Shown here one piece after another: positions 1-64,000 of a stretch of 64,000 bases of DNA. The first letter of the stretch is position 1, and each line of letters starts with the position of its first letter. Under the pieces are notes generated by a model. That model was not told the DNA's origin. It was given only the letters and a program-made list of their open reading frames with translations, and did no database searches. This stretch comes from Microbacterium sp. W4I20 (GTDB lineage Bacteria > Actinomycetota > Actinomycetes > Actinomycetales > Microbacteriaceae). Both the position numbers and the translations under genes were made by a program. The stretch is taken from the NCBI RefSeq assembly GCF_030816505.1, contig NZ_JAUSYB010000001.1, positions 1,674,001 to 1,738,000 on the forward strand, written 5' to 3'.

Positions 1-2
1 TC

Positions 3-365
3 GACGCGTCGGTGTCAGTCGCGCTCGCCTGCCGTGACCTCGACCGCGCCTATGCTCTGTCGTTCGTCTTGACCCATGGGCCGGACGGCGAGGACGTGCG
101 CTGGCAGATGACCTTCGATCCGCATCGCGGCGTGCGCATCGACGTCGGAGATCCTTCGCACGCCGACGTGACCTTCGCCGGCGAGTGGGCCGAGGTGCAC
201 GACGCCCTGCATGCGCGGGGCCGGGGCGAAGACGTGACCATGCCGCTGCGCCCCGAGGGTGACCTCGACGTGCTCGAGCGCATCGCTCCCGTCCATGCCA
301 CCGTTCAGCGGATCGGATCGGTGGAGACGACCCTTCCCGAACCACGAACCACCCGAATCACCTGA
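3..365 (+). CDS. C-terminal part of an unassigned small protein (5' end outside window)
   Basis: The frame is open to the left edge, so this is probably the 3' end of a longer gene. A GTG at 12 is only the first start-like codon inside the window. The visible product is small and acidic, without signal peptide or membrane segment. Its layout of a short beta-rich stretch followed by a segment about substrate 'MPLRPEGDLDVL' loosely recalls SCP2/sterol-carrier-like proteins, but I do not recognise it with confidence and assign no function. The stop lies inside a 9-bp tandem repeat just upstream of the S9 peptidase gene, 32 bp away on the same strand, so the two may be cotranscribed. Confidence 0.5.
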   Translation, partial: DASVSVALACRDLDRAYALSFVLTHGPDGEDVRWQMTFDPHRGVRIDVGDPSHADVTFAGEWAEVHDALHARGRGEDVTMPLRPEGDLDVLERIAPVHATVQRIGSVETTLPEPRTTRIT

Positions 366-387
366 ATCACCTGAATCACCTGAATCG
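355..387. repeat. 9-bp tandem repeat (GAATCACCT x3 plus partial)
   Basis: Three perfect copies of GAATCACCT occupy 355-381 and a fourth degenerate copy starts at 382. The TGA stop of the upstream gene is built from the junction of copies 1 and 2. The partial copy runs directly into the GAGGAG ribosome-binding site of the peptidase gene, so copy number would change the spacing between the two genes. Confidence 0.85.
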
Positions 388-397
388 AGGAGAACCG

Positions 398-2395
398 ATG
401 AGGAACGACCTGCGCGGAACACCGGAGTACGTCGCTGTCGAAGAGCATCTGCGGCGCGTGCACGAGCCCGCCTTCGGTCGACCCACCGCCCTGCGCGAGC
501 TGACCGCCTCACCGGACGGCGAGCGGGTGGCCGTGTGCGGCGTCGTCCTCGAGTCGCTGGAGGCTCCGCCACGCACCGGCATCTTCGGGGTCGAGAGCGG
601 CTCTCTCGTCGAGCTCCACCCGGCCGAGGGGTCGTCCTTCTCCCCCGCGTACTCACCGAACGGAGAGACCCTCGCGTTCCGCTCCGACCGCGACAGCCGT
701 GGCCTGTTCCAGGCCTACCTCGACGGCGGTTCCGGCGAACCGACTCCCGTGCCGCCGGTACCGGGCAGCGTCGAGTACCTGCGGTGGTCTCCCGACTCGC
801 GCCATCTGCTGCTGGGCGTGGCCGACCCGGGCGCGGACCGCGGAGTGATGCAGGGCTCGGGAACGACGGCTTCGCCCGCGGAGGCCGCTCCGGCGGCGTG
901 GCTGCCCCGGGTCGTCTCCACCGACGAGCGTGCTCCCGGGCGGAGCGTCTGGGTGCACTCGCTCGTCACCGGCGCGACGCACCGGGTGCCGACGGAGCAG
1001 AACGTGTGGGATGCGGACTGGTGCGGCCCCGATCACCTCGTGGCGATCGCGTCGGCCGGCCCCGAAGAGGACGAGTGGTACCACGCGCCGATGCAGCTCA
1101 TCCAGGTCGAGACCGGTGCGACGAGGGAGCTGTACCGCAGCGACGTGCAGCTCGCCCTCCCCACCGGCTCTCCCGAGGGAGGCCGGGTCGCGGTGATCGA
1201 AGGCATCAGCAGCGACAGGGGCCTCCTCGCCGGAGCGTTGACGGTGATCGAGGTGCAGAACGGAGAGGTCGTCGAGACCCCGGCACTCGACGGCGACATC
1301 TCGCACATCGCGTGGATCGACGACGACCGCATCGGCTGCTTCGGCCTACGGCGGGTGGAGTCGATCGTCGGGGTCGTGGATGTCACGAGCGCGCAGTACA
1401 CCGAGCTGGTGGCGACGGCGGGCAGCCTCGGAGGCACTGTGTTCTACCCCGCGGGTGTCGTGCTGTCGGACGACACCGTGCTCAGCATCCACGAGGCGTA
1501 CGACGTGCCGCAGCGGATCGTCCGCACGTCCGGTGGTCAGCAGGAGACGCTGTCCGCTGTCGACCACGACGGCACCGCCTACCTCCGCTCCCGGATCGGA
1601 TCGGCGGAGGTCGTGCACTGGGATGCACCGGACGGCCTCGAGATCGACGGCATCCTGTGCCGTCCCGAAGGCGAGGGGCCGTTTCCGCTCGTGATGCACA
1701 TCCACGGCGGACCCGTCTGGGCCTTCCGCCAGACCTGGGGCATGTCGTATCCATACGTGTCGTTGCTCGTCTCCCGCGGCTACGCCGTCCTCAGCCCCAA
1801 CCCCCGGGGCAGCAGCGGACGAGGCCGCGCGTTCGCCGAGCGGGTGATCGGCGACATGGGCGGCGGCGATGCCGAGGATCTGCTCGCCGGTGTCACGGCG
1901 ATGGTCGAGCGCGGCATCGCCGACGAGAGCCGCCTGGGCCTGATCGGCGGGAGCTACGGCGGTTTCATGTCCTCCTGGCTCGTCACCCGCGACACGCGCT
2001 TCGCGGCCGCCGTGCCGATGTCGCCGGTGACCGACTGGTACAGCCAGTCGCTCACGAGCAACATCGGCGTGCTGCGGGACGTCTTCCTGCAGGCCGACCT
2101 CGAGGATCCGGGTTCGCACGCCCACACCCGCAGCCCCGCGCTCAACGCCGCCGGCGTGCGCACTCCCTGCCTCAACGTCGCAGGCGCACTCGACCTCGCC
2201 ACACCTCCCGCGCAGGCGGAGGAGTTCCACCGCGCGCTGCAGTATCACGGCGTTCCGTCCACGCTGGTGATCTATCCGCAGGAAGGCCACGGCGTGCGTC
2301 TCTATCCCGCGGTGACCGACTTCCTCACCCGGGCCGGCATGTGGTTCGAGAAGTACATGCCGGCGCGGAGGGATACGGAGGATCCCCGGACATGA
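398..2395 (+). CDS. S9 family peptidase (prolyl oligopeptidase / acylaminoacyl-peptidase type)
   Basis: This 665-residue protein is a serine peptidase of family S9, expected to cleave short peptides or N-terminally blocked peptides. It has no signal peptide and should be cytoplasmic. The N-terminal roughly 400 residues carry beta-propeller features (WSPDSRHLLL-type blades), and an alpha/beta hydrolase domain follows. The catalytic triad is visible: Ser519 in GGSYGGF, Asp599 in GALDLATP and His631 in EGHG. The ATG at 398 is preceded by GAGGAG at a good distance. Length is normal for S9C enzymes. It faces a convergent GH13 gene and lies near a peptide-type ABC transporter, so a role in processing imported peptides is possible but only inferred. 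Confidence 0.9.
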   Translation: MRNDLRGTPEYVAVEEHLRRVHEPAFGRPTALRELTASPDGERVAVCGVVLESLEAPPRTGIFGVESGSLVELHPAEGSSFSPAYSPNGETLAFRSDRDSRGLFQAYLDGGSGEPTPVPPVPGSVEYLRWSPDSRHLLLGVADPGADRGVMQGSGTTASPAEAAPAAWLPRVVSTDERAPGRSVWVHSLVTGATHRVPTEQNVWDADWCGPDHLVAIASAGPEEDEWYHAPMQLIQVETGATRELYRSDVQLALPTGSPEGGRVAVIEGISSDRGLLAGALTVIEVQNGEVVETPALDGDISHIAWIDDDRIGCFGLRRVESIVGVVDVTSAQYTELVATAGSLGGTVFYPAGVVLSDDTVLSIHEAYDVPQRIVRTSGGQQETLSAVDHDGTAYLRSRIGSAEVVHWDAPDGLEIDGILCRPEGEGPFPLVMHIHGGPVWAFRQTWGMSYPYVSLLVSRGYAVLSPNPRGSSGRGRAFAERVIGDMGGGDAEDLLAGVTAMVERGIADESRLGLIGGSYGGFMSSWLVTRDTRFAAAVPMSPVTDWYSQSLTSNIGVLRDVFLQADLEDPGSHAHTRSPALNAAGVRTPCLNVAGALDLATPPAQAEEFHRALQYHGVPSTLVIYPQEGHGVRLYPAVTDFLTRAGMWFEKYMPARRDTEDPRT

Positions 2396-2406
2396 GACCT
2401 CACGCC

Positions 2407-2436
2407 GAGACGCGGGAGACGCGGGGAGACGCGGGG
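2407..2436. repeat. 9-10 bp tandem repeat (GAGACGCGG x3) between convergent genes
   Basis: Three near-perfect copies of GAGACGCGG, with one or two extra G, fill most of the 46-bp gap between the peptidase stop and the end of the convergent GH13 gene. No convincing stem-loop is seen in the gap. Confidence 0.75.
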
Positions 2437-2441
2437 ACGTT

Positions 2442-3815
2442 CTACCGCTGAGCCGCGGCCTCCGGCTGGTCGCTCGGCGCCGCAGCGCCCGCGACCAGCA
2501 CCGCCCATCCGTGGGCCGGCAGGACGATATCCGGCCCCACCTCGCCGTCGACGGATCCTGCCACCACACTCTCGGCACCCGCAGAGGGCACCGAAACAGG
2601 CTCATCTGCCAGGTTCAGCGCGACGACCACCGCCTCCGACGCCGTGGCCGTGCGGATCACGATCGCCGTGTTCGTCACGTGCACCACATCGGAATGCGCG
2701 CGGTGCAGCCAGGGATGCCGCCGTCGCAGCGCGATCAGGCGACGGTGCAACTCGAGCGCCTCACGTGCTGCGGGCTCAAGGTCACCCTCGGCCGGCGGCA
2801 TGTCGGGGAACTCCGGCCGCACGGCGTCGTCGCCTCCGATGCGCTGCTCCTTGACCCCGGTCAACGCGAACTCGTCGCCGGCATAGACGCTGGGCGTGCC
2901 GGCCAGCGTGAACAGCAGAACGACGGCATGGGCGAGGTGCCGCGGGTCGCCGACGGCCGAGGCGATGCGTGTGACGTCGTGGTTGCCCACGAAGGTCGCA
3001 GGGACGAAGTCGGCCAGCAGGGCGTTGTCGCGCTCGACGGCGTGCTTCAGCTCGAAGAAGTTGGCGTCTGCGATGCCGTGCCAGATGCCCTGCCAGAGTT
3101 CGTACTGCGTGACCGAGTCCATGGTCGACTCCCGCACGATCTCCGCCGCATCGCCGTGCAGGATCTCGCCGACGATCCAGCACTCCGGATGCGCCTCCCG
3201 CACTCTCGGCAGCACCCGGGCCCAGAACGAAGCCGGCATCGCGTAGGCCGCGTCGAGCCGCCACCCGTCGGCTCCGCGGTCGAGCCAGTGGACCATGACC
3301 TCCACGACGAGATCCTCGACAGCCGGTGAATCATGATCCAGCGCCACGAGCTGGTCGTGCCCCTCGAAGACGTCGGCGTCGACCGGATCGCCCGGCTTCC
3401 AGTCGTCCCATCGCACGCGGAAGAGACCCGCGGTGGCAGCATCCGGTCCCTGCTCTTCGAGGACCCGGAAGGCCGGATGCGACCGCCCGACGTGGTTGAA
3501 CGCCCCGTCGAGCAGTATCCGCACCCCGCGTTCGCGGGCGGCAGCCACCAGCCGTTCGAAGTCGGCCTCGTCGCCCAGGCGCGGGTCGATCGCGAGGTGG
3601 TCGACGGTGTCGTAGCCGTGCGTCGCCGAGGCGAACACCGGACCGAGCGCGAGGCCGTTCAATCCGAGTGCGACGAGGTGGTCGAGCCAGTTCTCGATGC
3701 GCGCCAGCCGGTGGATGACCCCGTTCTCACCGCTCCGTTCGCGGATCGGCGCTCCCACGAAACCGAGTGGGTAGACGTGCCACCACATCGCGTGTTCGAC
3801 CCACTCTTTCGCCAC
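2442..3815 (-). CDS. GH13 alpha-amylase family glycosidase
   Basis: The 457-residue protein is a GH13 (alpha-amylase superfamily) enzyme acting on alpha-glucosidic bonds. All four conserved regions are visible: DGAFNHVG at 103-110, the nucleophile Asp188 in GWRLDAAYA, the acid/base Glu217 in VGEILHG and Asp280 in FVGNHD. No signal peptide is present, so it should act on imported maltodextrins or similar glucosides. The start is GTG at 3815, chosen because AAGGGG lies six bases upstream. The exact specificity (maltodextrin glucosidase, sucrose-type or trehalose-type) cannot be read from the sequence. It is the last minus-strand gene after the ABC transporter, 51 bp downstream of the ATPase gene, so it may be at the end of that transcript. 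Confidence 0.88.
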   Translation of the reverse strand: MAKEWVEHAMWWHVYPLGFVGAPIRERSGENGVIHRLARIENWLDHLVALGLNGLALGPVFASATHGYDTVDHLAIDPRLGDEADFERLVAAARERGVRILLDGAFNHVGRSHPAFRVLEEQGPDAATAGLFRVRWDDWKPGDPVDADVFEGHDQLVALDHDSPAVEDLVVEVMVHWLDRGADGWRLDAAYAMPASFWARVLPRVREAHPECWIVGEILHGDAAEIVRESTMDSVTQYELWQGIWHGIADANFFELKHAVERDNALLADFVPATFVGNHDVTRIASAVGDPRHLAHAVVLLFTLAGTPSVYAGDEFALTGVKEQRIGGDDAVRPEFPDMPPAEGDLEPAAREALELHRRLIALRRRHPWLHRAHSDVVHVTNTAIVIRTATASEAVVVALNLADEPVSVPSAGAESVVAGSVDGEVGPDIVLPAHGWAVLVAGAAAPSDQPEAAAQR

Positions 3816-3866
3816 GTGATCCCCTTCGCCGGCGCCTCGTTTTCAGGCTAGCGGGTGCCGGCGACA

Positions 3867-5597
3867 CTACCGAGTGTTGCCCTTTCCCGCCTCACTGTCG
3901 ACCGCCTCGGCGTCCGCCGTCTCCAGGGTCGGGAGCGCCCGCAGCAGCTCCTGCGTGTACGGATGCACCGGCGCACGGAAGATCTGCTCGGCGTCGCCGT
4001 GTTCGACCACCACGCCGTCCTTCATCACGAGCACCCGGTCGCTGAGGTGATGGATCACGCCGAGGTCGTGTGAGATGAACAGGTAGCTGAGCCCGTACTC
4101 GTCCTGCAGGTCGACGAGCAGATCGAGCACCTGCGCCTGCACCGAGACATCCAATGCCGACACCGCCTCGTCGAGCACGAGGATCTCGGGCGAGGTCGCC
4201 AGCGCCCGAGCGATGGCGATGCGCTGACGCTGGCCGCCGGACAGACGCAGCGGGAAGCGCTCGCGCACCGATGCCGGCAGCGCGACCTGGGCGAGCAGAT
4301 CGACCACGCGCTGTTCGCGCTGGCGCCGGGTCAGGCCGGCATCCGCGGGGATGGCGTCGAGCAGGATGCGCTCGGTGTTCCAGCGCGGATCGAAGGAGCT
4401 CAGCGGGTCCTGATAGACCACGCCGATGCGTGTGCGCAGAGGACGACGCTTCCGCTCCGAGACCGCGGACCACGGCGAGCCGAGCAGCCGCACCTCCCCC
4501 TCGTCGGCGTGCTCGAGCGCGAGGGCGATGCGCGCGGTGGTGCTCTTGCCCGACCCCGACTCGCCCACGATTCCGAGCGTCTCGCCACGGTGCAGCGTGA
4601 ATGACACGCGGTCCACCGCCGTGCTGTGCGTGCCGTCGGGCGAGACGAACCGCTTCACCAGGTCGCGGGCCTCGAGCACCGGTTCGCCCCTCTCTCCCGC
4701 GGCACCCCGGGCGAGGTGCAGGTTCGGGACCGTGCTCTGCTGCGGCGCGAGCCGCTCGCCGCGGGTGTGTCCGCTCGGGACCGCGTCGACCAGGCTCTGC
4801 GTGTAGGGGTGCCGAGGTGCGCCGAGCACCTGCGCCGCAACACCCTGCTCGACGACCTCGCCGTCGCGCATCACCAGGATGTCGTCGGCGAGCTGTGCGA
4901 CGACGGACAGGTCATGGCTGATGAGGATGATCGATGCGCCGCGCACCTTCGCGTCCTCCAGCAGCGACAGCACCTGTGCCTGCACGGTGACATCGAGAGC
5001 GGTGGTGGGCTCGTCCGCGATGATCACCTCGGGGTCGAGGGCGATCGCCGACGCGATCAGAGCGCGTTGCCGGAGCCCGCCGGAGAGCTCACCCGGTCGC
5101 TGCCGAGCGCGGCGCTCGGGCTGTGGAACGTCGACACTCGACAGCAGCTCGATCGCCTTGCGGCGCCTGGCGGACCGGTCGCTCCAGCCGTGCAGCCGCA
5201 GCGCCTCCTCAATCTCGCGGCCGACGGGACGCAGCGGGTCGAGCGAAACCAGAGCATCCTGCTGGATGAAGCCGATCCGCTTCCCCCGGATGCTGCGCCA
5301 CGACCGGTCCGTCTGTGCGGTGAGATCGACGTCGCCGAGCGAGATCTCCTCGGCGTCGACGATGGCGCCCGCGCCGGTCAATCCGGCCAGGGTGCGGGCG
5401 GTGACGCTCTTGCCCGAGCCGGATTCGCCGACGATCGCGACGCAGCGGCCCGCGGCGAGTGTGAACGACACGTCGCGCACGACGCTGCGGGTCTCGCCAT
5501 CGCGGGCGAATCCGACGTGCAGATTGCGCACCGTGAGGCGGTCCTGCGCTGCCTCGGCCGGGGCCTGCTGCGGGGTGGTGAGTTCGGCGACGCTCAT
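3867..5597 (-). CDS. Dual-domain ABC transporter ATPase (DppD-DppF fusion type)
   Basis: This 576-residue protein contains two ABC ATPase domains of the peptide/nickel type in one chain. The first has Walker A GESGSGKS at 57-64, signature LSGG at 171-174 and Walker B near 191-196. The second has Walker A at 345-352, LSGGQ at 452-456 and Walker B near 471-477. Each domain ends in the oligopeptide-type extension (HPYTQ motifs). It energises the two permeases encoded immediately upstream, and its ATG starts one base after the permease stop. Fusions of the DppD and DppF halves are common in actinobacteria. The substrate is not revealed by the ATPase. Confidence 0.95.
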   Translation of the reverse strand: MSVAELTTPQQAPAEAAQDRLTVRNLHVGFARDGETRSVVRDVSFTLAAGRCVAIVGESGSGKSVTARTLAGLTGAGAIVDAEEISLGDVDLTAQTDRSWRSIRGKRIGFIQQDALVSLDPLRPVGREIEEALRLHGWSDRSARRRKAIELLSSVDVPQPERRARQRPGELSGGLRQRALIASAIALDPEVIIADEPTTALDVTVQAQVLSLLEDAKVRGASIILISHDLSVVAQLADDILVMRDGEVVEQGVAAQVLGAPRHPYTQSLVDAVPSGHTRGERLAPQQSTVPNLHLARGAAGERGEPVLEARDLVKRFVSPDGTHSTAVDRVSFTLHRGETLGIVGESGSGKSTTARIALALEHADEGEVRLLGSPWSAVSERKRRPLRTRIGVVYQDPLSSFDPRWNTERILLDAIPADAGLTRRQREQRVVDLLAQVALPASVRERFPLRLSGGQRQRIAIARALATSPEILVLDEAVSALDVSVQAQVLDLLVDLQDEYGLSYLFISHDLGVIHHLSDRVLVMKDGVVVEHGDAEQIFRAPVHPYTQELLRALPTLETADAEAVDSEAGKGNTR

Positions 5598-5598
5598 G

Positions 5599-6462
5599 TC
5601 ATCGGCCCTTCTCGAGGCTGCTCTGGATGTGCGTGCCGATCGTGGTCGCGGTCAGCGCGAGCACGAGGATGACGAGGCCCGGGATGAACGTCAGCCAGGG
5701 GGCCTGGAGGATGCTCGCGCGTCCGGCATCCAGCAGCGCTCCCCATTCCGACGAGGGCGGCGCGACGCCGAGACCGAGGAACGACAGCCCGGATGCCCAG
5801 ACGATCGACTGTCCGATCGCCATGGTGAACACCGCGACGAGCGGTCGGATCGCATTCGGCAGCACGTGGCGGGCGAGGATGCGCCACCACCCGTGGCCGA
5901 GTGCGCGAGCGGCCTCGACGTACCCGGCGTTCTTCGCCGAGAGGATCTGGCCGCGCACCATGCGGGCGTATCCCGGTGCGGTGCTGACGCCGACGGCGAC
6001 GACCTGCGTCCACGGCGACGGACCGAGGATCGACACGAGCAGCAGGGCGAGCAGCAGGTTCGGGAAGGCGAACGCCACCTCGATGACGCGGTCGACGATC
6101 GCCGATGTGACACGATCGCCGAGCGCCGCGAGAGAGCCGAGGACGAGGGCGGCGACGAGAGCGATCCCCGCGGCACCGATGCCGATCAACAGTGATTCGC
6201 GGGTGCCGTGGACGATGCGGCTGTAGAGATCGCGGCCCGCCTCATCGGTGCCGAACCAGTGCGCGAACGACGGGCTCTGCAGCGCGTCGGCGAATCCCTG
6301 CGCGGTGGGGTCCTGCGTGGCCAGCACTCCGGGTGCGACGGCGGCGAGCGCGAACAGGAACGCGAAGACGATCGCGGTGATCAGGGAGGGGCTCGCGCGG
6401 CGGCGCCGGCGGGCAGGACGCGTCGCATCCGGCCGGGTGCTCTTCGGAAGTGCGGTGGTCAT
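5599..6462 (-). CDS. ABC transporter permease, DppC type
   Basis: The 287-residue integral membrane protein is the second permease of a family-5 transporter. It has an Arg-rich cytoplasmic N-terminus, a first membrane span, the FGTDEAGRD motif typical of DppC/OppC proteins and an EAA loop around EAARALGHGWWRIL that docks the ATPase. The ATG at 6462 overlaps the upstream permease stop by 4 bp (ATGA). The frame is open further upstream, but that sequence is antiparallel-frame shadow of the neighbouring permease rather than real extension. Confidence 0.93.
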   Translation of the reverse strand: MTTALPKSTRPDATRPARRRRRASPSLITAIVFAFLFALAAVAPGVLATQDPTAQGFADALQSPSFAHWFGTDEAGRDLYSRIVHGTRESLLIGIGAAGIALVAALVLGSLAALGDRVTSAIVDRVIEVAFAFPNLLLALLLVSILGPSPWTQVVAVGVSTAPGYARMVRGQILSAKNAGYVEAARALGHGWWRILARHVLPNAIRPLVAVFTMAIGQSIVWASGLSFLGLGVAPPSSEWGALLDAGRASILQAPWLTFIPGLVILVLALTATTIGTHIQSSLEKGR

Positions 6463-7478
6463 GACGTCTTCAACCTCGGGTCGATGAGCGTGTAGACGAC
6501 GTCGACCAGGAGGTTGGCGACGACGTAGAGGACGGCGACCAGCACCACGATGCCGGTCACGACGGGAAGATCCTGCGCGCCGACCGCCGAGACCAGCGTC
6601 TTGCCGATCCCCGGCCGGGAGTAGATCTGCTCGACGATCACGGCGCCGGAGATGGTGGCGCCGAGCGCCCACCCGGTGAGGGTGACGGCGGGGATCGACG
6701 CGTGCCGCAGTACGTGACGGAGTCGGATGCCGAGGTCTCCCATCCCGCGCATGCGGGCGCTGAGCACGAACGGCTGATCCAGCGCTCGCTCGTACTCCGC
6801 GCGCACGGACTGGCCCATGAAGCCGGCCAGCGGGATGGCCAGCGTGAGGGCGGGAAGCACGATGCCGTTCACCCCGCTGCCACCCATCACCGGGAACCAG
6901 CGGAGGGTCAGGGCGAAGAACAGCAGAAGCAGGATGCCGAGCCAGTACGGCGGGAGCGCCGCGGTGACGGTGTCGACGGCCGAACCGAAGGCACGCACCC
7001 GCGGACCGCGCCCGGCGGTGAGCGTGACCCAGACGACCATGAGCACCCAGGCGAGCAGGATGCCGGTCACCGTCAGCACCAGCGTCGAGCCGAGCTGTTC
7101 GCCGATCAGATCCCACACCGGCCGGAACTGCTGGTAGGAGGTGCCGAGATCACCGCGGAGCAGACCGCCGATGTAGTCCAGATATTGCACGAGCACGGGA
7201 TGGTCGAGTCCGTAGGCGTCGACGATCGGTGCGAGCTCGTCCGGCGTGCGCTCCTGCGCCTGTCCGGTGCGGATGTTCAGGATCGCGGTGGCCCGGTCTC
7301 CGGGCAGCGCGGTCTGGGCGAGGAACGCGGCGGTGGCCGCACCCCAGAGCACGATGATCGCGCCCCCGATGTTCGACGCCACGCGGCGCAGCCGTCGCAG
7401 GGAGCGCCGGGGCGCACCCGGCCGGCCGGAGGTGATCCGGTCGGCCGGGCGGGCCTCACTCGACGAAGTAAGCGTCAT
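6459..7478 (-). CDS. ABC transporter permease, DppB type
   Basis: The 339-residue protein is the first permease of the family-5 transporter. It has a long cytoplasmic head, an N-terminal membrane span, the large periplasmic-type loop typical of DppB and five further spans. The conserved segment GAVIVEQIYSRPGIGKTLV is diagnostic for this family. I place the start at ATG 7478, which has GGAGG 11 bases upstream and overlaps the end of the lipoprotein gene by 23 bp. An upstream ATG at 7520 is possible but would overlap more. The downstream stop overlaps the next permease. Confidence 0.92.
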   Translation of the reverse strand: MTLTSSSEARPADRITSGRPGAPRRSLRRLRRVASNIGGAIIVLWGAATAAFLAQTALPGDRATAILNIRTGQAQERTPDELAPIVDAYGLDHPVLVQYLDYIGGLLRGDLGTSYQQFRPVWDLIGEQLGSTLVLTVTGILLAWVLMVVWVTLTAGRGPRVRAFGSAVDTVTAALPPYWLGILLLLFFALTLRWFPVMGGSGVNGIVLPALTLAIPLAGFMGQSVRAEYERALDQPFVLSARMRGMGDLGIRLRHVLRHASIPAVTLTGWALGATISGAVIVEQIYSRPGIGKTLVSAVGAQDLPVVTGIVVLVAVLYVVANLLVDVVYTLIDPRLKTS

Positions 7479-9102
7479 AGAACGTCGGTCCTCCCTGTGC
7501 GTTCTCCTGCCAGACACCACGCAGGCGAGGGTTCACGCCGAGCGTGCTCAGACGGTCGTACAGGCCGAACGAGAGCGCATGCTCGGCGATGTACTCCTGG
7601 GCCTGGCCGTAGAGCGCGTTCTGCTTCTCCGTATCCGACTCCGAGTTCGCCGCGAGGATCAGACCCTCGAGCTCGGCACTGTCGTAGAAGGCGCTGTTGG
7701 AGAAGTTCGGGTTGTCCTCGGTGTTCGGTCGCCAGTTGATGTACAGGATGCCCGCGTTCACGGAGGTCCAGTACCCCGCCGAGATGTCGTAGGCGTCGCG
7801 GCCGCTGTACGTGCCCGCCCAGGTCTCGGACGGCGGAACGGGGATCAGTTCTACCTTGAATCCGGTCGCCTTGGCCTGCTCCTGCACGGCCTGGAAGATC
7901 GTGGCGCCGTCGGCGTTGATGATGGTGCCCGCGTTGTACGGGAACACGACCTCGAGGGTCTTTCCGTCCTTCACCCGGTAGCCGTCGTCGTCGCGCTCGG
8001 TCCAGCCGGCCTCGTCGAGCAGGCTGTTCGCCTCGTCGGCGTCGAAGCCGTACCAGTCGGCCGCCTTCTGGCTGTAGCCCGGGGTCGCCTGGCTGACGCC
8101 GCCGTTGCCCTCAAAGGGGATCACGCCGCGACCGATCGTCTCGACGATGCTCTTGCGGTCGAGACTGAGGATGAAGGCCTTGCGCAGATTCTCGTCGGAG
8201 AACGGTGCGCGGGTCGTGTTGAACGAGATCTGCTGGGGGCGGCCGGGGGTCACGTACTTGTGCAGGTCGTACTGCTCGCCGTCGAGTCCGTCCCATTCGA
8301 CCGCGGGGATGTCGTAGATCGCATCCGCTTCACCGGAACGCAGCGCCGACACCCGGGTGACTCCGTCGGCGACGAACCGCCAGTCGACCTTCTCGACGTA
8401 CGCCGGTCCGGTGTGCTCGGCGTTCTCCGGCCACGAGGTGTACTCGTCGTTGCGCACCAGCACGACGTTCTCGCCGCGGTTCCACTCCTGCACCACGAAC
8501 GCGCCCGAGCCGATCGGCTGCTCGCAGTTCTCCTCGTCGGTGCGGGTCTCGAGAGCCTGCTGCGACTGGATGCCGAAGTACCCCTGCGCCAGGTTCTCGA
8601 TGAAGCGCGTATAGGGGCGCGACAGGTGCACGGCCACGGTACGCTCGTCCACGGCTTCGGCGGACTCGTAGTAGCCACCGAGCCAGACCGCGGCCGTGCT
8701 GTTGCCGCCGGCCACCCAGTAGTCGAAGTTGTAGGCGATCGCCTCCGCGTCGACGGGAGTGCCGTCGGTGAACTCCACGCCCTCCTTGAGTGTCAGCGTG
8801 TAGGTCAGACCGTCGTCGCTCACCGCCCAGTCCTCCGCCAGCCACGGCACGGCTTCGCCCTCTTCGGTCAGCGAGACGAGGCTGTCGAGGAACTGGTACG
8901 AGATGTAGGCCTGCTCGATCCAGCCGCCGAAGAGGCACTGCGGCTCCTGCTGGTGCGCGTACACGATCGTGCCGCCGTCGACGCGTTCGGCGTCGGCGGG
9001 CGGCGCGGCGACCGCGCCGCTGTTGCAGGCGGTCAAGGCGAGGGCGAGGGCGGCAGCCGCCGCGGTCGCCGCCAGCGTGCGGCGGGTCCTGGGTGCGTTC
9101 AT
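7456..9102 (-). CDS. Family-5 solute-binding lipoprotein of ABC transporter
   Basis: This 548-residue lipoprotein is the extracellular receptor of the adjacent transporter. Its signal peptide ends in a lipobox, LALTAC, with Cys26 as the lipidated residue. The mature part has SBP_bac_5 landmarks such as the early GGTIVYAHQQEP strand and WSDDGLTYTLTLKEGV-like region. The family binds peptides, nickel, opines or small organic compounds. The ATG at 9102 is chosen over upstream in-frame codons because it directly precedes the KR-type signal peptide; GAAAGG lies 10 bases upstream. It heads the operon lipoprotein-permease-permease-ATPase and diverges from a flavin monooxygenase, which suggests a non-peptide ligand that the monooxygenase then oxidises (inference). 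Confidence 0.93.
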   Translation of the reverse strand: MNAPRTRRTLAATAAAAALALALTACNSGAVAAPPADAERVDGGTIVYAHQQEPQCLFGGWIEQAYISYQFLDSLVSLTEEGEAVPWLAEDWAVSDDGLTYTLTLKEGVEFTDGTPVDAEAIAYNFDYWVAGGNSTAAVWLGGYYESAEAVDERTVAVHLSRPYTRFIENLAQGYFGIQSQQALETRTDEENCEQPIGSGAFVVQEWNRGENVVLVRNDEYTSWPENAEHTGPAYVEKVDWRFVADGVTRVSALRSGEADAIYDIPAVEWDGLDGEQYDLHKYVTPGRPQQISFNTTRAPFSDENLRKAFILSLDRKSIVETIGRGVIPFEGNGGVSQATPGYSQKAADWYGFDADEANSLLDEAGWTERDDDGYRVKDGKTLEVVFPYNAGTIINADGATIFQAVQEQAKATGFKVELIPVPPSETWAGTYSGRDAYDISAGYWTSVNAGILYINWRPNTEDNPNFSNSAFYDSAELEGLILAANSESDTEKQNALYGQAQEYIAEHALSFGLYDRLSTLGVNPRLRGVWQENAQGGPTFYDAYFVE

Positions 9103-9366
9103 GGGGCTCGGGGCCTTTCGTCGGAGGGCTGTGCGACGCGACGACTGTGCGGTGCTCGACGCTTCGGCTGACGGCATCCGGGGCGCCGTGCTCCAGCGAT
9201 CTTCCCGAGTAGGGCACCCGGGCACACCTCGCCCGTCACGCGCGGCCGTCGGGCGTCACATGACGTCATCCGCCCACACGGAGCGACATCGGATGCCGGG
9301 CGTCCCGGCCGCGCGCGCCAGGATCATGGGCGGCGCGTGTGCGCCGACGAAACGGAGCGCCGACCC
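9103..9366. promoter_or_regulatory. Divergent regulatory region with ATGACGTCAT palindrome
   Basis: These 264 bp separate the transporter operon and the monooxygenase gene and must hold both promoters. The clearest element is the perfect 10-bp palindrome ATGACGTCAT at 9260-9269, preceded by two nearby GTCAC words. I see no convincing -35/-10 pair and no riboswitch fold that I can defend. Confidence 0.45.
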
Positions 9367-10776
9367 ATGACGGACCCCAAGAGGCTGATCCTCAACCTTT
9401 TCGAGATGAACTGCGTCAGTCACATCACCCACGGCCTGTGGCGCCTGCCCGGCAACCGGCGCACGGAGTTCAACGACATCGAGTACTGGACCGACCTGGC
9501 GCGGCAGCTCGAGGCCGGCGGCTTCGACGCGGTCTTCCTCGCGGATGTCGTCGGAGCGTACGACGTGTTCCGCGGCGGCCCGGAGACGGCGATCCGCGAA
9601 GGACTGCAGATCCCCAGCAACGATCCGATGCTCGTCGTGCCCGCCATGGCCGCGGTGACGGAGCACCTGGGTTTCGGCATCACGTTCTCCACGACCTACG
9701 AGCCGCCGTTCTCCTTCGCGCGCCGGATGTCGACGCTCGACCACCTCACGAAGGGACGGGTGGGCTGGAACATCGTCACGTCGTACCTGCCCAACGCGGC
9801 GCGCAACTTCGGGCTCGAGGGCGAGATCGACCACGACACCCGCTACGAGATCGCCGACGAGTACCTCGACGTGCTTTACAAGCTGTGGGAGGGATCGTGG
9901 GATGACGACGCGATCGTCGAAGACCGCGAGCACGGCGTCTACGCGGATCCAGAGAAGATCCGCTACATCGACCACCACGGTCCGCGGTATTCCGTGGCCG
10001 GCCCGCACCTGTCCTCACCCTCGCGTCAGCGCACGCCGTTCCTCATCCAGGCGACCCAGTCGTCGCGCGGCATCGAGTTCGCCGGACGCCATGCCGAGCT
10101 GATCTTCACCGGCGGTCGCTCCTTCGAGCAGGTGAGCGGCACTGTCCGCAAGATCCGCGATGAACTCGAACGGCAGGGCCGGGCGCGCGACGACATCAAG
10201 TTCGTCGTGGGTGCGACGGTCATCGTCGCGGCCACGCGCGAGGAGGCCGAGGCGAAGCTCGCCGAGTACGACCGCTACGCCAGCATCGACGGGGTGCTCG
10301 CGCACGCGAGCCTGCCTTTCGATCCGACGGCCCACCCGGGTGATGTCACGCTCGGCGAGGCGCTGCGCCGTGAGGGACGCGGCGACGACCTCGCGTCGGC
10401 CTTCCTGCCGCAGGAGAAGACGATCGCCGAGTTCCTGTCGTCGATGAGCGGATTCCATCGCCAGCCGTTCATGGCCGTGGGCTCGGCCGCCGACGTGGCG
10501 GATCAGATCGAGAGCTGGCTCGACGAGCACGACATCGACGGCATCAACCTGGTGCAGTACCACTCCCCCGACACCGCGAGCGACTTCATCGAGTTCGCCG
10601 TACCGGAGCTGCGCCGTCGCGGGCGACTGCGCGATACCTACGTGCCCGGCGAGACCCTGCGCGAACGCGTGCACGGGGTCGGGCCGCGCGTGGCGGAGAA
10701 CCATCCGGCGGCGCGCTTCCGCGGCGGCAAGAACCTCGACGAGTCGATCGAGGAGGCGAACCTGCAGACGGTGTGA
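9367..10776 (+). CDS. NtaA/SnaA/DszA family FMN-dependent monooxygenase (LLM class)
   Basis: The 469-residue protein belongs to the luciferase-like flavin monooxygenases related to nitrilotriacetate monooxygenase A, DszA and SnaA. These are cytoplasmic enzymes that use reduced FMN from a separate reductase to oxidise a small organic substrate. Typical elements are the N-terminal LNLFEMNCVSHITHGLWR strand, VGWNIVTSYLPNAARNFG and the HAELIFTGG region. The start at 9367 has GGAG nine bases upstream; an in-frame GTG at 9337 lacks such support. No flavin reductase is encoded in the window. The divergent family-5 transporter is its likely partner for uptake of an N- or S-containing compound (inference). 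Confidence 0.9.
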   Translation: MTDPKRLILNLFEMNCVSHITHGLWRLPGNRRTEFNDIEYWTDLARQLEAGGFDAVFLADVVGAYDVFRGGPETAIREGLQIPSNDPMLVVPAMAAVTEHLGFGITFSTTYEPPFSFARRMSTLDHLTKGRVGWNIVTSYLPNAARNFGLEGEIDHDTRYEIADEYLDVLYKLWEGSWDDDAIVEDREHGVYADPEKIRYIDHHGPRYSVAGPHLSSPSRQRTPFLIQATQSSRGIEFAGRHAELIFTGGRSFEQVSGTVRKIRDELERQGRARDDIKFVVGATVIVAATREEAEAKLAEYDRYASIDGVLAHASLPFDPTAHPGDVTLGEALRREGRGDDLASAFLPQEKTIAEFLSSMSGFHRQPFMAVGSAADVADQIESWLDEHDIDGINLVQYHSPDTASDFIEFAVPELRRRGRLRDTYVPGETLRERVHGVGPRVAENHPAARFRGGKNLDESIEEANLQTV

Positions 10777-10846
10777 CGGACGCTGCGCTCAGCGGCCGAT
10801 GGCGGCGTCGACGACGGATCGCGGCTCGGCAGAAGAGCCCTCCCCG

Positions 10847-13800
10847 TCAGACGGAACTGCGGAAGCGCAACCCCATCGATCGCGTCTCGGGTCGCAGCAG
10901 GGCATCGGGCCACACATCAGGACCGCAGGCGCGCGAGCCCAGACCGTTCTGGGCGGCGTCCAGGTAGAGGTAGGTGCGCGTCGGCTCCGCCAGCTCATGG
11001 GGATGTGTGGCGCGGTCCACCTCCTGAGTCGTGTGCCGTGCCAGCGTGAACCCCGGACGGCGCCCGCGCGTGTCCGCGTCGGCCAGCATCCGTAGCTCCG
11101 TCCGGCCGCCGCTCACGAGGTCGAGCTGACGCACATCGCTGCGGTGGCCGCTCTCCTGGGGGTACGCGTAGGGGAACGTCAACTGCTCCATGTCGGCGGC
11201 GTATCGGCCCACGAGCACGCCCCGACGCGAGTCAGGATACGATTCGCCCGGCCCCGTGCCGAACCATCCGGCTGCGTCGACCGCCAGGGGAAGATCGAAG
11301 CGCACGCCGAGGCGGGGCCACACGATGTCCCATCGCGACGAGGGGATGAACCGGAGCGAGAGCCGCACGTCGTCGCCGTCGAGCTCCCACCGCTCCTCGA
11401 GGGTCACCGCGGCACGCGTGTCGGCAGCCGCCCACCGGGTGCGCCTCTCCACCACGGTGTCGGTGCGCTCGATCCCGACGACGCGGGAGCTGAGCCTGTC
11501 GAGCCCCGCCTCTCGCCATCGCGAGGCATGCGATGGTCCCGGAACTCCCAGTCCACGACCCTCCATCGGATCGCTGACGTCGTAGCTGCCCATGTGCGAA
11601 CCGTTGTCATTGTCGGTCGGGGCACGCCAGAGCTCGAGGCGGGGTCCGTCCACGGCGAGCGCGCCGAGGGAGACGAGGTGGCCGTCGACGAACTCCGCAG
11701 GGCCGAGCCGGTACCGTCCCGCAATGTCGAGCGGCACGTCGGAGGCCCTGACCGCGGCTCGGCTGGGCGCGACGGCAGGCCCCGCGGCCGCCGGAAGCGG
11801 CACCTGTCGCGCGGCGACGACATGTCCACCCGGCGCCCATGCCGTCTCCGCCGCGAGTGCAGCGGTCACCGTGAACCACAGCTCGCCGCCGCCGTCTCGG
11901 GAGACGCTCGCCAGGTCGATGCGAGCGCTGCCCTCCTCTCCCGCACGTACCGCCCCGCCCCCTGCACCGACGAACTCCAGCGATCCGGACAGCTCCTCCT
12001 CGCCGTCGCGCTCCACGCGCCAGGGGAAGACCAGATCACCCGTGTCCGCAGAATGGCGGAGATTGCGGAGGCGGACCAGGACCGCGCCCTCTTCGACGTC
12101 GAGCTCGAAACGGATGGGAGCCGCGACGGCCGCGAACTCCACCAGGCCGGGACTCGGCGTACCGTCGGAAAGGACCATCCCGTCCATGCAGGTGTGTCCG
12201 TCGTGCACGCCGGCATCCGCGAAATCGTCCCCGTAGGCGAAGAACTCCACACCGTCGGCCGTGCGCGCGCGGATGCCGTGGTCGCGCCACTCCCAGACGA
12301 AGCCGCCGTGCAGCCGGGGGTACTGCTCCGTGAGATCGACATACCGATCGATGCCGCCGGGTCCGTTGCCCATGGCATGGACGAACTCGCACATCACGAA
12401 CGGCTTGGTGCGCTGTCGCGCCGACTGCACACCTGATGCATCCTGCAGCAGCGCGGTCGATTCCGATCCGATGCTCACGAGCTCGGCGATCGCCGGATAC
12501 ATGCGCGAGTACACATCGGTGTACTCGCCGGCGCGATCGCCCTCGTAGTGCACGGGGCGTTCCGGGTCGCGCGTATGCAGCCACTCCGACATCGCCGCGA
12601 GGTTCGCGCCGGTGCCCGATTCGTTGCCGAGCGACCACATGATGATGCTCGGATGATTCTTGTCACGCTCGAACGTGCGCTCCATGCGATCGAGGTAGGT
12701 CTCGCGCCACGCGGGGTCCTCGCTCGGGTTGTCCATCCACTCGTCGACCCCCGAGGAGAACATGTCGCTGCCGTGATGGAACGCGTGGGTCTCGATGTCG
12801 CACTCGAGCATGACCCAGAAGCCCAGCTCGTCGGCGAGATCGAGCATGCGCGGATGCGGCGGGTAGTGGGCCGTGCGGATGGCATTGACGTTGTGTCGCT
12901 TCATCAGCTCGAGATCGCGGCGCACGAAGTCCTCGTCGAACCCGCGGCCCAGATCGGGGTGCGAGTCATGACGGTTCATGCCGTGCAGCACCACGCGCCG
13001 GCCGTTGACCAGGAAGAGGTCGCCCCGCACCTCGACGCTGCGGAAACCGAGGCGAAGCGAGATGGTTTCCGCACCTCCGCGGCTGACGACCTCCGCGTCG
13101 TACAGACGGGGGTGCTCAGCCGTCCAGGCCTCGACCTGGCGCACGGCGATCGGGGTGACCTGTTCGCGGCTCGCCCAGAACTCGTCGATGTCGAGCTCGG
13201 GCACACGCAGCCGCAGCGGGTACGCGGCGTCGGGCGCCCGCACCTCCACGGCGACCACTCCCGAGCCGCTCTCGTGGTCGTATGCCGCGCGCACCCAGAC
13301 GTCGTCGATTCCCGCTGCCGGGCGTGCCTGCAGCGTGACGTCGCGGTAGATGCCCGGGAGCCACCACTGATCCTGATCCTCCACATACGTCGATGCGGAC
13401 CACTGGTGGACTCGCACCGCGATCGTGTTCGTTCCGGCGCGCACCGCTTCGGTGACGTCGAACTCCTGCGCGAGTCGCGACCCGGTGCCCACGCCGATCT
13501 CGACACCGTTCACCCACATGCGGTAACGCGATTCGACGCCGTCGAAGCGCAGCACCACCGCCTCGTAGTCGTCACGCTCGAGCCAGGCGGCCGGGATCTC
13601 GAACGTCCGTCGGTGATCGCCCGTCGGGTTGAGGTCGGGCGAGAACGGCGGATCCTGCGGGAAGGGCAGTTGCACGTTCGTGTACTGCGGCGTCCCGTAG
13701 CGCCCCTCGCCGTGCAGAACCCAGTGGCTGGGAACCGGGAGCTCGTCCCATGCGGAGTCGTCGAACGAGACAGCGCCGACATCGTCCGGCTGCTCACCGT

Positions 13801-13972
13801 CGGGCAGCACGCCCCGCGCGCCCAGCGCCCCGGGCACTCCGGCCAGCAGCCGGAAGCGCCAGAGTCCGTTCAGCGAGATCATGGGCGCGTCCGAGTGCAG
13901 CCAGGAGCGTGCGGCACGGCGGCGTCCGCGTCCCGGGCCGATGTCGTCGACGTAGTGCAGCTGGTCCCGCAT
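10847..13972 (-). CDS. GH2 beta-galactosidase, LacZ-like (long form)
   Basis: The 1041-residue protein has the full LacZ-like architecture: N-terminal jelly-roll sugar-binding domain, immunoglobulin-like domain, TIM barrel, a further domain and a C-terminal Bgal_small_N domain. The acid/base is Glu451 in SLGNESGTG and the nucleophile is Glu529 in VMCEFVHAMGN. It should hydrolyse beta-galactosides in the cytoplasm, as no signal peptide is present. The ATG at 13972 follows GAGAGGA. It is the last gene of the seven-gene operon that begins with the lipoprotein at 21.36 kb, 52 bp behind the alpha-galactosidase gene. Pairing alpha- and beta-galactosidase in one transcript implies a substrate carrying both linkages or several galactosides. 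Confidence 0.93.
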   Translation of the reverse strand: MRDQLHYVDDIGPGRGRRRAARSWLHSDAPMISLNGLWRFRLLAGVPGALGARGVLPDGEQPDDVGAVSFDDSAWDELPVPSHWVLHGEGRYGTPQYTNVQLPFPQDPPFSPDLNPTGDHRRTFEIPAAWLERDDYEAVVLRFDGVESRYRMWVNGVEIGVGTGSRLAQEFDVTEAVRAGTNTIAVRVHQWSASTYVEDQDQWWLPGIYRDVTLQARPAAGIDDVWVRAAYDHESGSGVVAVEVRAPDAAYPLRLRVPELDIDEFWASREQVTPIAVRQVEAWTAEHPRLYDAEVVSRGGAETISLRLGFRSVEVRGDLFLVNGRRVVLHGMNRHDSHPDLGRGFDEDFVRRDLELMKRHNVNAIRTAHYPPHPRMLDLADELGFWVMLECDIETHAFHHGSDMFSSGVDEWMDNPSEDPAWRETYLDRMERTFERDKNHPSIIMWSLGNESGTGANLAAMSEWLHTRDPERPVHYEGDRAGEYTDVYSRMYPAIAELVSIGSESTALLQDASGVQSARQRTKPFVMCEFVHAMGNGPGGIDRYVDLTEQYPRLHGGFVWEWRDHGIRARTADGVEFFAYGDDFADAGVHDGHTCMDGMVLSDGTPSPGLVEFAAVAAPIRFELDVEEGAVLVRLRNLRHSADTGDLVFPWRVERDGEEELSGSLEFVGAGGGAVRAGEEGSARIDLASVSRDGGGELWFTVTAALAAETAWAPGGHVVAARQVPLPAAAGPAVAPSRAAVRASDVPLDIAGRYRLGPAEFVDGHLVSLGALAVDGPRLELWRAPTDNDNGSHMGSYDVSDPMEGRGLGVPGPSHASRWREAGLDRLSSRVVGIERTDTVVERRTRWAAADTRAAVTLEERWELDGDDVRLSLRFIPSSRWDIVWPRLGVRFDLPLAVDAAGWFGTGPGESYPDSRRGVLVGRYAADMEQLTFPYAYPQESGHRSDVRQLDLVSGGRTELRMLADADTRGRRPGFTLARHTTQEVDRATHPHELAEPTRTYLYLDAAQNGLGSRACGPDVWPDALLRPETRSMGLRFRSSV

Positions 13973-14024
13973 GTGGTCCTCTCAGCAATGTGTCGCGGCG
14001 CCCGCGGCCTGGAAGGGCCGTTCG

Positions 14025-16199
14025 TCACACCTCGGTGATCCGGTACACGACGACGCGTTCCGGGAACGACCCCGGAAGATGCACGCCGACCGATTCCAGC
14101 GCGCGCCCGCTGAGGACGACGCCCGTTCCGTCGCCGTACCACTGCGGATCAGCACGCCCCTCGTCGGGGGTGCCGATCGTGACCGGAGCGATGCGGTATC
14201 GCTTCTCGGGATGCAGGTTCGGCACGGTGAACCGGCCGCGCGGGGAGATCGTCGACCGGCCAAGGAAGGCGAGGAAGACGAGCGCCTCGGACTGATCCTC
14301 GGCGATCGCGCCGTAGACCTGGAACGCCGGATCGATCGTGTCGGCGCGCATCATGTCGCCGGTGTGCAGCAATGCCCGATGCGTCTTGTAGAAGTCGATC
14401 CACGCGGCGAGGTCGGCGCTCTCGCGGTCGGTGGCCCTGGCGAGATCCCATTCGATGCCGAAATGGCCGAACAGCGCCGTGGCGGCGCGGAACGACAGCT
14501 CATGCGTGCGACCGGTGGTGTGATTCACCGTCGCTCCGATGTGAGAGCCCAGCAGCTCGGCGGGCATCAATTGCATCGTCCACCGCATCATCTGCTGGCG
14601 CTCCAGCGGATCGATGCAGTCGCTGACCCAGACCCGGTCGGTCCGCTCGATGACGCCGAGATCGACGCGAGCGCCGCCCGACGAGCACGATTCGATCTCG
14701 AGTGCGGGGAACCGGCGCTTCAACTCATCCATCAGGGCGTATGTCGCGAGCGTCTGCGCGTGCACACCGGCCGCCCCGGTGGGGGCGGTCCCCGCGTCGA
14801 TGAGATCTCGGTTGTGATCCCACTTGATGTAGGCGATGTCGTGCTCGGCCAGGATCGCGGTCATGTCGGCGAGCACGTGGTCGTAGGCCTCAGGGATCCC
14901 GAGGTTCAGCACCTGCTGATTCCGGCCGCGGAGCGGCAGCCGCCCTCCGGTCTGCATGATCCATTCGGGATGCGCGCGCGCCAGCTCGCTGTCTTCGTTG
15001 ATCATCTCCGGCTCGAACCAGAGCCCGAACTCCATACCCGACGCGGTCACCCGCTCGACGAGGGGACCGAGGCCGTCGGGCCAGACGTCTCGGTCGACCG
15101 TCCAGTCGCCGAGACCGCTCGTGTCGTCGCGGCGCCCGAGGAACCAGCCGTCATCGAGCACGAAGCGCTCGACGCCGAGGGCTGCGGCGCGATCCGCGAG
15201 GTCGAGAAGGCGGGGCACGTCATGGTCGAAGTAGACGGCCTCCCAGACGTTCAAGGTCACCGGGCGGGGCCTGGTCGGGTGGCTCTCGCGTGATCGGAGG
15301 AAGCGGTGGAAGCGGTGCGCCTGCGCGTCGAGGCCATCGCCATAGGCGCCGTACACCCACGGCGTCCGATAGCGCGCGCCCTCCGCCAGACGCACCTCGC
15401 CCGGAAGAAGGAGCTCTCCTCCGCCGATGACCTGCGCGCCCGCCGACAGCTGTTCGGCGTAGTGACGGTGGTTCCCGCTGAAGCCGACGTGGATCCCCCA
15501 GACCTCCCCGGAGGAGAACTCGAACCCGGGCGTTCCCACGCTCAGCACCGTCGCGGCATCCGGCCCTGTGCGCCCTTTGCGGCCTTCGCGTTCGTGGATG
15601 CCGACCACGAGGTCGTGGCGCTGCGGCACACGTTCCCGGCTCCAGCGGCCGGCGAAGTCGAGCACCTGGCGCGCCCGGACGGGCACCGGGAACGCCAGGT
15701 TCACGTCGTCGACCGTGTAGGTGCCGTCGGCCTCGTTGTGCACCTCCGCCCGCGTGCGCAGCAGCCCACTGTCGAGGAGTTCCAGCTCGAGAGCGAGGCC
15801 GAGTCCCGCCTCCGGATCGTGCGCGTGGAACACGAGCAGCGCCGCGCCGGTCTCGATCAGTCCCCCGTCGGAGACCGCTGACCCGTCGAGCTCGATCCGC
15901 TCGAGGACGAAGCGCGGAGACCAGGATGTGCCCTCGCGGTGCCCGACGAGGCCGGGCTTGCCCTCCCAGCCGGCGTGGTGCTCCGGGAGCACCCCCACCC
16001 GAACGGCGGCGTCGACCACGTTGCCGGCCGACGGCTCCACCGCCGCGACCGCGAGTGACACGACATCGTCGAAGGTCTGCTCCCCGAGACCCGCGCCCCA
16101 GTGCACGATCGAGGGGAGCCGCCCCTCCGTGACGTCGAGCACCACGCTCACACCGGCGGCGGCGAGGTGGACGTACGTGTCCGGGACGGCGCCGGTCAT
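14025..16199 (-). CDS. GH36 alpha-galactosidase
   Basis: The 724-residue protein is a clan GH-D alpha-galactosidase. It has the N-terminal beta-sandwich, a TIM barrel with LDDGWF and EPEMINEDSELA motifs and a C-terminal beta domain. The nucleophile is Asp461 in KWDHNRD and the acid/base is Asp527 in SDCIDPLER, following CSSGG. It is cytoplasmic and should remove terminal alpha-galactosyl residues from imported oligosaccharides. The ATG at 16199 overlaps the stop of the ThuA-like gene by 4 bp. Its closest relative in the window is the GH36 at 61.3 kb, which shares the catalytic spacing almost exactly. Confidence 0.94.
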   Translation of the reverse strand: MTGAVPDTYVHLAAAGVSVVLDVTEGRLPSIVHWGAGLGEQTFDDVVSLAVAAVEPSAGNVVDAAVRVGVLPEHHAGWEGKPGLVGHREGTSWSPRFVLERIELDGSAVSDGGLIETGAALLVFHAHDPEAGLGLALELELLDSGLLRTRAEVHNEADGTYTVDDVNLAFPVPVRARQVLDFAGRWSRERVPQRHDLVVGIHEREGRKGRTGPDAATVLSVGTPGFEFSSGEVWGIHVGFSGNHRHYAEQLSAGAQVIGGGELLLPGEVRLAEGARYRTPWVYGAYGDGLDAQAHRFHRFLRSRESHPTRPRPVTLNVWEAVYFDHDVPRLLDLADRAAALGVERFVLDDGWFLGRRDDTSGLGDWTVDRDVWPDGLGPLVERVTASGMEFGLWFEPEMINEDSELARAHPEWIMQTGGRLPLRGRNQQVLNLGIPEAYDHVLADMTAILAEHDIAYIKWDHNRDLIDAGTAPTGAAGVHAQTLATYALMDELKRRFPALEIESCSSGGARVDLGVIERTDRVWVSDCIDPLERQQMMRWTMQLMPAELLGSHIGATVNHTTGRTHELSFRAATALFGHFGIEWDLARATDRESADLAAWIDFYKTHRALLHTGDMMRADTIDPAFQVYGAIAEDQSEALVFLAFLGRSTISPRGRFTVPNLHPEKRYRIAPVTIGTPDEGRADPQWYGDGTGVVLSGRALESVGVHLPGSFPERVVVYRITEV

Positions 16200-17029
16200 G
16201 CCCCGGACTCGCGCGGCTCGACGAGCTCGCGGGTGTGGTAATCGATCAGGCCTTCGGGCGACGTCAGCACCGGGCGATCGAAGTCGCCCGTGAGGTACAT
16301 CGGCGTGATGAGATACGACTCCCGTGCCTGCCGCGGCCGCGCCCAGCGCACCCCGTTGGCGATGACGCGCTGCACGTCGGGGTGGTGGTACACCGGGTAG
16401 ATCTCGTCACCCGGGCTGAAGTAGAAGACCCGCCCGTGGCCGCGTCGATACGTGATCCCGCTGCGGAACACCTCGCCGCCGGAGAAGCTGCTGATGAAGA
16501 TCAGCTCATCCGGTTCGGGGATGTCGAAGTACTCGCCGTACATCTCCTGGCCCGGGATGATGAGCGGCTGGGGCACGCCTTCGGCGATCGGATGCCGCGG
16601 ATCCACCGTCCAGACCAGCTCCCGGTCGTTGTCGTTCCGCCAGCGCAGACTGCACGTCGTGCCCATCAGCCGGCGGAAGATCTTCGAGTGGTGCCCGGAG
16701 TGCAGGACGATGATCCCCATGCCCTCCAGCACATGCCGCTGGATGCGTTCGACGACCTCGTCGGAGACCTCTTCGTGCGCCGTGTGGCCCCACCACAGCA
16801 GCACGTCGGTGGCCGCGAGGGTCTCCTCGGTCATGCCGTGCTCGGGCTCGTCGAGCACGCGTGTCGACACCGTCACGTCGTCGCCGAGCAGACGGGTGAT
16901 CCCTTCGGCGATCGTCGAGTGCATCCCGTCGGGGTAGATGCCCCGCACGACGGGGTTCACCTGTTCGTGACGGTTCTCGCCCCAGACGACGACGCGGATG
17001 GTTTCGGTGGAAGTGGGGGTGAGGGTCAT
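16196..17029 (-). CDS. ThuA-like domain protein
   Basis: The 277-residue protein is a ThuA-like (trehalose-utilisation type, class I glutamine amidotransferase fold) protein. The core motifs are VVVWGENRHEQ, LLWWGHTAHEEV, GIIVLHSGHHSKIFRRLMG and RVFYFSPGDE. The Cys of true amidotransferases is absent. ThuA of rhizobia acts with the oxidoreductase ThuB on oxidised trehalose, and here too the gene is sandwiched between a Gfo/Idh oxidoreductase (4-bp overlap) and the alpha-galactosidase (4-bp overlap). The start at 17029 is fixed by the ATGA overlap. The reaction is unknown; action on a keto-glycoside made by the neighbour is inference. This type differs from the other two ThuA proteins in the window. 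Confidence 0.85.
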   Translation of the reverse strand: MTLTPTSTETIRVVVWGENRHEQVNPVVRGIYPDGMHSTIAEGITRLLGDDVTVSTRVLDEPEHGMTEETLAATDVLLWWGHTAHEEVSDEVVERIQRHVLEGMGIIVLHSGHHSKIFRRLMGTTCSLRWRNDNDRELVWTVDPRHPIAEGVPQPLIIPGQEMYGEYFDIPEPDELIFISSFSGGEVFRSGITYRRGHGRVFYFSPGDEIYPVYHHPDVQRVIANGVRWARPRQARESYLITPMYLTGDFDRPVLTSPEGLIDYHTRELVEPRESGA

Positions 17030-18183
17030 CGGGCGCCTCCTGACGCGTGAGGGTTCGCCCGGGGGGAACTCCCCCAGGGCCGGGTGGCAATGGCTTCCGC
17101 GGCACTCGGCCACGAGCGCAGCAGGTCGGCGACGTCGTCGCGCTGTTCGTCGGCGATGGCCTGCGCGAGGGATTCCTCCAGGAGCTCCTCGAGCACGACA
17201 CGGTCGCCCCCGCGTTCACTGCTGCGGATCGCGCCCTCCACCATCGCGAGGGTCAAGACGTTGGTCCGGACCTCGTTCTGCGGGGTGACGCCGGAATCGA
17301 GCGCGCTCACGAACTCCTCGAGAGCCCCCTCGATGCCTTCGCTCGCCTCGGCGACCTCGAACCCGATGTCTCCGGCATCCACCTGCACGACGTGATCGCC
17401 GTCCCAGCTCGCGGCCCCCTGCTCGGCGTAGATGCGCCAGTCGGCGTTCCAGGACGTCTGCAGGCCCGGAGTGCACCGGCTGCCGGAGTACACGAACCGT
17501 GCTCCGGAGGCGAGGTCGAAGGTCGCGGTCGCCGCGGCGTCGCCGGCGAACCAGCTCCACGGCGGGTTCCATGACGCGCACCGCACCGACACCGGCTCGT
17601 CCGCGGTCAGGTAGCGGAGCATGTCGAAGTGGTGCACCGACATGTCGACCAGGAGCGGATGCGCCATCTGCTCGCGGAATCCGGGCTCGTGGTCGGCGTG
17701 GAAGAACTGCGCGTGCACGGCACCGAGCGCCCCGAGCTGCGCGGCCGCATCGCGGAAGGCGGCAAGGTGGCGGAAGTAACGGCGCGATTGGCTCGCCATC
17801 AGCAGCTCACCGGTCAGGTCGGCCAGCGCCACCTGACGGAGCGCCTCCGCGACCGTCGGCGCCAGGGGTTTCTCGCACAGCACCGGCAGGCCCTGGCGCA
17901 TCGCCTCCTCGTTGACCACGCGGTGGGCCTGGGGCACGGTGACGTTGATCACCGCGCGGGCACCCGATCGCTCCACGACGTCGGCGAGAGAGGATCCGAC
18001 CGCGGCATCCTCCAGTCCGATCGACGAGACGGTCCGCATCGCGAGGTCGACATCCAGGTCGACGACGCCGACCGGCTCGGCGTGAGCGGATCGCGCGAGC
18101 ATCCGGAGCCACTCCCCGCCCATCGCACCGGCACCCACGACGATGACGGGCAGCCTCTGCGGAGGCGCGTCTGCTGTGGTCAT
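17026..18183 (-). CDS. Gfo/Idh/MocA family oxidoreductase
   Basis: The 385-residue protein is an NAD(P)-dependent sugar oxidoreductase. The Rossmann fold starts with VVGAGAMGGEWLRML, the catalytic-lysine motif is CEKPLA, and the C-terminal alpha/beta domain contains LLVDMSVHHFDMLRY. The start at 18183 has AAAGGA eight bases upstream. An ATG at 18192, overlapping the permease stop as ATGA, is the alternative but would sit directly against that Shine-Dalgarno. It lies between the permease and ThuA genes of the same operon. The sugar and the oxidised carbon cannot be read from the sequence. Confidence 0.88.
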   Translation of the reverse strand: MTTADAPPQRLPVIVVGAGAMGGEWLRMLARSAHAEPVGVVDLDVDLAMRTVSSIGLEDAAVGSSLADVVERSGARAVINVTVPQAHRVVNEEAMRQGLPVLCEKPLAPTVAEALRQVALADLTGELLMASQSRRYFRHLAAFRDAAAQLGALGAVHAQFFHADHEPGFREQMAHPLLVDMSVHHFDMLRYLTADEPVSVRCASWNPPWSWFAGDAAATATFDLASGARFVYSGSRCTPGLQTSWNADWRIYAEQGAASWDGDHVVQVDAGDIGFEVAEASEGIEGALEEFVSALDSGVTPQNEVRTNVLTLAMVEGAIRSSERGGDRVVLEELLEESLAQAIADEQRDDVADLLRSWPSAAEAIATRPWGSSPRANPHASGGAR

Positions 18184-18188
18184 CCGAG

Positions 18189-19082
18189 TCATCCTTTGAT
18201 CGCACCGCCCAGGCTCGTCCGCAGCAGATGCTTCCGCACGAAGACGTAGAGGACGGCGGGCGGCACCAGGTACACGATCGCACTGGCTGCCAGCAGACCC
18301 CAGTCGACCTGGTTGTACTCGCTGAAAGCCCGGAAGAGTCCGATGGAGAGCGGGTACAGCTCCGAGCTCTGCAGCAGCACGAGGGGGGTGAGGAAGTCGC
18401 CCCACACGCCCATGAAGCTGAGCATGGCCGCCGCCCCCAGCCCCGGTCCGACCAGGGGGAGCACGACCCGCCAGATCGCCTGGAGACGGGAGTTGCCGTC
18501 GATCCACGCAGCCTCTTCGAGTTCGATGGGCACCGCGGCGATCGTGCCCGCCAGCAGCCAGAGGGTGACGGGCAGCTGGAAGGCCGCCTCGACGATGATC
18601 AGGCCGAACAGCGTGTTCGAGAGTCCGATGTTGACCATGATCAGGTACAGCGCGACGATCGTGGCCGGCGCCGGGATCACGCGGATCAGGAGGATGCCGA
18701 ACATGAAGAACCGACGCCCCTTGAACCGGTACCGCGCGAGGGCGTATCCGCCGGCGAGGCCGAGCGCGAGGTTCAGCGCCGTCGCGCTGACGCCGATGAC
18801 GAGGCTGTTCACGAGCAGCTGCGGCGTGGCGGCATCCGTGAAGAACTTGACGAAGTTGTCCATGGCGAACGTGGGCCACTGCACGGTCGGTCCGGCCTCG
18901 GCGTCGACCGCGCTGAGCACGACCCACGCGAAGGGCACGAGGCAGAACAGCGCCATCAGGGAGATGAGGATGTAGCCCAGCGTCCGCTGGACGGCGGCGA
19001 CCGGCGTCAGGGGGCGCTTCCGCATCTTCTGCATCGGCACCTCCCCGGAGGTCTGGGAGGAGCGGGAGACCACGGATGTCAT
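18189..19082 (-). CDS. Carbohydrate ABC transporter permease, MalG type
   Basis: The 297-residue protein is a CUT1 sugar permease with six predicted membrane spans. The EAA loop is around EEAAWIDGNSRLQAIWRVVLP, which contacts the ATPase. The start at 19082 lies one base after the stop of the partner permease. No sugar ATPase is encoded nearby, so it presumably uses a shared MsiK-type ATPase encoded elsewhere, as is common in actinobacteria. Confidence 0.93.
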   Translation of the reverse strand: MTSVVSRSSQTSGEVPMQKMRKRPLTPVAAVQRTLGYILISLMALFCLVPFAWVVLSAVDAEAGPTVQWPTFAMDNFVKFFTDAATPQLLVNSLVIGVSATALNLALGLAGGYALARYRFKGRRFFMFGILLIRVIPAPATIVALYLIMVNIGLSNTLFGLIIVEAAFQLPVTLWLLAGTIAAVPIELEEAAWIDGNSRLQAIWRVVLPLVGPGLGAAAMLSFMGVWGDFLTPLVLLQSSELYPLSIGLFRAFSEYNQVDWGLLAASAIVYLVPPAVLYVFVRKHLLRTSLGGAIKG

Positions 19083-19083
19083 G

Positions 19084-20019
19084 TCAGACCTCCACTTTCG
19101 CCAGGCGCACGTACACGACGCCGAGGACGAGCACGATGACGAGCAGGATGATGGATGCTGCGCTGCCGATCCCGATCTGCGAGAACTGCAGAGCGCGCTC
19201 GTAGATGTAGATCGCCGCGAGCCGGGTCTGACCGCCGGGTCCTCCCTGCGTGAGGAAGTAGACCAGGCCGAAGACGCCGATCGTGCTGATGGTCGTCAGG
19301 AGGAGGTAGAGGAAGACCGGGCCGCGGATGAGCGGAAGAGTGACGTGCCGGAAGACCTGCATGGCGGTCGCGCCGTCGATCCGGGCCGCCTCGATGAGCT
19401 CGGCGGGAACGTCTTCCAGGGCCGCTTGGAACATGATCATGGCGAAGGCCACGCCGCGCCAGATGTTGACGATGATGATCGAGGTGAGCGGCACGACCTG
19501 GAGCCAGGCGGTCGGCTCCGAGCCGAACACGCCGGTCAGACGATTCAGCGTTCCCTCGGCGCTGTTCGAGAGCACGCTCGCCCAGGCCAGGGATGCGACC
19601 ACCTCCGGGACGACCATCGGCATCAGCACGGCGGCGCCGAAGAAGCCCTTCCCTCGCAACCACGGGCGGCTGAGGAGGATGGCGGCGACCATTCCGAGAA
19701 CGGTCTGACCGATGATCGCGCTCCACAGCGTGAACGCCGCAGTCTGCCCGAGCGACCCGAGGAAGTCCGCGTTGTTCAGCAGATAGACGAAGTTGTCGAT
19801 GCCGACGAACTGCGGGTCTCGTGCCGCGAATCCTGTGAGCTGCGTGTTCGTGAACGCGAGATAGACGCTGTATCCCGCCGGAACCAGGATGAACAGGAAG
19901 ATCAGAGCGAACGAGGGCCCGAGCAGGAGGAGGATCAGCGGCCAGTTGCGCGGGCGACGCCGAGTCGGCGACGGCCCGGAGGCCGCCGCCGACCTGGACG
20001 CGGGAAGCGTCGAGGTCAC
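19084..20019 (-). CDS. Carbohydrate ABC transporter permease, MalF type
   Basis: The 311-residue protein is the MalF-like partner permease, with an Arg/Pro-rich cytoplasmic head, six membrane spans and the EAA loop IEAARIDGATAMQVFRHVTLP. The start is GTG at 20019, giving a GTGA overlap with the lipoprotein stop. It works with the MalG-type permease and the lipoprotein at 20.0-21.4 kb. Confidence 0.93.
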   Translation of the reverse strand: MTSTLPASRSAAASGPSPTRRRPRNWPLILLLLGPSFALIFLFILVPAGYSVYLAFTNTQLTGFAARDPQFVGIDNFVYLLNNADFLGSLGQTAAFTLWSAIIGQTVLGMVAAILLSRPWLRGKGFFGAAVLMPMVVPEVVASLAWASVLSNSAEGTLNRLTGVFGSEPTAWLQVVPLTSIIIVNIWRGVAFAMIMFQAALEDVPAELIEAARIDGATAMQVFRHVTLPLIRGPVFLYLLLTTISTIGVFGLVYFLTQGGPGGQTRLAAIYIYERALQFSQIGIGSAASIILLVIVLVLGVVYVRLAKVEV

Positions 20020-21359
20020 TGCTTCACCAGATTCGGGCCCAGAAGGTCCGTCGCATCAGCGACGAACGCGTCGTAGGCCTCCTGGCCGCTCGCTCCGCTG
20101 AGGATCATCTCCGTCGCCGTGGCCACGGCCTGTCCGATCTGAGAGGCGCCGTCACCGGTCACCACGTAGACGCTGCCTTCGAGGTCCTTGCCCGCCTGCA
20201 GCAGCTGCGGCTCCTCCGAGTAGGGCGCGACGTCGTCGAGGTCGTCGCGGGCGGATGCGGCTCCCGAGGCGACGAGCTGCTCGGCGAGGGGCTTGCCGCT
20301 CGACAGGTACTTGATGAACTCGAACGCGGCATCCTTCTTGTCCGAATCGGCGGAGATGGCGTAGCCGCCGCCGGTGCTGCTCCAGCCGTACGGCTCGTCA
20401 CCCGACTGAAGGCCGGGCCACTGCCACGTGGAGACGCGTTCGGTGAGACCGTCGATCGGGGCTGCTCCCTCGGGGCCCCAGTCGAACTTCCAGCCCCAAG
20501 TGCCCTGCGCCGCGACCTGGATGTCACCCTCGGGGAACTTCGTGTACTTCGTCGGCTCCCACGGGTTCGGGTTCTGCAGGTCCTGGACGGGCAACAGGTC
20601 GTTCTCGACAAGATCGGCGTAGAGCTCGAAGACCGCCAGCCAGCCGGGGCTCTCGAGATCCCAGGTGTCGGTCTCGGGGTCGTAGTACTCCTTGTCGGTG
20701 CCGCCGAGGAGGGGCTGGAAGCCCTCGCCCCACGTGCCGCCGCCCCATGCGGTGCCCGCCGGGATGACGAGCGGCGTACCACCGGTCGCCTCTTTGACCG
20801 CGACCAGTCGCTCGATCAGGTCGTCCCACGTCTCAGGCTGGGACGTGTCGATCCCGAGCTCGGTCAGGATGTCCTGACGGTAGAACAGGTTCAGCACTCC
20901 GGCTCCGGAGGGGATGCTGTAGATCTGGCCGTCCTGGCGGGTCATCGCCTCTTTGACAGCCGGGTAGTAGTGCTCCCAGCCGTCCCAGGCCTCGAGCTGG
21001 TCGTCGAGCGGGGCGAGATAGCCGGCGGAGGCCCAGGAGATGGCCATGTTCTCGCCGATGTCCAACACGTCGGGCGCTTGACCTGCGGCGAGCTGCTGGG
21101 TCATCTTCGTCATGAACTGCTCGTCGGTCAGCTTGTCGGCGATCAGCTCGACCTTGATGTCCTTGCCCTGCTTGGCCATCTCGGCCTCGAAGCCCGGGAT
21201 CTCCTTGCCGATCGCATCGATGTTGGTCTGCTTGGTCTCCATGATCGTGATCGTCACGGGGCCGTCGCTTTCGTTGCTTCCTCCCGCGGAGCAGCCGGTC
21301 AACCCGGCGGCGGCGACTGCGGTGGCTGTGAACGCAGCGACAACATAAGAACGCTTCAT
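20016..21359 (-). CDS. Family-1 sugar-binding lipoprotein of ABC transporter
   Basis: The 447-residue protein is the extracellular receptor of the CUT1 transporter. Its signal peptide ends in the lipobox GLTGC with Cys23 lipidated, followed by a Gly/Ser-rich linker. The mature protein has the SBP_bac_1 pattern, with DVLDIGENMAISWASAGYLAPLDD and later QAGKDLEGSVYVVTGDGAS. A GGAGAGG site lies seven bases before the ATG. It is the first gene of the seven-gene operon. The genes behind it predict galactosyl oligosaccharides as ligand (inference). Confidence 0.93.
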   Translation of the reverse strand: MKRSYVVAAFTATAVAAAGLTGCSAGGSNESDGPVTITIMETKQTNIDAIGKEIPGFEAEMAKQGKDIKVELIADKLTDEQFMTKMTQQLAAGQAPDVLDIGENMAISWASAGYLAPLDDQLEAWDGWEHYYPAVKEAMTRQDGQIYSIPSGAGVLNLFYRQDILTELGIDTSQPETWDDLIERLVAVKEATGGTPLVIPAGTAWGGGTWGEGFQPLLGGTDKEYYDPETDTWDLESPGWLAVFELYADLVENDLLPVQDLQNPNPWEPTKYTKFPEGDIQVAAQGTWGWKFDWGPEGAAPIDGLTERVSTWQWPGLQSGDEPYGWSSTGGGYAISADSDKKDAAFEFIKYLSSGKPLAEQLVASGAASARDDLDDVAPYSEEPQLLQAGKDLEGSVYVVTGDGASQIGQAVATATEMILSGASGQEAYDAFVADATDLLGPNLVKQ

Positions 21360-21424
21360 TGCGATGCCTCTCCTGGGCCCACCCCGTCGGCTGCTTTGCC
21401 GATCCGTCAGCTGATCCCCGCCAT

Positions 21425-21489
21425 CATGTTAGGACAATTGCGAAATATCGTCAACGATTCTGGGCACCTTTGTACTAACATGACATACT
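21425..21489. promoter_or_regulatory. Divergent promoters with two TGT-N4-ACA operators
   Basis: On the minus strand TTGACG (21454-21449), a 17-bp spacer and TAACAT (21431-21426) make a good promoter for the lipoprotein operon. On the plus strand TGGGCA (21461-21466), 17 bp and CATACT (21484-21489) can drive the GntR gene. TGTTAGGACA (21427-21436) covers the minus-strand -10, and TGTACTAACA (21471-21480) sits in the plus-strand spacer. The arms CATGTTAG (21425) and CTAACATG (21475) also form a perfect 8-bp inverted repeat. The two sites are 44 bp apart, about four helical turns. The adjacent GntR protein is the obvious ligand (inference). Confidence 0.65.
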
Positions 21490-21525
21490 GCCCACCATGT
21501 CAGTTCATCCGAGGACGGAGGCCGC

Positions 21526-22302
21526 ATGACCGACGGAGTACAGCCCGTGGTGCTGCCGGTCGAGCAGCTTCTCCCGGCGACGGCACAGCCCGCGCCGCTC
21601 TGGGTCCGCCTGTCGACCGGACTCGAAGCGGCGATCGCCTCCGGCTCGCTGCCGACGGGCGCGCGCCTCGAGAACGAGGTGTCCATCAGCGAGCGCCTGT
21701 CCCTGTCGCGCCCGACGGTGCGCCGGGCGATCCAGGAGCTCGTGGACAAGGGGCTCCTCGTGCGGAGGCGAGGGATCGGCACGCAGGTCGTGCACGGATC
21801 GGTCGCCCGGCAGATCGATCTGACGAGCCTCCACGACGACCTGGAACGATCCGGTCGGGTGCCCTCCACCCGGGTGCTCGATGTGACGCTGGCCCACGCC
21901 GCTCCCGAGATCGCCTCGCAGCTCGGGATCGCCTCCGAGGCGCGGGTCCTCAAGATCCGCCGGGTGCGATTCGCTGACGCGGTGCCGATCGCAGTGCTGG
22001 AGAACTACCTGCCCGACACGTACGCCGACATCACCGCCGAGACGCTGAAGGCGGGAGGGCTGTATCACGCGCTCCGTGACCGCGGTGTGACGCTGCGGGT
22101 CGCGCGCCAGCGCATAGGCGCGCGCCGCGCGACGGTCGACGAGGGCCAGCTCCTCGACATCGGCCGGGGGGCTCCGGTCCTCACGATGGACCGGACCGCC
22201 TACGACGCCGACGGCGCTGCCGTCGAATATGGACATCACTGCTACCGACCCGATCTGTACGGCTTCGAGATGACCCTCGTGGACCGTGGCCCGTTGCCGT
22301 GA
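21526..22302 (+). CDS. GntR family transcriptional regulator, HutC/UTRA type
   Basis: The 258-residue protein has an N-terminal winged helix-turn-helix (roughly residues 25-90, including SERLSLSRPTVRRAIQELVDKGLL) and a UTRA effector domain, placing it in the HutC subfamily. It probably represses the divergent transporter operon and itself, and releases DNA on binding a sugar or sugar phosphate. GGAGG lies four to five bases before the ATG. Its stop overlaps the LacI start as GTGA, so two regulators of different families are translationally coupled, which is unusual. Confidence 0.92.
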   Translation: MTDGVQPVVLPVEQLLPATAQPAPLWVRLSTGLEAAIASGSLPTGARLENEVSISERLSLSRPTVRRAIQELVDKGLLVRRRGIGTQVVHGSVARQIDLTSLHDDLERSGRVPSTRVLDVTLAHAAPEIASQLGIASEARVLKIRRVRFADAVPIAVLENYLPDTYADITAETLKAGGLYHALRDRGVTLRVARQRIGARRATVDEGQLLDIGRGAPVLTMDRTAYDADGAAVEYGHHCYRPDLYGFEMTLVDRGPLP

Positions 22303-23303
22303 CCGTCACGCTGCAGGACGTGGCCGCGCTGGCGGGAGTGTCGATGAAGACCGTGTCGAACGTCGTCCGGCACTATCAGCACGTCCGCCCCTCGACCCGT
22401 GCGAAGGTGCAGCAGGCGATCGATCAGCTCGGATACGTGCCGCACAGCGGTGCCCGGCGCCTGGCCTCCGGCAGGACCGGCATGGTGGCCTTCGCTCTGC
22501 CGGCGATCGAGGCGCCCTATTTCGCCGAGATGGCCGCGCTCATGTCGACGGAGGTGGAGGGGTTCGACTACCGCCTGCTGATCGAGCAGACCGCCGGGGG
22601 GATCGACGAGGAGCGGGCCGTTCTGCAGGGCCGTGAACACGGGCTCATCGACGGTCTCGTCTTCCAGCCGACGCTCCTCTCCGCCCCGGACATCGAGAAG
22701 CTGAGGAGCACGACCCCGCTGGTCCTGCTCGGGGAGATCCCCCCTCCCCCGGCGGTGGATCATGTGATGGTCGACAACCTCGCCGCAGCTCGGACGGCGA
22801 CCTTCCATCTGCTGCAGTCCGGGCGCACGAGGGTGGCCTTCCTGGGTCGCAACCACGATGTCGGGCACGTCACCGCGACTCTTCGCCTCGCCGGCTACCG
22901 CGCGGCCCTCGAGGAACGCGGTGCCGAGCGGGGCGACGACCTCCTCATCCCGATGACGCGCTTCGGAGCCTTCGCCGCCGAGGCCGCCGTCAGCGATGCC
23001 CTCCGGGCGGGCGCGCAGTTCGACGGTCTCATCTGCTTCGACGATCTCTCGGCGATCGGCGCGATGAAGGCGCTCGCACGGAGCGGGCGCTCCGTGCCCG
23101 ACGACGTCGCGGTCGTCGGGTGGGACGACATCCTCATGACGCAGTTCACCACTCCCGCCCTGACGACGATCAGACCCGACAAGGCGACGCTGGTCCAGAC
23201 GGCGTTCTCGTTCCTCCGCGATCGGATGGGCGGGGAGCGCGGAGAAGGACGCCACGCGCTGGTCGGATTCGACCTCGTGGTGCGCGGGAGCACCGCCACG
23301 TAG
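22299..23303 (+). CDS. LacI family transcriptional regulator
   Basis: The 334-residue protein has the LacI helix-turn-helix TLQDVAALAGVSMKTVSNVV at its very N-terminus, the hinge RRLASGRTG and a periplasmic-binding-protein-like effector domain ending in the usual DDILMTQFTTPALTTI segment. The start is GTG at 22299, overlapping the GntR stop by 4 bp. It likely controls the GH2 gene directly downstream through the palindrome at 23305-23320. Confidence 0.92.
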   Translation: MTVTLQDVAALAGVSMKTVSNVVRHYQHVRPSTRAKVQQAIDQLGYVPHSGARRLASGRTGMVAFALPAIEAPYFAEMAALMSTEVEGFDYRLLIEQTAGGIDEERAVLQGREHGLIDGLVFQPTLLSAPDIEKLRSTTPLVLLGEIPPPPAVDHVMVDNLAAARTATFHLLQSGRTRVAFLGRNHDVGHVTATLRLAGYRAALEERGAERGDDLLIPMTRFGAFAAEAAVSDALRAGAQFDGLICFDDLSAIGAMKALARSGRSVPDDVAVVGWDDILMTQFTTPALTTIRPDKATLVQTAFSFLRDRMGGERGEGRHALVGFDLVVRGSTAT

Positions 23304-23304
23304 A

Positions 23305-23320
23305 TTTGCAGCGCTGGAAA
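23305..23320. promoter_or_regulatory. LacI-type operator candidate upstream of GH2
   Basis: TTTGCAGCGCTGGAAA is palindromic at seven of eight base pairs with a central GC step, as expected for LacI-family operators. It begins two bases after the lacI stop and ends 20 bases before the GH2 ATG, so a bound repressor would block transcription or initiation of the GH2 gene separately from the regulator genes. Confidence 0.6.
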
Positions 23321-23340
23321 AAGTGCGCCACAGTATCCGC

Positions 23341-25155
23341 ATGGACACAACGACGTCATCCGCATCCGAATCCATCGGCTCCTACCCGCGTCCGCAGCTG
23401 CGGCGCCCCCTGTGGCACAGCCTCGACGGCGAGTGGCGCTTCGCCTACGACGATTCCGAGATCGGCACGTCCGAGAAGTGGTTCCGTCAGGGGGACTTCC
23501 CGCAGACGATCGTCGTGCCGTACCCGCCGGAATCCCCCGCGTCCGGCATCGGCGACCCCTCGTATCACCCGGTCGTCTGGTACGCGCGTACCCTCACCGC
23601 CGACGAGACGGCACGTGACGATGACGCCGCACGAGTCGTGCTGCACTTCGGCGCCGTGGACTACGCCGCGACGGTCTGGGTGAACGGCAGCCAGGTCGCC
23701 ACGCACGCAGGAGGTCATTCCCCCTTCTCTGCCGACATCACCGATTACCTCGACGGCGGCGACGACCTGCTCGTCGTGCGCGCCGTCGACCGTCCGCTCG
23801 ACGTGGGGCAGCCGAGAGGCAAGCAGGAGTGGCTGCCCGAACCGCACGAGATCTGGTATCGCCGGACGACCGGCATCTGGCAGCCGGTCTGGCTCGAGCA
23901 GGTCGCACCGACGCACATCACGGAGCTCTCCTGGCGGGTGACGCGTGGCACCGACAGCGTGGAACTCGAAGTGCTCGCCAACCGGCCGCTCACCGCCGGT
24001 GCCACCGTCGACGTCGAGCTGAGCTACGACGGAGAGCCCCTGGCGCGCGTGTCGTCCGTGGTGACCAGTGCGGGCGCGCCCCTCATCGTGATCCCCCTAC
24101 GGGATCAGCGCAACGGCCAGCACTACGAGAAGCTGACCTGGTCTCCGGAGAATCCCCGCCTCATCGATGCGACCGTGACCGTGACCGACGGCGACTCCGT
24201 GGATACGGTCGAGTCCTATCTCGGTCTGCGCACGGTCGGCACCGCTGCGGGGCGCTTCCTCCTCAACGACCGGCCCTACTTCGTCCGGGCGGTGCTCGAG
24301 CAGGGCTACTGGCCCGAATCGCATCTCGCCGCACCGAGCGCCGACGCCCTCCGCGCCGAGGTCCAGCTGATCAAGGACATGGGCTTCAACACCGCGCGGA
24401 TCCATCAGAAGGCGGAGGACCCGCGGTTCCTCTACTGGGCCGACCGGCTGGGTCTGCTGCTCTGGGGCGAGGCTCCCGCCGCCTACGAATTCACCACGAA
24501 CGCCATCGCCGACCTCACCCGCGAATGGCTGGAGCTCGTGCGCCGCGATCGCTCGCACCCGTCGGTGGTCACCTGGGTGCCGTTCAACGAGAGCTGGGGG
24601 CTACGCGACATCCTGACGGATGCTCCGCAGCGCGCGTTCTCGCGCGGACTCGCCGATCTCACCCGCGCGCTCGATCCGACCCGGCCCGTGATCTCGAACG
24701 ACGGGTGGGAGCACACGCACTCCGACATCCTCACGGTGCACGACTACGACGGCGACCCCGAGACCTTCGCGCGGCGCTACGCCGATCACGATGCGCTGAA
24801 GACGCTCTTCTCCGGCTACGGGCCCTCCCATCGGATGCTGATGGCGGAGGGCGAGGCCGACACCGCCGCCCTCCCGGTGATGGTCAGCGAGTTCGGCGGG
24901 GTCAAGTACGAGAGCGCACCGTCGGAGCCCGCCTGGGGATATACGACGAGCACCACCGTCGAAGAGCTGGAGAGTCACCTGCGCGGGATCTTCGGCGCCC
25001 TGCTCCAGAGCAGGGTCCTGTCGGGCTTCTGCTACACCCAGATCACCGACACCATGCAGGAGGCCAATGGACTCGCCGACGAGAACCGCGTGCCGAAGCT
25101 CCCGCTCGACGTGATCCGGTCGATCGTGGCGGCCGAGTCACACTCCACGCCCTGA
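23341..25155 (+). CDS. GH2 glycosidase (short beta-galactosidase/beta-glucuronidase-like form)
   Basis: The 604-residue protein has the three core GH2 domains: a sugar-binding jelly roll (PLWHSLDGEWRFAYDD onward), an immunoglobulin-like domain and a TIM barrel. It lacks the C-terminal LacZ domains. The acid/base is Glu417 in VPFNESWGL and the nucleophile Glu517 in MVSEFGGVK. No signal peptide is present. I take ATG 23341 as start; a GTG at 23323 preceded by GGAAAAA is a real alternative and would add six residues. It follows the GntR-LacI pair and probably belongs to their regulon. The sugar specificity is not determined by the motifs. Confidence 0.9.
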   Translation: MDTTTSSASESIGSYPRPQLRRPLWHSLDGEWRFAYDDSEIGTSEKWFRQGDFPQTIVVPYPPESPASGIGDPSYHPVVWYARTLTADETARDDDAARVVLHFGAVDYAATVWVNGSQVATHAGGHSPFSADITDYLDGGDDLLVVRAVDRPLDVGQPRGKQEWLPEPHEIWYRRTTGIWQPVWLEQVAPTHITELSWRVTRGTDSVELEVLANRPLTAGATVDVELSYDGEPLARVSSVVTSAGAPLIVIPLRDQRNGQHYEKLTWSPENPRLIDATVTVTDGDSVDTVESYLGLRTVGTAAGRFLLNDRPYFVRAVLEQGYWPESHLAAPSADALRAEVQLIKDMGFNTARIHQKAEDPRFLYWADRLGLLLWGEAPAAYEFTTNAIADLTREWLELVRRDRSHPSVVTWVPFNESWGLRDILTDAPQRAFSRGLADLTRALDPTRPVISNDGWEHTHSDILTVHDYDGDPETFARRYADHDALKTLFSGYGPSHRMLMAEGEADTAALPVMVSEFGGVKYESAPSEPAWGYTTSTTVEELESHLRGIFGALLQSRVLSGFCYTQITDTMQEANGLADENRVPKLPLDVIRSIVAAESHSTP

Positions 25156-25169
25156 TCGCACGAGTGCCC

Positions 25170-25200
25170 ATCGGGCGGCGACCTCTGGTCGTCGCCCGAT
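25170..25200. terminator. Bidirectional terminator hairpin
   Basis: A 13-bp stem (ATCGGGCGGCGAC with GTCGTCGCCCGAT, one wobble pair) closes a 5-base loop between the convergent GH2 and iolD genes. It would end both transcripts. Confidence 0.75.
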
Positions 25201-25207
25201 ACGCGTG

Positions 25208-27151
25208 TCAGCCGAGCAGCGGTCGCTGAGCGGTGCGGAGACGTTCGTAGTCTTCTCGGGCCTCGCGAGTGCTCGCGAGCGTCGAGCTCTCGGCGACGGG
25301 GACGTCCCACCAGCCTCCGCCATCGGGGCCGTAGCGGAGCGGATCCGCATCGACGTGGATGAGCGTCGTCGTCGAGGACTGCTTCGCCCGACGCACGGCG
25401 GCGTGAAGATCACCCGCCGCGTCTGGTCCGGGAGCGACCTCGATCACATCGACCCCGTACGATCGCGCGTTCGCCGCGAGGTCCACCGGCACGAATCGTT
25501 CTTCGACGAAATCGAGCGTCTCGGGGTCCTGCGCCCGGTACTTGGTGCCGAATCGCGCCGACCCGACGGTCTCCGACAGATGCCCGATCGAGGCGTACCC
25601 GTGGTTCTGGACCAGCACCACGATGATCTTCAGCCCTTCGGCGACGGCGGTCACCAGCTCGGTGTGCAGCATCAGGTACGACCCGTCTCCGACGAGGACG
25701 AGCACATCGCGGTCGGGGGCGGCGCGGCGGACCCCGAGGCCGCCCGCGATCTCGTAGCCCATCGTGGAGAAGGCGTATTCGACGTGGTAGCCGAGCGGGT
25801 CGCGCACGCGCCAGAGCTTGTGCAGGTCACCCGGCAGCGATCCCGCGGCCTGCACGAGCACGTCCGTCGGGTCGCTCGCGGCGTTCACCGCACCGATGAT
25901 CTCCGGCTGGCCCAGCAGGTCCCCACCGGTCGGCGCGAGCGCCCGATCGACGACAGCATCCCACCGGCTCTTCTCCTCGGCGATGCGCTGCGCGTACTCG
26001 GGCCCGACCTGCCAGCCCTCCAGCGCCGCGTGCACGCCCTCGATCGCTCGGCGCGCGTCGGCCACGACGGGGAACGGGGTGCCGTGCTTGTACGCGTCGA
26101 ACGACGCGACGTTGATGTTCACGAATCGCACCCCCGGATGCTGGAATGCGGTGCGACTGGCCGTGGTGAAGTCGCTGTAGCGGGTTCCGATCCCGATGAT
26201 GACGTCGGCGTCGGCGGCGAGCGCGTTCGCCGCCGTCGTTCCGGTCGCACCGACGCCGCCGACGTACCGGGGGTGATCCCAGGGAAGGCTTCCCACGCCG
26301 GCCTGGGTCGCACCGACCGGCACCCCCGTGGCGTCGGCGAAGGCCCGAAGCGCGTCCTCCGCGCCGGAGTACAGCACGCCGCCGCCGGCGATGAGGAAGG
26401 GCCGCTTCGCCGCGCGGATGACCTCGACCGCCCTCGCGAGCTCCTCCGGCTCGGGCACGGGTCGACGCACATGCCAGTCGCGCGGCTGCAGGAACTCCTC
26501 GGGCACCTCGAGCGCCTCCGCCTGCACGTCTTCGGGCAGAGCGATCGTCACGGCGCCGGTCTCGGCGGGGTCGGTCAGCACCCGCATCGCCGCGAGGGCG
26601 ATCGAGAACAGCTGCTCGGGGCGTTGCACCCGATCGAAGAACCGCGACACCGGGCGGAAGGCGTCGGTCACCTGCATCCCCGGATCGTGCGGGTGCTCCA
26701 GCTGCTGCAGGACGGGGTCGGCGACGCGGGTGGCGAAGGTGTCAGAGGGCAGCAGGAGCACGGGGAGCCGGTTCGCCGTGGCCAGCGCCGCGCCCGTGAG
26801 CATGTTGGCGGCCCCGGGACCGACGGATGCCGTCGCCGCGAAGGTCGCGCGTCGCCGTCGCATCCGGGCATAGCCCACGGCCTGGTGCACCATCGCCTGC
26901 TCGTTGCGGGCCTGGTGGTAGGGCATGAGCCCCGGCTCGTCGGTGTGCAGCTGCAGCAGGGCCTGTCCGACGCCCGCGACGTTGCCGTGGCCGAAGATGC
27001 CGAAGGTGCCCGCGATCGTCCGCTCCCTGGTGTCGCCGTCGACCGTCCACTGATTCGCGAGAAAGGTCATCAATGCCTGGGCCACGGTCATCCGGCGCGT
27101 GCGGCCGTGGCGGGGTGCAGCGCGGTCGAGATCGTCGTTCGGTCGTGTCAC
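25208..27151 (-). CDS. iolD: 3D-(3,5/4)-trihydroxycyclohexane-1,2-dione acylhydrolase (decyclizing)
   Basis: The 647-residue protein is the ThDP-dependent ring-opening hydrolase of myo-inositol catabolism. It converts trihydroxycyclohexane-1,2-dione to 5-deoxy-D-glucuronate. The N-terminal pyrimidine-binding domain (TVAQALMTFLANQW, GIFGHGNVAGVGQAL), central domain and C-terminal pyrophosphate domain with the VLVGDGSYLMLHTELVTA motif are all present. I choose GTG 27151, which has AAGGAG eight bases upstream and overlaps the iolB stop as GTGA; the later ATG at 27091 has no such site. It is the last gene of the iol operon. Confidence 0.95.
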   Translation of the reverse strand: MTRPNDDLDRAAPRHGRTRRMTVAQALMTFLANQWTVDGDTRERTIAGTFGIFGHGNVAGVGQALLQLHTDEPGLMPYHQARNEQAMVHQAVGYARMRRRRATFAATASVGPGAANMLTGAALATANRLPVLLLPSDTFATRVADPVLQQLEHPHDPGMQVTDAFRPVSRFFDRVQRPEQLFSIALAAMRVLTDPAETGAVTIALPEDVQAEALEVPEEFLQPRDWHVRRPVPEPEELARAVEVIRAAKRPFLIAGGGVLYSGAEDALRAFADATGVPVGATQAGVGSLPWDHPRYVGGVGATGTTAANALAADADVIIGIGTRYSDFTTASRTAFQHPGVRFVNINVASFDAYKHGTPFPVVADARRAIEGVHAALEGWQVGPEYAQRIAEEKSRWDAVVDRALAPTGGDLLGQPEIIGAVNAASDPTDVLVQAAGSLPGDLHKLWRVRDPLGYHVEYAFSTMGYEIAGGLGVRRAAPDRDVLVLVGDGSYLMLHTELVTAVAEGLKIIVVLVQNHGYASIGHLSETVGSARFGTKYRAQDPETLDFVEERFVPVDLAANARSYGVDVIEVAPGPDAAGDLHAAVRRAKQSSTTTLIHVDADPLRYGPDGGGWWDVPVAESSTLASTREAREDYERLRTAQRPLLG

Positions 27152-28035
27152 TGCGTGGTCTCCTTCGACAGGTACGGCAGACGCGGATCAGGGTGCTCTC
27201 CGCTCCAATGCTCTCGGATCCAGGCCTGTGCGGGGTCGTCGGTGATCCGCCATGCGCGTTCCGCCCCGGGGCCGGCCATCACGTTGAGGTAGTAGAGGTC
27301 GTACCCCGGCGCGGCGACCGCGGGCCCGTGGAACCCGTAGGGGACGAGGGCGATGTCGCCGGTCTCCACGCGGGCCGCGGTCTCGATCGCCCGGTGGTCG
27401 GAGGCATAGGCGGTGAACATCCCGAACGGCCTTGCGTCGAGCGGCGCCTGCACTCCCCGCGCCACTGCGGACTCGAAGTAGTAGATCTCCTCCAGCTCGC
27501 TCTCGGATGCGCTGGCGCTGTCGTGTTTGTGCGGCGGATACGACGACCAGTTCTCCGCGGGGGTCACCACCTCGCAGACGATGAGCCGGTGTGCCGCGAG
27601 CGCCCCGGGAACGCCGAAGTTGTGCACCTGGCGCGTTGACCGCCCGGCGCCGCGGATCTCGACCGGCACCCGGTCGCGCCGCAGGAGTGACGGCGGCAGC
27701 TGCCGGGTCGTCGGCGATTCGGCGACGGCGACGCGACCGACTCCCTCGATCCGGAACCCGGTCATCGTGCCCACGTACAGCACGTCGGTCGGTCCGTCGA
27801 AGACGGATCGGCGTCCCTCGAGCATCCATCGTTCCTCGGCCGTCGAAACGACGAACGATCCCGCGAGGGGAACGATCATGCGCTCCGCCGCAGACGGCGG
27901 CAGGGTGATCGTTCCGTCGAGTTCGGCGACGCGGATGCCGGTGTGCTGCCATCCGGGATGCTCCGCTCCGACCACGCTCTCCCAGCGCCCCTCGGCGAGC
28001 GAGCCTCGGGGGAACACCCATTCGTTGGTCGTCAT
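27148..28035 (-). CDS. iolB: 5-deoxy-glucuronate isomerase
   Basis: The 295-residue cupin protein isomerises 5-deoxy-D-glucuronate to 2-deoxy-5-keto-D-gluconate, the step after IolD. Characteristic segments are NWSSYPPHKHD (metal-binding His), EIYYFE and ALVPYGFHGPAVAAPGYDLYYLNVMAGP. Length is normal for IolB. The ATG at 28035 overlaps the stop of the aldolase gene and its own stop overlaps iolD, so the operon is tightly coupled. Confidence 0.95.
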   Translation of the reverse strand: MTTNEWVFPRGSLAEGRWESVVGAEHPGWQHTGIRVAELDGTITLPPSAAERMIVPLAGSFVVSTAEERWMLEGRRSVFDGPTDVLYVGTMTGFRIEGVGRVAVAESPTTRQLPPSLLRRDRVPVEIRGAGRSTRQVHNFGVPGALAAHRLIVCEVVTPAENWSSYPPHKHDSASASESELEEIYYFESAVARGVQAPLDARPFGMFTAYASDHRAIETAARVETGDIALVPYGFHGPAVAAPGYDLYYLNVMAGPGAERAWRITDDPAQAWIREHWSGEHPDPRLPYLSKETTQ

Positions 28036-28937
28036 CGCCCACGCATGTGCGTACGCGCCGCCACGGTCTCATGCACGAGAGAGGCGGCGATGTCGATCGC
28101 CCGGACGACGTCGTCATCATGCGGATAGAGCAGGGAGCGTCCCACGACGAGCCCGCGCATTCCGGGGAGTGTGAGCGCGTGCTGCCACGAGGCGAACGTC
28201 TCGTCCTGGCCCGTCACCGGGTCTCCCCCGAGCAGCAGCGTCGGCATCGTCGCGGCTTCTGCAACGCGTTCCATGTCGGCGACCACCGGGAGCTTCAACC
28301 AGGTGTACGCGGAGGAATCCCCCAGACCCGCAGCGATGGCGATCGAGCGGATCACAGCATCCGTGGAGAGGTCGTTGACGAACCGGTCCCCGTTCCGCCG
28401 GCTCATGAACGGCTCGAGCATGATGGGCAGCTGCGCGGCGGCGGCGGCCGAGACCGCTGCGGCCGATCCCTCGAGCACCGAGGCGGTCCCGGCATCCTCC
28501 AGGTTGATGCGCAGGAGCAGCTTTCCCAGGTCGATCCCGTCGCGCACCAGCGCCGGCACGTCGTAGGCGGTGAACCTGTCGTCCATCTCGAACGCCGCAC
28601 CCTGCAGGCCACCGCGGTTCATCGAACCGACGACGACCTTGTCATCGAGCACGCCGAGCAGAGCGAGGTCCTCGATGATGTCGGGGGTGCCGAGGACGCC
28701 GTCGACGCCGGGTCGCTCGAGCGCGATCGCGAGACGCTCGAGCAGAGCCACTCGACTGCCCATCGCGAACCGGCGTGCGCCGACTCCCAGCGAGCCGCGC
28801 GCCGGGTGGTCGGCGGCGATGATGAAGAGGCGACCGTCGTCGCCGAGCAGCGCGCGCCGTCGTCGTTCGCGCAGCGTCTGCCCGACCAGGGCGGGATTCT
28901 CCGCCCGGATCCGTCGGATCTCCGCGATGTCAGGCAC
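28032..28937 (-). CDS. DeoC/LacD-like aldolase of the iol cluster (presumed IolJ function)
   Basis: The 301-residue (beta/alpha)8-barrel protein is of the kind found in actinobacterial inositol clusters, where it is thought to cleave 2-deoxy-5-keto-gluconate 6-phosphate to dihydroxyacetone phosphate and malonate semialdehyde. Visible motifs are FIIAADHPARG, VLGTPDIIEDLAL, KLLLRINLEDAG and TWLKLPVVADMERV, whose Lys is the likely Schiff-base residue. The start is GTG 28937 with GGAAAGG nine bases upstream and an 8-bp overlap with iolC; an ATG at 28979 is less likely. The role is inferred from family context rather than motif identity with IolJ. Confidence 0.82.
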   Translation of the reverse strand: MPDIAEIRRIRAENPALVGQTLRERRRRALLGDDGRLFIIAADHPARGSLGVGARRFAMGSRVALLERLAIALERPGVDGVLGTPDIIEDLALLGVLDDKVVVGSMNRGGLQGAAFEMDDRFTAYDVPALVRDGIDLGKLLLRINLEDAGTASVLEGSAAAVSAAAAAQLPIMLEPFMSRRNGDRFVNDLSTDAVIRSIAIAAGLGDSSAYTWLKLPVVADMERVAEAATMPTLLLGGDPVTGQDETFASWQHALTLPGMRGLVVGRSLLYPHDDDVVRAIDIAASLVHETVAARTHMRGR

Positions 28938-29901
28938 GCGCGACCGCCTTTCCGAGGAATTCCTCGACCTCAGCCGCATCCGGCATGGCTGTGGAGCACT
29001 CGCGTCTCCCGGCGACGATGGCGCCGGCCGCGTTGGCCCAGAGCATCGTCTGCTCCAGCCCCCACCCGGCCAGGAGACCGTGGCAGAGCGCACCCCCGAA
29101 CGCGTCGCCCGCGCCCAGACCGTTCACGACATCGACCGCGAACGGGGCGACCTCCACGCGTTCATCCTTCGTCTTGGCGAGCACACCCTTCGGGCCCTGC
29201 TTGACGATCGCGAGTTCGACGCCTCGCTCCAGCAGGGCGTCCGCTGCCCGATCAGGATCGGTCTCATCGACGGCGATCTCGCACTCCTCGCGGTTGCCGA
29301 CCGCCACGGTCACATGATCGAGCGCTCGAGCGACGTGTTCCCTCGCCACCTCCGCGCTCTCCCAGAACATCGGACGGTAGTCGAGGTCGAGCACCGTGAG
29401 CGGACGTCGGTCGCGCGCACGCCAGGCCGCGAAGTGCGCGGATCGACTGGGCTCTCGGCTCAATCCGGTGACGGTCGACCAGTACACGCGAGCGCCGATC
29501 ACCGCGTCGAGGTCGATCTCGTCGGCATGGATCACCAAGTCGGGTGCGATCGGGTCGCGGTAGAAGTAGAGGGGAAAGTGATCGGGCGGAAAGATCTCGC
29601 AGAATGTGACCGGAGTGTGCAGCTCAGGTACGACGTCGACGAAGCGGTCCGAGACACCCAGGCGCACAAGCTCGCGGCGCGCGTAGCTGCCGAACGGGTC
29701 GTCTCCGGTCCGGGTGATCAGCGCGGATGTGCGGCCGTATCTGGCGGCAGCGATCGCGACGTTGGTGGCCGAGCCTCCGAGGTATCTCCCGAAGCTCGTC
29801 ACGTCTTCCAGGCCCACGCCGTCTTGCAACGGATACAGATCCACGCCGATCCGCCCGATGGCGAGAACGTCGATCGACGACGCAGGTGGACTGGGGTTCA
29901 C
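28930..29901 (-). CDS. iolC: 5-dehydro-2-deoxygluconokinase
   Basis: The 323-residue PfkB-family kinase phosphorylates 2-deoxy-5-keto-D-gluconate. It has the N-terminal GGSATNVAIAAARYG motif and the C-terminal GAGDAF motif with the catalytic Asp. The start is GTG 29901, which has AGAGGA six to seven bases upstream. The upstream ATG at 29931 lies within the operator palindrome and has no ribosome-binding site. It is the first gene of the operon iolC-aldolase-iolB-iolD. Confidence 0.93.
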   Translation of the reverse strand: MNPSPPASSIDVLAIGRIGVDLYPLQDGVGLEDVTSFGRYLGGSATNVAIAAARYGRTSALITRTGDDPFGSYARRELVRLGVSDRFVDVVPELHTPVTFCEIFPPDHFPLYFYRDPIAPDLVIHADEIDLDAVIGARVYWSTVTGLSREPSRSAHFAAWRARDRRPLTVLDLDYRPMFWESAEVAREHVARALDHVTVAVGNREECEIAVDETDPDRAADALLERGVELAIVKQGPKGVLAKTKDERVEVAPFAVDVVNGLGAGDAFGGALCHGLLAGWGLEQTMLWANAAGAIVAGRRECSTAMPDAAEVEEFLGKAVARA

Positions 29902-29930
29902 GGGTGATCCTCTTCGATCAAGAGCCTTCA

Positions 29931-29976
29931 TTTGTTCTAACAAATAGAGACTAGAGCCTGAACACACGATTGGCAA
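29931..29976 (-). promoter_or_regulatory. iol operon promoter and TTTGTT-N2-AACAAA operator
   Basis: On the minus strand TTGCCA (29976-29971), a 17-bp spacer and TAGTCT (29953-29948) form a plausible promoter. The perfect inverted repeat TTTGTTCTAACAAA (29931-29944) overlaps the expected transcription start. Its core TGTTCTAACA differs by one base from the GntR-linked site at 21471-21480 and resembles known GntR-type iol operators, so the GntR at 21.5 kb may also control this operon. From about 29980 to 30184 I see only spacer, with a weak long-looped inverted repeat (CGACGTC...GACGTCG) behind the SDR gene. Confidence 0.6.
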
Positions 29977-30184
29977 TCGCGCACGCTCCGTCGGGTCAGG
30001 AGCGCGCGCACGCACCGAGGCTCGTCGGGGACGAAGGGAGTGGCGGCGGTCTATGACGCTGATCCGGGCGCTGAATGAGCCTGTCGGGTGCTGAGCCGAA
30101 GTCTGCGTGGTGAGAAATCGACGTCAACGACGGGTACACGGGTGGTGGGACGACCGGTAGCCGCCCCGGGTCGACGTCGTCGTG

Positions 30185-30943
30185 TCAGCGGCCCAGCCAT
30201 CCCCCGTCGACCGGCAGGGTGATCCCCGAGACATAGTCGGATGCCGGTGCGGCGAGGAACACCGCGGCCCCACCGATGTCGGATGCCGCGCCCCAGCGTC
30301 CCGCGGGGATGCGCTCGAGGATCGACCGCGAGCGCTCCGGGTCGTCCTGCAGCGCCTGGGTGTTGTCGGTCGCGATGTAGCCGGGGGCGATCGCGTTGAC
30401 CGTGACGCCGCGGGCCGCCCACTCGTTCGACAGTGCTTTGGTGAGACCGGCGATCGCGGACTTCGCGGCCGCATACCCGGGCACGTTGATGCCGCCCTGG
30501 AACGCGAGCAGGGAGGCCGTGAAGATGATCCTGCCTCGGCCGCGCTCCAGCATGCCCTGCGCGAGCGCCTGGGTGAAGGCGAACTGACTCGACAGGTCGA
30601 CCTGGATCACCTCGTCCCACCATTCGCTCGGATGCTCGGCGGCGGGGGCTCGACGGATCGTGCCCGCGTTGTTGACCAGGATGTCGACGGGCCGGTCACC
30701 GAGTCGAGCGCCGAGCGCTGCGACGGCGTCGGGGTCGGCGAAGTCGCAGGCGAAGGCCTCGAACGCGCGTCCGCGCGCGGCGACGGCATCCCCCACCGCG
30801 CTTCGCTCGGGATCGATGGACGCACTCACCGCGATGATGTCCGCGCCCGCGTCGGCGAGCGACTCGGCGATCGCGCGGCCGATGCCGCGGGATGCGCCCG
30901 TCACGACGGCGAGACGTCCGGTGAGGTCGAACGGGCCGCTCAT
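30185..30943 (-). CDS. kduD: SDR oxidoreductase, KduD-like (2-keto-3-deoxy sugar acid dehydrogenase)
   Basis: The 252-residue short-chain dehydrogenase has TGASRGIG at 15-22, NNAG at 91-94 and the triad Ser144, Tyr157, Lys161. The C-terminal part (IAPGYIATDNTQ, RIPAGRWGAASD, VDGGWLGR) is the signature of KduD, 2-dehydro-3-deoxy-D-gluconate 5-dehydrogenase. In this neighbourhood the same chemistry is needed on 2-keto-3-deoxy-L-fuconate, so it may serve the L-fucose pathway (inference). Its ATG overlaps the stop of the zinc dehydrogenase gene by 4 bp. Confidence 0.85.
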   Translation of the reverse strand: MSGPFDLTGRLAVVTGASRGIGRAIAESLADAGADIIAVSASIDPERSAVGDAVAARGRAFEAFACDFADPDAVAALGARLGDRPVDILVNNAGTIRRAPAAEHPSEWWDEVIQVDLSSQFAFTQALAQGMLERGRGRIIFTASLLAFQGGINVPGYAAAKSAIAGLTKALSNEWAARGVTVNAIAPGYIATDNTQALQDDPERSRSILERIPAGRWGAASDIGGAAVFLAAPASDYVSGITLPVDGGWLGR

Positions 30944-31962
30944 GCGCCGGCTCCGACGTCGACGAGGATCTTCAGCGCGTTCCCCTGCTCCAGATCGTCG
31001 AACGCCGACTGCACCTGCGAGAGCGGAACGACCTTGGTGATCAGCAGCTCTGTCGGGATCGCCCCCTCCGCGAGCAGTTCCACCGCCGTGTCGAAGTCGC
31101 GCCGCTCATAGACGCGGGCGCCGAGCAGACGCAGCTCGCGCCAGAACACCCGCTGCAGATCGATCGGCCGCGGAGTCGGATGGATCGCGACCACCACGAT
31201 CGTTCCGCGGACCTTCGCCAGCGACGTCGCTCCCCGCACCGCGGCCTCCGCGCCGGAGACCTCGAAGACGACGTCGGCCCCCGCACCCTCCGTCCACCGG
31301 TCCACCCAGGCATCCTGGTTCGTCACACGCGGGTCGAGCGTCTCGAAGCCGAGCTCGGCGATCTGCGCGCGTCGGGCGGGTGCCAGCTCGATCACCGCGA
31401 CCTCGGCACCGAAGTGGCGGGCGACGCTCGCGATGAGCAGTCCGATCGGCCCGCCGCCGATCACGACCACCTTGTCGCCAGGACCGAGTTCGGAGCGTCG
31501 CACGTCGTGCACGGCGACCGCTGTCGGCTCGGCCAGCGCGGCGATGTCGAGGGGCATGTCGTCGGGCAGGGGGATCAACCATTCGGCGCGCACGTTCCAG
31601 CGCTGCTGCAGCGACCCCGGGGAGTCGATCCCGACGAAGTCGAGGTTCTGGCAGATGTGCTGATGACCGGCGAGGCACGCGGGGCAGGTGCCGTCCCACT
31701 CCAGGGGCATGACCGTGACCCGGTCGCCGACCGCCCACCCTTCGACGTCCGCGCCGATCTGCTCGACGGTGCCGCTCATCTCGTGCCCGAAGACCAGAGG
31801 AGTCGTCACGCGCGCGTCCATCGATCCGTGGATGATGTGCATGTCGGTGCCGCAGAGGCCCGTGAAGGCGACGGCCAGCTGCACCTCTCCGGCGGCGGGA
31901 GCCTCGGTCGGCTGTTCTGCGACCTCGACCCGGCCCGACCCGATGTACGACACGCTCTGCAT
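30940..31962 (-). CDS. Zinc-dependent medium-chain alcohol/polyol dehydrogenase
   Basis: The 340-residue protein is an MDR-family sugar or polyol dehydrogenase. The catalytic zinc site is seen as CGTDMH and GHEMSG, and the NAD-binding motif as VVIGGGPIGLLIAS. In the structural-zinc loop, the usual first Cys is replaced by Asp (DGTCPACLAGHQHIC), leaving three Cys. The start at 31962 follows TAGGAG. It forms an operon with the KduD-like SDR and diverges from the aldo/keto reductase. A step in L-fucose or uronate oxidation is likely, but the substrate is unknown. Confidence 0.87.
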   Translation of the reverse strand: MQSVSYIGSGRVEVAEQPTEAPAAGEVQLAVAFTGLCGTDMHIIHGSMDARVTTPLVFGHEMSGTVEQIGADVEGWAVGDRVTVMPLEWDGTCPACLAGHQHICQNLDFVGIDSPGSLQQRWNVRAEWLIPLPDDMPLDIAALAEPTAVAVHDVRRSELGPGDKVVVIGGGPIGLLIASVARHFGAEVAVIELAPARRAQIAELGFETLDPRVTNQDAWVDRWTEGAGADVVFEVSGAEAAVRGATSLAKVRGTIVVVAIHPTPRPIDLQRVFWRELRLLGARVYERRDFDTAVELLAEGAIPTELLITKVVPLSQVQSAFDDLEQGNALKILVDVGAGA

Positions 31963-32020
31963 GGCAACTCCTACCGCAGTCAAAGATATGATGAATTCAC
32001 TGTAGCGCGAATGGAGAATC
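31963..32020. promoter_or_regulatory. Divergent promoter region of the dehydrogenase and AKR operons
   Basis: This 58-bp AT-richer gap must contain both promoters. TATGAT at 31987-31992 is a good -10 for the plus strand, though no clear -35 pairs with it. The palindrome TGAATTCA lies at 31991-31998. GGAGA five bases before 32021 is the AKR ribosome-binding site. Confidence 0.4.
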
Positions 32021-33010
32021 ATGAACGGTCGGCTTTCGCCCGAGCGGCTCGCACTCCCCCGGATCGGCCTCGGCGGCAGCGCCTTCGGCAACCTGTACCG
32101 GGTGACGAGCGACGAGGACTGCGCCGCGGCCATCGACGCGGCCTGGGATGCCGGCGTGCGCTACTTCGACACCGCGCCCCACTACGGACTCGGACTGTCC
32201 GAGCGTCGGCTGGGCGCCTTGCTCGCCGACCGGCCGCGGTCGGAGTGGATCCTGTCGACCAAGGTCGGCCGCCTCCTCGAGCCCTCCCCCGAGCACGCCG
32301 ACCGCCTGGACGACGACTTCGCGGTGCCCGCCACGCACCGTCGCGTCTGGGACTTCTCACGCGACGGGATCCTGCGCTCCCTCGAAGCGAGCCTCGAGCG
32401 ACTCGGCCTGGATCGGATCGACGTCGTGTATCTCCACGACCCCGACGATCACGGGGAGCAGGCCTCCACCGAGGCCGTCGACACCCTGATCGAGCTGAGG
32501 GATGAGGGCGTGATCCGGGCGATCGGAGCCGGGATGAACCAGTCGGCGATGCTGGCCGAGTTCGTGCGCCGGTGCGACATCGACGTGGTCATGCTCGCCG
32601 GCCGGTACACGCTGTTGGATCGCTCGGCGGAAGCGGATCTGCTCCCTCTCGCGCAAGAGCGCGGAGTGGCCGTCGTCGCCGCAGGCGTGTACAACTCCGG
32701 CCTGCTGAGCCGTGCACACGTGGACCCGGCTTCGCGGTTCGACTACCGGACGACGCCGGAGCATCTCGTTCGCCGCGCAACACGCCTCGCCGAGATCTGC
32801 CGCTCGCACGGAGTGACGCTGCCGGATGCCGCGGTGCACTTCCCCCTGCGGCATCCGGCGGTCGCATCGGTCGTGATCGGCGCGCGAGACAGGCGGCAGG
32901 TGGAGCAGGGCATCGAGCGGGCTTCGGTACCAATCCCGGAGAGCCTGTGGGACGAGATCGACGCCTCGCTCAGCGAGGAAAATCTCGCATCCGAGGACGA
33001 ATTCATTTGA
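32021..33010 (+). CDS. Aldo/keto reductase, L-fucose (D-threo-aldose) 1-dehydrogenase-like
   Basis: The 329-residue (beta/alpha)8 protein belongs to the AKR group that includes L-fucose/D-threo-aldose 1-dehydrogenase, which oxidises L-fucose to its 1,5-lactone. Motifs include RIGLGGSAFGNLYR at the N-terminus, YFDTAPHYGLGLSE with the catalytic Asp and Tyr, STKVGR with the catalytic Lys, and DVVYLHDPDDHG with the His. The alpha-L-fucosidase gene directly downstream and the L-fuconate dehydratase gene at 40 kb make L-fucose the best substrate guess. Confidence 0.85.
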   Translation: MNGRLSPERLALPRIGLGGSAFGNLYRVTSDEDCAAAIDAAWDAGVRYFDTAPHYGLGLSERRLGALLADRPRSEWILSTKVGRLLEPSPEHADRLDDDFAVPATHRRVWDFSRDGILRSLEASLERLGLDRIDVVYLHDPDDHGEQASTEAVDTLIELRDEGVIRAIGAGMNQSAMLAEFVRRCDIDVVMLAGRYTLLDRSAEADLLPLAQERGVAVVAAGVYNSGLLSRAHVDPASRFDYRTTPEHLVRRATRLAEICRSHGVTLPDAAVHFPLRHPAVASVVIGARDRRQVEQGIERASVPIPESLWDEIDASLSEENLASEDEFI

Positions 33011-33034
33011 TGATTACCGATAGAGTGTCATCAA
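33007..33034. promoter_or_regulatory. Inverted repeat TTGATGA-N14-TCATCAA
   Basis: A perfect 7-bp inverted repeat straddles the AKR stop codon and precedes the alpha-L-fucosidase gene by 37 bp. The 14-base loop and absence of a T-run argue against a strong terminator, so an operator or RNA-processing site is as likely. Confidence 0.45.
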
Positions 33035-33071
33035 CGCCGTTGTTGCACTGACCGCCGGGAGGAACCGCGCC

Positions 33072-35420
33072 GTGTCCGAAAGATCCGGGTTCTGGAGTTC
33101 ATCCGCTGCTCTCGATTGGGAGCACGGCCTCGTCGCGGGGACGGGCTCGCTCGGCGCCGTGCTGTCCGGCACCCCGGCACGGCATGTCGTGCACGTCTGT
33201 CACGAGGAGTTCTTCCTCCCCGTGAACTCGGCGATCCCCGCACCGCGCATCGGCGAGCGGATCGCCGACGTCCGCGCGGCGCTCCTCGCCGGGGACGCGG
33301 ATGCCGCGGCTGAGATCACCTCGGCTGCCGCCGCGCAGGACGGATTCGACGGGCGATTGATCTGGACCGACCCGTTCATCCCGGTCGGCGCGATCTCGTG
33401 GACGCCCGACGACCCGACCGAGGAATCGACCTACCGCAGGGTCGGCGACTTCACGACGGGTCGGGTCGCAGCGGAGTGGACCACCGCCGACGGAGAGCGG
33501 AGCAGCATCGCCCTGATCCCCGACCGCGCCGCGGGAACCCTGGCGCTCGAACTCTTCTCCACCCGCGGGGCGGCCGGTGTGCTGTCTCTCGACTTCGGTC
33601 CTGACGAGCGGATCGAGGGCGACTACCCCTCCACCGACTACGGCGTCTTCCTGGCCCCTTCCGAGCCCGTGTTCGAGGGCCGTCGGCTGACGGTCGACGT
33701 CGAGGTCGACGCGCAGGCACTGCCCCCGTTCGTCCGCGAGCATCCGCCGAGCCCGTCGCAGCCCACGGGCGCCCGACTCGAGGTGGATGTCTCCGACGAC
33801 CTCGACCCGCACCCCGTCGACGGCGGCGTGCACGTGCGGCTCCCGGCAGGTGTCGCCGTACGCCTGCCGATCCACGTCGAACTGTCCGGCGGTCGCGTCG
33901 AGCCGATGCCACAGGCCGATGCTTCGCACGCATCCCTGTTCGCCGCGACCTCGCTCGATCTGCACAGCGGCGTCGACGACGCCGTCTCCTACGACGACGT
34001 GCTCCTCGGGGCACGGACGGGTGACGCTGACCACGTGCTGGCCGCACTCGAACTCGCCTTCGCGTCGGGGCGGCACACGATCATCTCCTCTACCGGGGTG
34101 CTGCCGCCGACGCTGGTCGGCATCTGGCAGGGAACCCGTCGGCCCGCCTGGTCGGGCGACTGGACCCAGAACGGCAACGTGCAGCACGGTGGAGTGGCCT
34201 CGCTGGTCGCATCCGGCACCCCGGAGCTTTTCACCTCCTACCTGCGGGCGATCTTCCGTCACGTCGAGGACTACGTCGAGAACGCCGAGCGCGTGTTCGG
34301 CGCCGAGGGCTGGCTGCTCCCCGCCCGCTTCGACTCGCACGGCCGCAGCAATCACTTCGCCACTGCGTATCCCCACCTCTACTGGATGGTCGGTGGGGCG
34401 TGGGTGCTCCGGCTCGCGTGGGATCAGTTCAGCGCGACCGGCGACCTCGGGCTGCTGCGCGAGTACGCCTGGCCGCTCGCCCGGAACGTCATGGCGTTCG
34501 CGACGTCGGTCGCGTCCGCCGATGAGGCCGGAACCCTCCACCTCGCGCCGTCGTACTCCCCGGAGAACACCCCGGCCAATCGCACGAACCCGCTCGCGGT
34601 CGACGCGACCATGGACGTCGCCGCGTTCCGCGACGCCGCGCGGCTCAGCATCCGGATCGCCGAGCTGCTGGGCGAAGACGTCGATCGCACGGCCTGGGAG
34701 TCTTTCGCCGAACGTCTTCCGCCGTACCGCGTCGCCGACGACGGGACCTTCGCCGAATGGCTCGATCCGCGGTTCGACGAGCAGCTCGCGCACCGTCACG
34801 TCTCGCAGCTCTACCCGTTCTGGTACGAGCAGGATCCCGCGGCTGAGACGCCCGAACTCCGCGCGGCGGCGCTCGAGACGATCCGCCGGAAGCTGGACTG
34901 GCGGGACGAACGACCCTGGGCCGGACGGGACGGCCACCAGGAGATGGCGTTCGGTCTGGTCGGTCTGGGCCTCGCAGCCGCGCGGCTCGGGGATGCGGAC
35001 TCCGCGCTGCGGTGCGTCGAGTCCCTCGCCCGCGACTTCTGGCGCCCCAACGCCGTCTCCACGCACGACGGCGACTCGATCTTCAACGTCGACGCGAGCG
35101 GGGGGCTCCCCGCCGTCGTGATCGAGATGCTGATCCAGTCGCAGCCCGGATCGCTGACGATCCTCGCCGCGCTGCCCGCGTCATGGCCCTCCGGTTCGAT
35201 CCGCGGCGTGCGAGCGCGCGGCGGCGTCGTGATCGAGGAACTCACCTGGGATGCCGACGGCGCAACGCTCTCGCTCGCGCTCGTTCCCGGATCGGATGCC
35301 GCCCGCCAGGGCGATGTCGTGTCGGTGAGCGGCCTGGGCACCTCGCTCTCGGTCGATCTGTCGCGCGGACCGCGCACCGTCCGACTCGATCGCGCCCCCC
35401 AAGCGACTACAGACCACTGA
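33072..35420 (+). CDS. GH95-type alpha-L-fucosidase
   Basis: The 782-residue protein has the GH95 layout: N-terminal beta domain, (alpha/alpha)6 barrel and C-terminal beta domain. Landmarks are DWTQNGNVQHGG with Asn367 and Asn369, SYSPENTPAN with Glu498 (acid candidate), HRHVSQLYPFW, and SIFNVDASGG with Asp674. In characterised GH95 enzymes two Asn, one Glu and one Asp make the active site, and all four have counterparts. However, the usual QIDGNFGG around the Asp is NVDASGG here, so the subsite differs. No signal peptide is present. The start is GTG 33072 with GGAGG nine bases upstream. It should release L-fucose inside the cell for the neighbouring AKR. Confidence 0.88.
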   Translation: MSERSGFWSSSAALDWEHGLVAGTGSLGAVLSGTPARHVVHVCHEEFFLPVNSAIPAPRIGERIADVRAALLAGDADAAAEITSAAAAQDGFDGRLIWTDPFIPVGAISWTPDDPTEESTYRRVGDFTTGRVAAEWTTADGERSSIALIPDRAAGTLALELFSTRGAAGVLSLDFGPDERIEGDYPSTDYGVFLAPSEPVFEGRRLTVDVEVDAQALPPFVREHPPSPSQPTGARLEVDVSDDLDPHPVDGGVHVRLPAGVAVRLPIHVELSGGRVEPMPQADASHASLFAATSLDLHSGVDDAVSYDDVLLGARTGDADHVLAALELAFASGRHTIISSTGVLPPTLVGIWQGTRRPAWSGDWTQNGNVQHGGVASLVASGTPELFTSYLRAIFRHVEDYVENAERVFGAEGWLLPARFDSHGRSNHFATAYPHLYWMVGGAWVLRLAWDQFSATGDLGLLREYAWPLARNVMAFATSVASADEAGTLHLAPSYSPENTPANRTNPLAVDATMDVAAFRDAARLSIRIAELLGEDVDRTAWESFAERLPPYRVADDGTFAEWLDPRFDEQLAHRHVSQLYPFWYEQDPAAETPELRAAALETIRRKLDWRDERPWAGRDGHQEMAFGLVGLGLAAARLGDADSALRCVESLARDFWRPNAVSTHDGDSIFNVDASGGLPAVVIEMLIQSQPGSLTILAALPASWPSGSIRGVRARGGVVIEELTWDADGATLSLALVPGSDAARQGDVVSVSGLGTSLSVDLSRGPRTVRLDRAPQATTDH

Positions 35421-35436
35421 CACGAAAGCCGACACC

Positions 35437-36135
35437 ATGACGCAGAACAAGCAGGCCCTGATCGTCCGCGGAGGGTGGGATGGACACGAGCCGGTGCAGA
35501 CCACTGACTCGGTGATCCCGTTTCTCGAAGCGGAGGGATACCACGTCCGGGTCGAGGAGGGGACGGCCGTCTACGCCGACGCCGAGACCATGGCGGGCAT
35601 CGACCTCATCGTCCAGGTCAACACCATGAACACGATCGCCGACGACGAGCTCGCCGGGCTGATGGCCGCCGTCGTCGCCGGTACCGGACTGGCCGGATGG
35701 CACGGCGGCATCGCGGACTCCTACCGCAACAGCGCGGACTACCTGCAGCTGATCGGCGGGCAGTTCGCCCATCACGCCGCCGTGCCGAAGGACGAGCGCA
35801 CGGGCGAGCAGTCCGACCACTACCTCGACTTCACCGTGAACATCGTGCCCGAGCGGCGCGATCACCCGATCGTGTCGGGCATCGAGGACTTCTCCCTGCG
35901 CACGGAGCAGTACTGGGTGCTCTCCGACGCCTACAACGACGTGCTGGCGACGACCGAGATCGTGCACCGCGACTTCGACGCCTGGCACCACTCGTTCACG
36001 TCACCGGTGGTGTGGACGCGGCTGTGGGGTGCCGGCCGCGTCTTCGTCTGCACCGCCGGGCACAAGCTCGACGTGCTCGATGAGGCGCCGGTGCGCTCGA
36101 TCGTGGAGAGGGGGCTGCTGTGGGCCAGTCGCTGA
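35437..36135 (+). CDS. ThuA-like domain protein (paralogue 2)
   Basis: The 232-residue protein is a ThuA-like protein with core motifs ALIVRGGWDGHEP, GTGLAGWHGGIADSYRNS, SGIEDFSLRTEQYWV and SPVVWTRLWGAGRVFV. It is clearly paralogous to the ThuA-like protein at 57.5-58.2 kb, with nearly identical central motifs, and more distant from that at 16.2 kb. It lies 16 bp after the fucosidase gene, and its last 16 bp overlap the following Gfo/Idh gene. The biochemical role is unknown; partnership with that oxidoreductase is strongly suggested. Confidence 0.87.
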   Translation: MTQNKQALIVRGGWDGHEPVQTTDSVIPFLEAEGYHVRVEEGTAVYADAETMAGIDLIVQVNTMNTIADDELAGLMAAVVAGTGLAGWHGGIADSYRNSADYLQLIGGQFAHHAAVPKDERTGEQSDHYLDFTVNIVPERRDHPIVSGIEDFSLRTEQYWVLSDAYNDVLATTEIVHRDFDAWHHSFTSPVVWTRLWGAGRVFVCTAGHKLDVLDEAPVRSIVERGLLWASR

Positions 36136-37223
36136 ACGGGGGCGATGCTCCGCTGCGAGTCGGGATGGTCGGTGTCGGCTTCATCTCGCGGATGTACTTC
36201 GAGACGCTGCAGCGGATCAGCGACGAGGTGCGCCTCGTGCGCGTCGCCGATCTGGATGTCGAGCGCGCCGCGGCCGTCGGCGCCGCCCAGGGGGTACCCG
36301 GTGGCAGCGTCGACGATCTGCTCGCGGATCCGGACGTCGACATCGTCCTCAACCTCACGATCCCCGCGGCGCACGCCGACGTCTCCCTCCGTGCGCTCGA
36401 GGCCGGCAAGCACGTGTACGGCGAGAAGCCGCTGACCGTCACGCTGGCGGAGGCGCGGACCGTGCGCGAACTCGCCGCGCAGCGCGGGCTCTGGGTGGGC
36501 TGCGCTCCCGACACGGTTCTCGGAACCGGTATCCAGACCGCCCGTCGCGCCGTGGACGACGGTCTCATCGGACGACCGGTCGCGGCGACGGCGACCATGG
36601 CGATCCCGGGTCATGAGGCGTGGCATCCGAATCCCGACTTCTACTACGCGCCCGGAGGCGGACCCCTCTACGACATGGGTCCGTACTATCTGCACGCGCT
36701 GATCACGCTGCTCGGCCCGGTCGCGCGGGTCTCGGCTGTCGCATCGCGTCCACGAGAAGAACGGGTCATCGCCTCGGGTCCGCGCGCGGGCGAGCGCGTT
36801 CCCGTGCGCACCGACACCCACATCACCGGTCTGCTCGAGCACGTCGGAGGTGCGACGACGACACTCACCATGAGCTTCGACACCGTCGGCACCCGCGCGG
36901 TCCCGATCGAGGTGCACGGGCTCGAGGGATCGCTGATCGTGCCCGACCCGAACGAGTTCACAGGTACCACGCTGCTCAAGGTCCGCGGCAAGGACTGGGA
37001 GCCTCTTCCCGTGTCGGCGGGCTACGAGAACAGCGCCCGCGGCTTCGGTCTGCTCGACTTCCACCGCACCGCGGCCGGTGACGTACCGCGCGCGGACGCC
37101 GGCATCGCGTTCCACGCTCTCGAGATCATGGAGACCATGATGACCGCCTCGGTCGAGGGGCGACGTCTGGACCTCGATCCTGCGGCGGACCGGCCGACGG
37201 CCGTGCCTTTGACGTCACTCTGA
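36120..37223 (+). CDS. Gfo/Idh/MocA family oxidoreductase (paralogue of 56.5-57.6 kb gene)
   Basis: The 367-residue NAD(P)-dependent oxidoreductase has a Rossmann motif GMVGVGFISRMYF, a GEKPLTVT catalytic-lysine motif and a C-terminal domain with GGGPLYDMGPYYLHALI. It is paralogous along its length to the protein at 56481-57569, sharing GCAPDTVLGTGVQTAR-like and HEAWHPNPDFYY segments. The start is GTG 36120, inside the last codons of the ThuA gene, with GAGAGGGGG just upstream. The same nested start is seen in the second cassette. The substrate is unknown. Confidence 0.88.
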   Translation: MGQSLNGGDAPLRVGMVGVGFISRMYFETLQRISDEVRLVRVADLDVERAAAVGAAQGVPGGSVDDLLADPDVDIVLNLTIPAAHADVSLRALEAGKHVYGEKPLTVTLAEARTVRELAAQRGLWVGCAPDTVLGTGIQTARRAVDDGLIGRPVAATATMAIPGHEAWHPNPDFYYAPGGGPLYDMGPYYLHALITLLGPVARVSAVASRPREERVIASGPRAGERVPVRTDTHITGLLEHVGGATTTLTMSFDTVGTRAVPIEVHGLEGSLIVPDPNEFTGTTLLKVRGKDWEPLPVSAGYENSARGFGLLDFHRTAAGDVPRADAGIAFHALEIMETMMTASVEGRRLDLDPAADRPTAVPLTSL

Positions 37224-37226
37224 AGG

Positions 37227-37283
37227 GTGCAGGCCGGCACTCAGCCGGCCTGCACTCAGCCGGACTGCGTTCAGCCGGCCTGC
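37227..37283. terminator. Terminator hairpin made from 15-bp tandem repeats
   Basis: GTGCAGGCCGGC and GCCGGCCTGCAC form a perfect 12-bp stem with a 5-base loop (37227-37255) between convergent genes. The region is three tandem copies of a 15-bp unit (37239-37253, 37254-37268, 37269-37283; consensus ACTCAGCCGGCCTGC). The third copy includes the stop codon and last codons of the GH2 gene. Confidence 0.75.
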
Positions 37284-39700
37284 AGCTCGATCGAGACGGA
37301 CGGCAGCCCCGGCGCGGACGCGGTCAGCACGATACGACCCACCCCCGTCGAGCGGACGACCGCGAGCGCGCGCCCGTCGTAGAGGCGATGGCGGGAATCG
37401 GCGAACGATTCCTCGGTCTCCGGACGTGCGCTGCCGAATCCCTGCAGCACCCCCGCACCGTCGATGGCGACCTCGACCTCCCCGTCGCCGTCGGTCGCTC
37501 GCACCCCGAGATCGTCCACGAGCTCGACGACGACGAACGCGAGGCGGTGGCCCGCGGCATCCGGTTCAGAGAGCTCTGCGCTCAGCGCGAGCCGACGATC
37601 GGCCCCGGCCGTCTGCAGTGCCGTGCGCTCGGCGAGGACACCGTCGCGCACGGCGACCGCCTCCAGCGCGCCCGGCGCGTACGGCACCGCGAACAGGGCG
37701 CGGAAGCCGTGCGCGGCCCCGGCAGGCTGTCGTCCGAGCGACGTGCCCGCGACGAACAGCTCGACCTCGTCCGCGTCGCTGTAGACCTCGACCTCCAGAG
37801 GGTCTGCGCCGGTGTCCGACCACGTCCAGGAGGGGATGCTGTCCGTCCACGACCACGGGGCGGCCCTCATCTCACGCCCGCGGGTGTGCGGCCGCCGCAC
37901 CGCGATGAAGGGCTCGGAGCGCAGGCCGTAGACGATCTCCCGGTAGTACGACGCGGGGCGCCGCTCACCCGTGATGTCGATGTCGCCGGCGGAGGAGAGG
38001 AGGAACGGGTAGGCGCCGAGCGCCCCACCGCCGGGCTGGTCGTCGCGGTAGTGCATGCGCCCGAGGCCCGGCTCGCCGAGATAGTCCCAGCCGGTCCACG
38101 TGAAGTCGCCGATGACGTGAGGGTGGGCCAGGACAAGGCCCCACAGCCGGTCGATCCGGGTCGGGAACGTCTCGGATCCGACGATGACCCGATTCGGGTA
38201 CCGCTCGTGATCGAGTTCGTAGCGGGCGTCCTGGTAGTTCATCCCCGCGATGTCGAGCGCGCCGTAGGCCTCTTCCGTCAGTGCGGCGACGGCGTCGGTG
38301 ACGGCCAGTGAACTCATCCGCTCCTCGAGGCTCAGCGAGCGGGCGTTGATCTCGGCCACGGGCTCCAGCGACGCCCCGCCCAGCAGCTCCGGGTCGATGT
38401 CGACCGCCTCGTCCATCACGAACAGTGCGCCGTTGACGGCCGCCGTCACATAGCGGGTCGGGTCGAGCGTGCGCGTCGCGGACGCCATCGCCCTGGTCAG
38501 TTCGCTCCCCGACCGCGTCGCCGCCTCGGGGATCTCGTTGCCGATCGAGTAGATGATCACGCTGGGGTGGTTGCGGTCCTTGCGGACCATCGCCTCGAGC
38601 TCGGACTGCCAGCGGTCGAGGAAGACATCCGAGCCGTCCTCGGGCGACTTCGCCACGGTCCACACGTCGGTGAGCTCGTCCATGACGAGCATCCCGAGCC
38701 GATCGCAGGCGTCCAGCATCGCCCTGCTCATCGGCTGGTGGGCGCTGCGGATCGCGTTGAAGCCGGCTGACTTGAGGATCGCGACGCGGCGCACCTCCGC
38801 GACGTCGAACGTCGCGCCGCCGATGACCCCGTTGTCGGCGTGCACACAGGCGCCGCGCAGCTTCACCGGCTGCCCGTTCACCCGCAGGCCGCGCCGCGCG
38901 TCCAGATGAAGCGATCGGATGCCGAAGGCCACGTCACTCCGGTCGGTCTGGTCCTGGTCCCCGTCACCCGCAGTCAGAAGCGAGGTCGCGCGGTACAGCT
39001 CCGGAGTGTCGACGGACCAGCGCCGAGGCTCCTCCACCAGGATGCGCTGACTGACATCCACCTCGCCGCCGGCCGGCACGCTCACTCTCGTCCGGTCCAC
39101 GCCGACCACCTCACCCGCGGGGCTCAGAATGCTCGTCTCCAGCCGCCGCACGACGGGGAACGGATCGCTGTTGCGCACCGTCGTGACGATCTGCACGAGC
39201 GACGCGTCCGCATCGTGCTCGGGAGTGGTCACCACGACGCCGTCGAGCGGGATGTGCACGCGGGGTCCGACGGAGAGGTGCACGGGTCGGATGATTCCGC
39301 CTCCGGTGTACCACCGCGCATCTCGATCGGTGCGGAACTCGACGACGATCTCGTTCTCGGTGCCGAAGCGCAGGAACGTGTCGAGCTCGACGGAGAAGGT
39401 GGTGCTCCCGGACGGCTGACGGGCGGCGAGGTTTCCGTTCACGAACACGGCGGCGGAGCGGTGGACGGCCTCGAACTCGAGGACCACATGGCGATCGCGC
39501 CAGTCCGCAGGCGCGAAGATCCGGGTGCGGTACTCCCCCTTCACTCCGGGGAAGTATCCCGAGGCCATCTGGCGCGAGTCCGCGACACGCGCCATCGCGA
39601 GCACCGCATCGTGCGGCACGGCCACCGCGTGTGGGTCCCCCGGGATCCCTCCGGTGAGCTCCCGATACTCCCATGGCTGTGAATACGCATCCCGCTGCAT
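37271..39700 (-). CDS. GH2 glycosidase (beta-galactosidase-like, intermediate length)
   Basis: The 809-residue protein has a GH2 sugar-binding domain, immunoglobulin-like domain and TIM barrel, plus two C-terminal beta domains typical of BgaM- or GalB-type GH2 enzymes. The acid/base is Glu389 in SIGNEIPEAA and the nucleophile candidate is Glu510 in VGSETFPTR. The start is ATG 39700, which has GAGGAGGAG about eight bases upstream; an ATG at 39718 lies inside that site. No signal peptide is seen. It sits alone on the minus strand inside the fucose block, with a promoter carrying the 15-bp motif described at 39754-39780. Confidence 0.9.
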   Translation of the reverse strand: MQRDAYSQPWEYRELTGGIPGDPHAVAVPHDAVLAMARVADSRQMASGYFPGVKGEYRTRIFAPADWRDRHVVLEFEAVHRSAAVFVNGNLAARQPSGSTTFSVELDTFLRFGTENEIVVEFRTDRDARWYTGGGIIRPVHLSVGPRVHIPLDGVVVTTPEHDADASLVQIVTTVRNSDPFPVVRRLETSILSPAGEVVGVDRTRVSVPAGGEVDVSQRILVEEPRRWSVDTPELYRATSLLTAGDGDQDQTDRSDVAFGIRSLHLDARRGLRVNGQPVKLRGACVHADNGVIGGATFDVAEVRRVAILKSAGFNAIRSAHQPMSRAMLDACDRLGMLVMDELTDVWTVAKSPEDGSDVFLDRWQSELEAMVRKDRNHPSVIIYSIGNEIPEAATRSGSELTRAMASATRTLDPTRYVTAAVNGALFVMDEAVDIDPELLGGASLEPVAEINARSLSLEERMSSLAVTDAVAALTEEAYGALDIAGMNYQDARYELDHERYPNRVIVGSETFPTRIDRLWGLVLAHPHVIGDFTWTGWDYLGEPGLGRMHYRDDQPGGGALGAYPFLLSSAGDIDITGERRPASYYREIVYGLRSEPFIAVRRPHTRGREMRAAPWSWTDSIPSWTWSDTGADPLEVEVYSDADEVELFVAGTSLGRQPAGAAHGFRALFAVPYAPGALEAVAVRDGVLAERTALQTAGADRRLALSAELSEPDAAGHRLAFVVVELVDDLGVRATDGDGEVEVAIDGAGVLQGFGSARPETEESFADSRHRLYDGRALAVVRSTGVGRIVLTASAPGLPSVSIELQAG

Positions 39701-39751
39701 CCGGGGTCTCCTCCTCATTGACGACACGTCACGCTAACATCGTGGCCAGTT

Positions 39752-39780
39752 CGTGTAAACATCAGATCTTTCGCTCGTAA
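39752..39780 (-). promoter_or_regulatory. Promoter of the GH2 gene with 15-bp motif (site A)
   Basis: On the minus strand TTACGA (39780-39775), a 17-bp spacer and TACACG (39757-39752) are spaced like a sigma-70 promoter. GATCTGATGTTTACA (39768-39754) covers the spacer end and -10 in the same register as the motif copies at 42.2 and 49.8 kb. The hexamers are weaker than in those two promoters. Confidence 0.5.
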
Positions 39781-39929
39781 TGCCGGTAGCATGGAGCAAG
39801 TCGTGATCGAGGTGCCACGGAGCAAGAACCGTCCAGAACACCGGAATATCGATGAATTCAACGGAGAATCGATGCGAGCGTTCGAGTGACGCGGCGATCG
39901 ACGTGGAGACAAACCTCTACGAGAACAGC

Positions 39930-39956
39930 GATAGATCGAATGATGTCCGATCTATC
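39930..39956. promoter_or_regulatory. 27-bp inverted repeat upstream of L-fuconate dehydratase
   Basis: GATAGATCG-N9-CGATCTATC is a perfect 9-bp inverted repeat ending 21 bases before the L-fuconate dehydratase ATG. Position and symmetry suggest an operator for a fucose regulator, or an RNA hairpin just before the ribosome-binding site. The rest of the 39781-39929 stretch shows no other element I can support. Confidence 0.6.
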
Positions 39957-39977
39957 ACCAGGAAGAAGGTACGACTG

Positions 39978-41303
39978 ATGGCGACCATCACCGGCGTGCG
40001 CGTACACGACATACGCTTCCCCACCTCGCTCGACGCCGATGGCTCCGACGCGATGAACAAGGACGGCGACTACTCCGCCGCCTACGTCATCCTGGAGACC
40101 GACGGCGAGCTGCGCGGCCACGGCTTCACCTTCACGATCGGACGCGGGAACGACCTGTGCGCCGAGGCGGCCCGGCAGCGCGCCCAGCCGCTGATCGGTC
40201 GCGACGTCGACTCCCTCCTCGACGACCTCGGAGGTATCTACCGCGAGCTCGCGTCCGACTCGCAGCTGCGCTGGCTCGGTCCCGAGAAGGGTGTCGTCCA
40301 CCTGGCGATGGCAGCGGTGATGAACGCCCTCTGGGACATGGCCGCCCGACGTGCCGGGGTGCCGCTGTGGCGGCTCCTCGTCGAGATGACCCCGGAGCAG
40401 CTCGTGGACGCCGCGGATCTCCGATATCTGTCCGACGCTCTGACCCGCGAGGAGGCGCTCGACATCCTGCACGCGTCGGCGCCCCTCCGCCAGCAGCGCA
40501 TCGCGGAGCTCACCGCCCGCGGCGGCTACCCGTGCTACACGACCAGCGCCGGCTGGCTCGGCTACTCCGACGACAAGCTGCGCACTCTCCTGCAGGAGGC
40601 CGTGGACGAGGGCTACCGCCACTTCAAGCTGAAGGTCGGCGCCGACCTCGAAGAGGACCGTCGGCGACTGCGCGTGGCGCGCGAGATCATCGGTTGGGAT
40701 GCCGAGCTCATGATCGACGCCAATCAGGTCTGGGACGTTCCCCAGGCGATCGACTGGATCAACGAGCTCGCGGAGTTCCGCCCGCTGTGGATCGAGGAGC
40801 CGACGAGTCCCGACGACGTGCTCGGGCACGCCGCCATCCGCAAGGCGGTCAGCCCCATCGGTGTCGCGAGCGGTGAGCACGGCATGAATCGCGTGCTCTT
40901 CAAGCAGATGTTCCAGGCCGAGGCGATCGACTTCTGCCAGCTGGACTCGGCCCGCCTGGCCAGCGTCAACGAGATCCTCTCCGTGTACCTCATGGCCCAC
41001 AAGTTCGGAGTGCCGGTGTGCCCGCACGCCGGCGGTGTCGGGCTGTGCGAGCTCGTGCAGCACCTGTCGATCTTCGACTTCGTGGCCGTGTCAGGGTCGC
41101 TGGACAAGCGCCTCACGGAGTACGTCGATCACCTGCACGAGCACTTCGTCGACCCCGTCGTCGTCGTCGGCGGTCACTACCTGCTGCCCTCGAACCCGGG
41201 ATACAGCGCGGAGATGTTCGAGGAGAGCATCCAGCGCTACGAGTTCCCGACCGGCGGCTACTGGGTGGAGTCGGCGGCCGCGGCGGTGCTCGTCGCGTCC
41301 TGA
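39978..41303 (+). CDS. L-fuconate dehydratase (enolase superfamily)
   Basis: The 441-residue protein dehydrates L-fuconate to 2-keto-3-deoxy-L-fuconate and closely matches the FucD/ENOSF1 group. Catalytic features are Lys217-x-Lys219 in HFKLKVGAD, metal ligands Asp247 (MIDANQ), Glu273 (IEEPT) and Glu300 (GEHG), and His350 in CPHAGGVGLCELVQHL. The C-terminal EYVDHLHEHF and NPGYSAEM segments are hallmarks of this group. The ATG at 39978 follows AGGAAGAAGG; the frame stays open upstream to an ATG at 39852 but without conserved sequence. It provides the second committed step of non-phosphorylating L-fucose breakdown. No lactonase gene is found nearby. Confidence 0.94.
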   Translation: MATITGVRVHDIRFPTSLDADGSDAMNKDGDYSAAYVILETDGELRGHGFTFTIGRGNDLCAEAARQRAQPLIGRDVDSLLDDLGGIYRELASDSQLRWLGPEKGVVHLAMAAVMNALWDMAARRAGVPLWRLLVEMTPEQLVDAADLRYLSDALTREEALDILHASAPLRQQRIAELTARGGYPCYTTSAGWLGYSDDKLRTLLQEAVDEGYRHFKLKVGADLEEDRRRLRVAREIIGWDAELMIDANQVWDVPQAIDWINELAEFRPLWIEEPTSPDDVLGHAAIRKAVSPIGVASGEHGMNRVLFKQMFQAEAIDFCQLDSARLASVNEILSVYLMAHKFGVPVCPHAGGVGLCELVQHLSIFDFVAVSGSLDKRLTEYVDHLHEHFVDPVVVVGGHYLLPSNPGYSAEMFEESIQRYEFPTGGYWVESAAAAVLVAS

Positions 41304-41307
41304 CCGC

Positions 41308-42063
41308 TCAGGCCCTGGGCACCGGCGGCTCGTCACCCTTGACGGGGTGATCGGCCGCGAAGACCTCGACGCCCAGCAGATGCGCGGCCATGCGGATGCG
41401 GGCGCGCTCCGCATCGCGCGTGCGCAGGGCGGCCAGGATGGCCCGGTGATCGGCGTGCGCTTCACCGAGGGAGTCCCGTTCGGTGATCGCGCGCCAGAGG
41501 CGTCCCCGCAGCGTGCGGGTCATGAGGCTGTCGATCAGCGCCGCCAGGGCGGCGTTGCCGCTGGCGATCGCGATCTGGCGGTGGAACGCAGCATCCGCGT
41601 CGATGAAGGACTCCGGCTCGAGCTCGCCCGTGACGAGTCCGGCATCGATCTCCGCGAGGATGCGCTCCAGGGCGTCGAACTCGTCCTCGGTGAGCCGCAC
41701 CGCGGCCAGACCGGCAGACTCGGTCTCGAGCACGCGACGCACCGCGAGAAGGTCGACCGACTGGTTGGCCTCCTGCAGGCCGGCCCAGAACTCCAGGTGA
41801 CGCAGAAGAGAACTCGCGTCGAGCTGCGTCACGTACGTGCCGTCGCCCTGCCGCGTCTCGAGCACTCCGAGCGTGGCCAGCGAGCGCACGGCCTCTCGCA
41901 GCGAACCGCGGGAGACGCCCAGCTGCGCGGCGAGCTCCTTCTCGATCGGGAGCCGGTCCCCCGCCCGCAGTTCGCCGGACGCGATCATCCGCTTCACGTG
42001 GTCGATCACGTGATCCGACCGGGAGAGGGAACCCGTCGGGAGGTCTTCAGTCTCAGCAGCCAC
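41308..42063 (-). CDS. GntR family regulator, FadR subfamily (FCD domain)
   Basis: The 251-residue protein has an N-terminal winged helix-turn-helix (KELAAQLGVSRGSLREAVRSL) and an all-helical FCD effector domain with the metal-ligand pattern DADAAFHRQIA and a late DHRAILAAL. It is convergent with the L-fuconate dehydratase gene, leaving a 4-bp gap. The start appears to be GTG 42063, with only a weak ribosome-binding site. FadR-type proteins often sense sugar acids, so fuconate or its product is a reasonable effector. Its own upstream region carries TCGTCAGACGA, which shares the core GTCTGACG with the promoter motif at 42.2 and 49.8 kb. Confidence 0.9.
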   Translation of the reverse strand: MAAETEDLPTGSLSRSDHVIDHVKRMIASGELRAGDRLPIEKELAAQLGVSRGSLREAVRSLATLGVLETRQGDGTYVTQLDASSLLRHLEFWAGLQEANQSVDLLAVRRVLETESAGLAAVRLTEDEFDALERILAEIDAGLVTGELEPESFIDADAAFHRQIAIASGNAALAALIDSLMTRTLRGRLWRAITERDSLGEAHADHRAILAALRTRDAERARIRMAAHLLGVEVFAADHPVKGDEPPVPRA

Positions 42064-42077
42064 GTGCCCAGTGTAGA

Positions 42078-42088
42078 TCGTCAGACGA
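42078..42088. promoter_or_regulatory. FadR-type operator TCGTCAGACGA
   Basis: The 11-bp perfect palindrome TCGTCAGACGA fits the FadR-family pattern TNGTNNNACNA and lies 15 bases upstream of the FadR-type gene start, suggesting autoregulation. Read on the minus strand it contains GTCTGACG, identical to the core of the motif at 49816-49830. Confidence 0.6.
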
Positions 42089-42127
42089 ATTTGCCCACCC
42101 CGTACCGCGAACGCCTCTCCCGCGGCT

Positions 42128-42144
42128 GATTGATTGAATCAATC
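42128..42144. promoter_or_regulatory. 17-bp palindrome GATTGATTGAATCAATC
   Basis: Two perfect 8-bp arms flank a single G. It lies 40 bp upstream of the -35 of the LplBC promoter and 65 bp from the FadR gene start, so it may be a second operator in this intergenic region, for an unidentified regulator. Confidence 0.5.
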
Positions 42145-42183
42145 GCGTACGTAGGCACGATAACTCGCGAGAAGCCGTGGCAA

Positions 42184-42212
42184 TTGACAGGGATTGATCT
42201 GACGTTTATCGT
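42184..42212 (+). promoter_or_regulatory. LplBC operon promoter with 15-bp motif (site B)
   Basis: TTGACA (42184-42189), 17 bp and TATCGT (42207-42212) form a strong-looking promoter. GATCTGACGTTTATC (42196-42210) overlaps the spacer end and -10. The segment after it, GTGAAG followed by a start-like codon and CCTGCA, is repeated in the promoter at 49.8 kb. Confidence 0.7.
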
Positions 42213-42217
42213 GAAGT

Positions 42218-42325
42218 GTGCCTGCATCGAAGCAGAGAGGAAGCCAGATGAACATCCGCCCGAGGTTGATCGCCGGTTCCCCTCCCCCTCCCGCGTCCCC
42301 CGGCCTCGCGAGGTCCTCATGGTGA
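42218..42325 (+). CDS. Candidate leader ORF upstream of lplB-like permease
   Basis: A reading frame begins at GTG 42218, about six bases after the -10 hexamer and therefore possibly leaderless, and contains an in-frame ATG at 42248 preceded by GAGAGGAAG. It ends at TGA 42323-42325, overlapping the permease ATG (42319) by 7 bp in another frame. The peptide from the ATG is 25 residues and includes SPPPPASP, a polyproline run that tends to stall ribosomes. The parallel ORF at 49839 also starts with Pro-Ala and is proline-rich. Translation and function are unproven. Confidence 0.4.
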   Translation: MPASKQRGSQMNIRPRLIAGSPPPPASPGLARSSW

Positions 42326-43302
42326 GCCCGCCCGGTGTCGGCCTCGACGTCGGCGGCGTCACCCGAAAGCTCCGCGACCGGCGCAACTCCCGCGGATTCC
42401 GCGGACTCAAGCGCAGCTGGCGCCGGCATTGGCAGCTCTACCTGCTGATCCTGGTCCCGATCGCCTACTTCGTCATCTTCAAGTACATCCCGATGGCGAA
42501 CGCCATCATCGCGTTCAAAGATTACAACGTTATAGACGGCGTCTGGGGAAGCGACTGGGCCGGGGTGAAGCACTTCGAGCGCTTCTTCAACAACCCGATG
42601 TTCTGGCCGGTGCTCCGCAACACCTTCATCCTCTCCGCGTATGTCGTGCTGGCGAGCTTCCCGATCCCGATCATCCTCGCGCTCGCGCTGAACGAAGTCC
42701 GCCTGCGGTTCTTCAAGAACACCGTGCAGATGGTCACCTACGCCCCCTACTTCATCTCGACGGTCGTGGTCGTCTCCATGACGATCCTCTTCCTGTCGCC
42801 ACGGCTGGGCATCGCCGGGCATGTGACCCAGTTCTTCGGCCTGGGGTCCATCGACTTCCTCAGCGACCCGGAGTTCTTCCGGCACATCTACGTCTTCAGC
42901 GACATCTGGCAGACGATGGGCTATTCCGCCGTCATCTATCTGGCCGCCCTCGCGGGGATCGACCCCACGCTCTACGAAGCCGCACGGGTCGACGGCGCCA
43001 CCCGCTGGCAGAAGATCCTCAACGTCGACCTGCCCGGCATCCTGCCCACCGCGATGATCGTCCTCGTCCTCGGCGTCGGCAACGTCATGGCGATCGGCTT
43101 CGAGAAGGCCTACCTGCTGCAGAACAGCCTCAACATCTCGCAGTCCGAGATCATCGCGACCTACACCTACAAGGTCGGCCTGCTCAGCGCCGACTTCAGC
43201 CAGGCGGCGGCGATCGGACTGTTCAACGGCGTGATCAACCTCGGGCTGCTGCTCGGTGTGAACGCGATCGTGAAACGACTGACAGGAAACGGACTGTGGT
43301 GA
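42319..43302 (+). CDS. Sugar ABC transporter permease, LplB type
   Basis: The 327-residue protein is an LplB-like CUT1 permease. It has a basic cytoplasmic head, the family-typical RRHWQLYLLILVPIAYFVIFKYIPM first span, further spans and the EAA loop YEAARVDGATRWQKILNVDLP. I use ATG 42319, although it has only a weak ribosome-binding site and may rely on translational coupling to the leader ORF that ends across it. The frame is open upstream, but that part lies before the promoter. Its partner permease follows with a GTGA overlap. Confidence 0.92.
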   Translation: MVSPPGVGLDVGGVTRKLRDRRNSRGFRGLKRSWRRHWQLYLLILVPIAYFVIFKYIPMANAIIAFKDYNVIDGVWGSDWAGVKHFERFFNNPMFWPVLRNTFILSAYVVLASFPIPIILALALNEVRLRFFKNTVQMVTYAPYFISTVVVVSMTILFLSPRLGIAGHVTQFFGLGSIDFLSDPEFFRHIYVFSDIWQTMGYSAVIYLAALAGIDPTLYEAARVDGATRWQKILNVDLPGILPTAMIVLVLGVGNVMAIGFEKAYLLQNSLNISQSEIIATYTYKVGLLSADFSQAAAIGLFNGVINLGLLLGVNAIVKRLTGNGLW

Positions 43303-44261
43303 ACACGATGCTGAAAGAGACCTCCGGCAAGGCCGGCAGGAAGTCCCGTCTCCCGAGGTCGCGCAACGATTTCACGCCGACGCGCATCAAGGAACCGGTG
43401 GTCGACCGGTGGTTCATGGCGGGCGTGTACATCCTGCTCACCACCTTCCTGCTCGTGGTGCTGCTGCCGCTCATCTACATCCTCGCCAGCTCCTTCAGCG
43501 ACCCGCTCGCGGTGTCGTCGGGCCAGGTCACCTTCTGGCCGATCGACTTCACGCTCGAGGGTTACCAGCGCGCGCTCAGCGACAGCTCGATCCTCACCGG
43601 ATTCGGCAACTCGCTGTTCTACACGATCGCGGGCACGGCGATCAGCCTGGTGCTCACGGTCGCGATCGCCTATCCGCTGTCCCGACAGGACTTCTGGGGC
43701 CGACGCGGCATCACCGTCTTCGTGGTGTTCACCATGCTGTTCGCCGGCGGCATCATCCCCATGTACCTCGTCGTCCAGAACCTCGGTCTGCTCGACACCC
43801 GGTGGGCCATCATCCTCCCGCAGGCCATCGGCGTCTGGCAGGTGATCATCGCCGTCGCATTCTTCCGGTCGTCGATCCCCGATGAACTCTACGAAGCCGC
43901 CCAGCTGGACGGCGCGAGCGATCTGCGCTTCCTCTTCTCGACGGTGCTGCCCCTGTCGAAGCCGCTCCTCGCGGTGATCGCGCTGATGTACGCGATCTTC
44001 CAGTGGAACTCCTACTTCGATGCGCTGCTCTATCTGCGCAATCCGGATCTCTTCCCCCTCCAACTCGTGCTCCGAAACGTGCTGATCCTCAATCAGGCCG
44101 CCCCCGGCCTGGACGCGGCCGCCGCCATGGAACGGCAACAGCTCGCCGACCTGATGAAGTACTCGCTCATCGTCATCTCGACCGTGCCGGTGATGCTCGT
44201 CTACCCGTTCGTCGCCCGCTTCTTCAACAAGGGGATCCTGATCGGGGCCGTCAAGGGGTGA
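43299..44261 (+). CDS. Sugar ABC transporter permease, LplC/YtcP type
   Basis: The 320-residue protein is the LplC-like partner permease, with six spans, the typical VVLLPLIYILASSFSDPLAV segment, a YEAAQLDGASDLRFLFSTVLP EAA-like loop and the C-terminal FNKGILIGAVKG. The start is GTG 43299, overlapping the LplB stop as GTGA; ATG 43308 is an alternative. No ATPase is encoded nearby, so a shared MsiK-type ATPase is assumed. Confidence 0.92.
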   Translation: MNTMLKETSGKAGRKSRLPRSRNDFTPTRIKEPVVDRWFMAGVYILLTTFLLVVLLPLIYILASSFSDPLAVSSGQVTFWPIDFTLEGYQRALSDSSILTGFGNSLFYTIAGTAISLVLTVAIAYPLSRQDFWGRRGITVFVVFTMLFAGGIIPMYLVVQNLGLLDTRWAIILPQAIGVWQVIIAVAFFRSSIPDELYEAAQLDGASDLRFLFSTVLPLSKPLLAVIALMYAIFQWNSYFDALLYLRNPDLFPLQLVLRNVLILNQAAPGLDAAAAMERQQLADLMKYSLIVISTVPVMLVYPFVARFFNKGILIGAVKG

Positions 44262-44263
44262 CC

Positions 44264-46360
44264 GTGGGCGAGCGGATCACCTGGCGTCCCGGCGCCATCG
44301 AGCTCGACATCTCGACGCCGGAAGCCGGGCCGCCGATGGTCCAGCGCTTCACGCGTGTCGGCGACGAGAGCAGCCCGGATCCTGCATGCGCTCTACCGAT
44401 CGCCGAGATCCACCTCGGTGGCGAAGGCTCGGGCATCTCCTCATCGGAACGGCTGATGGGCAGCGCGGTGGGGCGCCGGCTGCGCTTCGTCGACCACCGG
44501 GAGTGGCATCAGGACGGGATGGCGCATCTCGCAGTGACCTCGCAGGATCCGGCGACGGGCATCAGCGTGGTCTCACGATGGTCGAGCTGGCCGGACCTGC
44601 CCGTCGTCCGATGCGAGACCGAGGTCGTCGCCGGCGCGGAGCCGGTCGAGCTCCGCGCGGTCTCGTCGGTCGCGCTCGGCGGCATCTCGGCGCCGGGCTC
44701 GAGCTGGTGGCGCGACCACGAGGTCGGCTTCGCGCACAACACCTGGTTCCGCGAGATGGTCTGGCAGCGTCGCACCCCGGCCGAGCTCGGACTCGACGAC
44801 TCGGGACTCGACCAGTGGGGCATCACCAGCTCCCGCGCGTCCTTCGCCATCGGCCAGCGCGGAAGCTGGTCGACCGGCGGCCACCTGCCGATGGGCGTGC
44901 TGCGGGCCCGGGATCAGCCGCGATCTCTGCTGTGGCAGGTCGAGCACAACGGGGCCTGGCGTTGGGAGCTGGGCGATCAGGGCGGAGCGCTGTACCTCGT
45001 GGCCAGCGGTCCGACGGACCAGAGCGCCGCGTGGATGCGCCGCCTCGCACCCGGCGAGCGCTTCTGCTCCGTGCCTGCGACCCTCGTCCTCGGCGGAGAC
45101 GACGACGAGCTGTTCGCAGACCTGACCCGCGCGCGACGCCGGGTGCGTCGCCCGCACCCGGACAACGAGGCGCTGCCGGTGATCGTGAACGACTACATGA
45201 ACGCCCTCATGGGCGACCCGACGAGTGAGAACATCCCGCCGTTCATCGACGCCGCGGCGCACGCCGGCGCGGAGATCTACTGCATGGACTCGGGCTGGTA
45301 CACCGACGGGGCGACCTGGTGGAACGACCTCGGCTCGTGGGAGCCGTCCCTCCGCCGGTTCCCCGACGGCCTGCAGGCGATGACGAATCGGATGCGCGAC
45401 GCCGGCATGGTGCCGGGGCTCTGGCTCGAGCCCGAGGTCGTCTCGGTGTCGAGCCCCGTCGCCGCGGCTCTGCCGCCGGAGGCCTTCTTCCAGCGGGACG
45501 GGCGGCCGGTCATCGAGTCCGGTCGACTGCAGCTGGATCTCCGGCATCCGTCCGCACTCGCCCACATCGACGGCGCGGTCGAGCGACTGATCGCCGACCT
45601 GGGTCTCGGCTACCTGAAGTTCGACTACAACATGGATGTCACGCAGGGCACCGACGTCGACGCCGACAGTCCCGGCGACGGGCAGCTCGGCCACCAGCGG
45701 GTGCTGCTGGACTGGGTGCGAAGCCTCATGGACCGGCATCCCGGACTCGTCATCGAGAGCTGCGCGAGCGGCGGACAGCGGATGGATGCCGCGACCCTCG
45801 CGGTGCACCCCGTGCAGTCGACGAGTGACAATCAGGACCCGCTGTTCACCGCCGCGATCGCGGCGGCGGCACCGACGGCGGTCACTCCCGAGCAGGGGGC
45901 CGTATGGGCCTACCCCGACCCGTCCTGGTCCGACGAGCGGATCGCGTTCTCGCTCGCGAGCACGCTGCTGGGGCGCGTGCACCTCGGCGGGCGGCTCGAC
46001 CTTCTCTCACCACCGCAGATGGAGCTGGTCAGGGCGGGGCTCGCCGCGTACCGCGAGACACGGGACAGGCTTCCGGCAGCCGTGCCGTTCTGGCCCCTCG
46101 GCCTGCCCGGCTGGCACGATCCCGTCGTCGCCCTGGGCATGCGTGACGATAGAGGCGAACTGCTCACCATCTGGCGCCGGTCCGGTCCCCGCACCGTGCG
46201 GGTCCCGCTCACGGGGTACGCCGGGCGCGGACTCGACGTGGAGATCGTGTTCCCGAAGGAGCTTCCGACGCGGGCGACATGGGATGCCGACGCCGGCGAA
46301 CTCGTGATCGAGCTGCCGGACGAGCCTGCGGCGCGGACGTTCCGCCTGCGGGGCGCGTAG
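44264..46360 (+). CDS. GH36 alpha-galactosidase (divergent)
   Basis: The 698-residue protein is a clan GH-D glycosidase of GH36 type. The nucleophile is Asp454 in FDYNMDV and the acid/base is Asp522 in STSDNQDP, after CASGGQRMD. It has CMDSGWY and GLWLEPEVVS rather than the DDGW/EPEMINEDS motifs of the other two GH36 proteins, so it is a different subgroup, and specificity for alpha-galactose or another alpha-glycoside is open. The start is GTG 44264 with AAGGGG five bases upstream; GTG 44258 (GTGA overlap) is the alternative. It is the third gene of the LplBC transcript. Confidence 0.88.
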   Translation: MGERITWRPGAIELDISTPEAGPPMVQRFTRVGDESSPDPACALPIAEIHLGGEGSGISSSERLMGSAVGRRLRFVDHREWHQDGMAHLAVTSQDPATGISVVSRWSSWPDLPVVRCETEVVAGAEPVELRAVSSVALGGISAPGSSWWRDHEVGFAHNTWFREMVWQRRTPAELGLDDSGLDQWGITSSRASFAIGQRGSWSTGGHLPMGVLRARDQPRSLLWQVEHNGAWRWELGDQGGALYLVASGPTDQSAAWMRRLAPGERFCSVPATLVLGGDDDELFADLTRARRRVRRPHPDNEALPVIVNDYMNALMGDPTSENIPPFIDAAAHAGAEIYCMDSGWYTDGATWWNDLGSWEPSLRRFPDGLQAMTNRMRDAGMVPGLWLEPEVVSVSSPVAAALPPEAFFQRDGRPVIESGRLQLDLRHPSALAHIDGAVERLIADLGLGYLKFDYNMDVTQGTDVDADSPGDGQLGHQRVLLDWVRSLMDRHPGLVIESCASGGQRMDAATLAVHPVQSTSDNQDPLFTAAIAAAAPTAVTPEQGAVWAYPDPSWSDERIAFSLASTLLGRVHLGGRLDLLSPPQMELVRAGLAAYRETRDRLPAAVPFWPLGLPGWHDPVVALGMRDDRGELLTIWRRSGPRTVRVPLTGYAGRGLDVEIVFPKELPTRATWDADAGELVIELPDEPAARTFRLRGA

Positions 46361-46375
46361 CCTTCGGGCCCCGGC

Positions 46376-46411
46376 CCCGGTGGATCGCCTCCGCAGAGGC
46401 GATCCACCGGG
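46376..46411. terminator. Strong bidirectional terminator hairpin
   Basis: A perfect 16-bp stem (CCCGGTGGATCGCCTC with its complement) closes a CGCA loop and is followed by CGTTTCT. It separates the convergent GH36 and GH2 genes and can act on both strands. Confidence 0.85.
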
Positions 46412-46428
46412 CGTTTCTGCAATCCTGG

Positions 46429-49766
<3,338 letters not shown>

Positions 49767-49803
49767 CTACCGCGCTGGGGCTTCCACCGCGAGAATCTCT
49801 GTA

Positions 49804-49832
49804 TTGACACCGAATGGTCTGACGTTTACCGT
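49804..49832 (+). promoter_or_regulatory. Lipoprotein gene promoter with 15-bp motif (site C)
   Basis: TTGACA (49804-49809), 17 bp and TACCGT (49827-49832) form the promoter. GGTCTGACGTTTACC (49816-49830) overlaps the -10 exactly as at 42.2 kb. The following GTGAAG and RTGCCTGCA are also shared with that promoter. Confidence 0.7.
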
Positions 49833-49838
49833 GAAGAC

Positions 49839-49913
49839 ATGCCTGCAGAGCCGCAGCCGTCTCCTGATGCCACTGATGCTCCGGTACCTCATCGTCGCTC
49901 ACATATCCGCTGA
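49839..49913 (+). CDS. Candidate leaderless proline-rich leader ORF
   Basis: An ATG seven bases after the -10 hexamer opens a 24-codon frame (beginning Met-Pro-Ala-Glu-Pro) that ends at 49913, 50 bp before the lipoprotein start. It would be translated from a leaderless transcript, which is common in actinobacteria. Five of its first 17 residues are Pro. It parallels the leader ORF at 42218. It could equally be a conserved transcription start sequence with no translation. Confidence 0.35.
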   Translation: MPAEPQPSPDATDAPVPHRRSHIR

Positions 49914-49963
49914 GGGTCATTGACTCCTCGACAAGGCCGTACCCACCACAGAGAGGCAAGACA

Positions 49964-51634
49964 TTGTCCAGACAACACCTATCCGACAGGATGCGACACA
50001 GCCGTCGCTCCGTCGCCGGCTTCGCGGCGGTCGCCGTACTGGCCACCGCGATGGTCGCCTGTTCCCCCAGCTCGGAGGACGACCAGAAGGTCATCACCAT
50101 CTTCGGCGAGCAGGGCGGGCAGATGGATCTGAACACCAACTCGTTCACCCTCCTCATGGAGGAGAAGTTCGACGTCGACATCCAGTTCGAGACGACCGGC
50201 TACGAATCCGGGGCGGCGAACGAGGCCCGCCAGGTCTCCCTGGCCGGCGGCGACCTGCCCGAGGCGTACATGCTCGTCCCGTGGGCTTCGCAGTTCAACA
50301 AGGCGGAGCTGCAGCGCTACGGCGACCAGGGTGTGATCCTCCCGCTGAACGACCTCATCGACAAGTACGCGCCGAACATCGCCGACGCCCTCGCCGCCGA
50401 GCCCGGCTTCGAGTCGCTCGCCACCGCACCCGACGGCAAGATCTGGGGACTGCCGCAGTGGAACGACTGCTACCACTGCTCCTACCCGTACAAGTTCTGG
50501 ATCAACCAGGAATGGCTGAAAGCACTCGGACTCGACGCGCCGACGACACCCGATGAGTTCTTCGACGTCATGATGGCGTTCAAGACGGAAGACCCCAACG
50601 GCAACGGCGTCGCGGACGAGATCCCGATCACCGGCAGCTCGCAGTGGTCGATCGTGCCGTTCATCATGAACGCCTTCGTCTCCAACTCCTTCAACACCGG
50701 AGCCGGTGCGAACGGGCAGCCCATCTCCCTGGGACTCGACGGGGACACGGTACAGATGCAGCCGATGCAGGACGGATGGCGGGAGGGCCTGGCGTTCCTC
50801 AACAAGATGTGGGAGGCAGGGCTCATCGATCCCGCCGCGTTCTCGCAGGGTGACGACACCATGCAGGGCACGGGCAACAACGCCGAAGCGGTGATCGTCG
50901 GCGGGGCCACGGCCATCCACTCCGGCATCTTCGTGAGCATCGGTCAGGAAGACGGTCGCGACAACCAGTACTTCCCGATCGCGCCGCTCGAGGGACCCGG
51001 CGGTGCGAATGCGACATACCAGCTGCCGAGCATCCCCGGTGCCACCTTCGTCGTCACGAAGGCCGCCGACGAGACGGAGCAGAAGGTCATCATGGAGATG
51101 ATGGACTACCTCTTCACCGAGGAAGGCCACATGCGCGGCGAGTTCGGCGAGCAGGACATCGGCTGGCGCGCGGCGGAGCCGGACGAGATCGCCCTCGACT
51201 CCGACCTCGAAGCGACCTTCTTCGACATCCTGGTGGATGAGGAGAACGAAGCCGACTACAACGGCAGCTGGGGCCCGATGGCCCAGGTGTTCGAGACCAC
51301 GGAGTTCCGCAACGCCCAGGTGGCGCCGCTCGACATCAACACGCAGCCGGGCTTCGAGCGTCGACTCTTCGAGGCGACCGAGCTCTACGACGGCAAGGAC
51401 TCCGATGCGATGTTCCCGTACTGGGACCTCTGGGTCCCCGTCGAGGAGGGCAACGAACTGTCCACGCTGACCGCCAACATCGAGAGCAATGTGGCGACAT
51501 CGACCGCCGAGTTCGTCACCGGGGTGCGCGACCCGAACAGTGACGGCGACTGGAACGGCTACCTGGACGGCCTGAAGGGCCTGGGCGTCGACCGCTACCT
51601 GGAGATCTGGCAGGCCGCGTACGACGCGAGCTGA
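49964..51634 (+). CDS. Extracellular sugar-binding lipoprotein, LipO/LplA type
   Basis: The 556-residue lipoprotein is the receptor for the LplB/LplC permeases encoded 5.7 kb upstream. The signal peptide ends in MVACS with Cys33 lipidated. The mature part has the long SBP typical of this group, with DPNGNGVADEIPITG (a calcium-loop-like segment seen in LplA proteins) and GANATYQLPSIPG. The start appears to be TTG 49964 with GAGAGG seven bases upstream; ATG 49991 is the alternative and would shorten the cytoplasmic head. Large plant-type oligosaccharides are typical ligands of the group. Confidence 0.9.
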   Translation: MSRQHLSDRMRHSRRSVAGFAAVAVLATAMVACSPSSEDDQKVITIFGEQGGQMDLNTNSFTLLMEEKFDVDIQFETTGYESGAANEARQVSLAGGDLPEAYMLVPWASQFNKAELQRYGDQGVILPLNDLIDKYAPNIADALAAEPGFESLATAPDGKIWGLPQWNDCYHCSYPYKFWINQEWLKALGLDAPTTPDEFFDVMMAFKTEDPNGNGVADEIPITGSSQWSIVPFIMNAFVSNSFNTGAGANGQPISLGLDGDTVQMQPMQDGWREGLAFLNKMWEAGLIDPAAFSQGDDTMQGTGNNAEAVIVGGATAIHSGIFVSIGQEDGRDNQYFPIAPLEGPGGANATYQLPSIPGATFVVTKAADETEQKVIMEMMDYLFTEEGHMRGEFGEQDIGWRAAEPDEIALDSDLEATFFDILVDEENEADYNGSWGPMAQVFETTEFRNAQVAPLDINTQPGFERRLFEATELYDGKDSDAMFPYWDLWVPVEEGNELSTLTANIESNVATSTAEFVTGVRDPNSDGDWNGYLDGLKGLGVDRYLEIWQAAYDAS

Positions 51635-51649
51635 CCGGAGTATTCCCTG

Positions 51650-51683
51650 ATCGGGGGGCGAGGCGCAAGCCTCGCCCCCCGAT
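51650..51683 (+). terminator. 15-bp perfect hairpin with GCAA tetraloop
   Basis: ATCGGGGGGCGAGGC and its complement close a GCAA (GNRA) loop, 15 bases after the lipoprotein stop and 35 before the aldo/keto reductase ATG. Without a T-run it may be a partial terminator or an mRNA 3'-end stabiliser that keeps lipoprotein mRNA abundant. Confidence 0.75.
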
Positions 51684-51718
51684 TCGCTCATTCCACCCCA
51701 CCCCGAAAGGATTCACTC

Positions 51719-52603
51719 ATGCACACACGCACACTCGGCAACGACACCGTCGGCCGCACCGAGGTCGGAGCGATCGGGCTCGGCCTGATGACCTTCGACC
51801 AGACGGGCCATCAGCCCAGACCGCAGCTGCTCGACACCGTGCGCGCCGCGCTCGACGCCGGCGTCACCCTCTTCGACACCGCCGATGCCTACGGCCCCGG
51901 CGATGAGCTGGGTGCCGAGGCCCAGGGCGAGAACGAGAGGCTCATCGCCTCGATCCTCGACGAGCTGGGCGTGCGCGATCGCGTTCTCCTCGCCACCAAG
52001 GGCGGTGCGTTCCGCATCGAGGGCGGCGGCTGGGACCACGATGGTCGTCCGGAGCACCTGCGTCGCGCGGTCGATGCCAGCCTGTCTCGACTCGGAGTCG
52101 AACAGATCGCGCTCTGGCAGCACCACCGTCCCGACGCCACGATCGACTATGCGGAGACGATCGGCGCACTCACCGAGATCGCCGCCAGCGGCAAGGTGCG
52201 GATGATCGGGATCTCCAACGCAGACCCTGCGCAGATCCGGGCCGCGCACGCGGCGCTGGGCGACAGCCTGGTCAGCGTGCAGAACCAGTTCAGCCCGAAG
52301 TTCCGCAGCAGCCGACCCGAGATCGACGTCTGCAATGAACTGGGTCTGGCCTTCCTGGCCTGGAGCCCGCTCGGCGGGCTGTCGGATGCGAAGGAGCTGG
52401 CCGACCGGCATCCGGCCTTCCAGCAGGTGGCCGAGGCCCGCGGCGTGAGCGCCCAGCAGGTGGCGCTGGCGTGGGAGCTCGCGCAGGCGCCGGTGGTCAT
52501 CCCGATCCCGGGAGCCAAGCGGCCGCAGTCGGTCATCGACTCCGCCGCGGCCGCCGACCTCGAGCTGACCACCGACGAGCTGGCCGCGCTCGACCAGGTC
52601 TGA
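51719..52603 (+). CDS. Aldo/keto reductase
   Basis: The 294-residue protein is an NADPH-type aldo/keto reductase. Catalytic residues are visible: Asp and Tyr in LFDTADAYGPG, Lys in LATKGG and His in ALWQHHRPD, with IPIPGAKRPQSV as the cofactor-phosphate loop. AAAGGA precedes the ATG. It follows the sugar-binding lipoprotein and may reduce a released sugar or glycoside aldehyde. It is not a close paralogue of the AKR at 32.0 kb. Confidence 0.88.
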   Translation: MHTRTLGNDTVGRTEVGAIGLGLMTFDQTGHQPRPQLLDTVRAALDAGVTLFDTADAYGPGDELGAEAQGENERLIASILDELGVRDRVLLATKGGAFRIEGGGWDHDGRPEHLRRAVDASLSRLGVEQIALWQHHRPDATIDYAETIGALTEIAASGKVRMIGISNADPAQIRAAHAALGDSLVSVQNQFSPKFRSSRPEIDVCNELGLAFLAWSPLGGLSDAKELADRHPAFQQVAEARGVSAQQVALAWELAQAPVVIPIPGAKRPQSVIDSAAAADLELTTDELAALDQV

Positions 52604-52637
52604 GTCCCGCAGGCTGCACACCGCACCTGCACATCGC

Positions 52638-52680
52638 AGAGGACGCCCGCTCAGCGCACAGCGCTCAGCGGGCGTCCTCT
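52638..52680. terminator. Two-part terminator hairpin
   Basis: A perfect 14-bp outer stem (AGAGGACGCCCGCT) encloses a 5-bp inner stem (AGCGC/GCGCT) with one C-C mismatch between them. It lies between the convergent AKR and TIM-barrel genes. A partial second copy of the right arm (AGCGGGCGTTCT) follows at 52687. Confidence 0.8.
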
Positions 52681-52697
52681 GGTTTCAGCGGGCGTTC

Positions 52698-53702
52698 TTA
52701 CGCCTTGGTGGAGAATGCCGCGTCGAAGGCGGCATCGGGTGGGGTGATCGCGGCGAGCTTCTGCACGAACGCGAGCGCCTCCGGGGCTCCGTGCAGGCGG
52801 TCCATGCCGGCGTCCTCCCACTCCACACTCGTCGGACCCGTGTACCCGATCGCATTCAGCGCGCGGAACAACGGCTCCCACTTCACCGCACCGTGCCCGG
52901 TGGAGACGAACGTCCACCCGCGCCGCGGATTCGCCCACGGCAGATGCGAGCCCAGCACCCCGTTACGGCCGTCAAGGTTCGTGATCGACTCCTTCACGTG
53001 CACGTGGAAGATGTGCTCCGCGAAATCCAGCACGAATGCGACCGAATCCAACTGCTGCCAGACGAAGTGCGACGGATCGAAGTTGAACCCGAAACTCGCC
53101 CGGTGCCCGATCGCGTCGAGCGTCGCCTTCGCGGTCCAATAGTCGTAGGCGATCTCCGACGGATGCACCTCGAGCGCGAACCGCACACCGACCTCCTCGA
53201 ACACATCCAGGATCGGGTTCCACCGGTCGGCGAAGTCCTGGTACCCGGCCGCGATGAACTCATCCGACGCCGGCGGGAACATCGCCACGGCCTTCCAGAT
53301 GCTCGACCCGGTGAACCCGTTCACCGTCGACACACCGAGCTTCGCGGCGAACCGGGCCGTGTCCTTCAGATCCTCCGCGGCGCGCTGTCGCACGCCCTCC
53401 GGGTCGCCGTCGCCCCATACCCGGTCGGAGAGGATGTCACGGTGGCGGACGTCGATCGGGTCGTCGCACACCGCCTGCCCGGTCAGGTGGTTCGAGATCG
53501 CCCACACCTGTAGCCCGTTGCGTTCCAGGATGTCGCGACGCGACTGCACATACTCCTCGTCGTCCCAGCGGGAGACGTCGATGTGGTCGCCCCAACAGGC
53601 GATCTCCAACCCGTCATACCCCCACTCCCCCGCAAGACGCGCGACCTCCTCGAACGGCAGATCGGCCCACTGACCGGTGAACAACGTGATCGGACGTGCC
53701 AT
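52698..53702 (-). CDS. Sugar phosphate isomerase/epimerase family TIM-barrel protein
   Basis: The 334-residue protein belongs to the xylose-isomerase-like TIM-barrel superfamily. The four metal ligands of the fold are apparent: Glu in [13 protein letters not shown], Asp in [10 protein letters not shown], His in IFHVHVKES and Glu in [11 protein letters not shown]. Family members isomerise or epimerise sugars and cyclitols, and some cleave 3-keto-glycosides by elimination. GAAGGAG precedes the ATG. It is the last gene of the ThuA-Gfo/Idh-GH51-Gfo/Idh operon. IolE-like inosose dehydration is another option, since iolE is missing from the inositol operon. Confidence 0.88.
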
Positions 53703-53752
53703 GAACGACTCCTTCGTAGAAACGTGGCGGGTGATGCGGTGGAGGATGTGCG

Positions 53753-54925
53753 TCAGCGTACCCGGGTGTAGCGGCCTTCGTCGCCGGCGCTCTCCTCGAC
53801 CGCCGCGAGCACCCGCTGCACCTGATAGGCGTCGGCGAACGTCGGCGGTTCCGGCGTGCCGTCGATCGATCGCACGAAGTCGACGACCTGGTGCGTGAAC
53901 GTGTGCTCGTAGCCGAGACCGTGCCCGGTGGGCCACCACGCGTCCGCGTAGGGGTGCGCGGGATCGGTGGCCTGGATCGTGCGGAATCCGCGGCGATCGT
54001 CGGCGTCGTCCTCGCTGTAGTACTCGAGCTCGTTCATCCGCTCGAAGTCGAACGCGATCGAGCCGCGATCGCCGTTGATCTCGATGCGATTGGCATTGCG
54101 GTGCCCGAGCGCCATGCGCGTCGCCTCGAACACCCCGAGCGCGCCGCCGCTGAACCCGGCGATGAACGCCGCCGCGTCGTCGACGTCGACCGGCAGGCGC
54201 TCGGCGTCGAGGTCGCCCGTGCCGCCGAGTCCCACCTCGGCGCTCCGCTGGGGGCGTGAGGTCACGAACGTGCGGAGGTGCGCCGACACGCCCTCGATCC
54301 GTTCGCCGGTCAGCCACTGCGCGGTGTCGATGCTGTGCGCACCGATGTCGCCGAGAGCGCCGGAGCCCGCCGAGGCCCGGTCGAGACGCCAGGTGTGCGG
54401 GGAATCCGCGTCGCTCAGCCAGTCCTGCAGGTACTGGGCGCGCACATGCCGGATGGTGCCGAGGGCGCCCTCGGCGATCAGGCGACGGGCCGAGGCGAGC
54501 GCGGGCGTGCGACGGTAGCTGTAGCCGCACAGCGCGACGATGCCCTGCCGTGCGGCGGCATCCGCGGCGGCGACCATCTCGGCGGCATCCGCCGGATCGT
54601 TCGCGAGCGGCTTCTCGCACAGGACGTGCTTGCCTGCCCGGAGAGCCGCGATCGCGATCTCCGCGTGCGTGTCGCCCGGCGTGCAGATGTCGATCACATC
54701 GATGTCATCGCGTTCGACCACGGACCGCCAGTCGCCCGACCAGCTGTCCCAGCCCCAGTCGTGCGCCGCCTTCTGACCGCGCGTCTCATCGCGCGACACC
54801 AGCACCGAGAGCCGGGGCTCCCGCGGCAGGTCGAAGAAGCGTGGTGCGGTGCGCCAGGCGTGCGAGTGCGCCCGCGCCATGAAGCCTGCACCGATCACGG
54901 CCACCCGCAGCGGACTCGTCGTCAT
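53753..54925 (-). CDS. Gfo/Idh/MocA family oxidoreductase
   Basis: The 390-residue protein has the Rossmann motif [17 protein letters not shown], the CEKPLAN catalytic-lysine motif and the [16 protein letters not shown] substrate-domain motif with the usual Asp and His. It resembles the inositol dehydrogenase/levoglucosan dehydrogenase-like branch rather than the two ThuA-linked paralogues. The ATG at 54925 overlaps the GH51 stop by 4 bp. It could oxidise arabinose, a cyclitol or a glycoside carbon; the sequence does not decide. Confidence 0.88.
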
Positions 54926-56484
54926 GACGCCACTTCCTCTCGCTCGATCGCCGGGTGTTCCGGCTCCAGTTCCAGTTCTACCGTGGCGAAGGAGTGCGGC
55001 GGCAGGGTCACGGTCAACATCCCGTCGCGCAGCACGGTCTCGAGCGCGCGCGGGGCCACCCGGTCGGGCGTCTCGGCATCGTTGAACGCCGAGGCCTCGT
55101 CACCGGTGAGCACGCGAGCCCCGGTGACATTCGCTCCTCGACCGCGCAGATCGATGCTCACGGTGCAGTCGGCGTCGAGCCCGAGGTGGCTGAGCGAGAT
55201 CAGCGCGGTGTCGTCCCGCGTCGAAGCCGACATCGACACCAGCGGGAGATCCTCGCCGCGCACGCGGGCCGTCGGCACCTGGCGCAGATGCGTCGGCAGG
55301 TGCAGCGCGTCCTGATGCCCCTTGTTCATCTCGAACACGTGGTACGTCGGCGTCAGCACGAGCGTGTCGCCGTCGGTGAGGACCATGGCCTGCAGCACGT
55401 TGACCGTCTGCGCGATGTTCGCCATCGAGATGCGGCGCGCGTAGCGGTGGAAGACGTCGAAGTGCATCCCCGCCACCAGCGCATCGCGCACGGTGTTCTG
55501 CTGGAAGAGGAAGCCGGGGTTCGTGCCGTCCTCGACGTTCCACCAGGTTCCCCACTCATCGCACACGAGCGAGACGCGGTTCTCGGGATCGTACGAGTCC
55601 ATCACGGCCACGTGTCCCCGCACGACGCGCTCGACGTCGGCGGCGTAGGCCATCGTCTCGTAGTACTTCTCGTCGCTGAAGGGAGCGGCATCCTCGGTGT
55701 TGATGCCCGAGCCGGAGTGCGTGTAGTAGTGGAACGAGATCGCCTGGTACGGCAGGTTGCCGTAGAGCGTGCAGCCGTGGCACTCCATGAGCGTCTTCAT
55801 CAGCACGCGCGTCCAGTCGAGGTCGTCCTCGTTGGCGCCGGCCGCGATGCGGGTGAGCCGGTTGTCGCCGTGATTGTGGGTGAAGGTGGCGTAGCGCCGG
55901 GCCTCCTCGGCGTAGTGCGCGGCCGACATGTTTCCGCCGCATCCCCACGCCTCGTTCCCGAGTCCCCAGAACGGGACCTTCCACGGCTCGTCCCGGCCGT
56001 TCTCCCGCCGGAGCCGCGCCATCGGGCTGTCGTCGCCCCGGGTCAGGTACTCGACCCACTCGGACATCTCCTGCACGGTGCCGCTGCCGATGTTGCCGTT
56101 GACGTAGGCGTCGGCGCCGAGCAGGTCGCAGAGGTCCATGAACTCGTGCGTGCCGAAGTGGTTGTTCTCCACCACGTCGCCCCAGTTGGTGTTCGCGATC
56201 TGCGGCCGCAGCTCGCGCGGACCGATGCCGTCGCGCCAGTGATAGGTGTCGGCGAAGCATCCGCCCGGCCAGCGGAGGTTCGGGATGTCGAGGGCCTTCA
56301 GGGCCTCGACGATGTCGAGACGGATGCCGCGCACGTTCGGGATCGCGGAGTCCTCGCCCACCCAGAAGCCGTCGTAGATGCAACGGCCCAGATGCTCGGC
56401 GAAGTGCCCGTAGATGTGCCGGTTGATGCGATCGCCGGTCACGTCGAGGTCGATGATCGCGCGCGCGGTCGTGGTGGTGGTCAA
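54922..56484 (-). CDS. GH51 alpha-L-arabinofuranosidase
   Basis: The 520-residue protein is an intracellular GH51 enzyme that removes alpha-L-arabinofuranosyl residues. The acid/base is Glu178 in GLGNEAWGCGG and the nucleophile Glu310 in VCDEWGTWW. The NRHIYGHFAEHLGRCIYDG start and the C-terminal beta domain are typical. The start is TTG 56484 with GGAGAAAG six bases upstream, overlapping the stop of the Gfo/Idh gene as TTGA. The frame extends further upstream only as a shadow of that gene. Confidence 0.94.
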   Translation of the reverse strand: MTTTTTARAIIDLDVTGDRINRHIYGHFAEHLGRCIYDGFWVGEDSAIPNVRGIRLDIVEALKALDIPNLRWPGGCFADTYHWRDGIGPRELRPQIANTNWGDVVENNHFGTHEFMDLCDLLGADAYVNGNIGSGTVQEMSEWVEYLTRGDDSPMARLRRENGRDEPWKVPFWGLGNEAWGCGGNMSAAHYAEEARRYATFTHNHGDNRLTRIAAGANEDDLDWTRVLMKTLMECHGCTLYGNLPYQAISFHYYTHSGSGINTEDAAPFSDEKYYETMAYAADVERVVRGHVAVMDSYDPENRVSLVCDEWGTWWNVEDGTNPGFLFQQNTVRDALVAGMHFDVFHRYARRISMANIAQTVNVLQAMVLTDGDTLVLTPTYHVFEMNKGHQDALHLPTHLRQVPTARVRGEDLPLVSMSASTRDDTALISLSHLGLDADCTVSIDLRGRGANVTGARVLTGDEASAFNDAETPDRVAPRALETVLRDGMLTVTLPPHSFATVELELEPEHPAIEREEVAS

Positions 56485-57569
56485 CGCTTTCTCCAGGAGT
56501 TCTCGGGGGTGAAGGGGATGAGTGCCGGCCGCTCCGGAGCAGTGGTCAGGTCGATGCGTCGGCCGCTGGCCGCGGACTCCGTCAGCGCCGTCATGATCTC
56601 GAGCACGTGCAGGGCGATGTCGCCGCGTGCGCTCCCGGCGCCGGTGGCGAGGCGGTCGAGGACGCCGATCCCGCGACCGGCGTTCTCGTACCCGGCGCGC
56701 TCGGTCACCGGGGTCCAGACGCCCTCCCCCGGCCGCCGCAGCCGCACGACGCCCTCGAAGAGGTTGGGGTCGGGCACCGACAGCGTGCCGGTCTCTCCGT
56801 GGACCTCGAGCGGAGCGGCATCCGTCGCCGTCCCGTCGAAGCTGAAGGTGACGGTCGACACCGCTCCGCCGACGTGCTCGAGGATGCCGGTCACATGGGT
56901 GTCGATCTCGACCGGGATGGTCTCCCCCGCCCGCGGTCCCGAGCCGATCGTGCGCACGGCCTTCGGGCGGGACGACGCCCCGGAGACGCGGGCGACCGGG
57001 CCCAGCAGATGGAACAGCGTCGTGAGGTAGTACGGCCCCATGTCGAACAGGGGCCCACCCCCGTCGCGGTAGTAGAAGTCGGGGTGCGGATGCCACGCCT
57101 CGTGCCCCGATGAGACCCAGGTCGCCACTGCGGCGACGGGGCGGCCGATGGTGCCGGCATCCACCGCGGCCCGCGCTGTCTGCACACCCGTGCCGAGCAC
57201 GGTGTCCGGCGCGCAGCCGACCCAGGCCGACCCGCCGGCCTCGATGACCAGGCGGGCATCGTCGAGCGTCGCCGCGAGCGGCTTCTCCCCGAAGACGTTC
57301 TTGCCTCCCGCGAGCGCAGCGAGCGCGACCTCGGCGTGCGCGGCCGGGATCGTGAGGTTGATGACGGTGTCGACGGACGGGTCCGAGACGAGGTCGTCGA
57401 CGCTGAGCGCGCGGCACCCCGGATACCGGGCGGCGACCGCCTCGGCTCTGGCGGTGTCGAGGTCGGCGGTCGCGGCGATGCGCACGTCCGGGTGCGCGCC
57501 GAGCGTGTCGAGGTACTGCGTCGAGATGACGCCGAGACCCACTATTCCTATGCCGTGCGGCTGGCCCAC
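56481..57569 (-). CDS. Gfo/Idh/MocA family oxidoreductase (paralogue of 36.1-37.2 kb gene)
   Basis: The 362-residue oxidoreductase has IGIVGLGVISTQYLDTL, FGEKPLAATL and GGGPLFDMGPYYLTTL motifs. It is paralogous to the 36120-37223 product throughout. The start is GTG 57569, nested in the last 22 bp of the ThuA gene with GAGAGGGGG just upstream, as in the other cassette. The stop overlaps the GH51 start. Substrate unknown. Confidence 0.88.
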   Translation of the reverse strand: MGQPHGIGIVGLGVISTQYLDTLGAHPDVRIAATADLDTARAEAVAARYPGCRALSVDDLVSDPSVDTVINLTIPAAHAEVALAALAGGKNVFGEKPLAATLDDARLVIEAGGSAWVGCAPDTVLGTGVQTARAAVDAGTIGRPVAAVATWVSSGHEAWHPHPDFYYRDGGGPLFDMGPYYLTTLFHLLGPVARVSGASSRPKAVRTIGSGPRAGETIPVEIDTHVTGILEHVGGAVSTVTFSFDGTATDAAPLEVHGETGTLSVPDPNLFEGVVRLRRPGEGVWTPVTERAGYENAGRGIGVLDRLATGAGSARGDIALHVLEIMTALTESAASGRRIDLTTAPERPALIPFTPENSWRKR

Positions 57570-58249
57570 AGCATCCCCCTCTCGATGATGGTGCGGACGC
57601 TCGTGTCGCGCAGGACGGCGAGGCTGTGCCCCGGTGTGGCGACGAACACCCGGCCCTGACCCCATTCGCGGGTCCAGACGGCCGGTGACGTGATCGGCCG
57701 ATGCCACGGGTGGAACGGCTGCACAGGGTGGGTGGTCGTGGCGAGGACGTCGTTGAGGTCATCGGTCAGCACCCAGTACTGCTCGGTGCGGAGCGTGAAG
57801 TCCTCGATGCCCGCCATGATCTCGTGCCCGCGGCCGAGGTCGGTGACGTCGACGGTGTAGCAGAGGAAGTTGTCGGCCTCGCCGCCCTCGCGCGCGTCCG
57901 GGTGCTTGCCGGGGTGGGTGGCGAACTGGCCGCCGACGAGCTGCAGGTAGTCGGAGCTGTTGCGGTACGAGTCGGCGATGCCGCCGTGCCATCCGGCGAG
58001 GCCCGTGCCGCGCTCGACCGCACCGCGGAGGCCCTTCAGCGCCTCGTCCGAGATGTCCGACATCGTGACGCTCTGCACGATGAGGTCGGTGCGGTCCATC
58101 TCCTCGCGGTCGGCGTAGATCTCGTTGGAGTCCTCGACCCGCACGTCGAAACCGTTGTCGGCCAGGAACGGGAGGAACATGTCGGTGGACTCGACGGGGC
58201 GGTGCCCTTCCCAGCCCCCGCGCACCACGAGTGCTCTGCGCGCGGTCAT
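57548..58249 (-). CDS. ThuA-like domain protein (paralogue 3)
   Basis: The 233-residue protein carries ALVVRGGWEGHRP, GTGLAGWHGGIADSYRNS, AGIEDFTLRTEQYWV and SPAVWTREWGQGRVFV, matching the ThuA protein at 35.4 kb motif for motif. The start is ATG 58249 with GGGAGGA six bases upstream. It is the first gene of the five-gene operon and diverges from the LacI gene. It presumably works with the overlapping Gfo/Idh enzyme. Confidence 0.88.
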   Translation of the reverse strand: MTARRALVVRGGWEGHRPVESTDMFLPFLADNGFDVRVEDSNEIYADREEMDRTDLIVQSVTMSDISDEALKGLRGAVERGTGLAGWHGGIADSYRNSSDYLQLVGGQFATHPGKHPDAREGGEADNFLCYTVDVTDLGRGHEIMAGIEDFTLRTEQYWVLTDDLNDVLATTTHPVQPFHPWHRPITSPAVWTREWGQGRVFVATPGHSLAVLRDTSVRTIIERGMLWASRTA

Positions 58250-58412
58250 GGCGTCTCCTCCCACCGGGCGCCCGGTTCGTCAGGGCGTACCTCGGTTCTG
58301 CGCGCGTTCCGCGCTGTCGGCAGCGTCGTCTTCATCGACAAGTCCCTCCGCATCGACGGGCATGTGTGCAACCTCCGACACGATGCCACCGACGTGTGGC
58401 GGAGTGCACGGA

Positions 58413-58424
58413 TTTTGCGCAAAA
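58413..58424. promoter_or_regulatory. LacI-type operator TTTTGCGCAAAA
   Basis: A perfect 12-bp palindrome with central GC step lies eight bases before the LacI ATG, in the 183-bp divergent region with the ThuA operon. It likely mediates autoregulation by the LacI protein. No ribosome-binding site is visible for that gene, so its mRNA may be leaderless or the operator may cover the initiation site. No other clear element is seen in 58250-58412. Confidence 0.65.
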
Positions 58425-58432
58425 ATGGTGCG

Positions 58433-59458
58433 ATGACCACGTCGCCGCGCATCACGCTCACCGACGTCGCGAAGCGCGCGGGGGTCAGCGTGGCCACGGC
58501 GTCACGCGCGCTGCGGGCACGGGGCGAGATGGCGGCGGACACCCGATCGCGCGTGCTGCGCGCGGCGACGGAGCTCGGATACCCCACCGTCGGGCAGGTG
58601 CGCGGGCGTCCGCGACGCGGCACATCGCTGATGTTCGACCTGGTGCTCGGGCACTTCCACGATCCCTACACGCAGGAGATCACGGCGGGTGCCCGCACCA
58701 CCGCCTCCGAGCTCGGCTACGACCTGGTCCTCACGGCCGAGCGCGACGATCCGGCGGACGACTGGCCGGAACGCATCCGCTCCCGAGGCTCCGCCGGCAT
58801 CATCGTCGGCCTCATCGTGCCGACCAGCACCCAGATCGCCGCGATGCGTCGCGCCTCCATCCCGCTGGTGCTGATGGAACCGCCCTCGGAGGCGTCGAGC
58901 CCCCTGCCGAGCCTGCGGACCACCGATCGTGCGGGTGGCGGCGCGGCAGCCAGGCACCTGATCGAGCGGGGCGCTCAGCGCTTCATCGTGATCGGCGGAG
59001 CACCGTCCTATCGCTACGGACGCGCACGGGTGGACGGCTTCGTCCGCACCATCGACGAGATCGCACCGGGCGCGGCGTGCGTGCGCACCAGCGCGGACTG
59101 GAGCGCCTGGGATGCCCGGAGGGCGTGCGCCCGCGCGCTCGCGGAGCTGCCGGGCAGCGGGCCGATCGGGGTGTTCGCCTGCTCCGACGAGATGGCCGCC
59201 GGCGCCTACCGCGCGATCGCCGACAGCGGCCGGAGCATCCCCCGCGACGTCCTGGTCGTGGGCTTCGACGATGTGCGCGGAGCGCGCTGGCTGCATCCGT
59301 CACTGACCACGATCCGCCAGCCGATCCGTGAGATGGCTTCGGCGGCGGTGCGCATCCTCGCCCAGGCGACGGCGGGCGGCGAGGTCTCGACCGAGGCCAT
59401 CGTCATGCCGACCGAGCTCGTCGAGCGCGGCTCGACCCGCCCGCTCGTCAGGGAGTGA
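58433..59458 (+). CDS. LacI family transcriptional regulator
   Basis: The 341-residue protein has the helix-turn-helix ITLTDVAKRAGVSVATASRAL, a hinge (GRPRRGTS) and a sugar-binding effector domain. It diverges from the ThuA-Gfo/Idh-GH51 operon and converges on the GH127 gene, so it is the natural regulator of the arabinose-related genes. The ATG at 58433 is the first in-frame start next to the conserved domain; upstream open frame is a shadow of the ThuA gene. Its last 11 bp overlap the GH127 3' end. Confidence 0.92.
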   Translation: MTTSPRITLTDVAKRAGVSVATASRALRARGEMAADTRSRVLRAATELGYPTVGQVRGRPRRGTSLMFDLVLGHFHDPYTQEITAGARTTASELGYDLVLTAERDDPADDWPERIRSRGSAGIIVGLIVPTSTQIAAMRRASIPLVLMEPPSEASSPLPSLRTTDRAGGGAAARHLIERGAQRFIVIGGAPSYRYGRARVDGFVRTIDEIAPGAACVRTSADWSAWDARRACARALAELPGSGPIGVFACSDEMAAGAYRAIADSGRSIPRDVLVVGFDDVRGARWLHPSLTTIRQPIREMASAAVRILAQATAGGEVSTEAIVMPTELVERGSTRPLVRE

Positions 59459-61280
59459 CCGCCGGACGCACCGGGAAGTAGACCGAGTAGCGCTCGTCGG
59501 TCACCTCGTTGAGCGGGATGAAGCGGATGCCGGCGTCGCGGCCGACGGTGCGATACCGCACCAGCCACTGGGTCCACTGCCGCTCGTCGTCGGCGGCGAG
59601 GAGGGTGGATGGCTTTGCCGGGTCGCCCTCCAGGCAGACCTCCCTGTCGACGAGGCCAGCGAGGACGATCGGCCCCTCGACGAACGCGACCGTGTCGGGC
59701 TCATCCGGGATCGGCACGGTGCGCAGCACGAAGGGGAACTCCACATCGACGGCCGTCTCCCCGCCGGGATGAACGAGCTCGAGGAACCGGTCGTCGCGCT
59801 GCCACGACGCGGCGGTCGTCACCACCGGCTCGCTCGACGTCCACTCCGGGATGCGGAGGCGCACCCGCGCGGCCGCTCCCTCCGCCGAGCTGACGGTGAC
59901 CTGCACGCGCAGCGCCTGCGGGCGGTGCAGTTCGCCACCGGGACCGCCGTTCGCATCGGGGCCGACGTAGCTGGCGTCGTCGCGGAGGCGCACCTCGACG
60001 GTAACGGGCTGACCGGATGCCGTGGCCTCCGCCCGCACCGGCAGGTACTGCGCGACCGTCAGCGTGGTGTCGTCTGCGTAGACGGCGAGCGGCGCGATAC
60101 GCGTGTGCGCCTGCACGAGACTCCCGTGGCAGCACCAGAAGTCCTCCGTCGGCGTGCCCCAGTTCTTGCGAGCGCCGCCCTCCAACGGCAGGAAGTACGC
60201 GACCATGCCCGTCTCCGGATGCTGCTGCGCGAGCAGTCCGTTGTGCAGATTCGCCTCGATGTAGTCGAGGTGCGCGGGGTCGCCGCCCCAGCGATACAGC
60301 ACGTCGGCGAGCCGGATCATGTTGTACACCGAGCAGTGCTCCTGCGTCTTCGGTCCGCGGCGAGCCGCGAAGGAGAACGGCGGCGTCCAGATCTCGCCCG
60401 ACGTCTGGCCGCCGGTGCAGAAGGTGCCGCGGCGGGTGACCGCCCACTCCCAGTACTGTTCGACGACGCGCTTCCAGCGCTCTTCGCCCGTGACCTCGTA
60501 CGCGCGGGCGGCACCGAGCACCTCGGGAATCGTCGTGTTGGCGTGCATGTTGGTGAGCGCGTCCTCTCCGGCCAGCAGCGCGTCGAACAGCGAACCGTGC
60601 CAGTAGAGCTCGAGGAGCTCACGATAGAGGTCGTCGCCGGTGGCCTCGAGGAGGTCGGCCCAGACCTCCAGCATCCCCCCGGTCTCCATGTCGAGGATCT
60701 GCTGGAACTTCTCCCGCTCGAAGCCTCGCGCCCACTCGGCGATGGCGCCGGCCGCGCGGTGCGCGATCCGCAGCGCGCGCTCGTCACCGAGGTCGCGGTA
60801 CACGTCGACGAGCCCCATGAACGTCTTGTGGATCGCGTACTGCGGCGCCCAGACGTCGCGGCCCTCCGCGAGCCGGCGGAGGAAGGAGGGTGGAGTCGCG
60901 AAGACCCACTCACCCCCGTTCTCCTCCTGGCACCGGGCGAGCAGATCGAGCACCCCGTCGAGCTTGGCGCGCAGCATGACGTCTCCGGTCGCCGCGGTCT
61001 CGCGGGCCGCCGCCGACATCCAGTGGCCGAGGAAGTGCCCGCGCAGCAGCGAGCCCGGCGTCTCCCACCCCCAGTGCCGGTCGAGCCCCCGGTCGGCCGC
61101 CGACGAACCGGACGGCTTCAGGTGCCAGAGCTGGTCGCCGATGCCCGCCTCGATCAGGTGGTTCTGCACCAGATTGCGCTCGGACAGCGACACGAGGTAG
61201 TCGCGATTGCGGCGCCGACGCCGGTCGAAGGTCCCCGCGGTGAGGCGCACGGCCGAGGGCGGGAGAGCGAGAGCGGACAT
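59448..61280 (-). CDS. GH127 beta-L-arabinofuranosidase
   Basis: The 610-residue protein is a GH127 enzyme removing beta-L-arabinofuranosyl residues, with the family's zinc-thiolate active site. Glu314 and Cys316 occur in QEHCSVYN and Cys383-Cys384 in DFWCCHG. In the Bifidobacterium enzyme HypBA1 the matching residues are Glu338, Cys340 and Cys417-Cys418, with Cys417 the nucleophile, so Cys383 is the candidate here and Glu296 (SGEIW) the acid/base. No signal peptide is present. AGGAGG lies four bases before the ATG. It diverges from the GH36 gene and complements the GH51 enzyme. Confidence 0.93.
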   Translation of the reverse strand: MSALALPPSAVRLTAGTFDRRRRRNRDYLVSLSERNLVQNHLIEAGIGDQLWHLKPSGSSAADRGLDRHWGWETPGSLLRGHFLGHWMSAAARETAATGDVMLRAKLDGVLDLLARCQEENGGEWVFATPPSFLRRLAEGRDVWAPQYAIHKTFMGLVDVYRDLGDERALRIAHRAAGAIAEWARGFEREKFQQILDMETGGMLEVWADLLEATGDDLYRELLELYWHGSLFDALLAGEDALTNMHANTTIPEVLGAARAYEVTGEERWKRVVEQYWEWAVTRRGTFCTGGQTSGEIWTPPFSFAARRGPKTQEHCSVYNMIRLADVLYRWGGDPAHLDYIEANLHNGLLAQQHPETGMVAYFLPLEGGARKNWGTPTEDFWCCHGSLVQAHTRIAPLAVYADDTTLTVAQYLPVRAEATASGQPVTVEVRLRDDASYVGPDANGGPGGELHRPQALRVQVTVSSAEGAAARVRLRIPEWTSSEPVVTTAASWQRDDRFLELVHPGGETAVDVEFPFVLRTVPIPDEPDTVAFVEGPIVLAGLVDREVCLEGDPAKPSTLLAADDERQWTQWLVRYRTVGRDAGIRFIPLNEVTDERYSVYFPVRPAVTP

Positions 61281-61293
61281 GGATCCTCCTGGG

Positions 61294-61320
61294 TTTGCGA
61301 GATCGATCTCTGACTGTACT
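61294..61320 (+). promoter_or_regulatory. Promoter region with GAGATCGATCTC palindrome
   Basis: The perfect 12-bp palindrome GAGATCGATCTC (61299-61310) lies between TTTGCG (61294) and TGTACT (61315-61320), a possible -35/-10 pair with a short 15-bp spacer for the GH36 gene. It is also 19 bases from the divergent GH127 start, so one protein could control both. Confidence 0.5.
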
Positions 61321-61341
61321 CCAGCGGGGCGGCCGTGCAGA

Positions 61342-63540
61342 ATGGTCGGCATGCACTCCCCTCGCGTGATCCACCTCACCGCCGGCGATGTCTCCCTCGT
61401 GCTGGCAGCGTTCTCGGACGATCTCCCGGTCATCCTGCACTGGGGGGCCAGGGTAACCGCGACCGATCAGGACCTGGAGGCCTTCGCTCTTGCCGAGCAA
61501 AGACCAGGTCTGGGTGGGATTTCTGATCTTCCGTACCGGCCGTCGGTCCTTCCCGAGCACAGCCGAGGGTGGTTCGGTCGCCCCGGACTGAGTGCGCATC
61601 GCGGGGGCGCCGGGTGGGCGCCCGCGTTCCGCGTCGACACGATCGCGGTCGACGGGACACCGGTTCCCGCGGGGGTGATCCAGGCCGGAGCGGCGTCGAT
61701 CCAGGTTGACGCGCACGACGAACACGCGACGATCTCGGTCAATCTGGAGATCGATCTCACGACCGCGGGACTGCTCCGCCTGCGCTCCAGCGTTCGCAAC
61801 GACGCGGCGGAGGGCGCGCCGCTGGAGGTCGAAGACCTCATGGTCGCCTTGCCGGTCCCGACGCGAGCGACCGAGATGCTCGACTTCTCCGGACGCTGGG
61901 CGCACGAGCGCATCGCGCAGCGGCACCGCGTGGTGCGCGGCACCCACGGCCGCCCCTCGCGGCGAGGGCGGACCGGCCTGGATGCCACGACCGTGATGCT
62001 CGCCGGCACCCCGGGGTTCTCCGCCGAGGCGGGGGAGGTCTGGATGTTCCACGTCGGCTTCAGCGGCGATCATGAGCACGCCCTCGAACGCGGCGACGGG
62101 ACGCTGGCCTTCCGCGGCGGTGAGCTGCTCCTGCCCGGCGAGATCCGACTCGATCCCGGCAAGGAGTACGTCGGCCCGTGGGTCTACGGCAGTCACGGCG
62201 CGGGGTGGGATGCCGCTTCCGCACGGTTCCACGCCTTCCTGCGCGGCGTCTCGCGGTCGGCGCGAAGGGACCGGCCCGTCACCCTCAACGTCTGGGAGGC
62301 GGTCTACTTCGATCAGGATGCCGCCACCCTCACCGACCTCGCCGAGCGCGGTGCCGCACTCGGGGTCGAGAGGTTCGTGCTCGACGACGGCTGGTTCCGG
62401 GGTCGCACCGACGACCGCGCCGGCCTCGGCGACTGGCAGCCCGATCCGGTGGCGTGGCCCGATGGGTTGCGACCGCTCGCCGATCGGGTGCGCGACCTCG
62501 GGATGGAGTTCGGGCTGTGGGTCGAGCCCGAGATGATCAACGAGGACTCCGATCTCGCCCGCGCCCATCCCGACTGGATCCTGCGGGCCGGCGAAGAACT
62601 CCCCGCCCAGTACCGCTTCCAGCAGGTGCTGGATCTCACCCAGCCGGAAGCCTTCGCGTACATCCTCGGCTCGCTCGACGGGCTGATCCGCGACATCGGC
62701 GTCAGCTACCTCAAGTGGGACCACAACCGCGACCTCGTCTCGGCCGGGCACCCGGCCACCGGCGCGCCCGCCGTGCACGAGCAGACGCTCGCTCTGTACC
62801 GACTGCTCGACGAGCTGCGGGCACGACACCCCGAGCTCGAGATCGAGAGCTGCGCCTCCGGCGGCGGCCGCGTGGATCTCGGCATCCTGGAGCGCAGCGA
62901 TCGCATCCATCCCTCCGACAGCCATGACCCGATCGACCGCTTCGACATCCTGCGGAACACCGGTCTGCTCGTGCCGCCCGAGATGATGGGCTCGCACGTC
63001 GCCTCGCGGGTGTCGAGCGTGACCGGACGCACGTCCGACCTCCACTTCCGGTGCGCCGTGGCCTTCCTCGGGCATTTCGGCATCGAGTGGGACATCCGCG
63101 AGCTGAGCGACGGGGAACGCGACGAGCTCGCGACGTGGATCGCCCGTTTCCGTCGTCTTCGTCCGCTCATCCAGACCGGGCGCACCGTCGGCGGCGGCGA
63201 GGACGACCCGTCGGCCCCGTCGATGCGCGGTGTCGTCGCCGAGGATCGCGGCGAGGCGCTGTACACCGTCGTGACGCCGAGGACGACGGCCGACACCCTC
63301 GCTCGGATCCGCTTCGCGGGGTTGGACCCCGCGAAGCGCTACCGGCTGACGGCCAGCGTGCCGGACTCGCTCGGACCGCCCTGGCAGGTGCCCGACTGGC
63401 TGCGGGCGCCCGACCTCGACGATGACGGACCGGCGCCCGTGTTCTCCGGTGCTCTGCTGTCGACGGCCGGGCTGGAGTTCCCGACGTTCCATCCGGAACG
63501 CGCGGTGGTCGTGCACCTCCGCGCCGAGGAGGCTTCGTGA
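61342..63540 (+). CDS. GH36 alpha-galactosidase (paralogue of 14.0-16.2 kb gene)
   Basis: The 732-residue protein is a GH36 alpha-galactosidase with LDDGWFRGR, EPEMINEDSDLARAHP, the nucleophile Asp460 in KWDHNRD and acid/base Asp526 in SDSHDPID after CASGGGRVD. These positions match its paralogue at 14025-16199 (461 and 527) within one residue, so I choose ATG 61342, which also aligns the N-termini; ATG 61351 is the alternative and neither has a good ribosome-binding site. It is cytoplasmic and cotranscribed with the downstream GH27-like gene (GTGA overlap). Confidence 0.92.
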   Translation: MVGMHSPRVIHLTAGDVSLVLAAFSDDLPVILHWGARVTATDQDLEAFALAEQRPGLGGISDLPYRPSVLPEHSRGWFGRPGLSAHRGGAGWAPAFRVDTIAVDGTPVPAGVIQAGAASIQVDAHDEHATISVNLEIDLTTAGLLRLRSSVRNDAAEGAPLEVEDLMVALPVPTRATEMLDFSGRWAHERIAQRHRVVRGTHGRPSRRGRTGLDATTVMLAGTPGFSAEAGEVWMFHVGFSGDHEHALERGDGTLAFRGGELLLPGEIRLDPGKEYVGPWVYGSHGAGWDAASARFHAFLRGVSRSARRDRPVTLNVWEAVYFDQDAATLTDLAERGAALGVERFVLDDGWFRGRTDDRAGLGDWQPDPVAWPDGLRPLADRVRDLGMEFGLWVEPEMINEDSDLARAHPDWILRAGEELPAQYRFQQVLDLTQPEAFAYILGSLDGLIRDIGVSYLKWDHNRDLVSAGHPATGAPAVHEQTLALYRLLDELRARHPELEIESCASGGGRVDLGILERSDRIHPSDSHDPIDRFDILRNTGLLVPPEMMGSHVASRVSSVTGRTSDLHFRCAVAFLGHFGIEWDIRELSDGERDELATWIARFRRLRPLIQTGRTVGGGEDDPSAPSMRGVVAEDRGEALYTVVTPRTTADTLARIRFAGLDPAKRYRLTASVPDSLGPPWQVPDWLRAPDLDDDGPAPVFSGALLSTAGLEFPTFHPERAVVVHLRAEEAS

Positions 63541-64000
63541 GCGATGCGCGCCGGGCCGCCGCCGCACTGCCGCCGATGGGCTGGAACAGCTGGGACTGCT
63601 TCGGCTCCTCCGTCACGGAGGAGGAGGTCATCCGCAACGCCGAGTTCCTGGCGGAGCACCTCGCACCGTTCGGGTGGGACACGGTCGTCGTCGACATCCA
63701 GTGGTACGAGTCCGATCCGGGCCATCACGACTACCGCGAGGTGTCGCGGCCCGAGCTCGACGAGTGGGGCCGTCCGCTGCCCGCGGTCAGCCGGTTCCCG
63801 TCGGCGGTCGGGGGGTCCTTCCGGCCGCTCGCCGACCGCATCCACGCCCTCGGTCTGCGGTTCGGCGTGCACATGATGCGCGGAGTGCCGCGCGTCGCGG
63901 CGGAGCAGGAGCTGCCCGTACTCGGCGCGCCCGGTGCGACCTGCGCGAGCATCGCCGATCGGACGAACGTGTGCCCGTGGAATCCCGACAACTTCGGCGT
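63537..64000 (+). CDS. GH27-like alpha-galactosidase, truncated by window end
   Basis: The first 154 codons of this gene are in the window and no stop is reached. It begins at GTG 63537, overlapping the GH36 stop, with GAGGAGG four to five bases upstream. The N-terminal LPPMGWNSWDCFG and DTVVVDIQWYESDP motifs, followed by HALGLRFGVHMMRG, are typical of clan GH-D enzymes of GH27 type. The catalytic aspartates lie beyond the edge, so activity cannot be judged. It would be the fourth alpha-galactosidase-type gene here. Confidence 0.85.
   Translation, partial: MSDARRAAAALPPMGWNSWDCFGSSVTEEEVIRNAEFLAEHLAPFGWDTVVVDIQWYESDPGHHDYREVSRPELDEWGRPLPAVSRFPSAVGGSFRPLADRIHALGLRFGVHMMRGVPRVAAEQELPVLGAPGATCASIADRTNVCPWNPDNFG

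Follow-up and report, generated by a model that had tools for sequence, protein, structure and literature searches.

A LacI-linked operon of Microbacterium sp. W4I20 with a ThuA family protein in the eliminase position of a putative oxidative glycoside pathway

Microbacterium sp. W4I20 carries a minus-strand operon of five genes, thuA, gfo1, GH51, gfo2 and tim, which occupies exactly positions 52698-58249 of the window (the whole 64,000-nt stretch of DNA analysed). Gene set, order and linkage are read directly and agree with the original prediction of one minus-strand operon encoding ThuA, two Gfo/Idh oxidoreductases, a GH51 and a TIM barrel: all five lie within these limits. We consider it probable that this LacI-controlled operon dismantles a sugar-bearing glycoside by oxidation, cleavage, hydration and reduction, with ThuA taking the eliminase slot. 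The glycoside probably comes from plants. The features of the region are:

57548-58249, minus strand: thuA, ThuA family protein, 233 aa (PF06283, 147.5 bits)
56481-57569, minus strand: gfo1, Gfo/Idh/MocA oxidoreductase, 362 aa (PF01408 and PF22725)
54922-56484, minus strand: GH51 alpha-L-arabinofuranosidase, 520 aa (PF06964, 152.8 bits; 2vrk, 582 bits)
53753-54925, minus strand: gfo2, Gfo/Idh/MocA oxidoreductase, 390 aa (NF052479, 384 bits, below cut-off)
53703-53738, minus strand: 36 bp with ribosome-binding site before tim, identical upstream of a twin tim (locus L008)
52698-53702, minus strand: tim, xylose-isomerase-like TIM barrel, 334 aa (PF01261, 146.9 bits)
52637-52681, minus strand: strong hairpin by minimum free energy (MFE), 3' of tim, where tim and akr converge
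58433-59458, plus strand: divergent LacI-family regulator, start uncertain (PF00356, 52.3 bits; PF13377, 124.1 bits; read from 58400)
58413-58424, no strand assigned: candidate LacI operator, palindrome TTTTGCGCAAAA, unique in the genome and kept in related gaps

The genes are as close as predicted, being separated by overlaps or, once, by 50 bp. With start codons picked from reading frame and spacing, gfo1 begins with GTG and overlaps thuA by 22 bp, GH51 begins with TTG and overlaps gfo1 by 4 bp, gfo2 overlaps GH51 by 4 bp, and the 50-bp gap separates gfo2 from the downstream tim. The hairpin region (52600-52700) folds with an MFE of -59.1 kcal/mol (z -5.3 against 200 shuffles); no T run follows the hairpin itself. 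A domain search found no transporter among the five genes, and the closest permeases (42319-44261) and an SBP-like gene (49964-51634) lie on the strand opposite to the operon.

We infer each reaction, including the directions of Gfo1 and Gfo2, as follows. GH51 would remove an arabinofuranosyl group and Gfo1 would oxidise the next sugar at C3 with NAD. Cleavage of the resulting 3-keto-glycoside at its glycosidic bond would fall to ThuA and would probably proceed by elimination, as the operon also encodes a putative hydratase. This TIM barrel would add water to the 2-hydroxy-3-keto-glycal, and Gfo2 would yield the free sugar by reducing its 3-keto form, returning NAD.

Comparison of related intergenic gaps revealed the palindrome TTTTGCGCAAAA, which has a single site in the 4.31-Mb genome when up to one mismatch is allowed. 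The regulator gene is divergent from the operon genes in 35 of 80 related thuA loci, and all 35 of these gaps match the palindrome at 10 or more of its 12 positions, compared with 9 of 700 random stretches. This conservation supports a dedicated operator for the operon's own LacI, with the palindrome as candidate site, and lends weight to the predicted LacI control. A search with the plain LacI core AANCGNTT gave only one unrelated site.

The tim product matches the PDB entries 2zds (506.8 bits) and 8ro4 (122.8 bits), the latter named '2-hydroxy-3-keto-glucal hydratase' and presumably identical to AtHYD. Residues E178, H180, D209, H233 and E294 are invariant in 13 orthologs, and the Glu-x-His, Asp, His and Glu residues have counterparts in 8ro4. 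In a phylogenetic tree the protein joins 8ro4 with a support of 93/94, which is below the program's star and involves long branches. The AU test rejects a clade with IolE-like proteins (p-AU 0.014), the IolE-like references themselves scoring below the IolE cut-off. By sequence affinity, we propose that the protein is a 2-hydroxy-3-keto-glycal hydratase. The TIM barrel had been considered as a possible cleaver; it resembles instead a hydratase acting after cleavage, yet the related hydratase LgdB2 is reported to cleave 3-keto-levoglucosan weakly by itself (PMC7676230).

Neither oxidoreductase reaches any curated cut-off. Gfo2 gives 384 bits with the levoglucosan dehydrogenase model NF052479 (cut-off 650) and 115.5 bits with the IolG model (cut-off 355), so that it scores as resembling levoglucosan dehydrogenase rather than IolG, though below cut-off. 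Its top PDB matches are 4h3v (493.5 bits) and 6a3f (308.2 bits). Gfo1 gives 51.1 bits with NF052479 and 53.5 bits with IolG; its profile is led in the PDB by 4gqa (101.6 bits), DgpA (94.4 bits) and 6jw6 (93.6 bits). It keeps the EKP motif and has DMGPYY where Gfo2 has DIGAHS. We propose that Gfo1, ThuB-like by position, acts as an NAD-dependent glycoside 3-dehydrogenase and that Gfo2 acts as a 3-keto-sugar reductase.

A pair of generic Gfo/Idh and TIM-barrel proteins with weak NCBIfam matches to IolG (115.5 and 53.5 bits) and IolE (30.6 bits) might also come from an inositol-type operon of IolG and IolE relatives that neighbours GH51 by chance. These scores are far under the cut-offs (355 and 290), the IolE-like grouping is rejected by the AU test, and the best matches are to a hydratase and to levoglucosan dehydrogenase-like proteins; we rejected this reading, which is barely credible. 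The tree with 8ro4, the AU test and the Gfo2 scores fit the keto-glycoside catabolism originally predicted and not inositol catabolism, and the placement with IolE and IolG that had been named as refuting this idea was not obtained. The prediction is thus supported in part; its option of the TIM barrel as the cleaver is not supported in that form.

The grouping exceeds chance, judging from the 80 related thuA loci and from 150 family genomes. The 80 loci are the best 80 of 570 confirmed matches and therefore lean to close relatives. In 75 of them a gfo1-type gene directly follows thuA, forming a fixed pair. GH51 lies within 3 kb after thuA in 20 of the 80, and gfo2 is found just upstream of thuA in 29 and within 6 kb downstream in two. 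A tim gene is near thuA in one and missing from the other 79; it is also missing from the closest locus with the same thuA-gfo1-GH51-gfo2 order (L042). The early view that tim is not coupled to thuA was overturned by the wider draw of 150 family genomes, made separately from the 80 nearest loci. Here 15 of 150 genomes have thuA and tim no more than 5 kb apart, always on one strand, compared with 0.25 expected (76 within-genome pairs), a chance figure that assumes one 11-kb target per 3.4-Mb genome. In the other 14 cassettes gfo2 always adjoins a tim or thuA gene of the same orientation; ten of them carry all four of gfo2, tim, thuA and gfo1 as one group on a single strand, and the remaining four have gfo2-tim-thuA. 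Across the family, tim is present in 57 of 61 genomes with thuA compared with 41 of 89 others (counts 57/4/41/48), odds that genome size may inflate, adjacency being independent of it. At class level the counts are 25/5/40/127, assuming that both draws cover the same 197 genomes and with E-value limits that differ between ThuA and TIM.

ThuA belongs to a widespread family named after trehalose use, for which a single search gave 7,284 matching proteins; the papers searched did not reveal which reaction ThuA itself catalyses. As a single sequence it has no PDB match; its profile matches only 1t0b, 4e5v and 4jqs. Across 37 relatives H88 is invariant and H16, D55, D126, H142 and R194 are nearly so. 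Taken on its own, the assignment of ThuA as the 3-keto-glycoside cleaving enzyme falls a little short of an even call. The operon has a single TIM barrel and lacks a dedicated TIM-barrel eliminase of the LgdB1, AtOGE or CarB/CGE type, and CarB, CarC and OGE-like queries found no match in the window. None of 16 cassette loci has a CarB or CarC match and only two have an OGE-like TIM. With one query each, 12 of the 14 other cassettes gave no CarB/CarC or OGE-like match in the surrounding 17-18 kb or so.

The same pathway might run with ThuA assisting Gfo1 or handling its product, for instance as a factor needed for 3-keto formation or as a keto-sugar isomerase. Elimination as well as hydration would then fall to the TIM barrel, or the eliminase would be encoded elsewhere in the genome. 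The 22-bp overlap and the pairing in 75 of 80 loci would be expected of a complex, and LgdB2 is reported to be partly bifunctional (PMC7676230). The genome also encodes OGE-like and CarB-type proteins, with a CarB-like TIM and a CGDB beta subunit outside the window. ThuA need not be the cleaver, because lyase-type genes adjoin its paralogs, in the C-glycoside cluster (L008, L151) and at L009, and an OGE-like TIM accompanies ThuA at the L194 and L189 loci. Against this alternative stand the 12 cassettes without a CarB/CarC or OGE-like match; it would also make a coincidence of the way in which the genes correspond one for one to the slots of known four-gene pathways. We consider it unlikely.

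The GH51 assignment is supported by the family model (152.8 bits), and the best solved relative is the alpha-L-arabinofuranosidase 2vrk. The presence of this gene, together with a weak match of gfo1 to L-arabinose 1-dehydrogenases (32.7 bits), could point to oxidative use of the released L-arabinose, in which Gfo1 oxidises C1, ThuA opens the lactone and the TIM barrel isomerises. However, GH51 is absent from all 14 other thuA-tim cassettes, which have otherwise the same gene set, the TIM barrel is hydratase-like, and no sugar-acid dehydratase family is named among the five genes. The genome moreover carries an AraA isomerase family gene above cut-off, on which ground we rejected this very improbable reading.

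A twin of tim is located in the C-glycoside cluster of the same genome and differs by 61 silent and 3 amino-acid codon changes in 333 codons. It follows a gfo2 paralog, amid a GMC oxidase, two CarB-like TIMs and two C-glycoside deglycosidase beta subunits, a cluster found in identical gene order in the relative G314. The 36 bp upstream of tim recur unchanged ahead of the twin, and the G314 copy has 31 of these bases in front of it. Our broadest proposal is tentative and rather doubtful as a whole: ThuA would represent a third type of enzyme that cleaves 3-keto-glycosides, one that is not a TIM barrel, and Microbacteriaceae would share a mobile cassette of dehydrogenase, ThuA, hydratase and reductase able to combine with various glycoside hydrolases. 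The hydratase gene would have been copied from the C-glycoside cluster into an arabinosidase operon, giving oxidative debranching and cleavage under its own LacI. If the operon works as proposed, carbohydrate-active enzyme catalogues restricted to classical hydrolases overlook part of the glycan degradation carried out by actinobacteria of soil and plants. The recurrent four-gene cassette with ThuA at the eliminase position makes ThuA function testable with purified proteins and 3-keto substrates.

Among known systems, the rhizobial thuAB genes serve the use of trehalose and further disaccharides by way of their 3-keto derivatives. As there, ThuA adjoins a Gfo/Idh protein; unlike there, the W4I20 operon has no trehalose importer and adds a hydratase, a second oxidoreductase and GH51. 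The known four-gene pathways combine two Gfo/Idh-type or GlycDH oxidoreductases with an eliminase and a hydratase (PMC7676230, PMC10628242); the operon encodes two Gfo/Idh proteins with putative roles in oxidation at C3 and in reduction of the 3-keto sugar. In Bacillus smithii S-2701M, lgdA-lgdB1-lgdB2-lgdC degrades levoglucosan by oxidation, elimination, hydration and reduction, the eliminase LgdB1 being a second, small TIM barrel (PMC7676230). The operon shares with lgd two Gfo/Idh-type oxidoreductases, a TIM-barrel protein of putative hydratase function and nearby LacI and sugar ABC genes. It differs in having ThuA in place of LgdB1, a GH51, which is not part of lgd as described there, and a Gfo2 that reaches 384 of 650 bits. 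The Agrobacterium tumefaciens operon GlycDH-AtOGE-AtHYD-Gfo, in which AtOGE is a Mn TIM barrel, follows the same four-step logic (PMC10628242) and has a hydratase of the 8ro4 kind; its first enzyme is GlycDH, which is not known to be related to Gfo1. The Car C-glycoside route of Microbacterium, with CarA and CarBC (PMC10646112, PMC12724307), is linked to the operon through the near-identical tim and the gfo2 paralog in the C-glycoside cluster of the same genome. Where the Car route has FAD oxidase and CarB/CarC-type lyase genes, the operon has Gfo1 and its ThuA.

The TIM barrel supports assignment as a hydratase. At E 1e-3 the tim protein matches only two solved chains, 2zds (506.8 bits), which has no assigned function, and 8ro4 (122.8 bits), which is named 2-hydroxy-3-keto-glucal hydratase. 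Residues E178, H180, D209, H233 and E294 are invariant among 13 orthologs and have counterparts in 8ro4. As described in PMC10628242, the metal ligands of AtOGE come from four strands with one residue each, the catalytic His lies two residues past the first ligand, and in C-glycoside eliminases the first ligand His is replaced by Glu. By our own motif-based mapping, the Glu-x-His of the tim protein fits the C-glycoside-eliminase form. In an 18-row tree the protein and its orthologs group with 8ro4 (support 93/94, with long-branch warnings). The original prediction of an oxidative glycoside-cleavage system had named beforehand a grouping of the TIM barrel with IolE as the contrary case. No such grouping was obtained, and a constraint with two IolE-like rows, which score 156 and 126.5 bits and thus fall under the IolE cut-off of 290, was rejected (p-AU 0.0144). 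The gene of one of these rows adjoins an IolG above the IolG cut-off.

The operon lies in the window (C1:1674001-1738000) of a 4.31 Mb genome, and its five genes fill their span with successive overlaps of 22, 4 and 4 bp and a final gfo2-tim gap of 50 bp.

58249-52698, minus strand: operon thuA, gfo1, GH51, gfo2, tim
52637-52681: hairpin between tim and a convergent aldo-keto reductase gene (-59.1 kcal/mol for a 101-nt stretch, z -5.3)

No T run follows the hairpin. Nearby, 49964-51634 (+) encodes a 556-aa protein, secreted-looking and solute-binding-like by eye, with zero Pfam or NCBIfam matches at E 0.001. A LacI gene lies divergently upstream of the operon. The candidate operator, a 12-bp palindrome (58413-58424), recurs with at least 10/12 positions in all 35 related divergent-lacI loci (12/12 in 4, 11/12 in 20, 10/12 in 11), compared with 9 among 700 randomly chosen stretches of equal length from the same loci. 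It is the sole site in the window at 10/12 or better and the sole genome site with at most one mismatch; the surrounding GH127, GH36 and GH2 genes have none. The operon therefore appears to have a switch of its own.

The closest thuA matches are mostly from Microbacterium. Among 80 related thuA loci (the best 80 of 570), a gfo1-type gene directly follows thuA in 75, gfo2 lies directly upstream in 29 and up to 6 kb downstream in two, GH51 lies within 3 kb in 20, and tim in one. Across 150 family genomes, thuA occurs in 61, tim in 98 and both in 57; in 15 genomes, under ten genus labels, no more than 5 kb separates the two, always on one strand (expected 0.25). Gfo2 adjoins in all 14 cassettes besides that of the window, and ten carry gfo2, tim, thuA and gfo1 on one strand. 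No gfo1-type gene over our limit was found in L188, L190 and L193, and that of L189 is on the opposite strand. G151, from a different family of the same order, also shows gfo2-tim-thuA-gfo1-type. GH51 is absent from the 14 other cassettes. Two arrangements are therefore joined in the window, the wider thuA-tim cassette and the thuA-gfo1-GH51(-gfo2) operon known from Microbacterium loci.

The genome holds one further tim (C1:1618048-1619046), which differs from the window copy by 61 silent and 3 amino-acid codon changes among 333; the 36 bp preceding the start are identical. Its co-directional cluster (L008) comprises a GMC oxidase, two CarB-like TIM barrels, two CGDB beta subunits, a gfo2 paralog (53% identity to gfo2) and tim, with a divergent ThuA. 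The GMC oxidase scores 827.6 bits to 7qf8 and 785.6 bits to 7dve, which we take to be the C-glycoside oxidases PsG3Ox and MtCarA. The one CarB-like TIM checked scores 195 bits to the C-glycoside deglycosidase 7dnm/7dnn. A relative, G314, has all eight cluster genes in identical order (90-99% identity), and L042, whose ThuA is 91% identical, reads thuA-gfo1-GH51-gfo2 without tim. The simplest history, based on one close full-order relative compared in detail, has the C-glycoside cluster as the source of a tim copy that was added at the operon's end. At both places near-identical tim genes are joined to strongly diverged gfo2 genes, and we regard the tim unit as copied or gene-converted.

52698-53738 (window) and L008:10049-11083: tim unit
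C1:1617248-1632905 (L008 and its continuation): cluster for C-glycoside degradation, containing the GMC oxidase, both CarB-like TIM barrels and four matches to CGDB beta subunits across about 12 kb

With 582 bits to 2vrk, GH51 belongs among the true relatives of arabinofuranosidases. Since GH127, two GH36-type, GH2 and GH95 genes and one further GH2 gene surround the operon, the substrate could plausibly be a plant glycoside that is arabinogalactan-like or arabinosylated. The genome encodes AraA, so arabinose itself would take the usual route.

The genome contains six ThuA matches, several of them with a Gfo/Idh gene as partner; the window holds two further pairs of this kind, one located after a GH95 gene.

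35437-37223 (+) and 16196-18123 (-), window: further ThuA sites
L007:863-2724 and L009:9560-13790: further ThuA sites of this genome

Gfo1 (56481-57569) and its relatives carry DMGPYY (D176, Y180, Y181) where Gfo2 has a DIGAHS form; the usual catalytic His is absent from the thuA-linked family.

CarB and CarC queries gave zero matches across 16 fetched cassette loci, and an OGE-like TIM query matched in two, L189 and L194. There, a small TIM barrel stands beside a Gfo/Idh gene (L194:8455-10292, L189:3515-6485); it is a relative of a TIM barrel that, among solved structures, matches AtOGE 8bvk best (55.6 bits). In L008, L151 and L009 the neighbours of ThuA paralogs include lyase-type genes, and ThuA may therefore have a role other than cleavage. 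The three ThuA-like PDB matches have no activity in their names, and the open-licence PMC papers searched yielded no report of ThuA's own reaction. A related gut pathway is reportedly described in a 2024 Nature paper. For a thuAB-like pair, 3-keto-maltose formation was proposed from expression data (PMC4765114), and DUF1080 is treated as a 3-keto-disaccharide hydrolase in PMC9007349. Slight cleavage by the hydratase LgdB2 alone, as described in PMC7676230, counts against ThuA as the cleaver. Judged from gene content, ThuA could be the cleaving enzyme, an assignment we hold tentatively and with slightly more doubt than belief; the oxidation-elimination-hydration-reduction pathway as a whole is moderately likely. 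The four-gene levoglucosan operon (PMC7676230) and, likewise, a four-gene O-glycoside operon (PMC10628242) are described as proceeding through oxidation, elimination, hydration and reduction. Compared with these, the cleavage slot would fall to ThuA as the remaining protein of the set, and the other three slots are matched.
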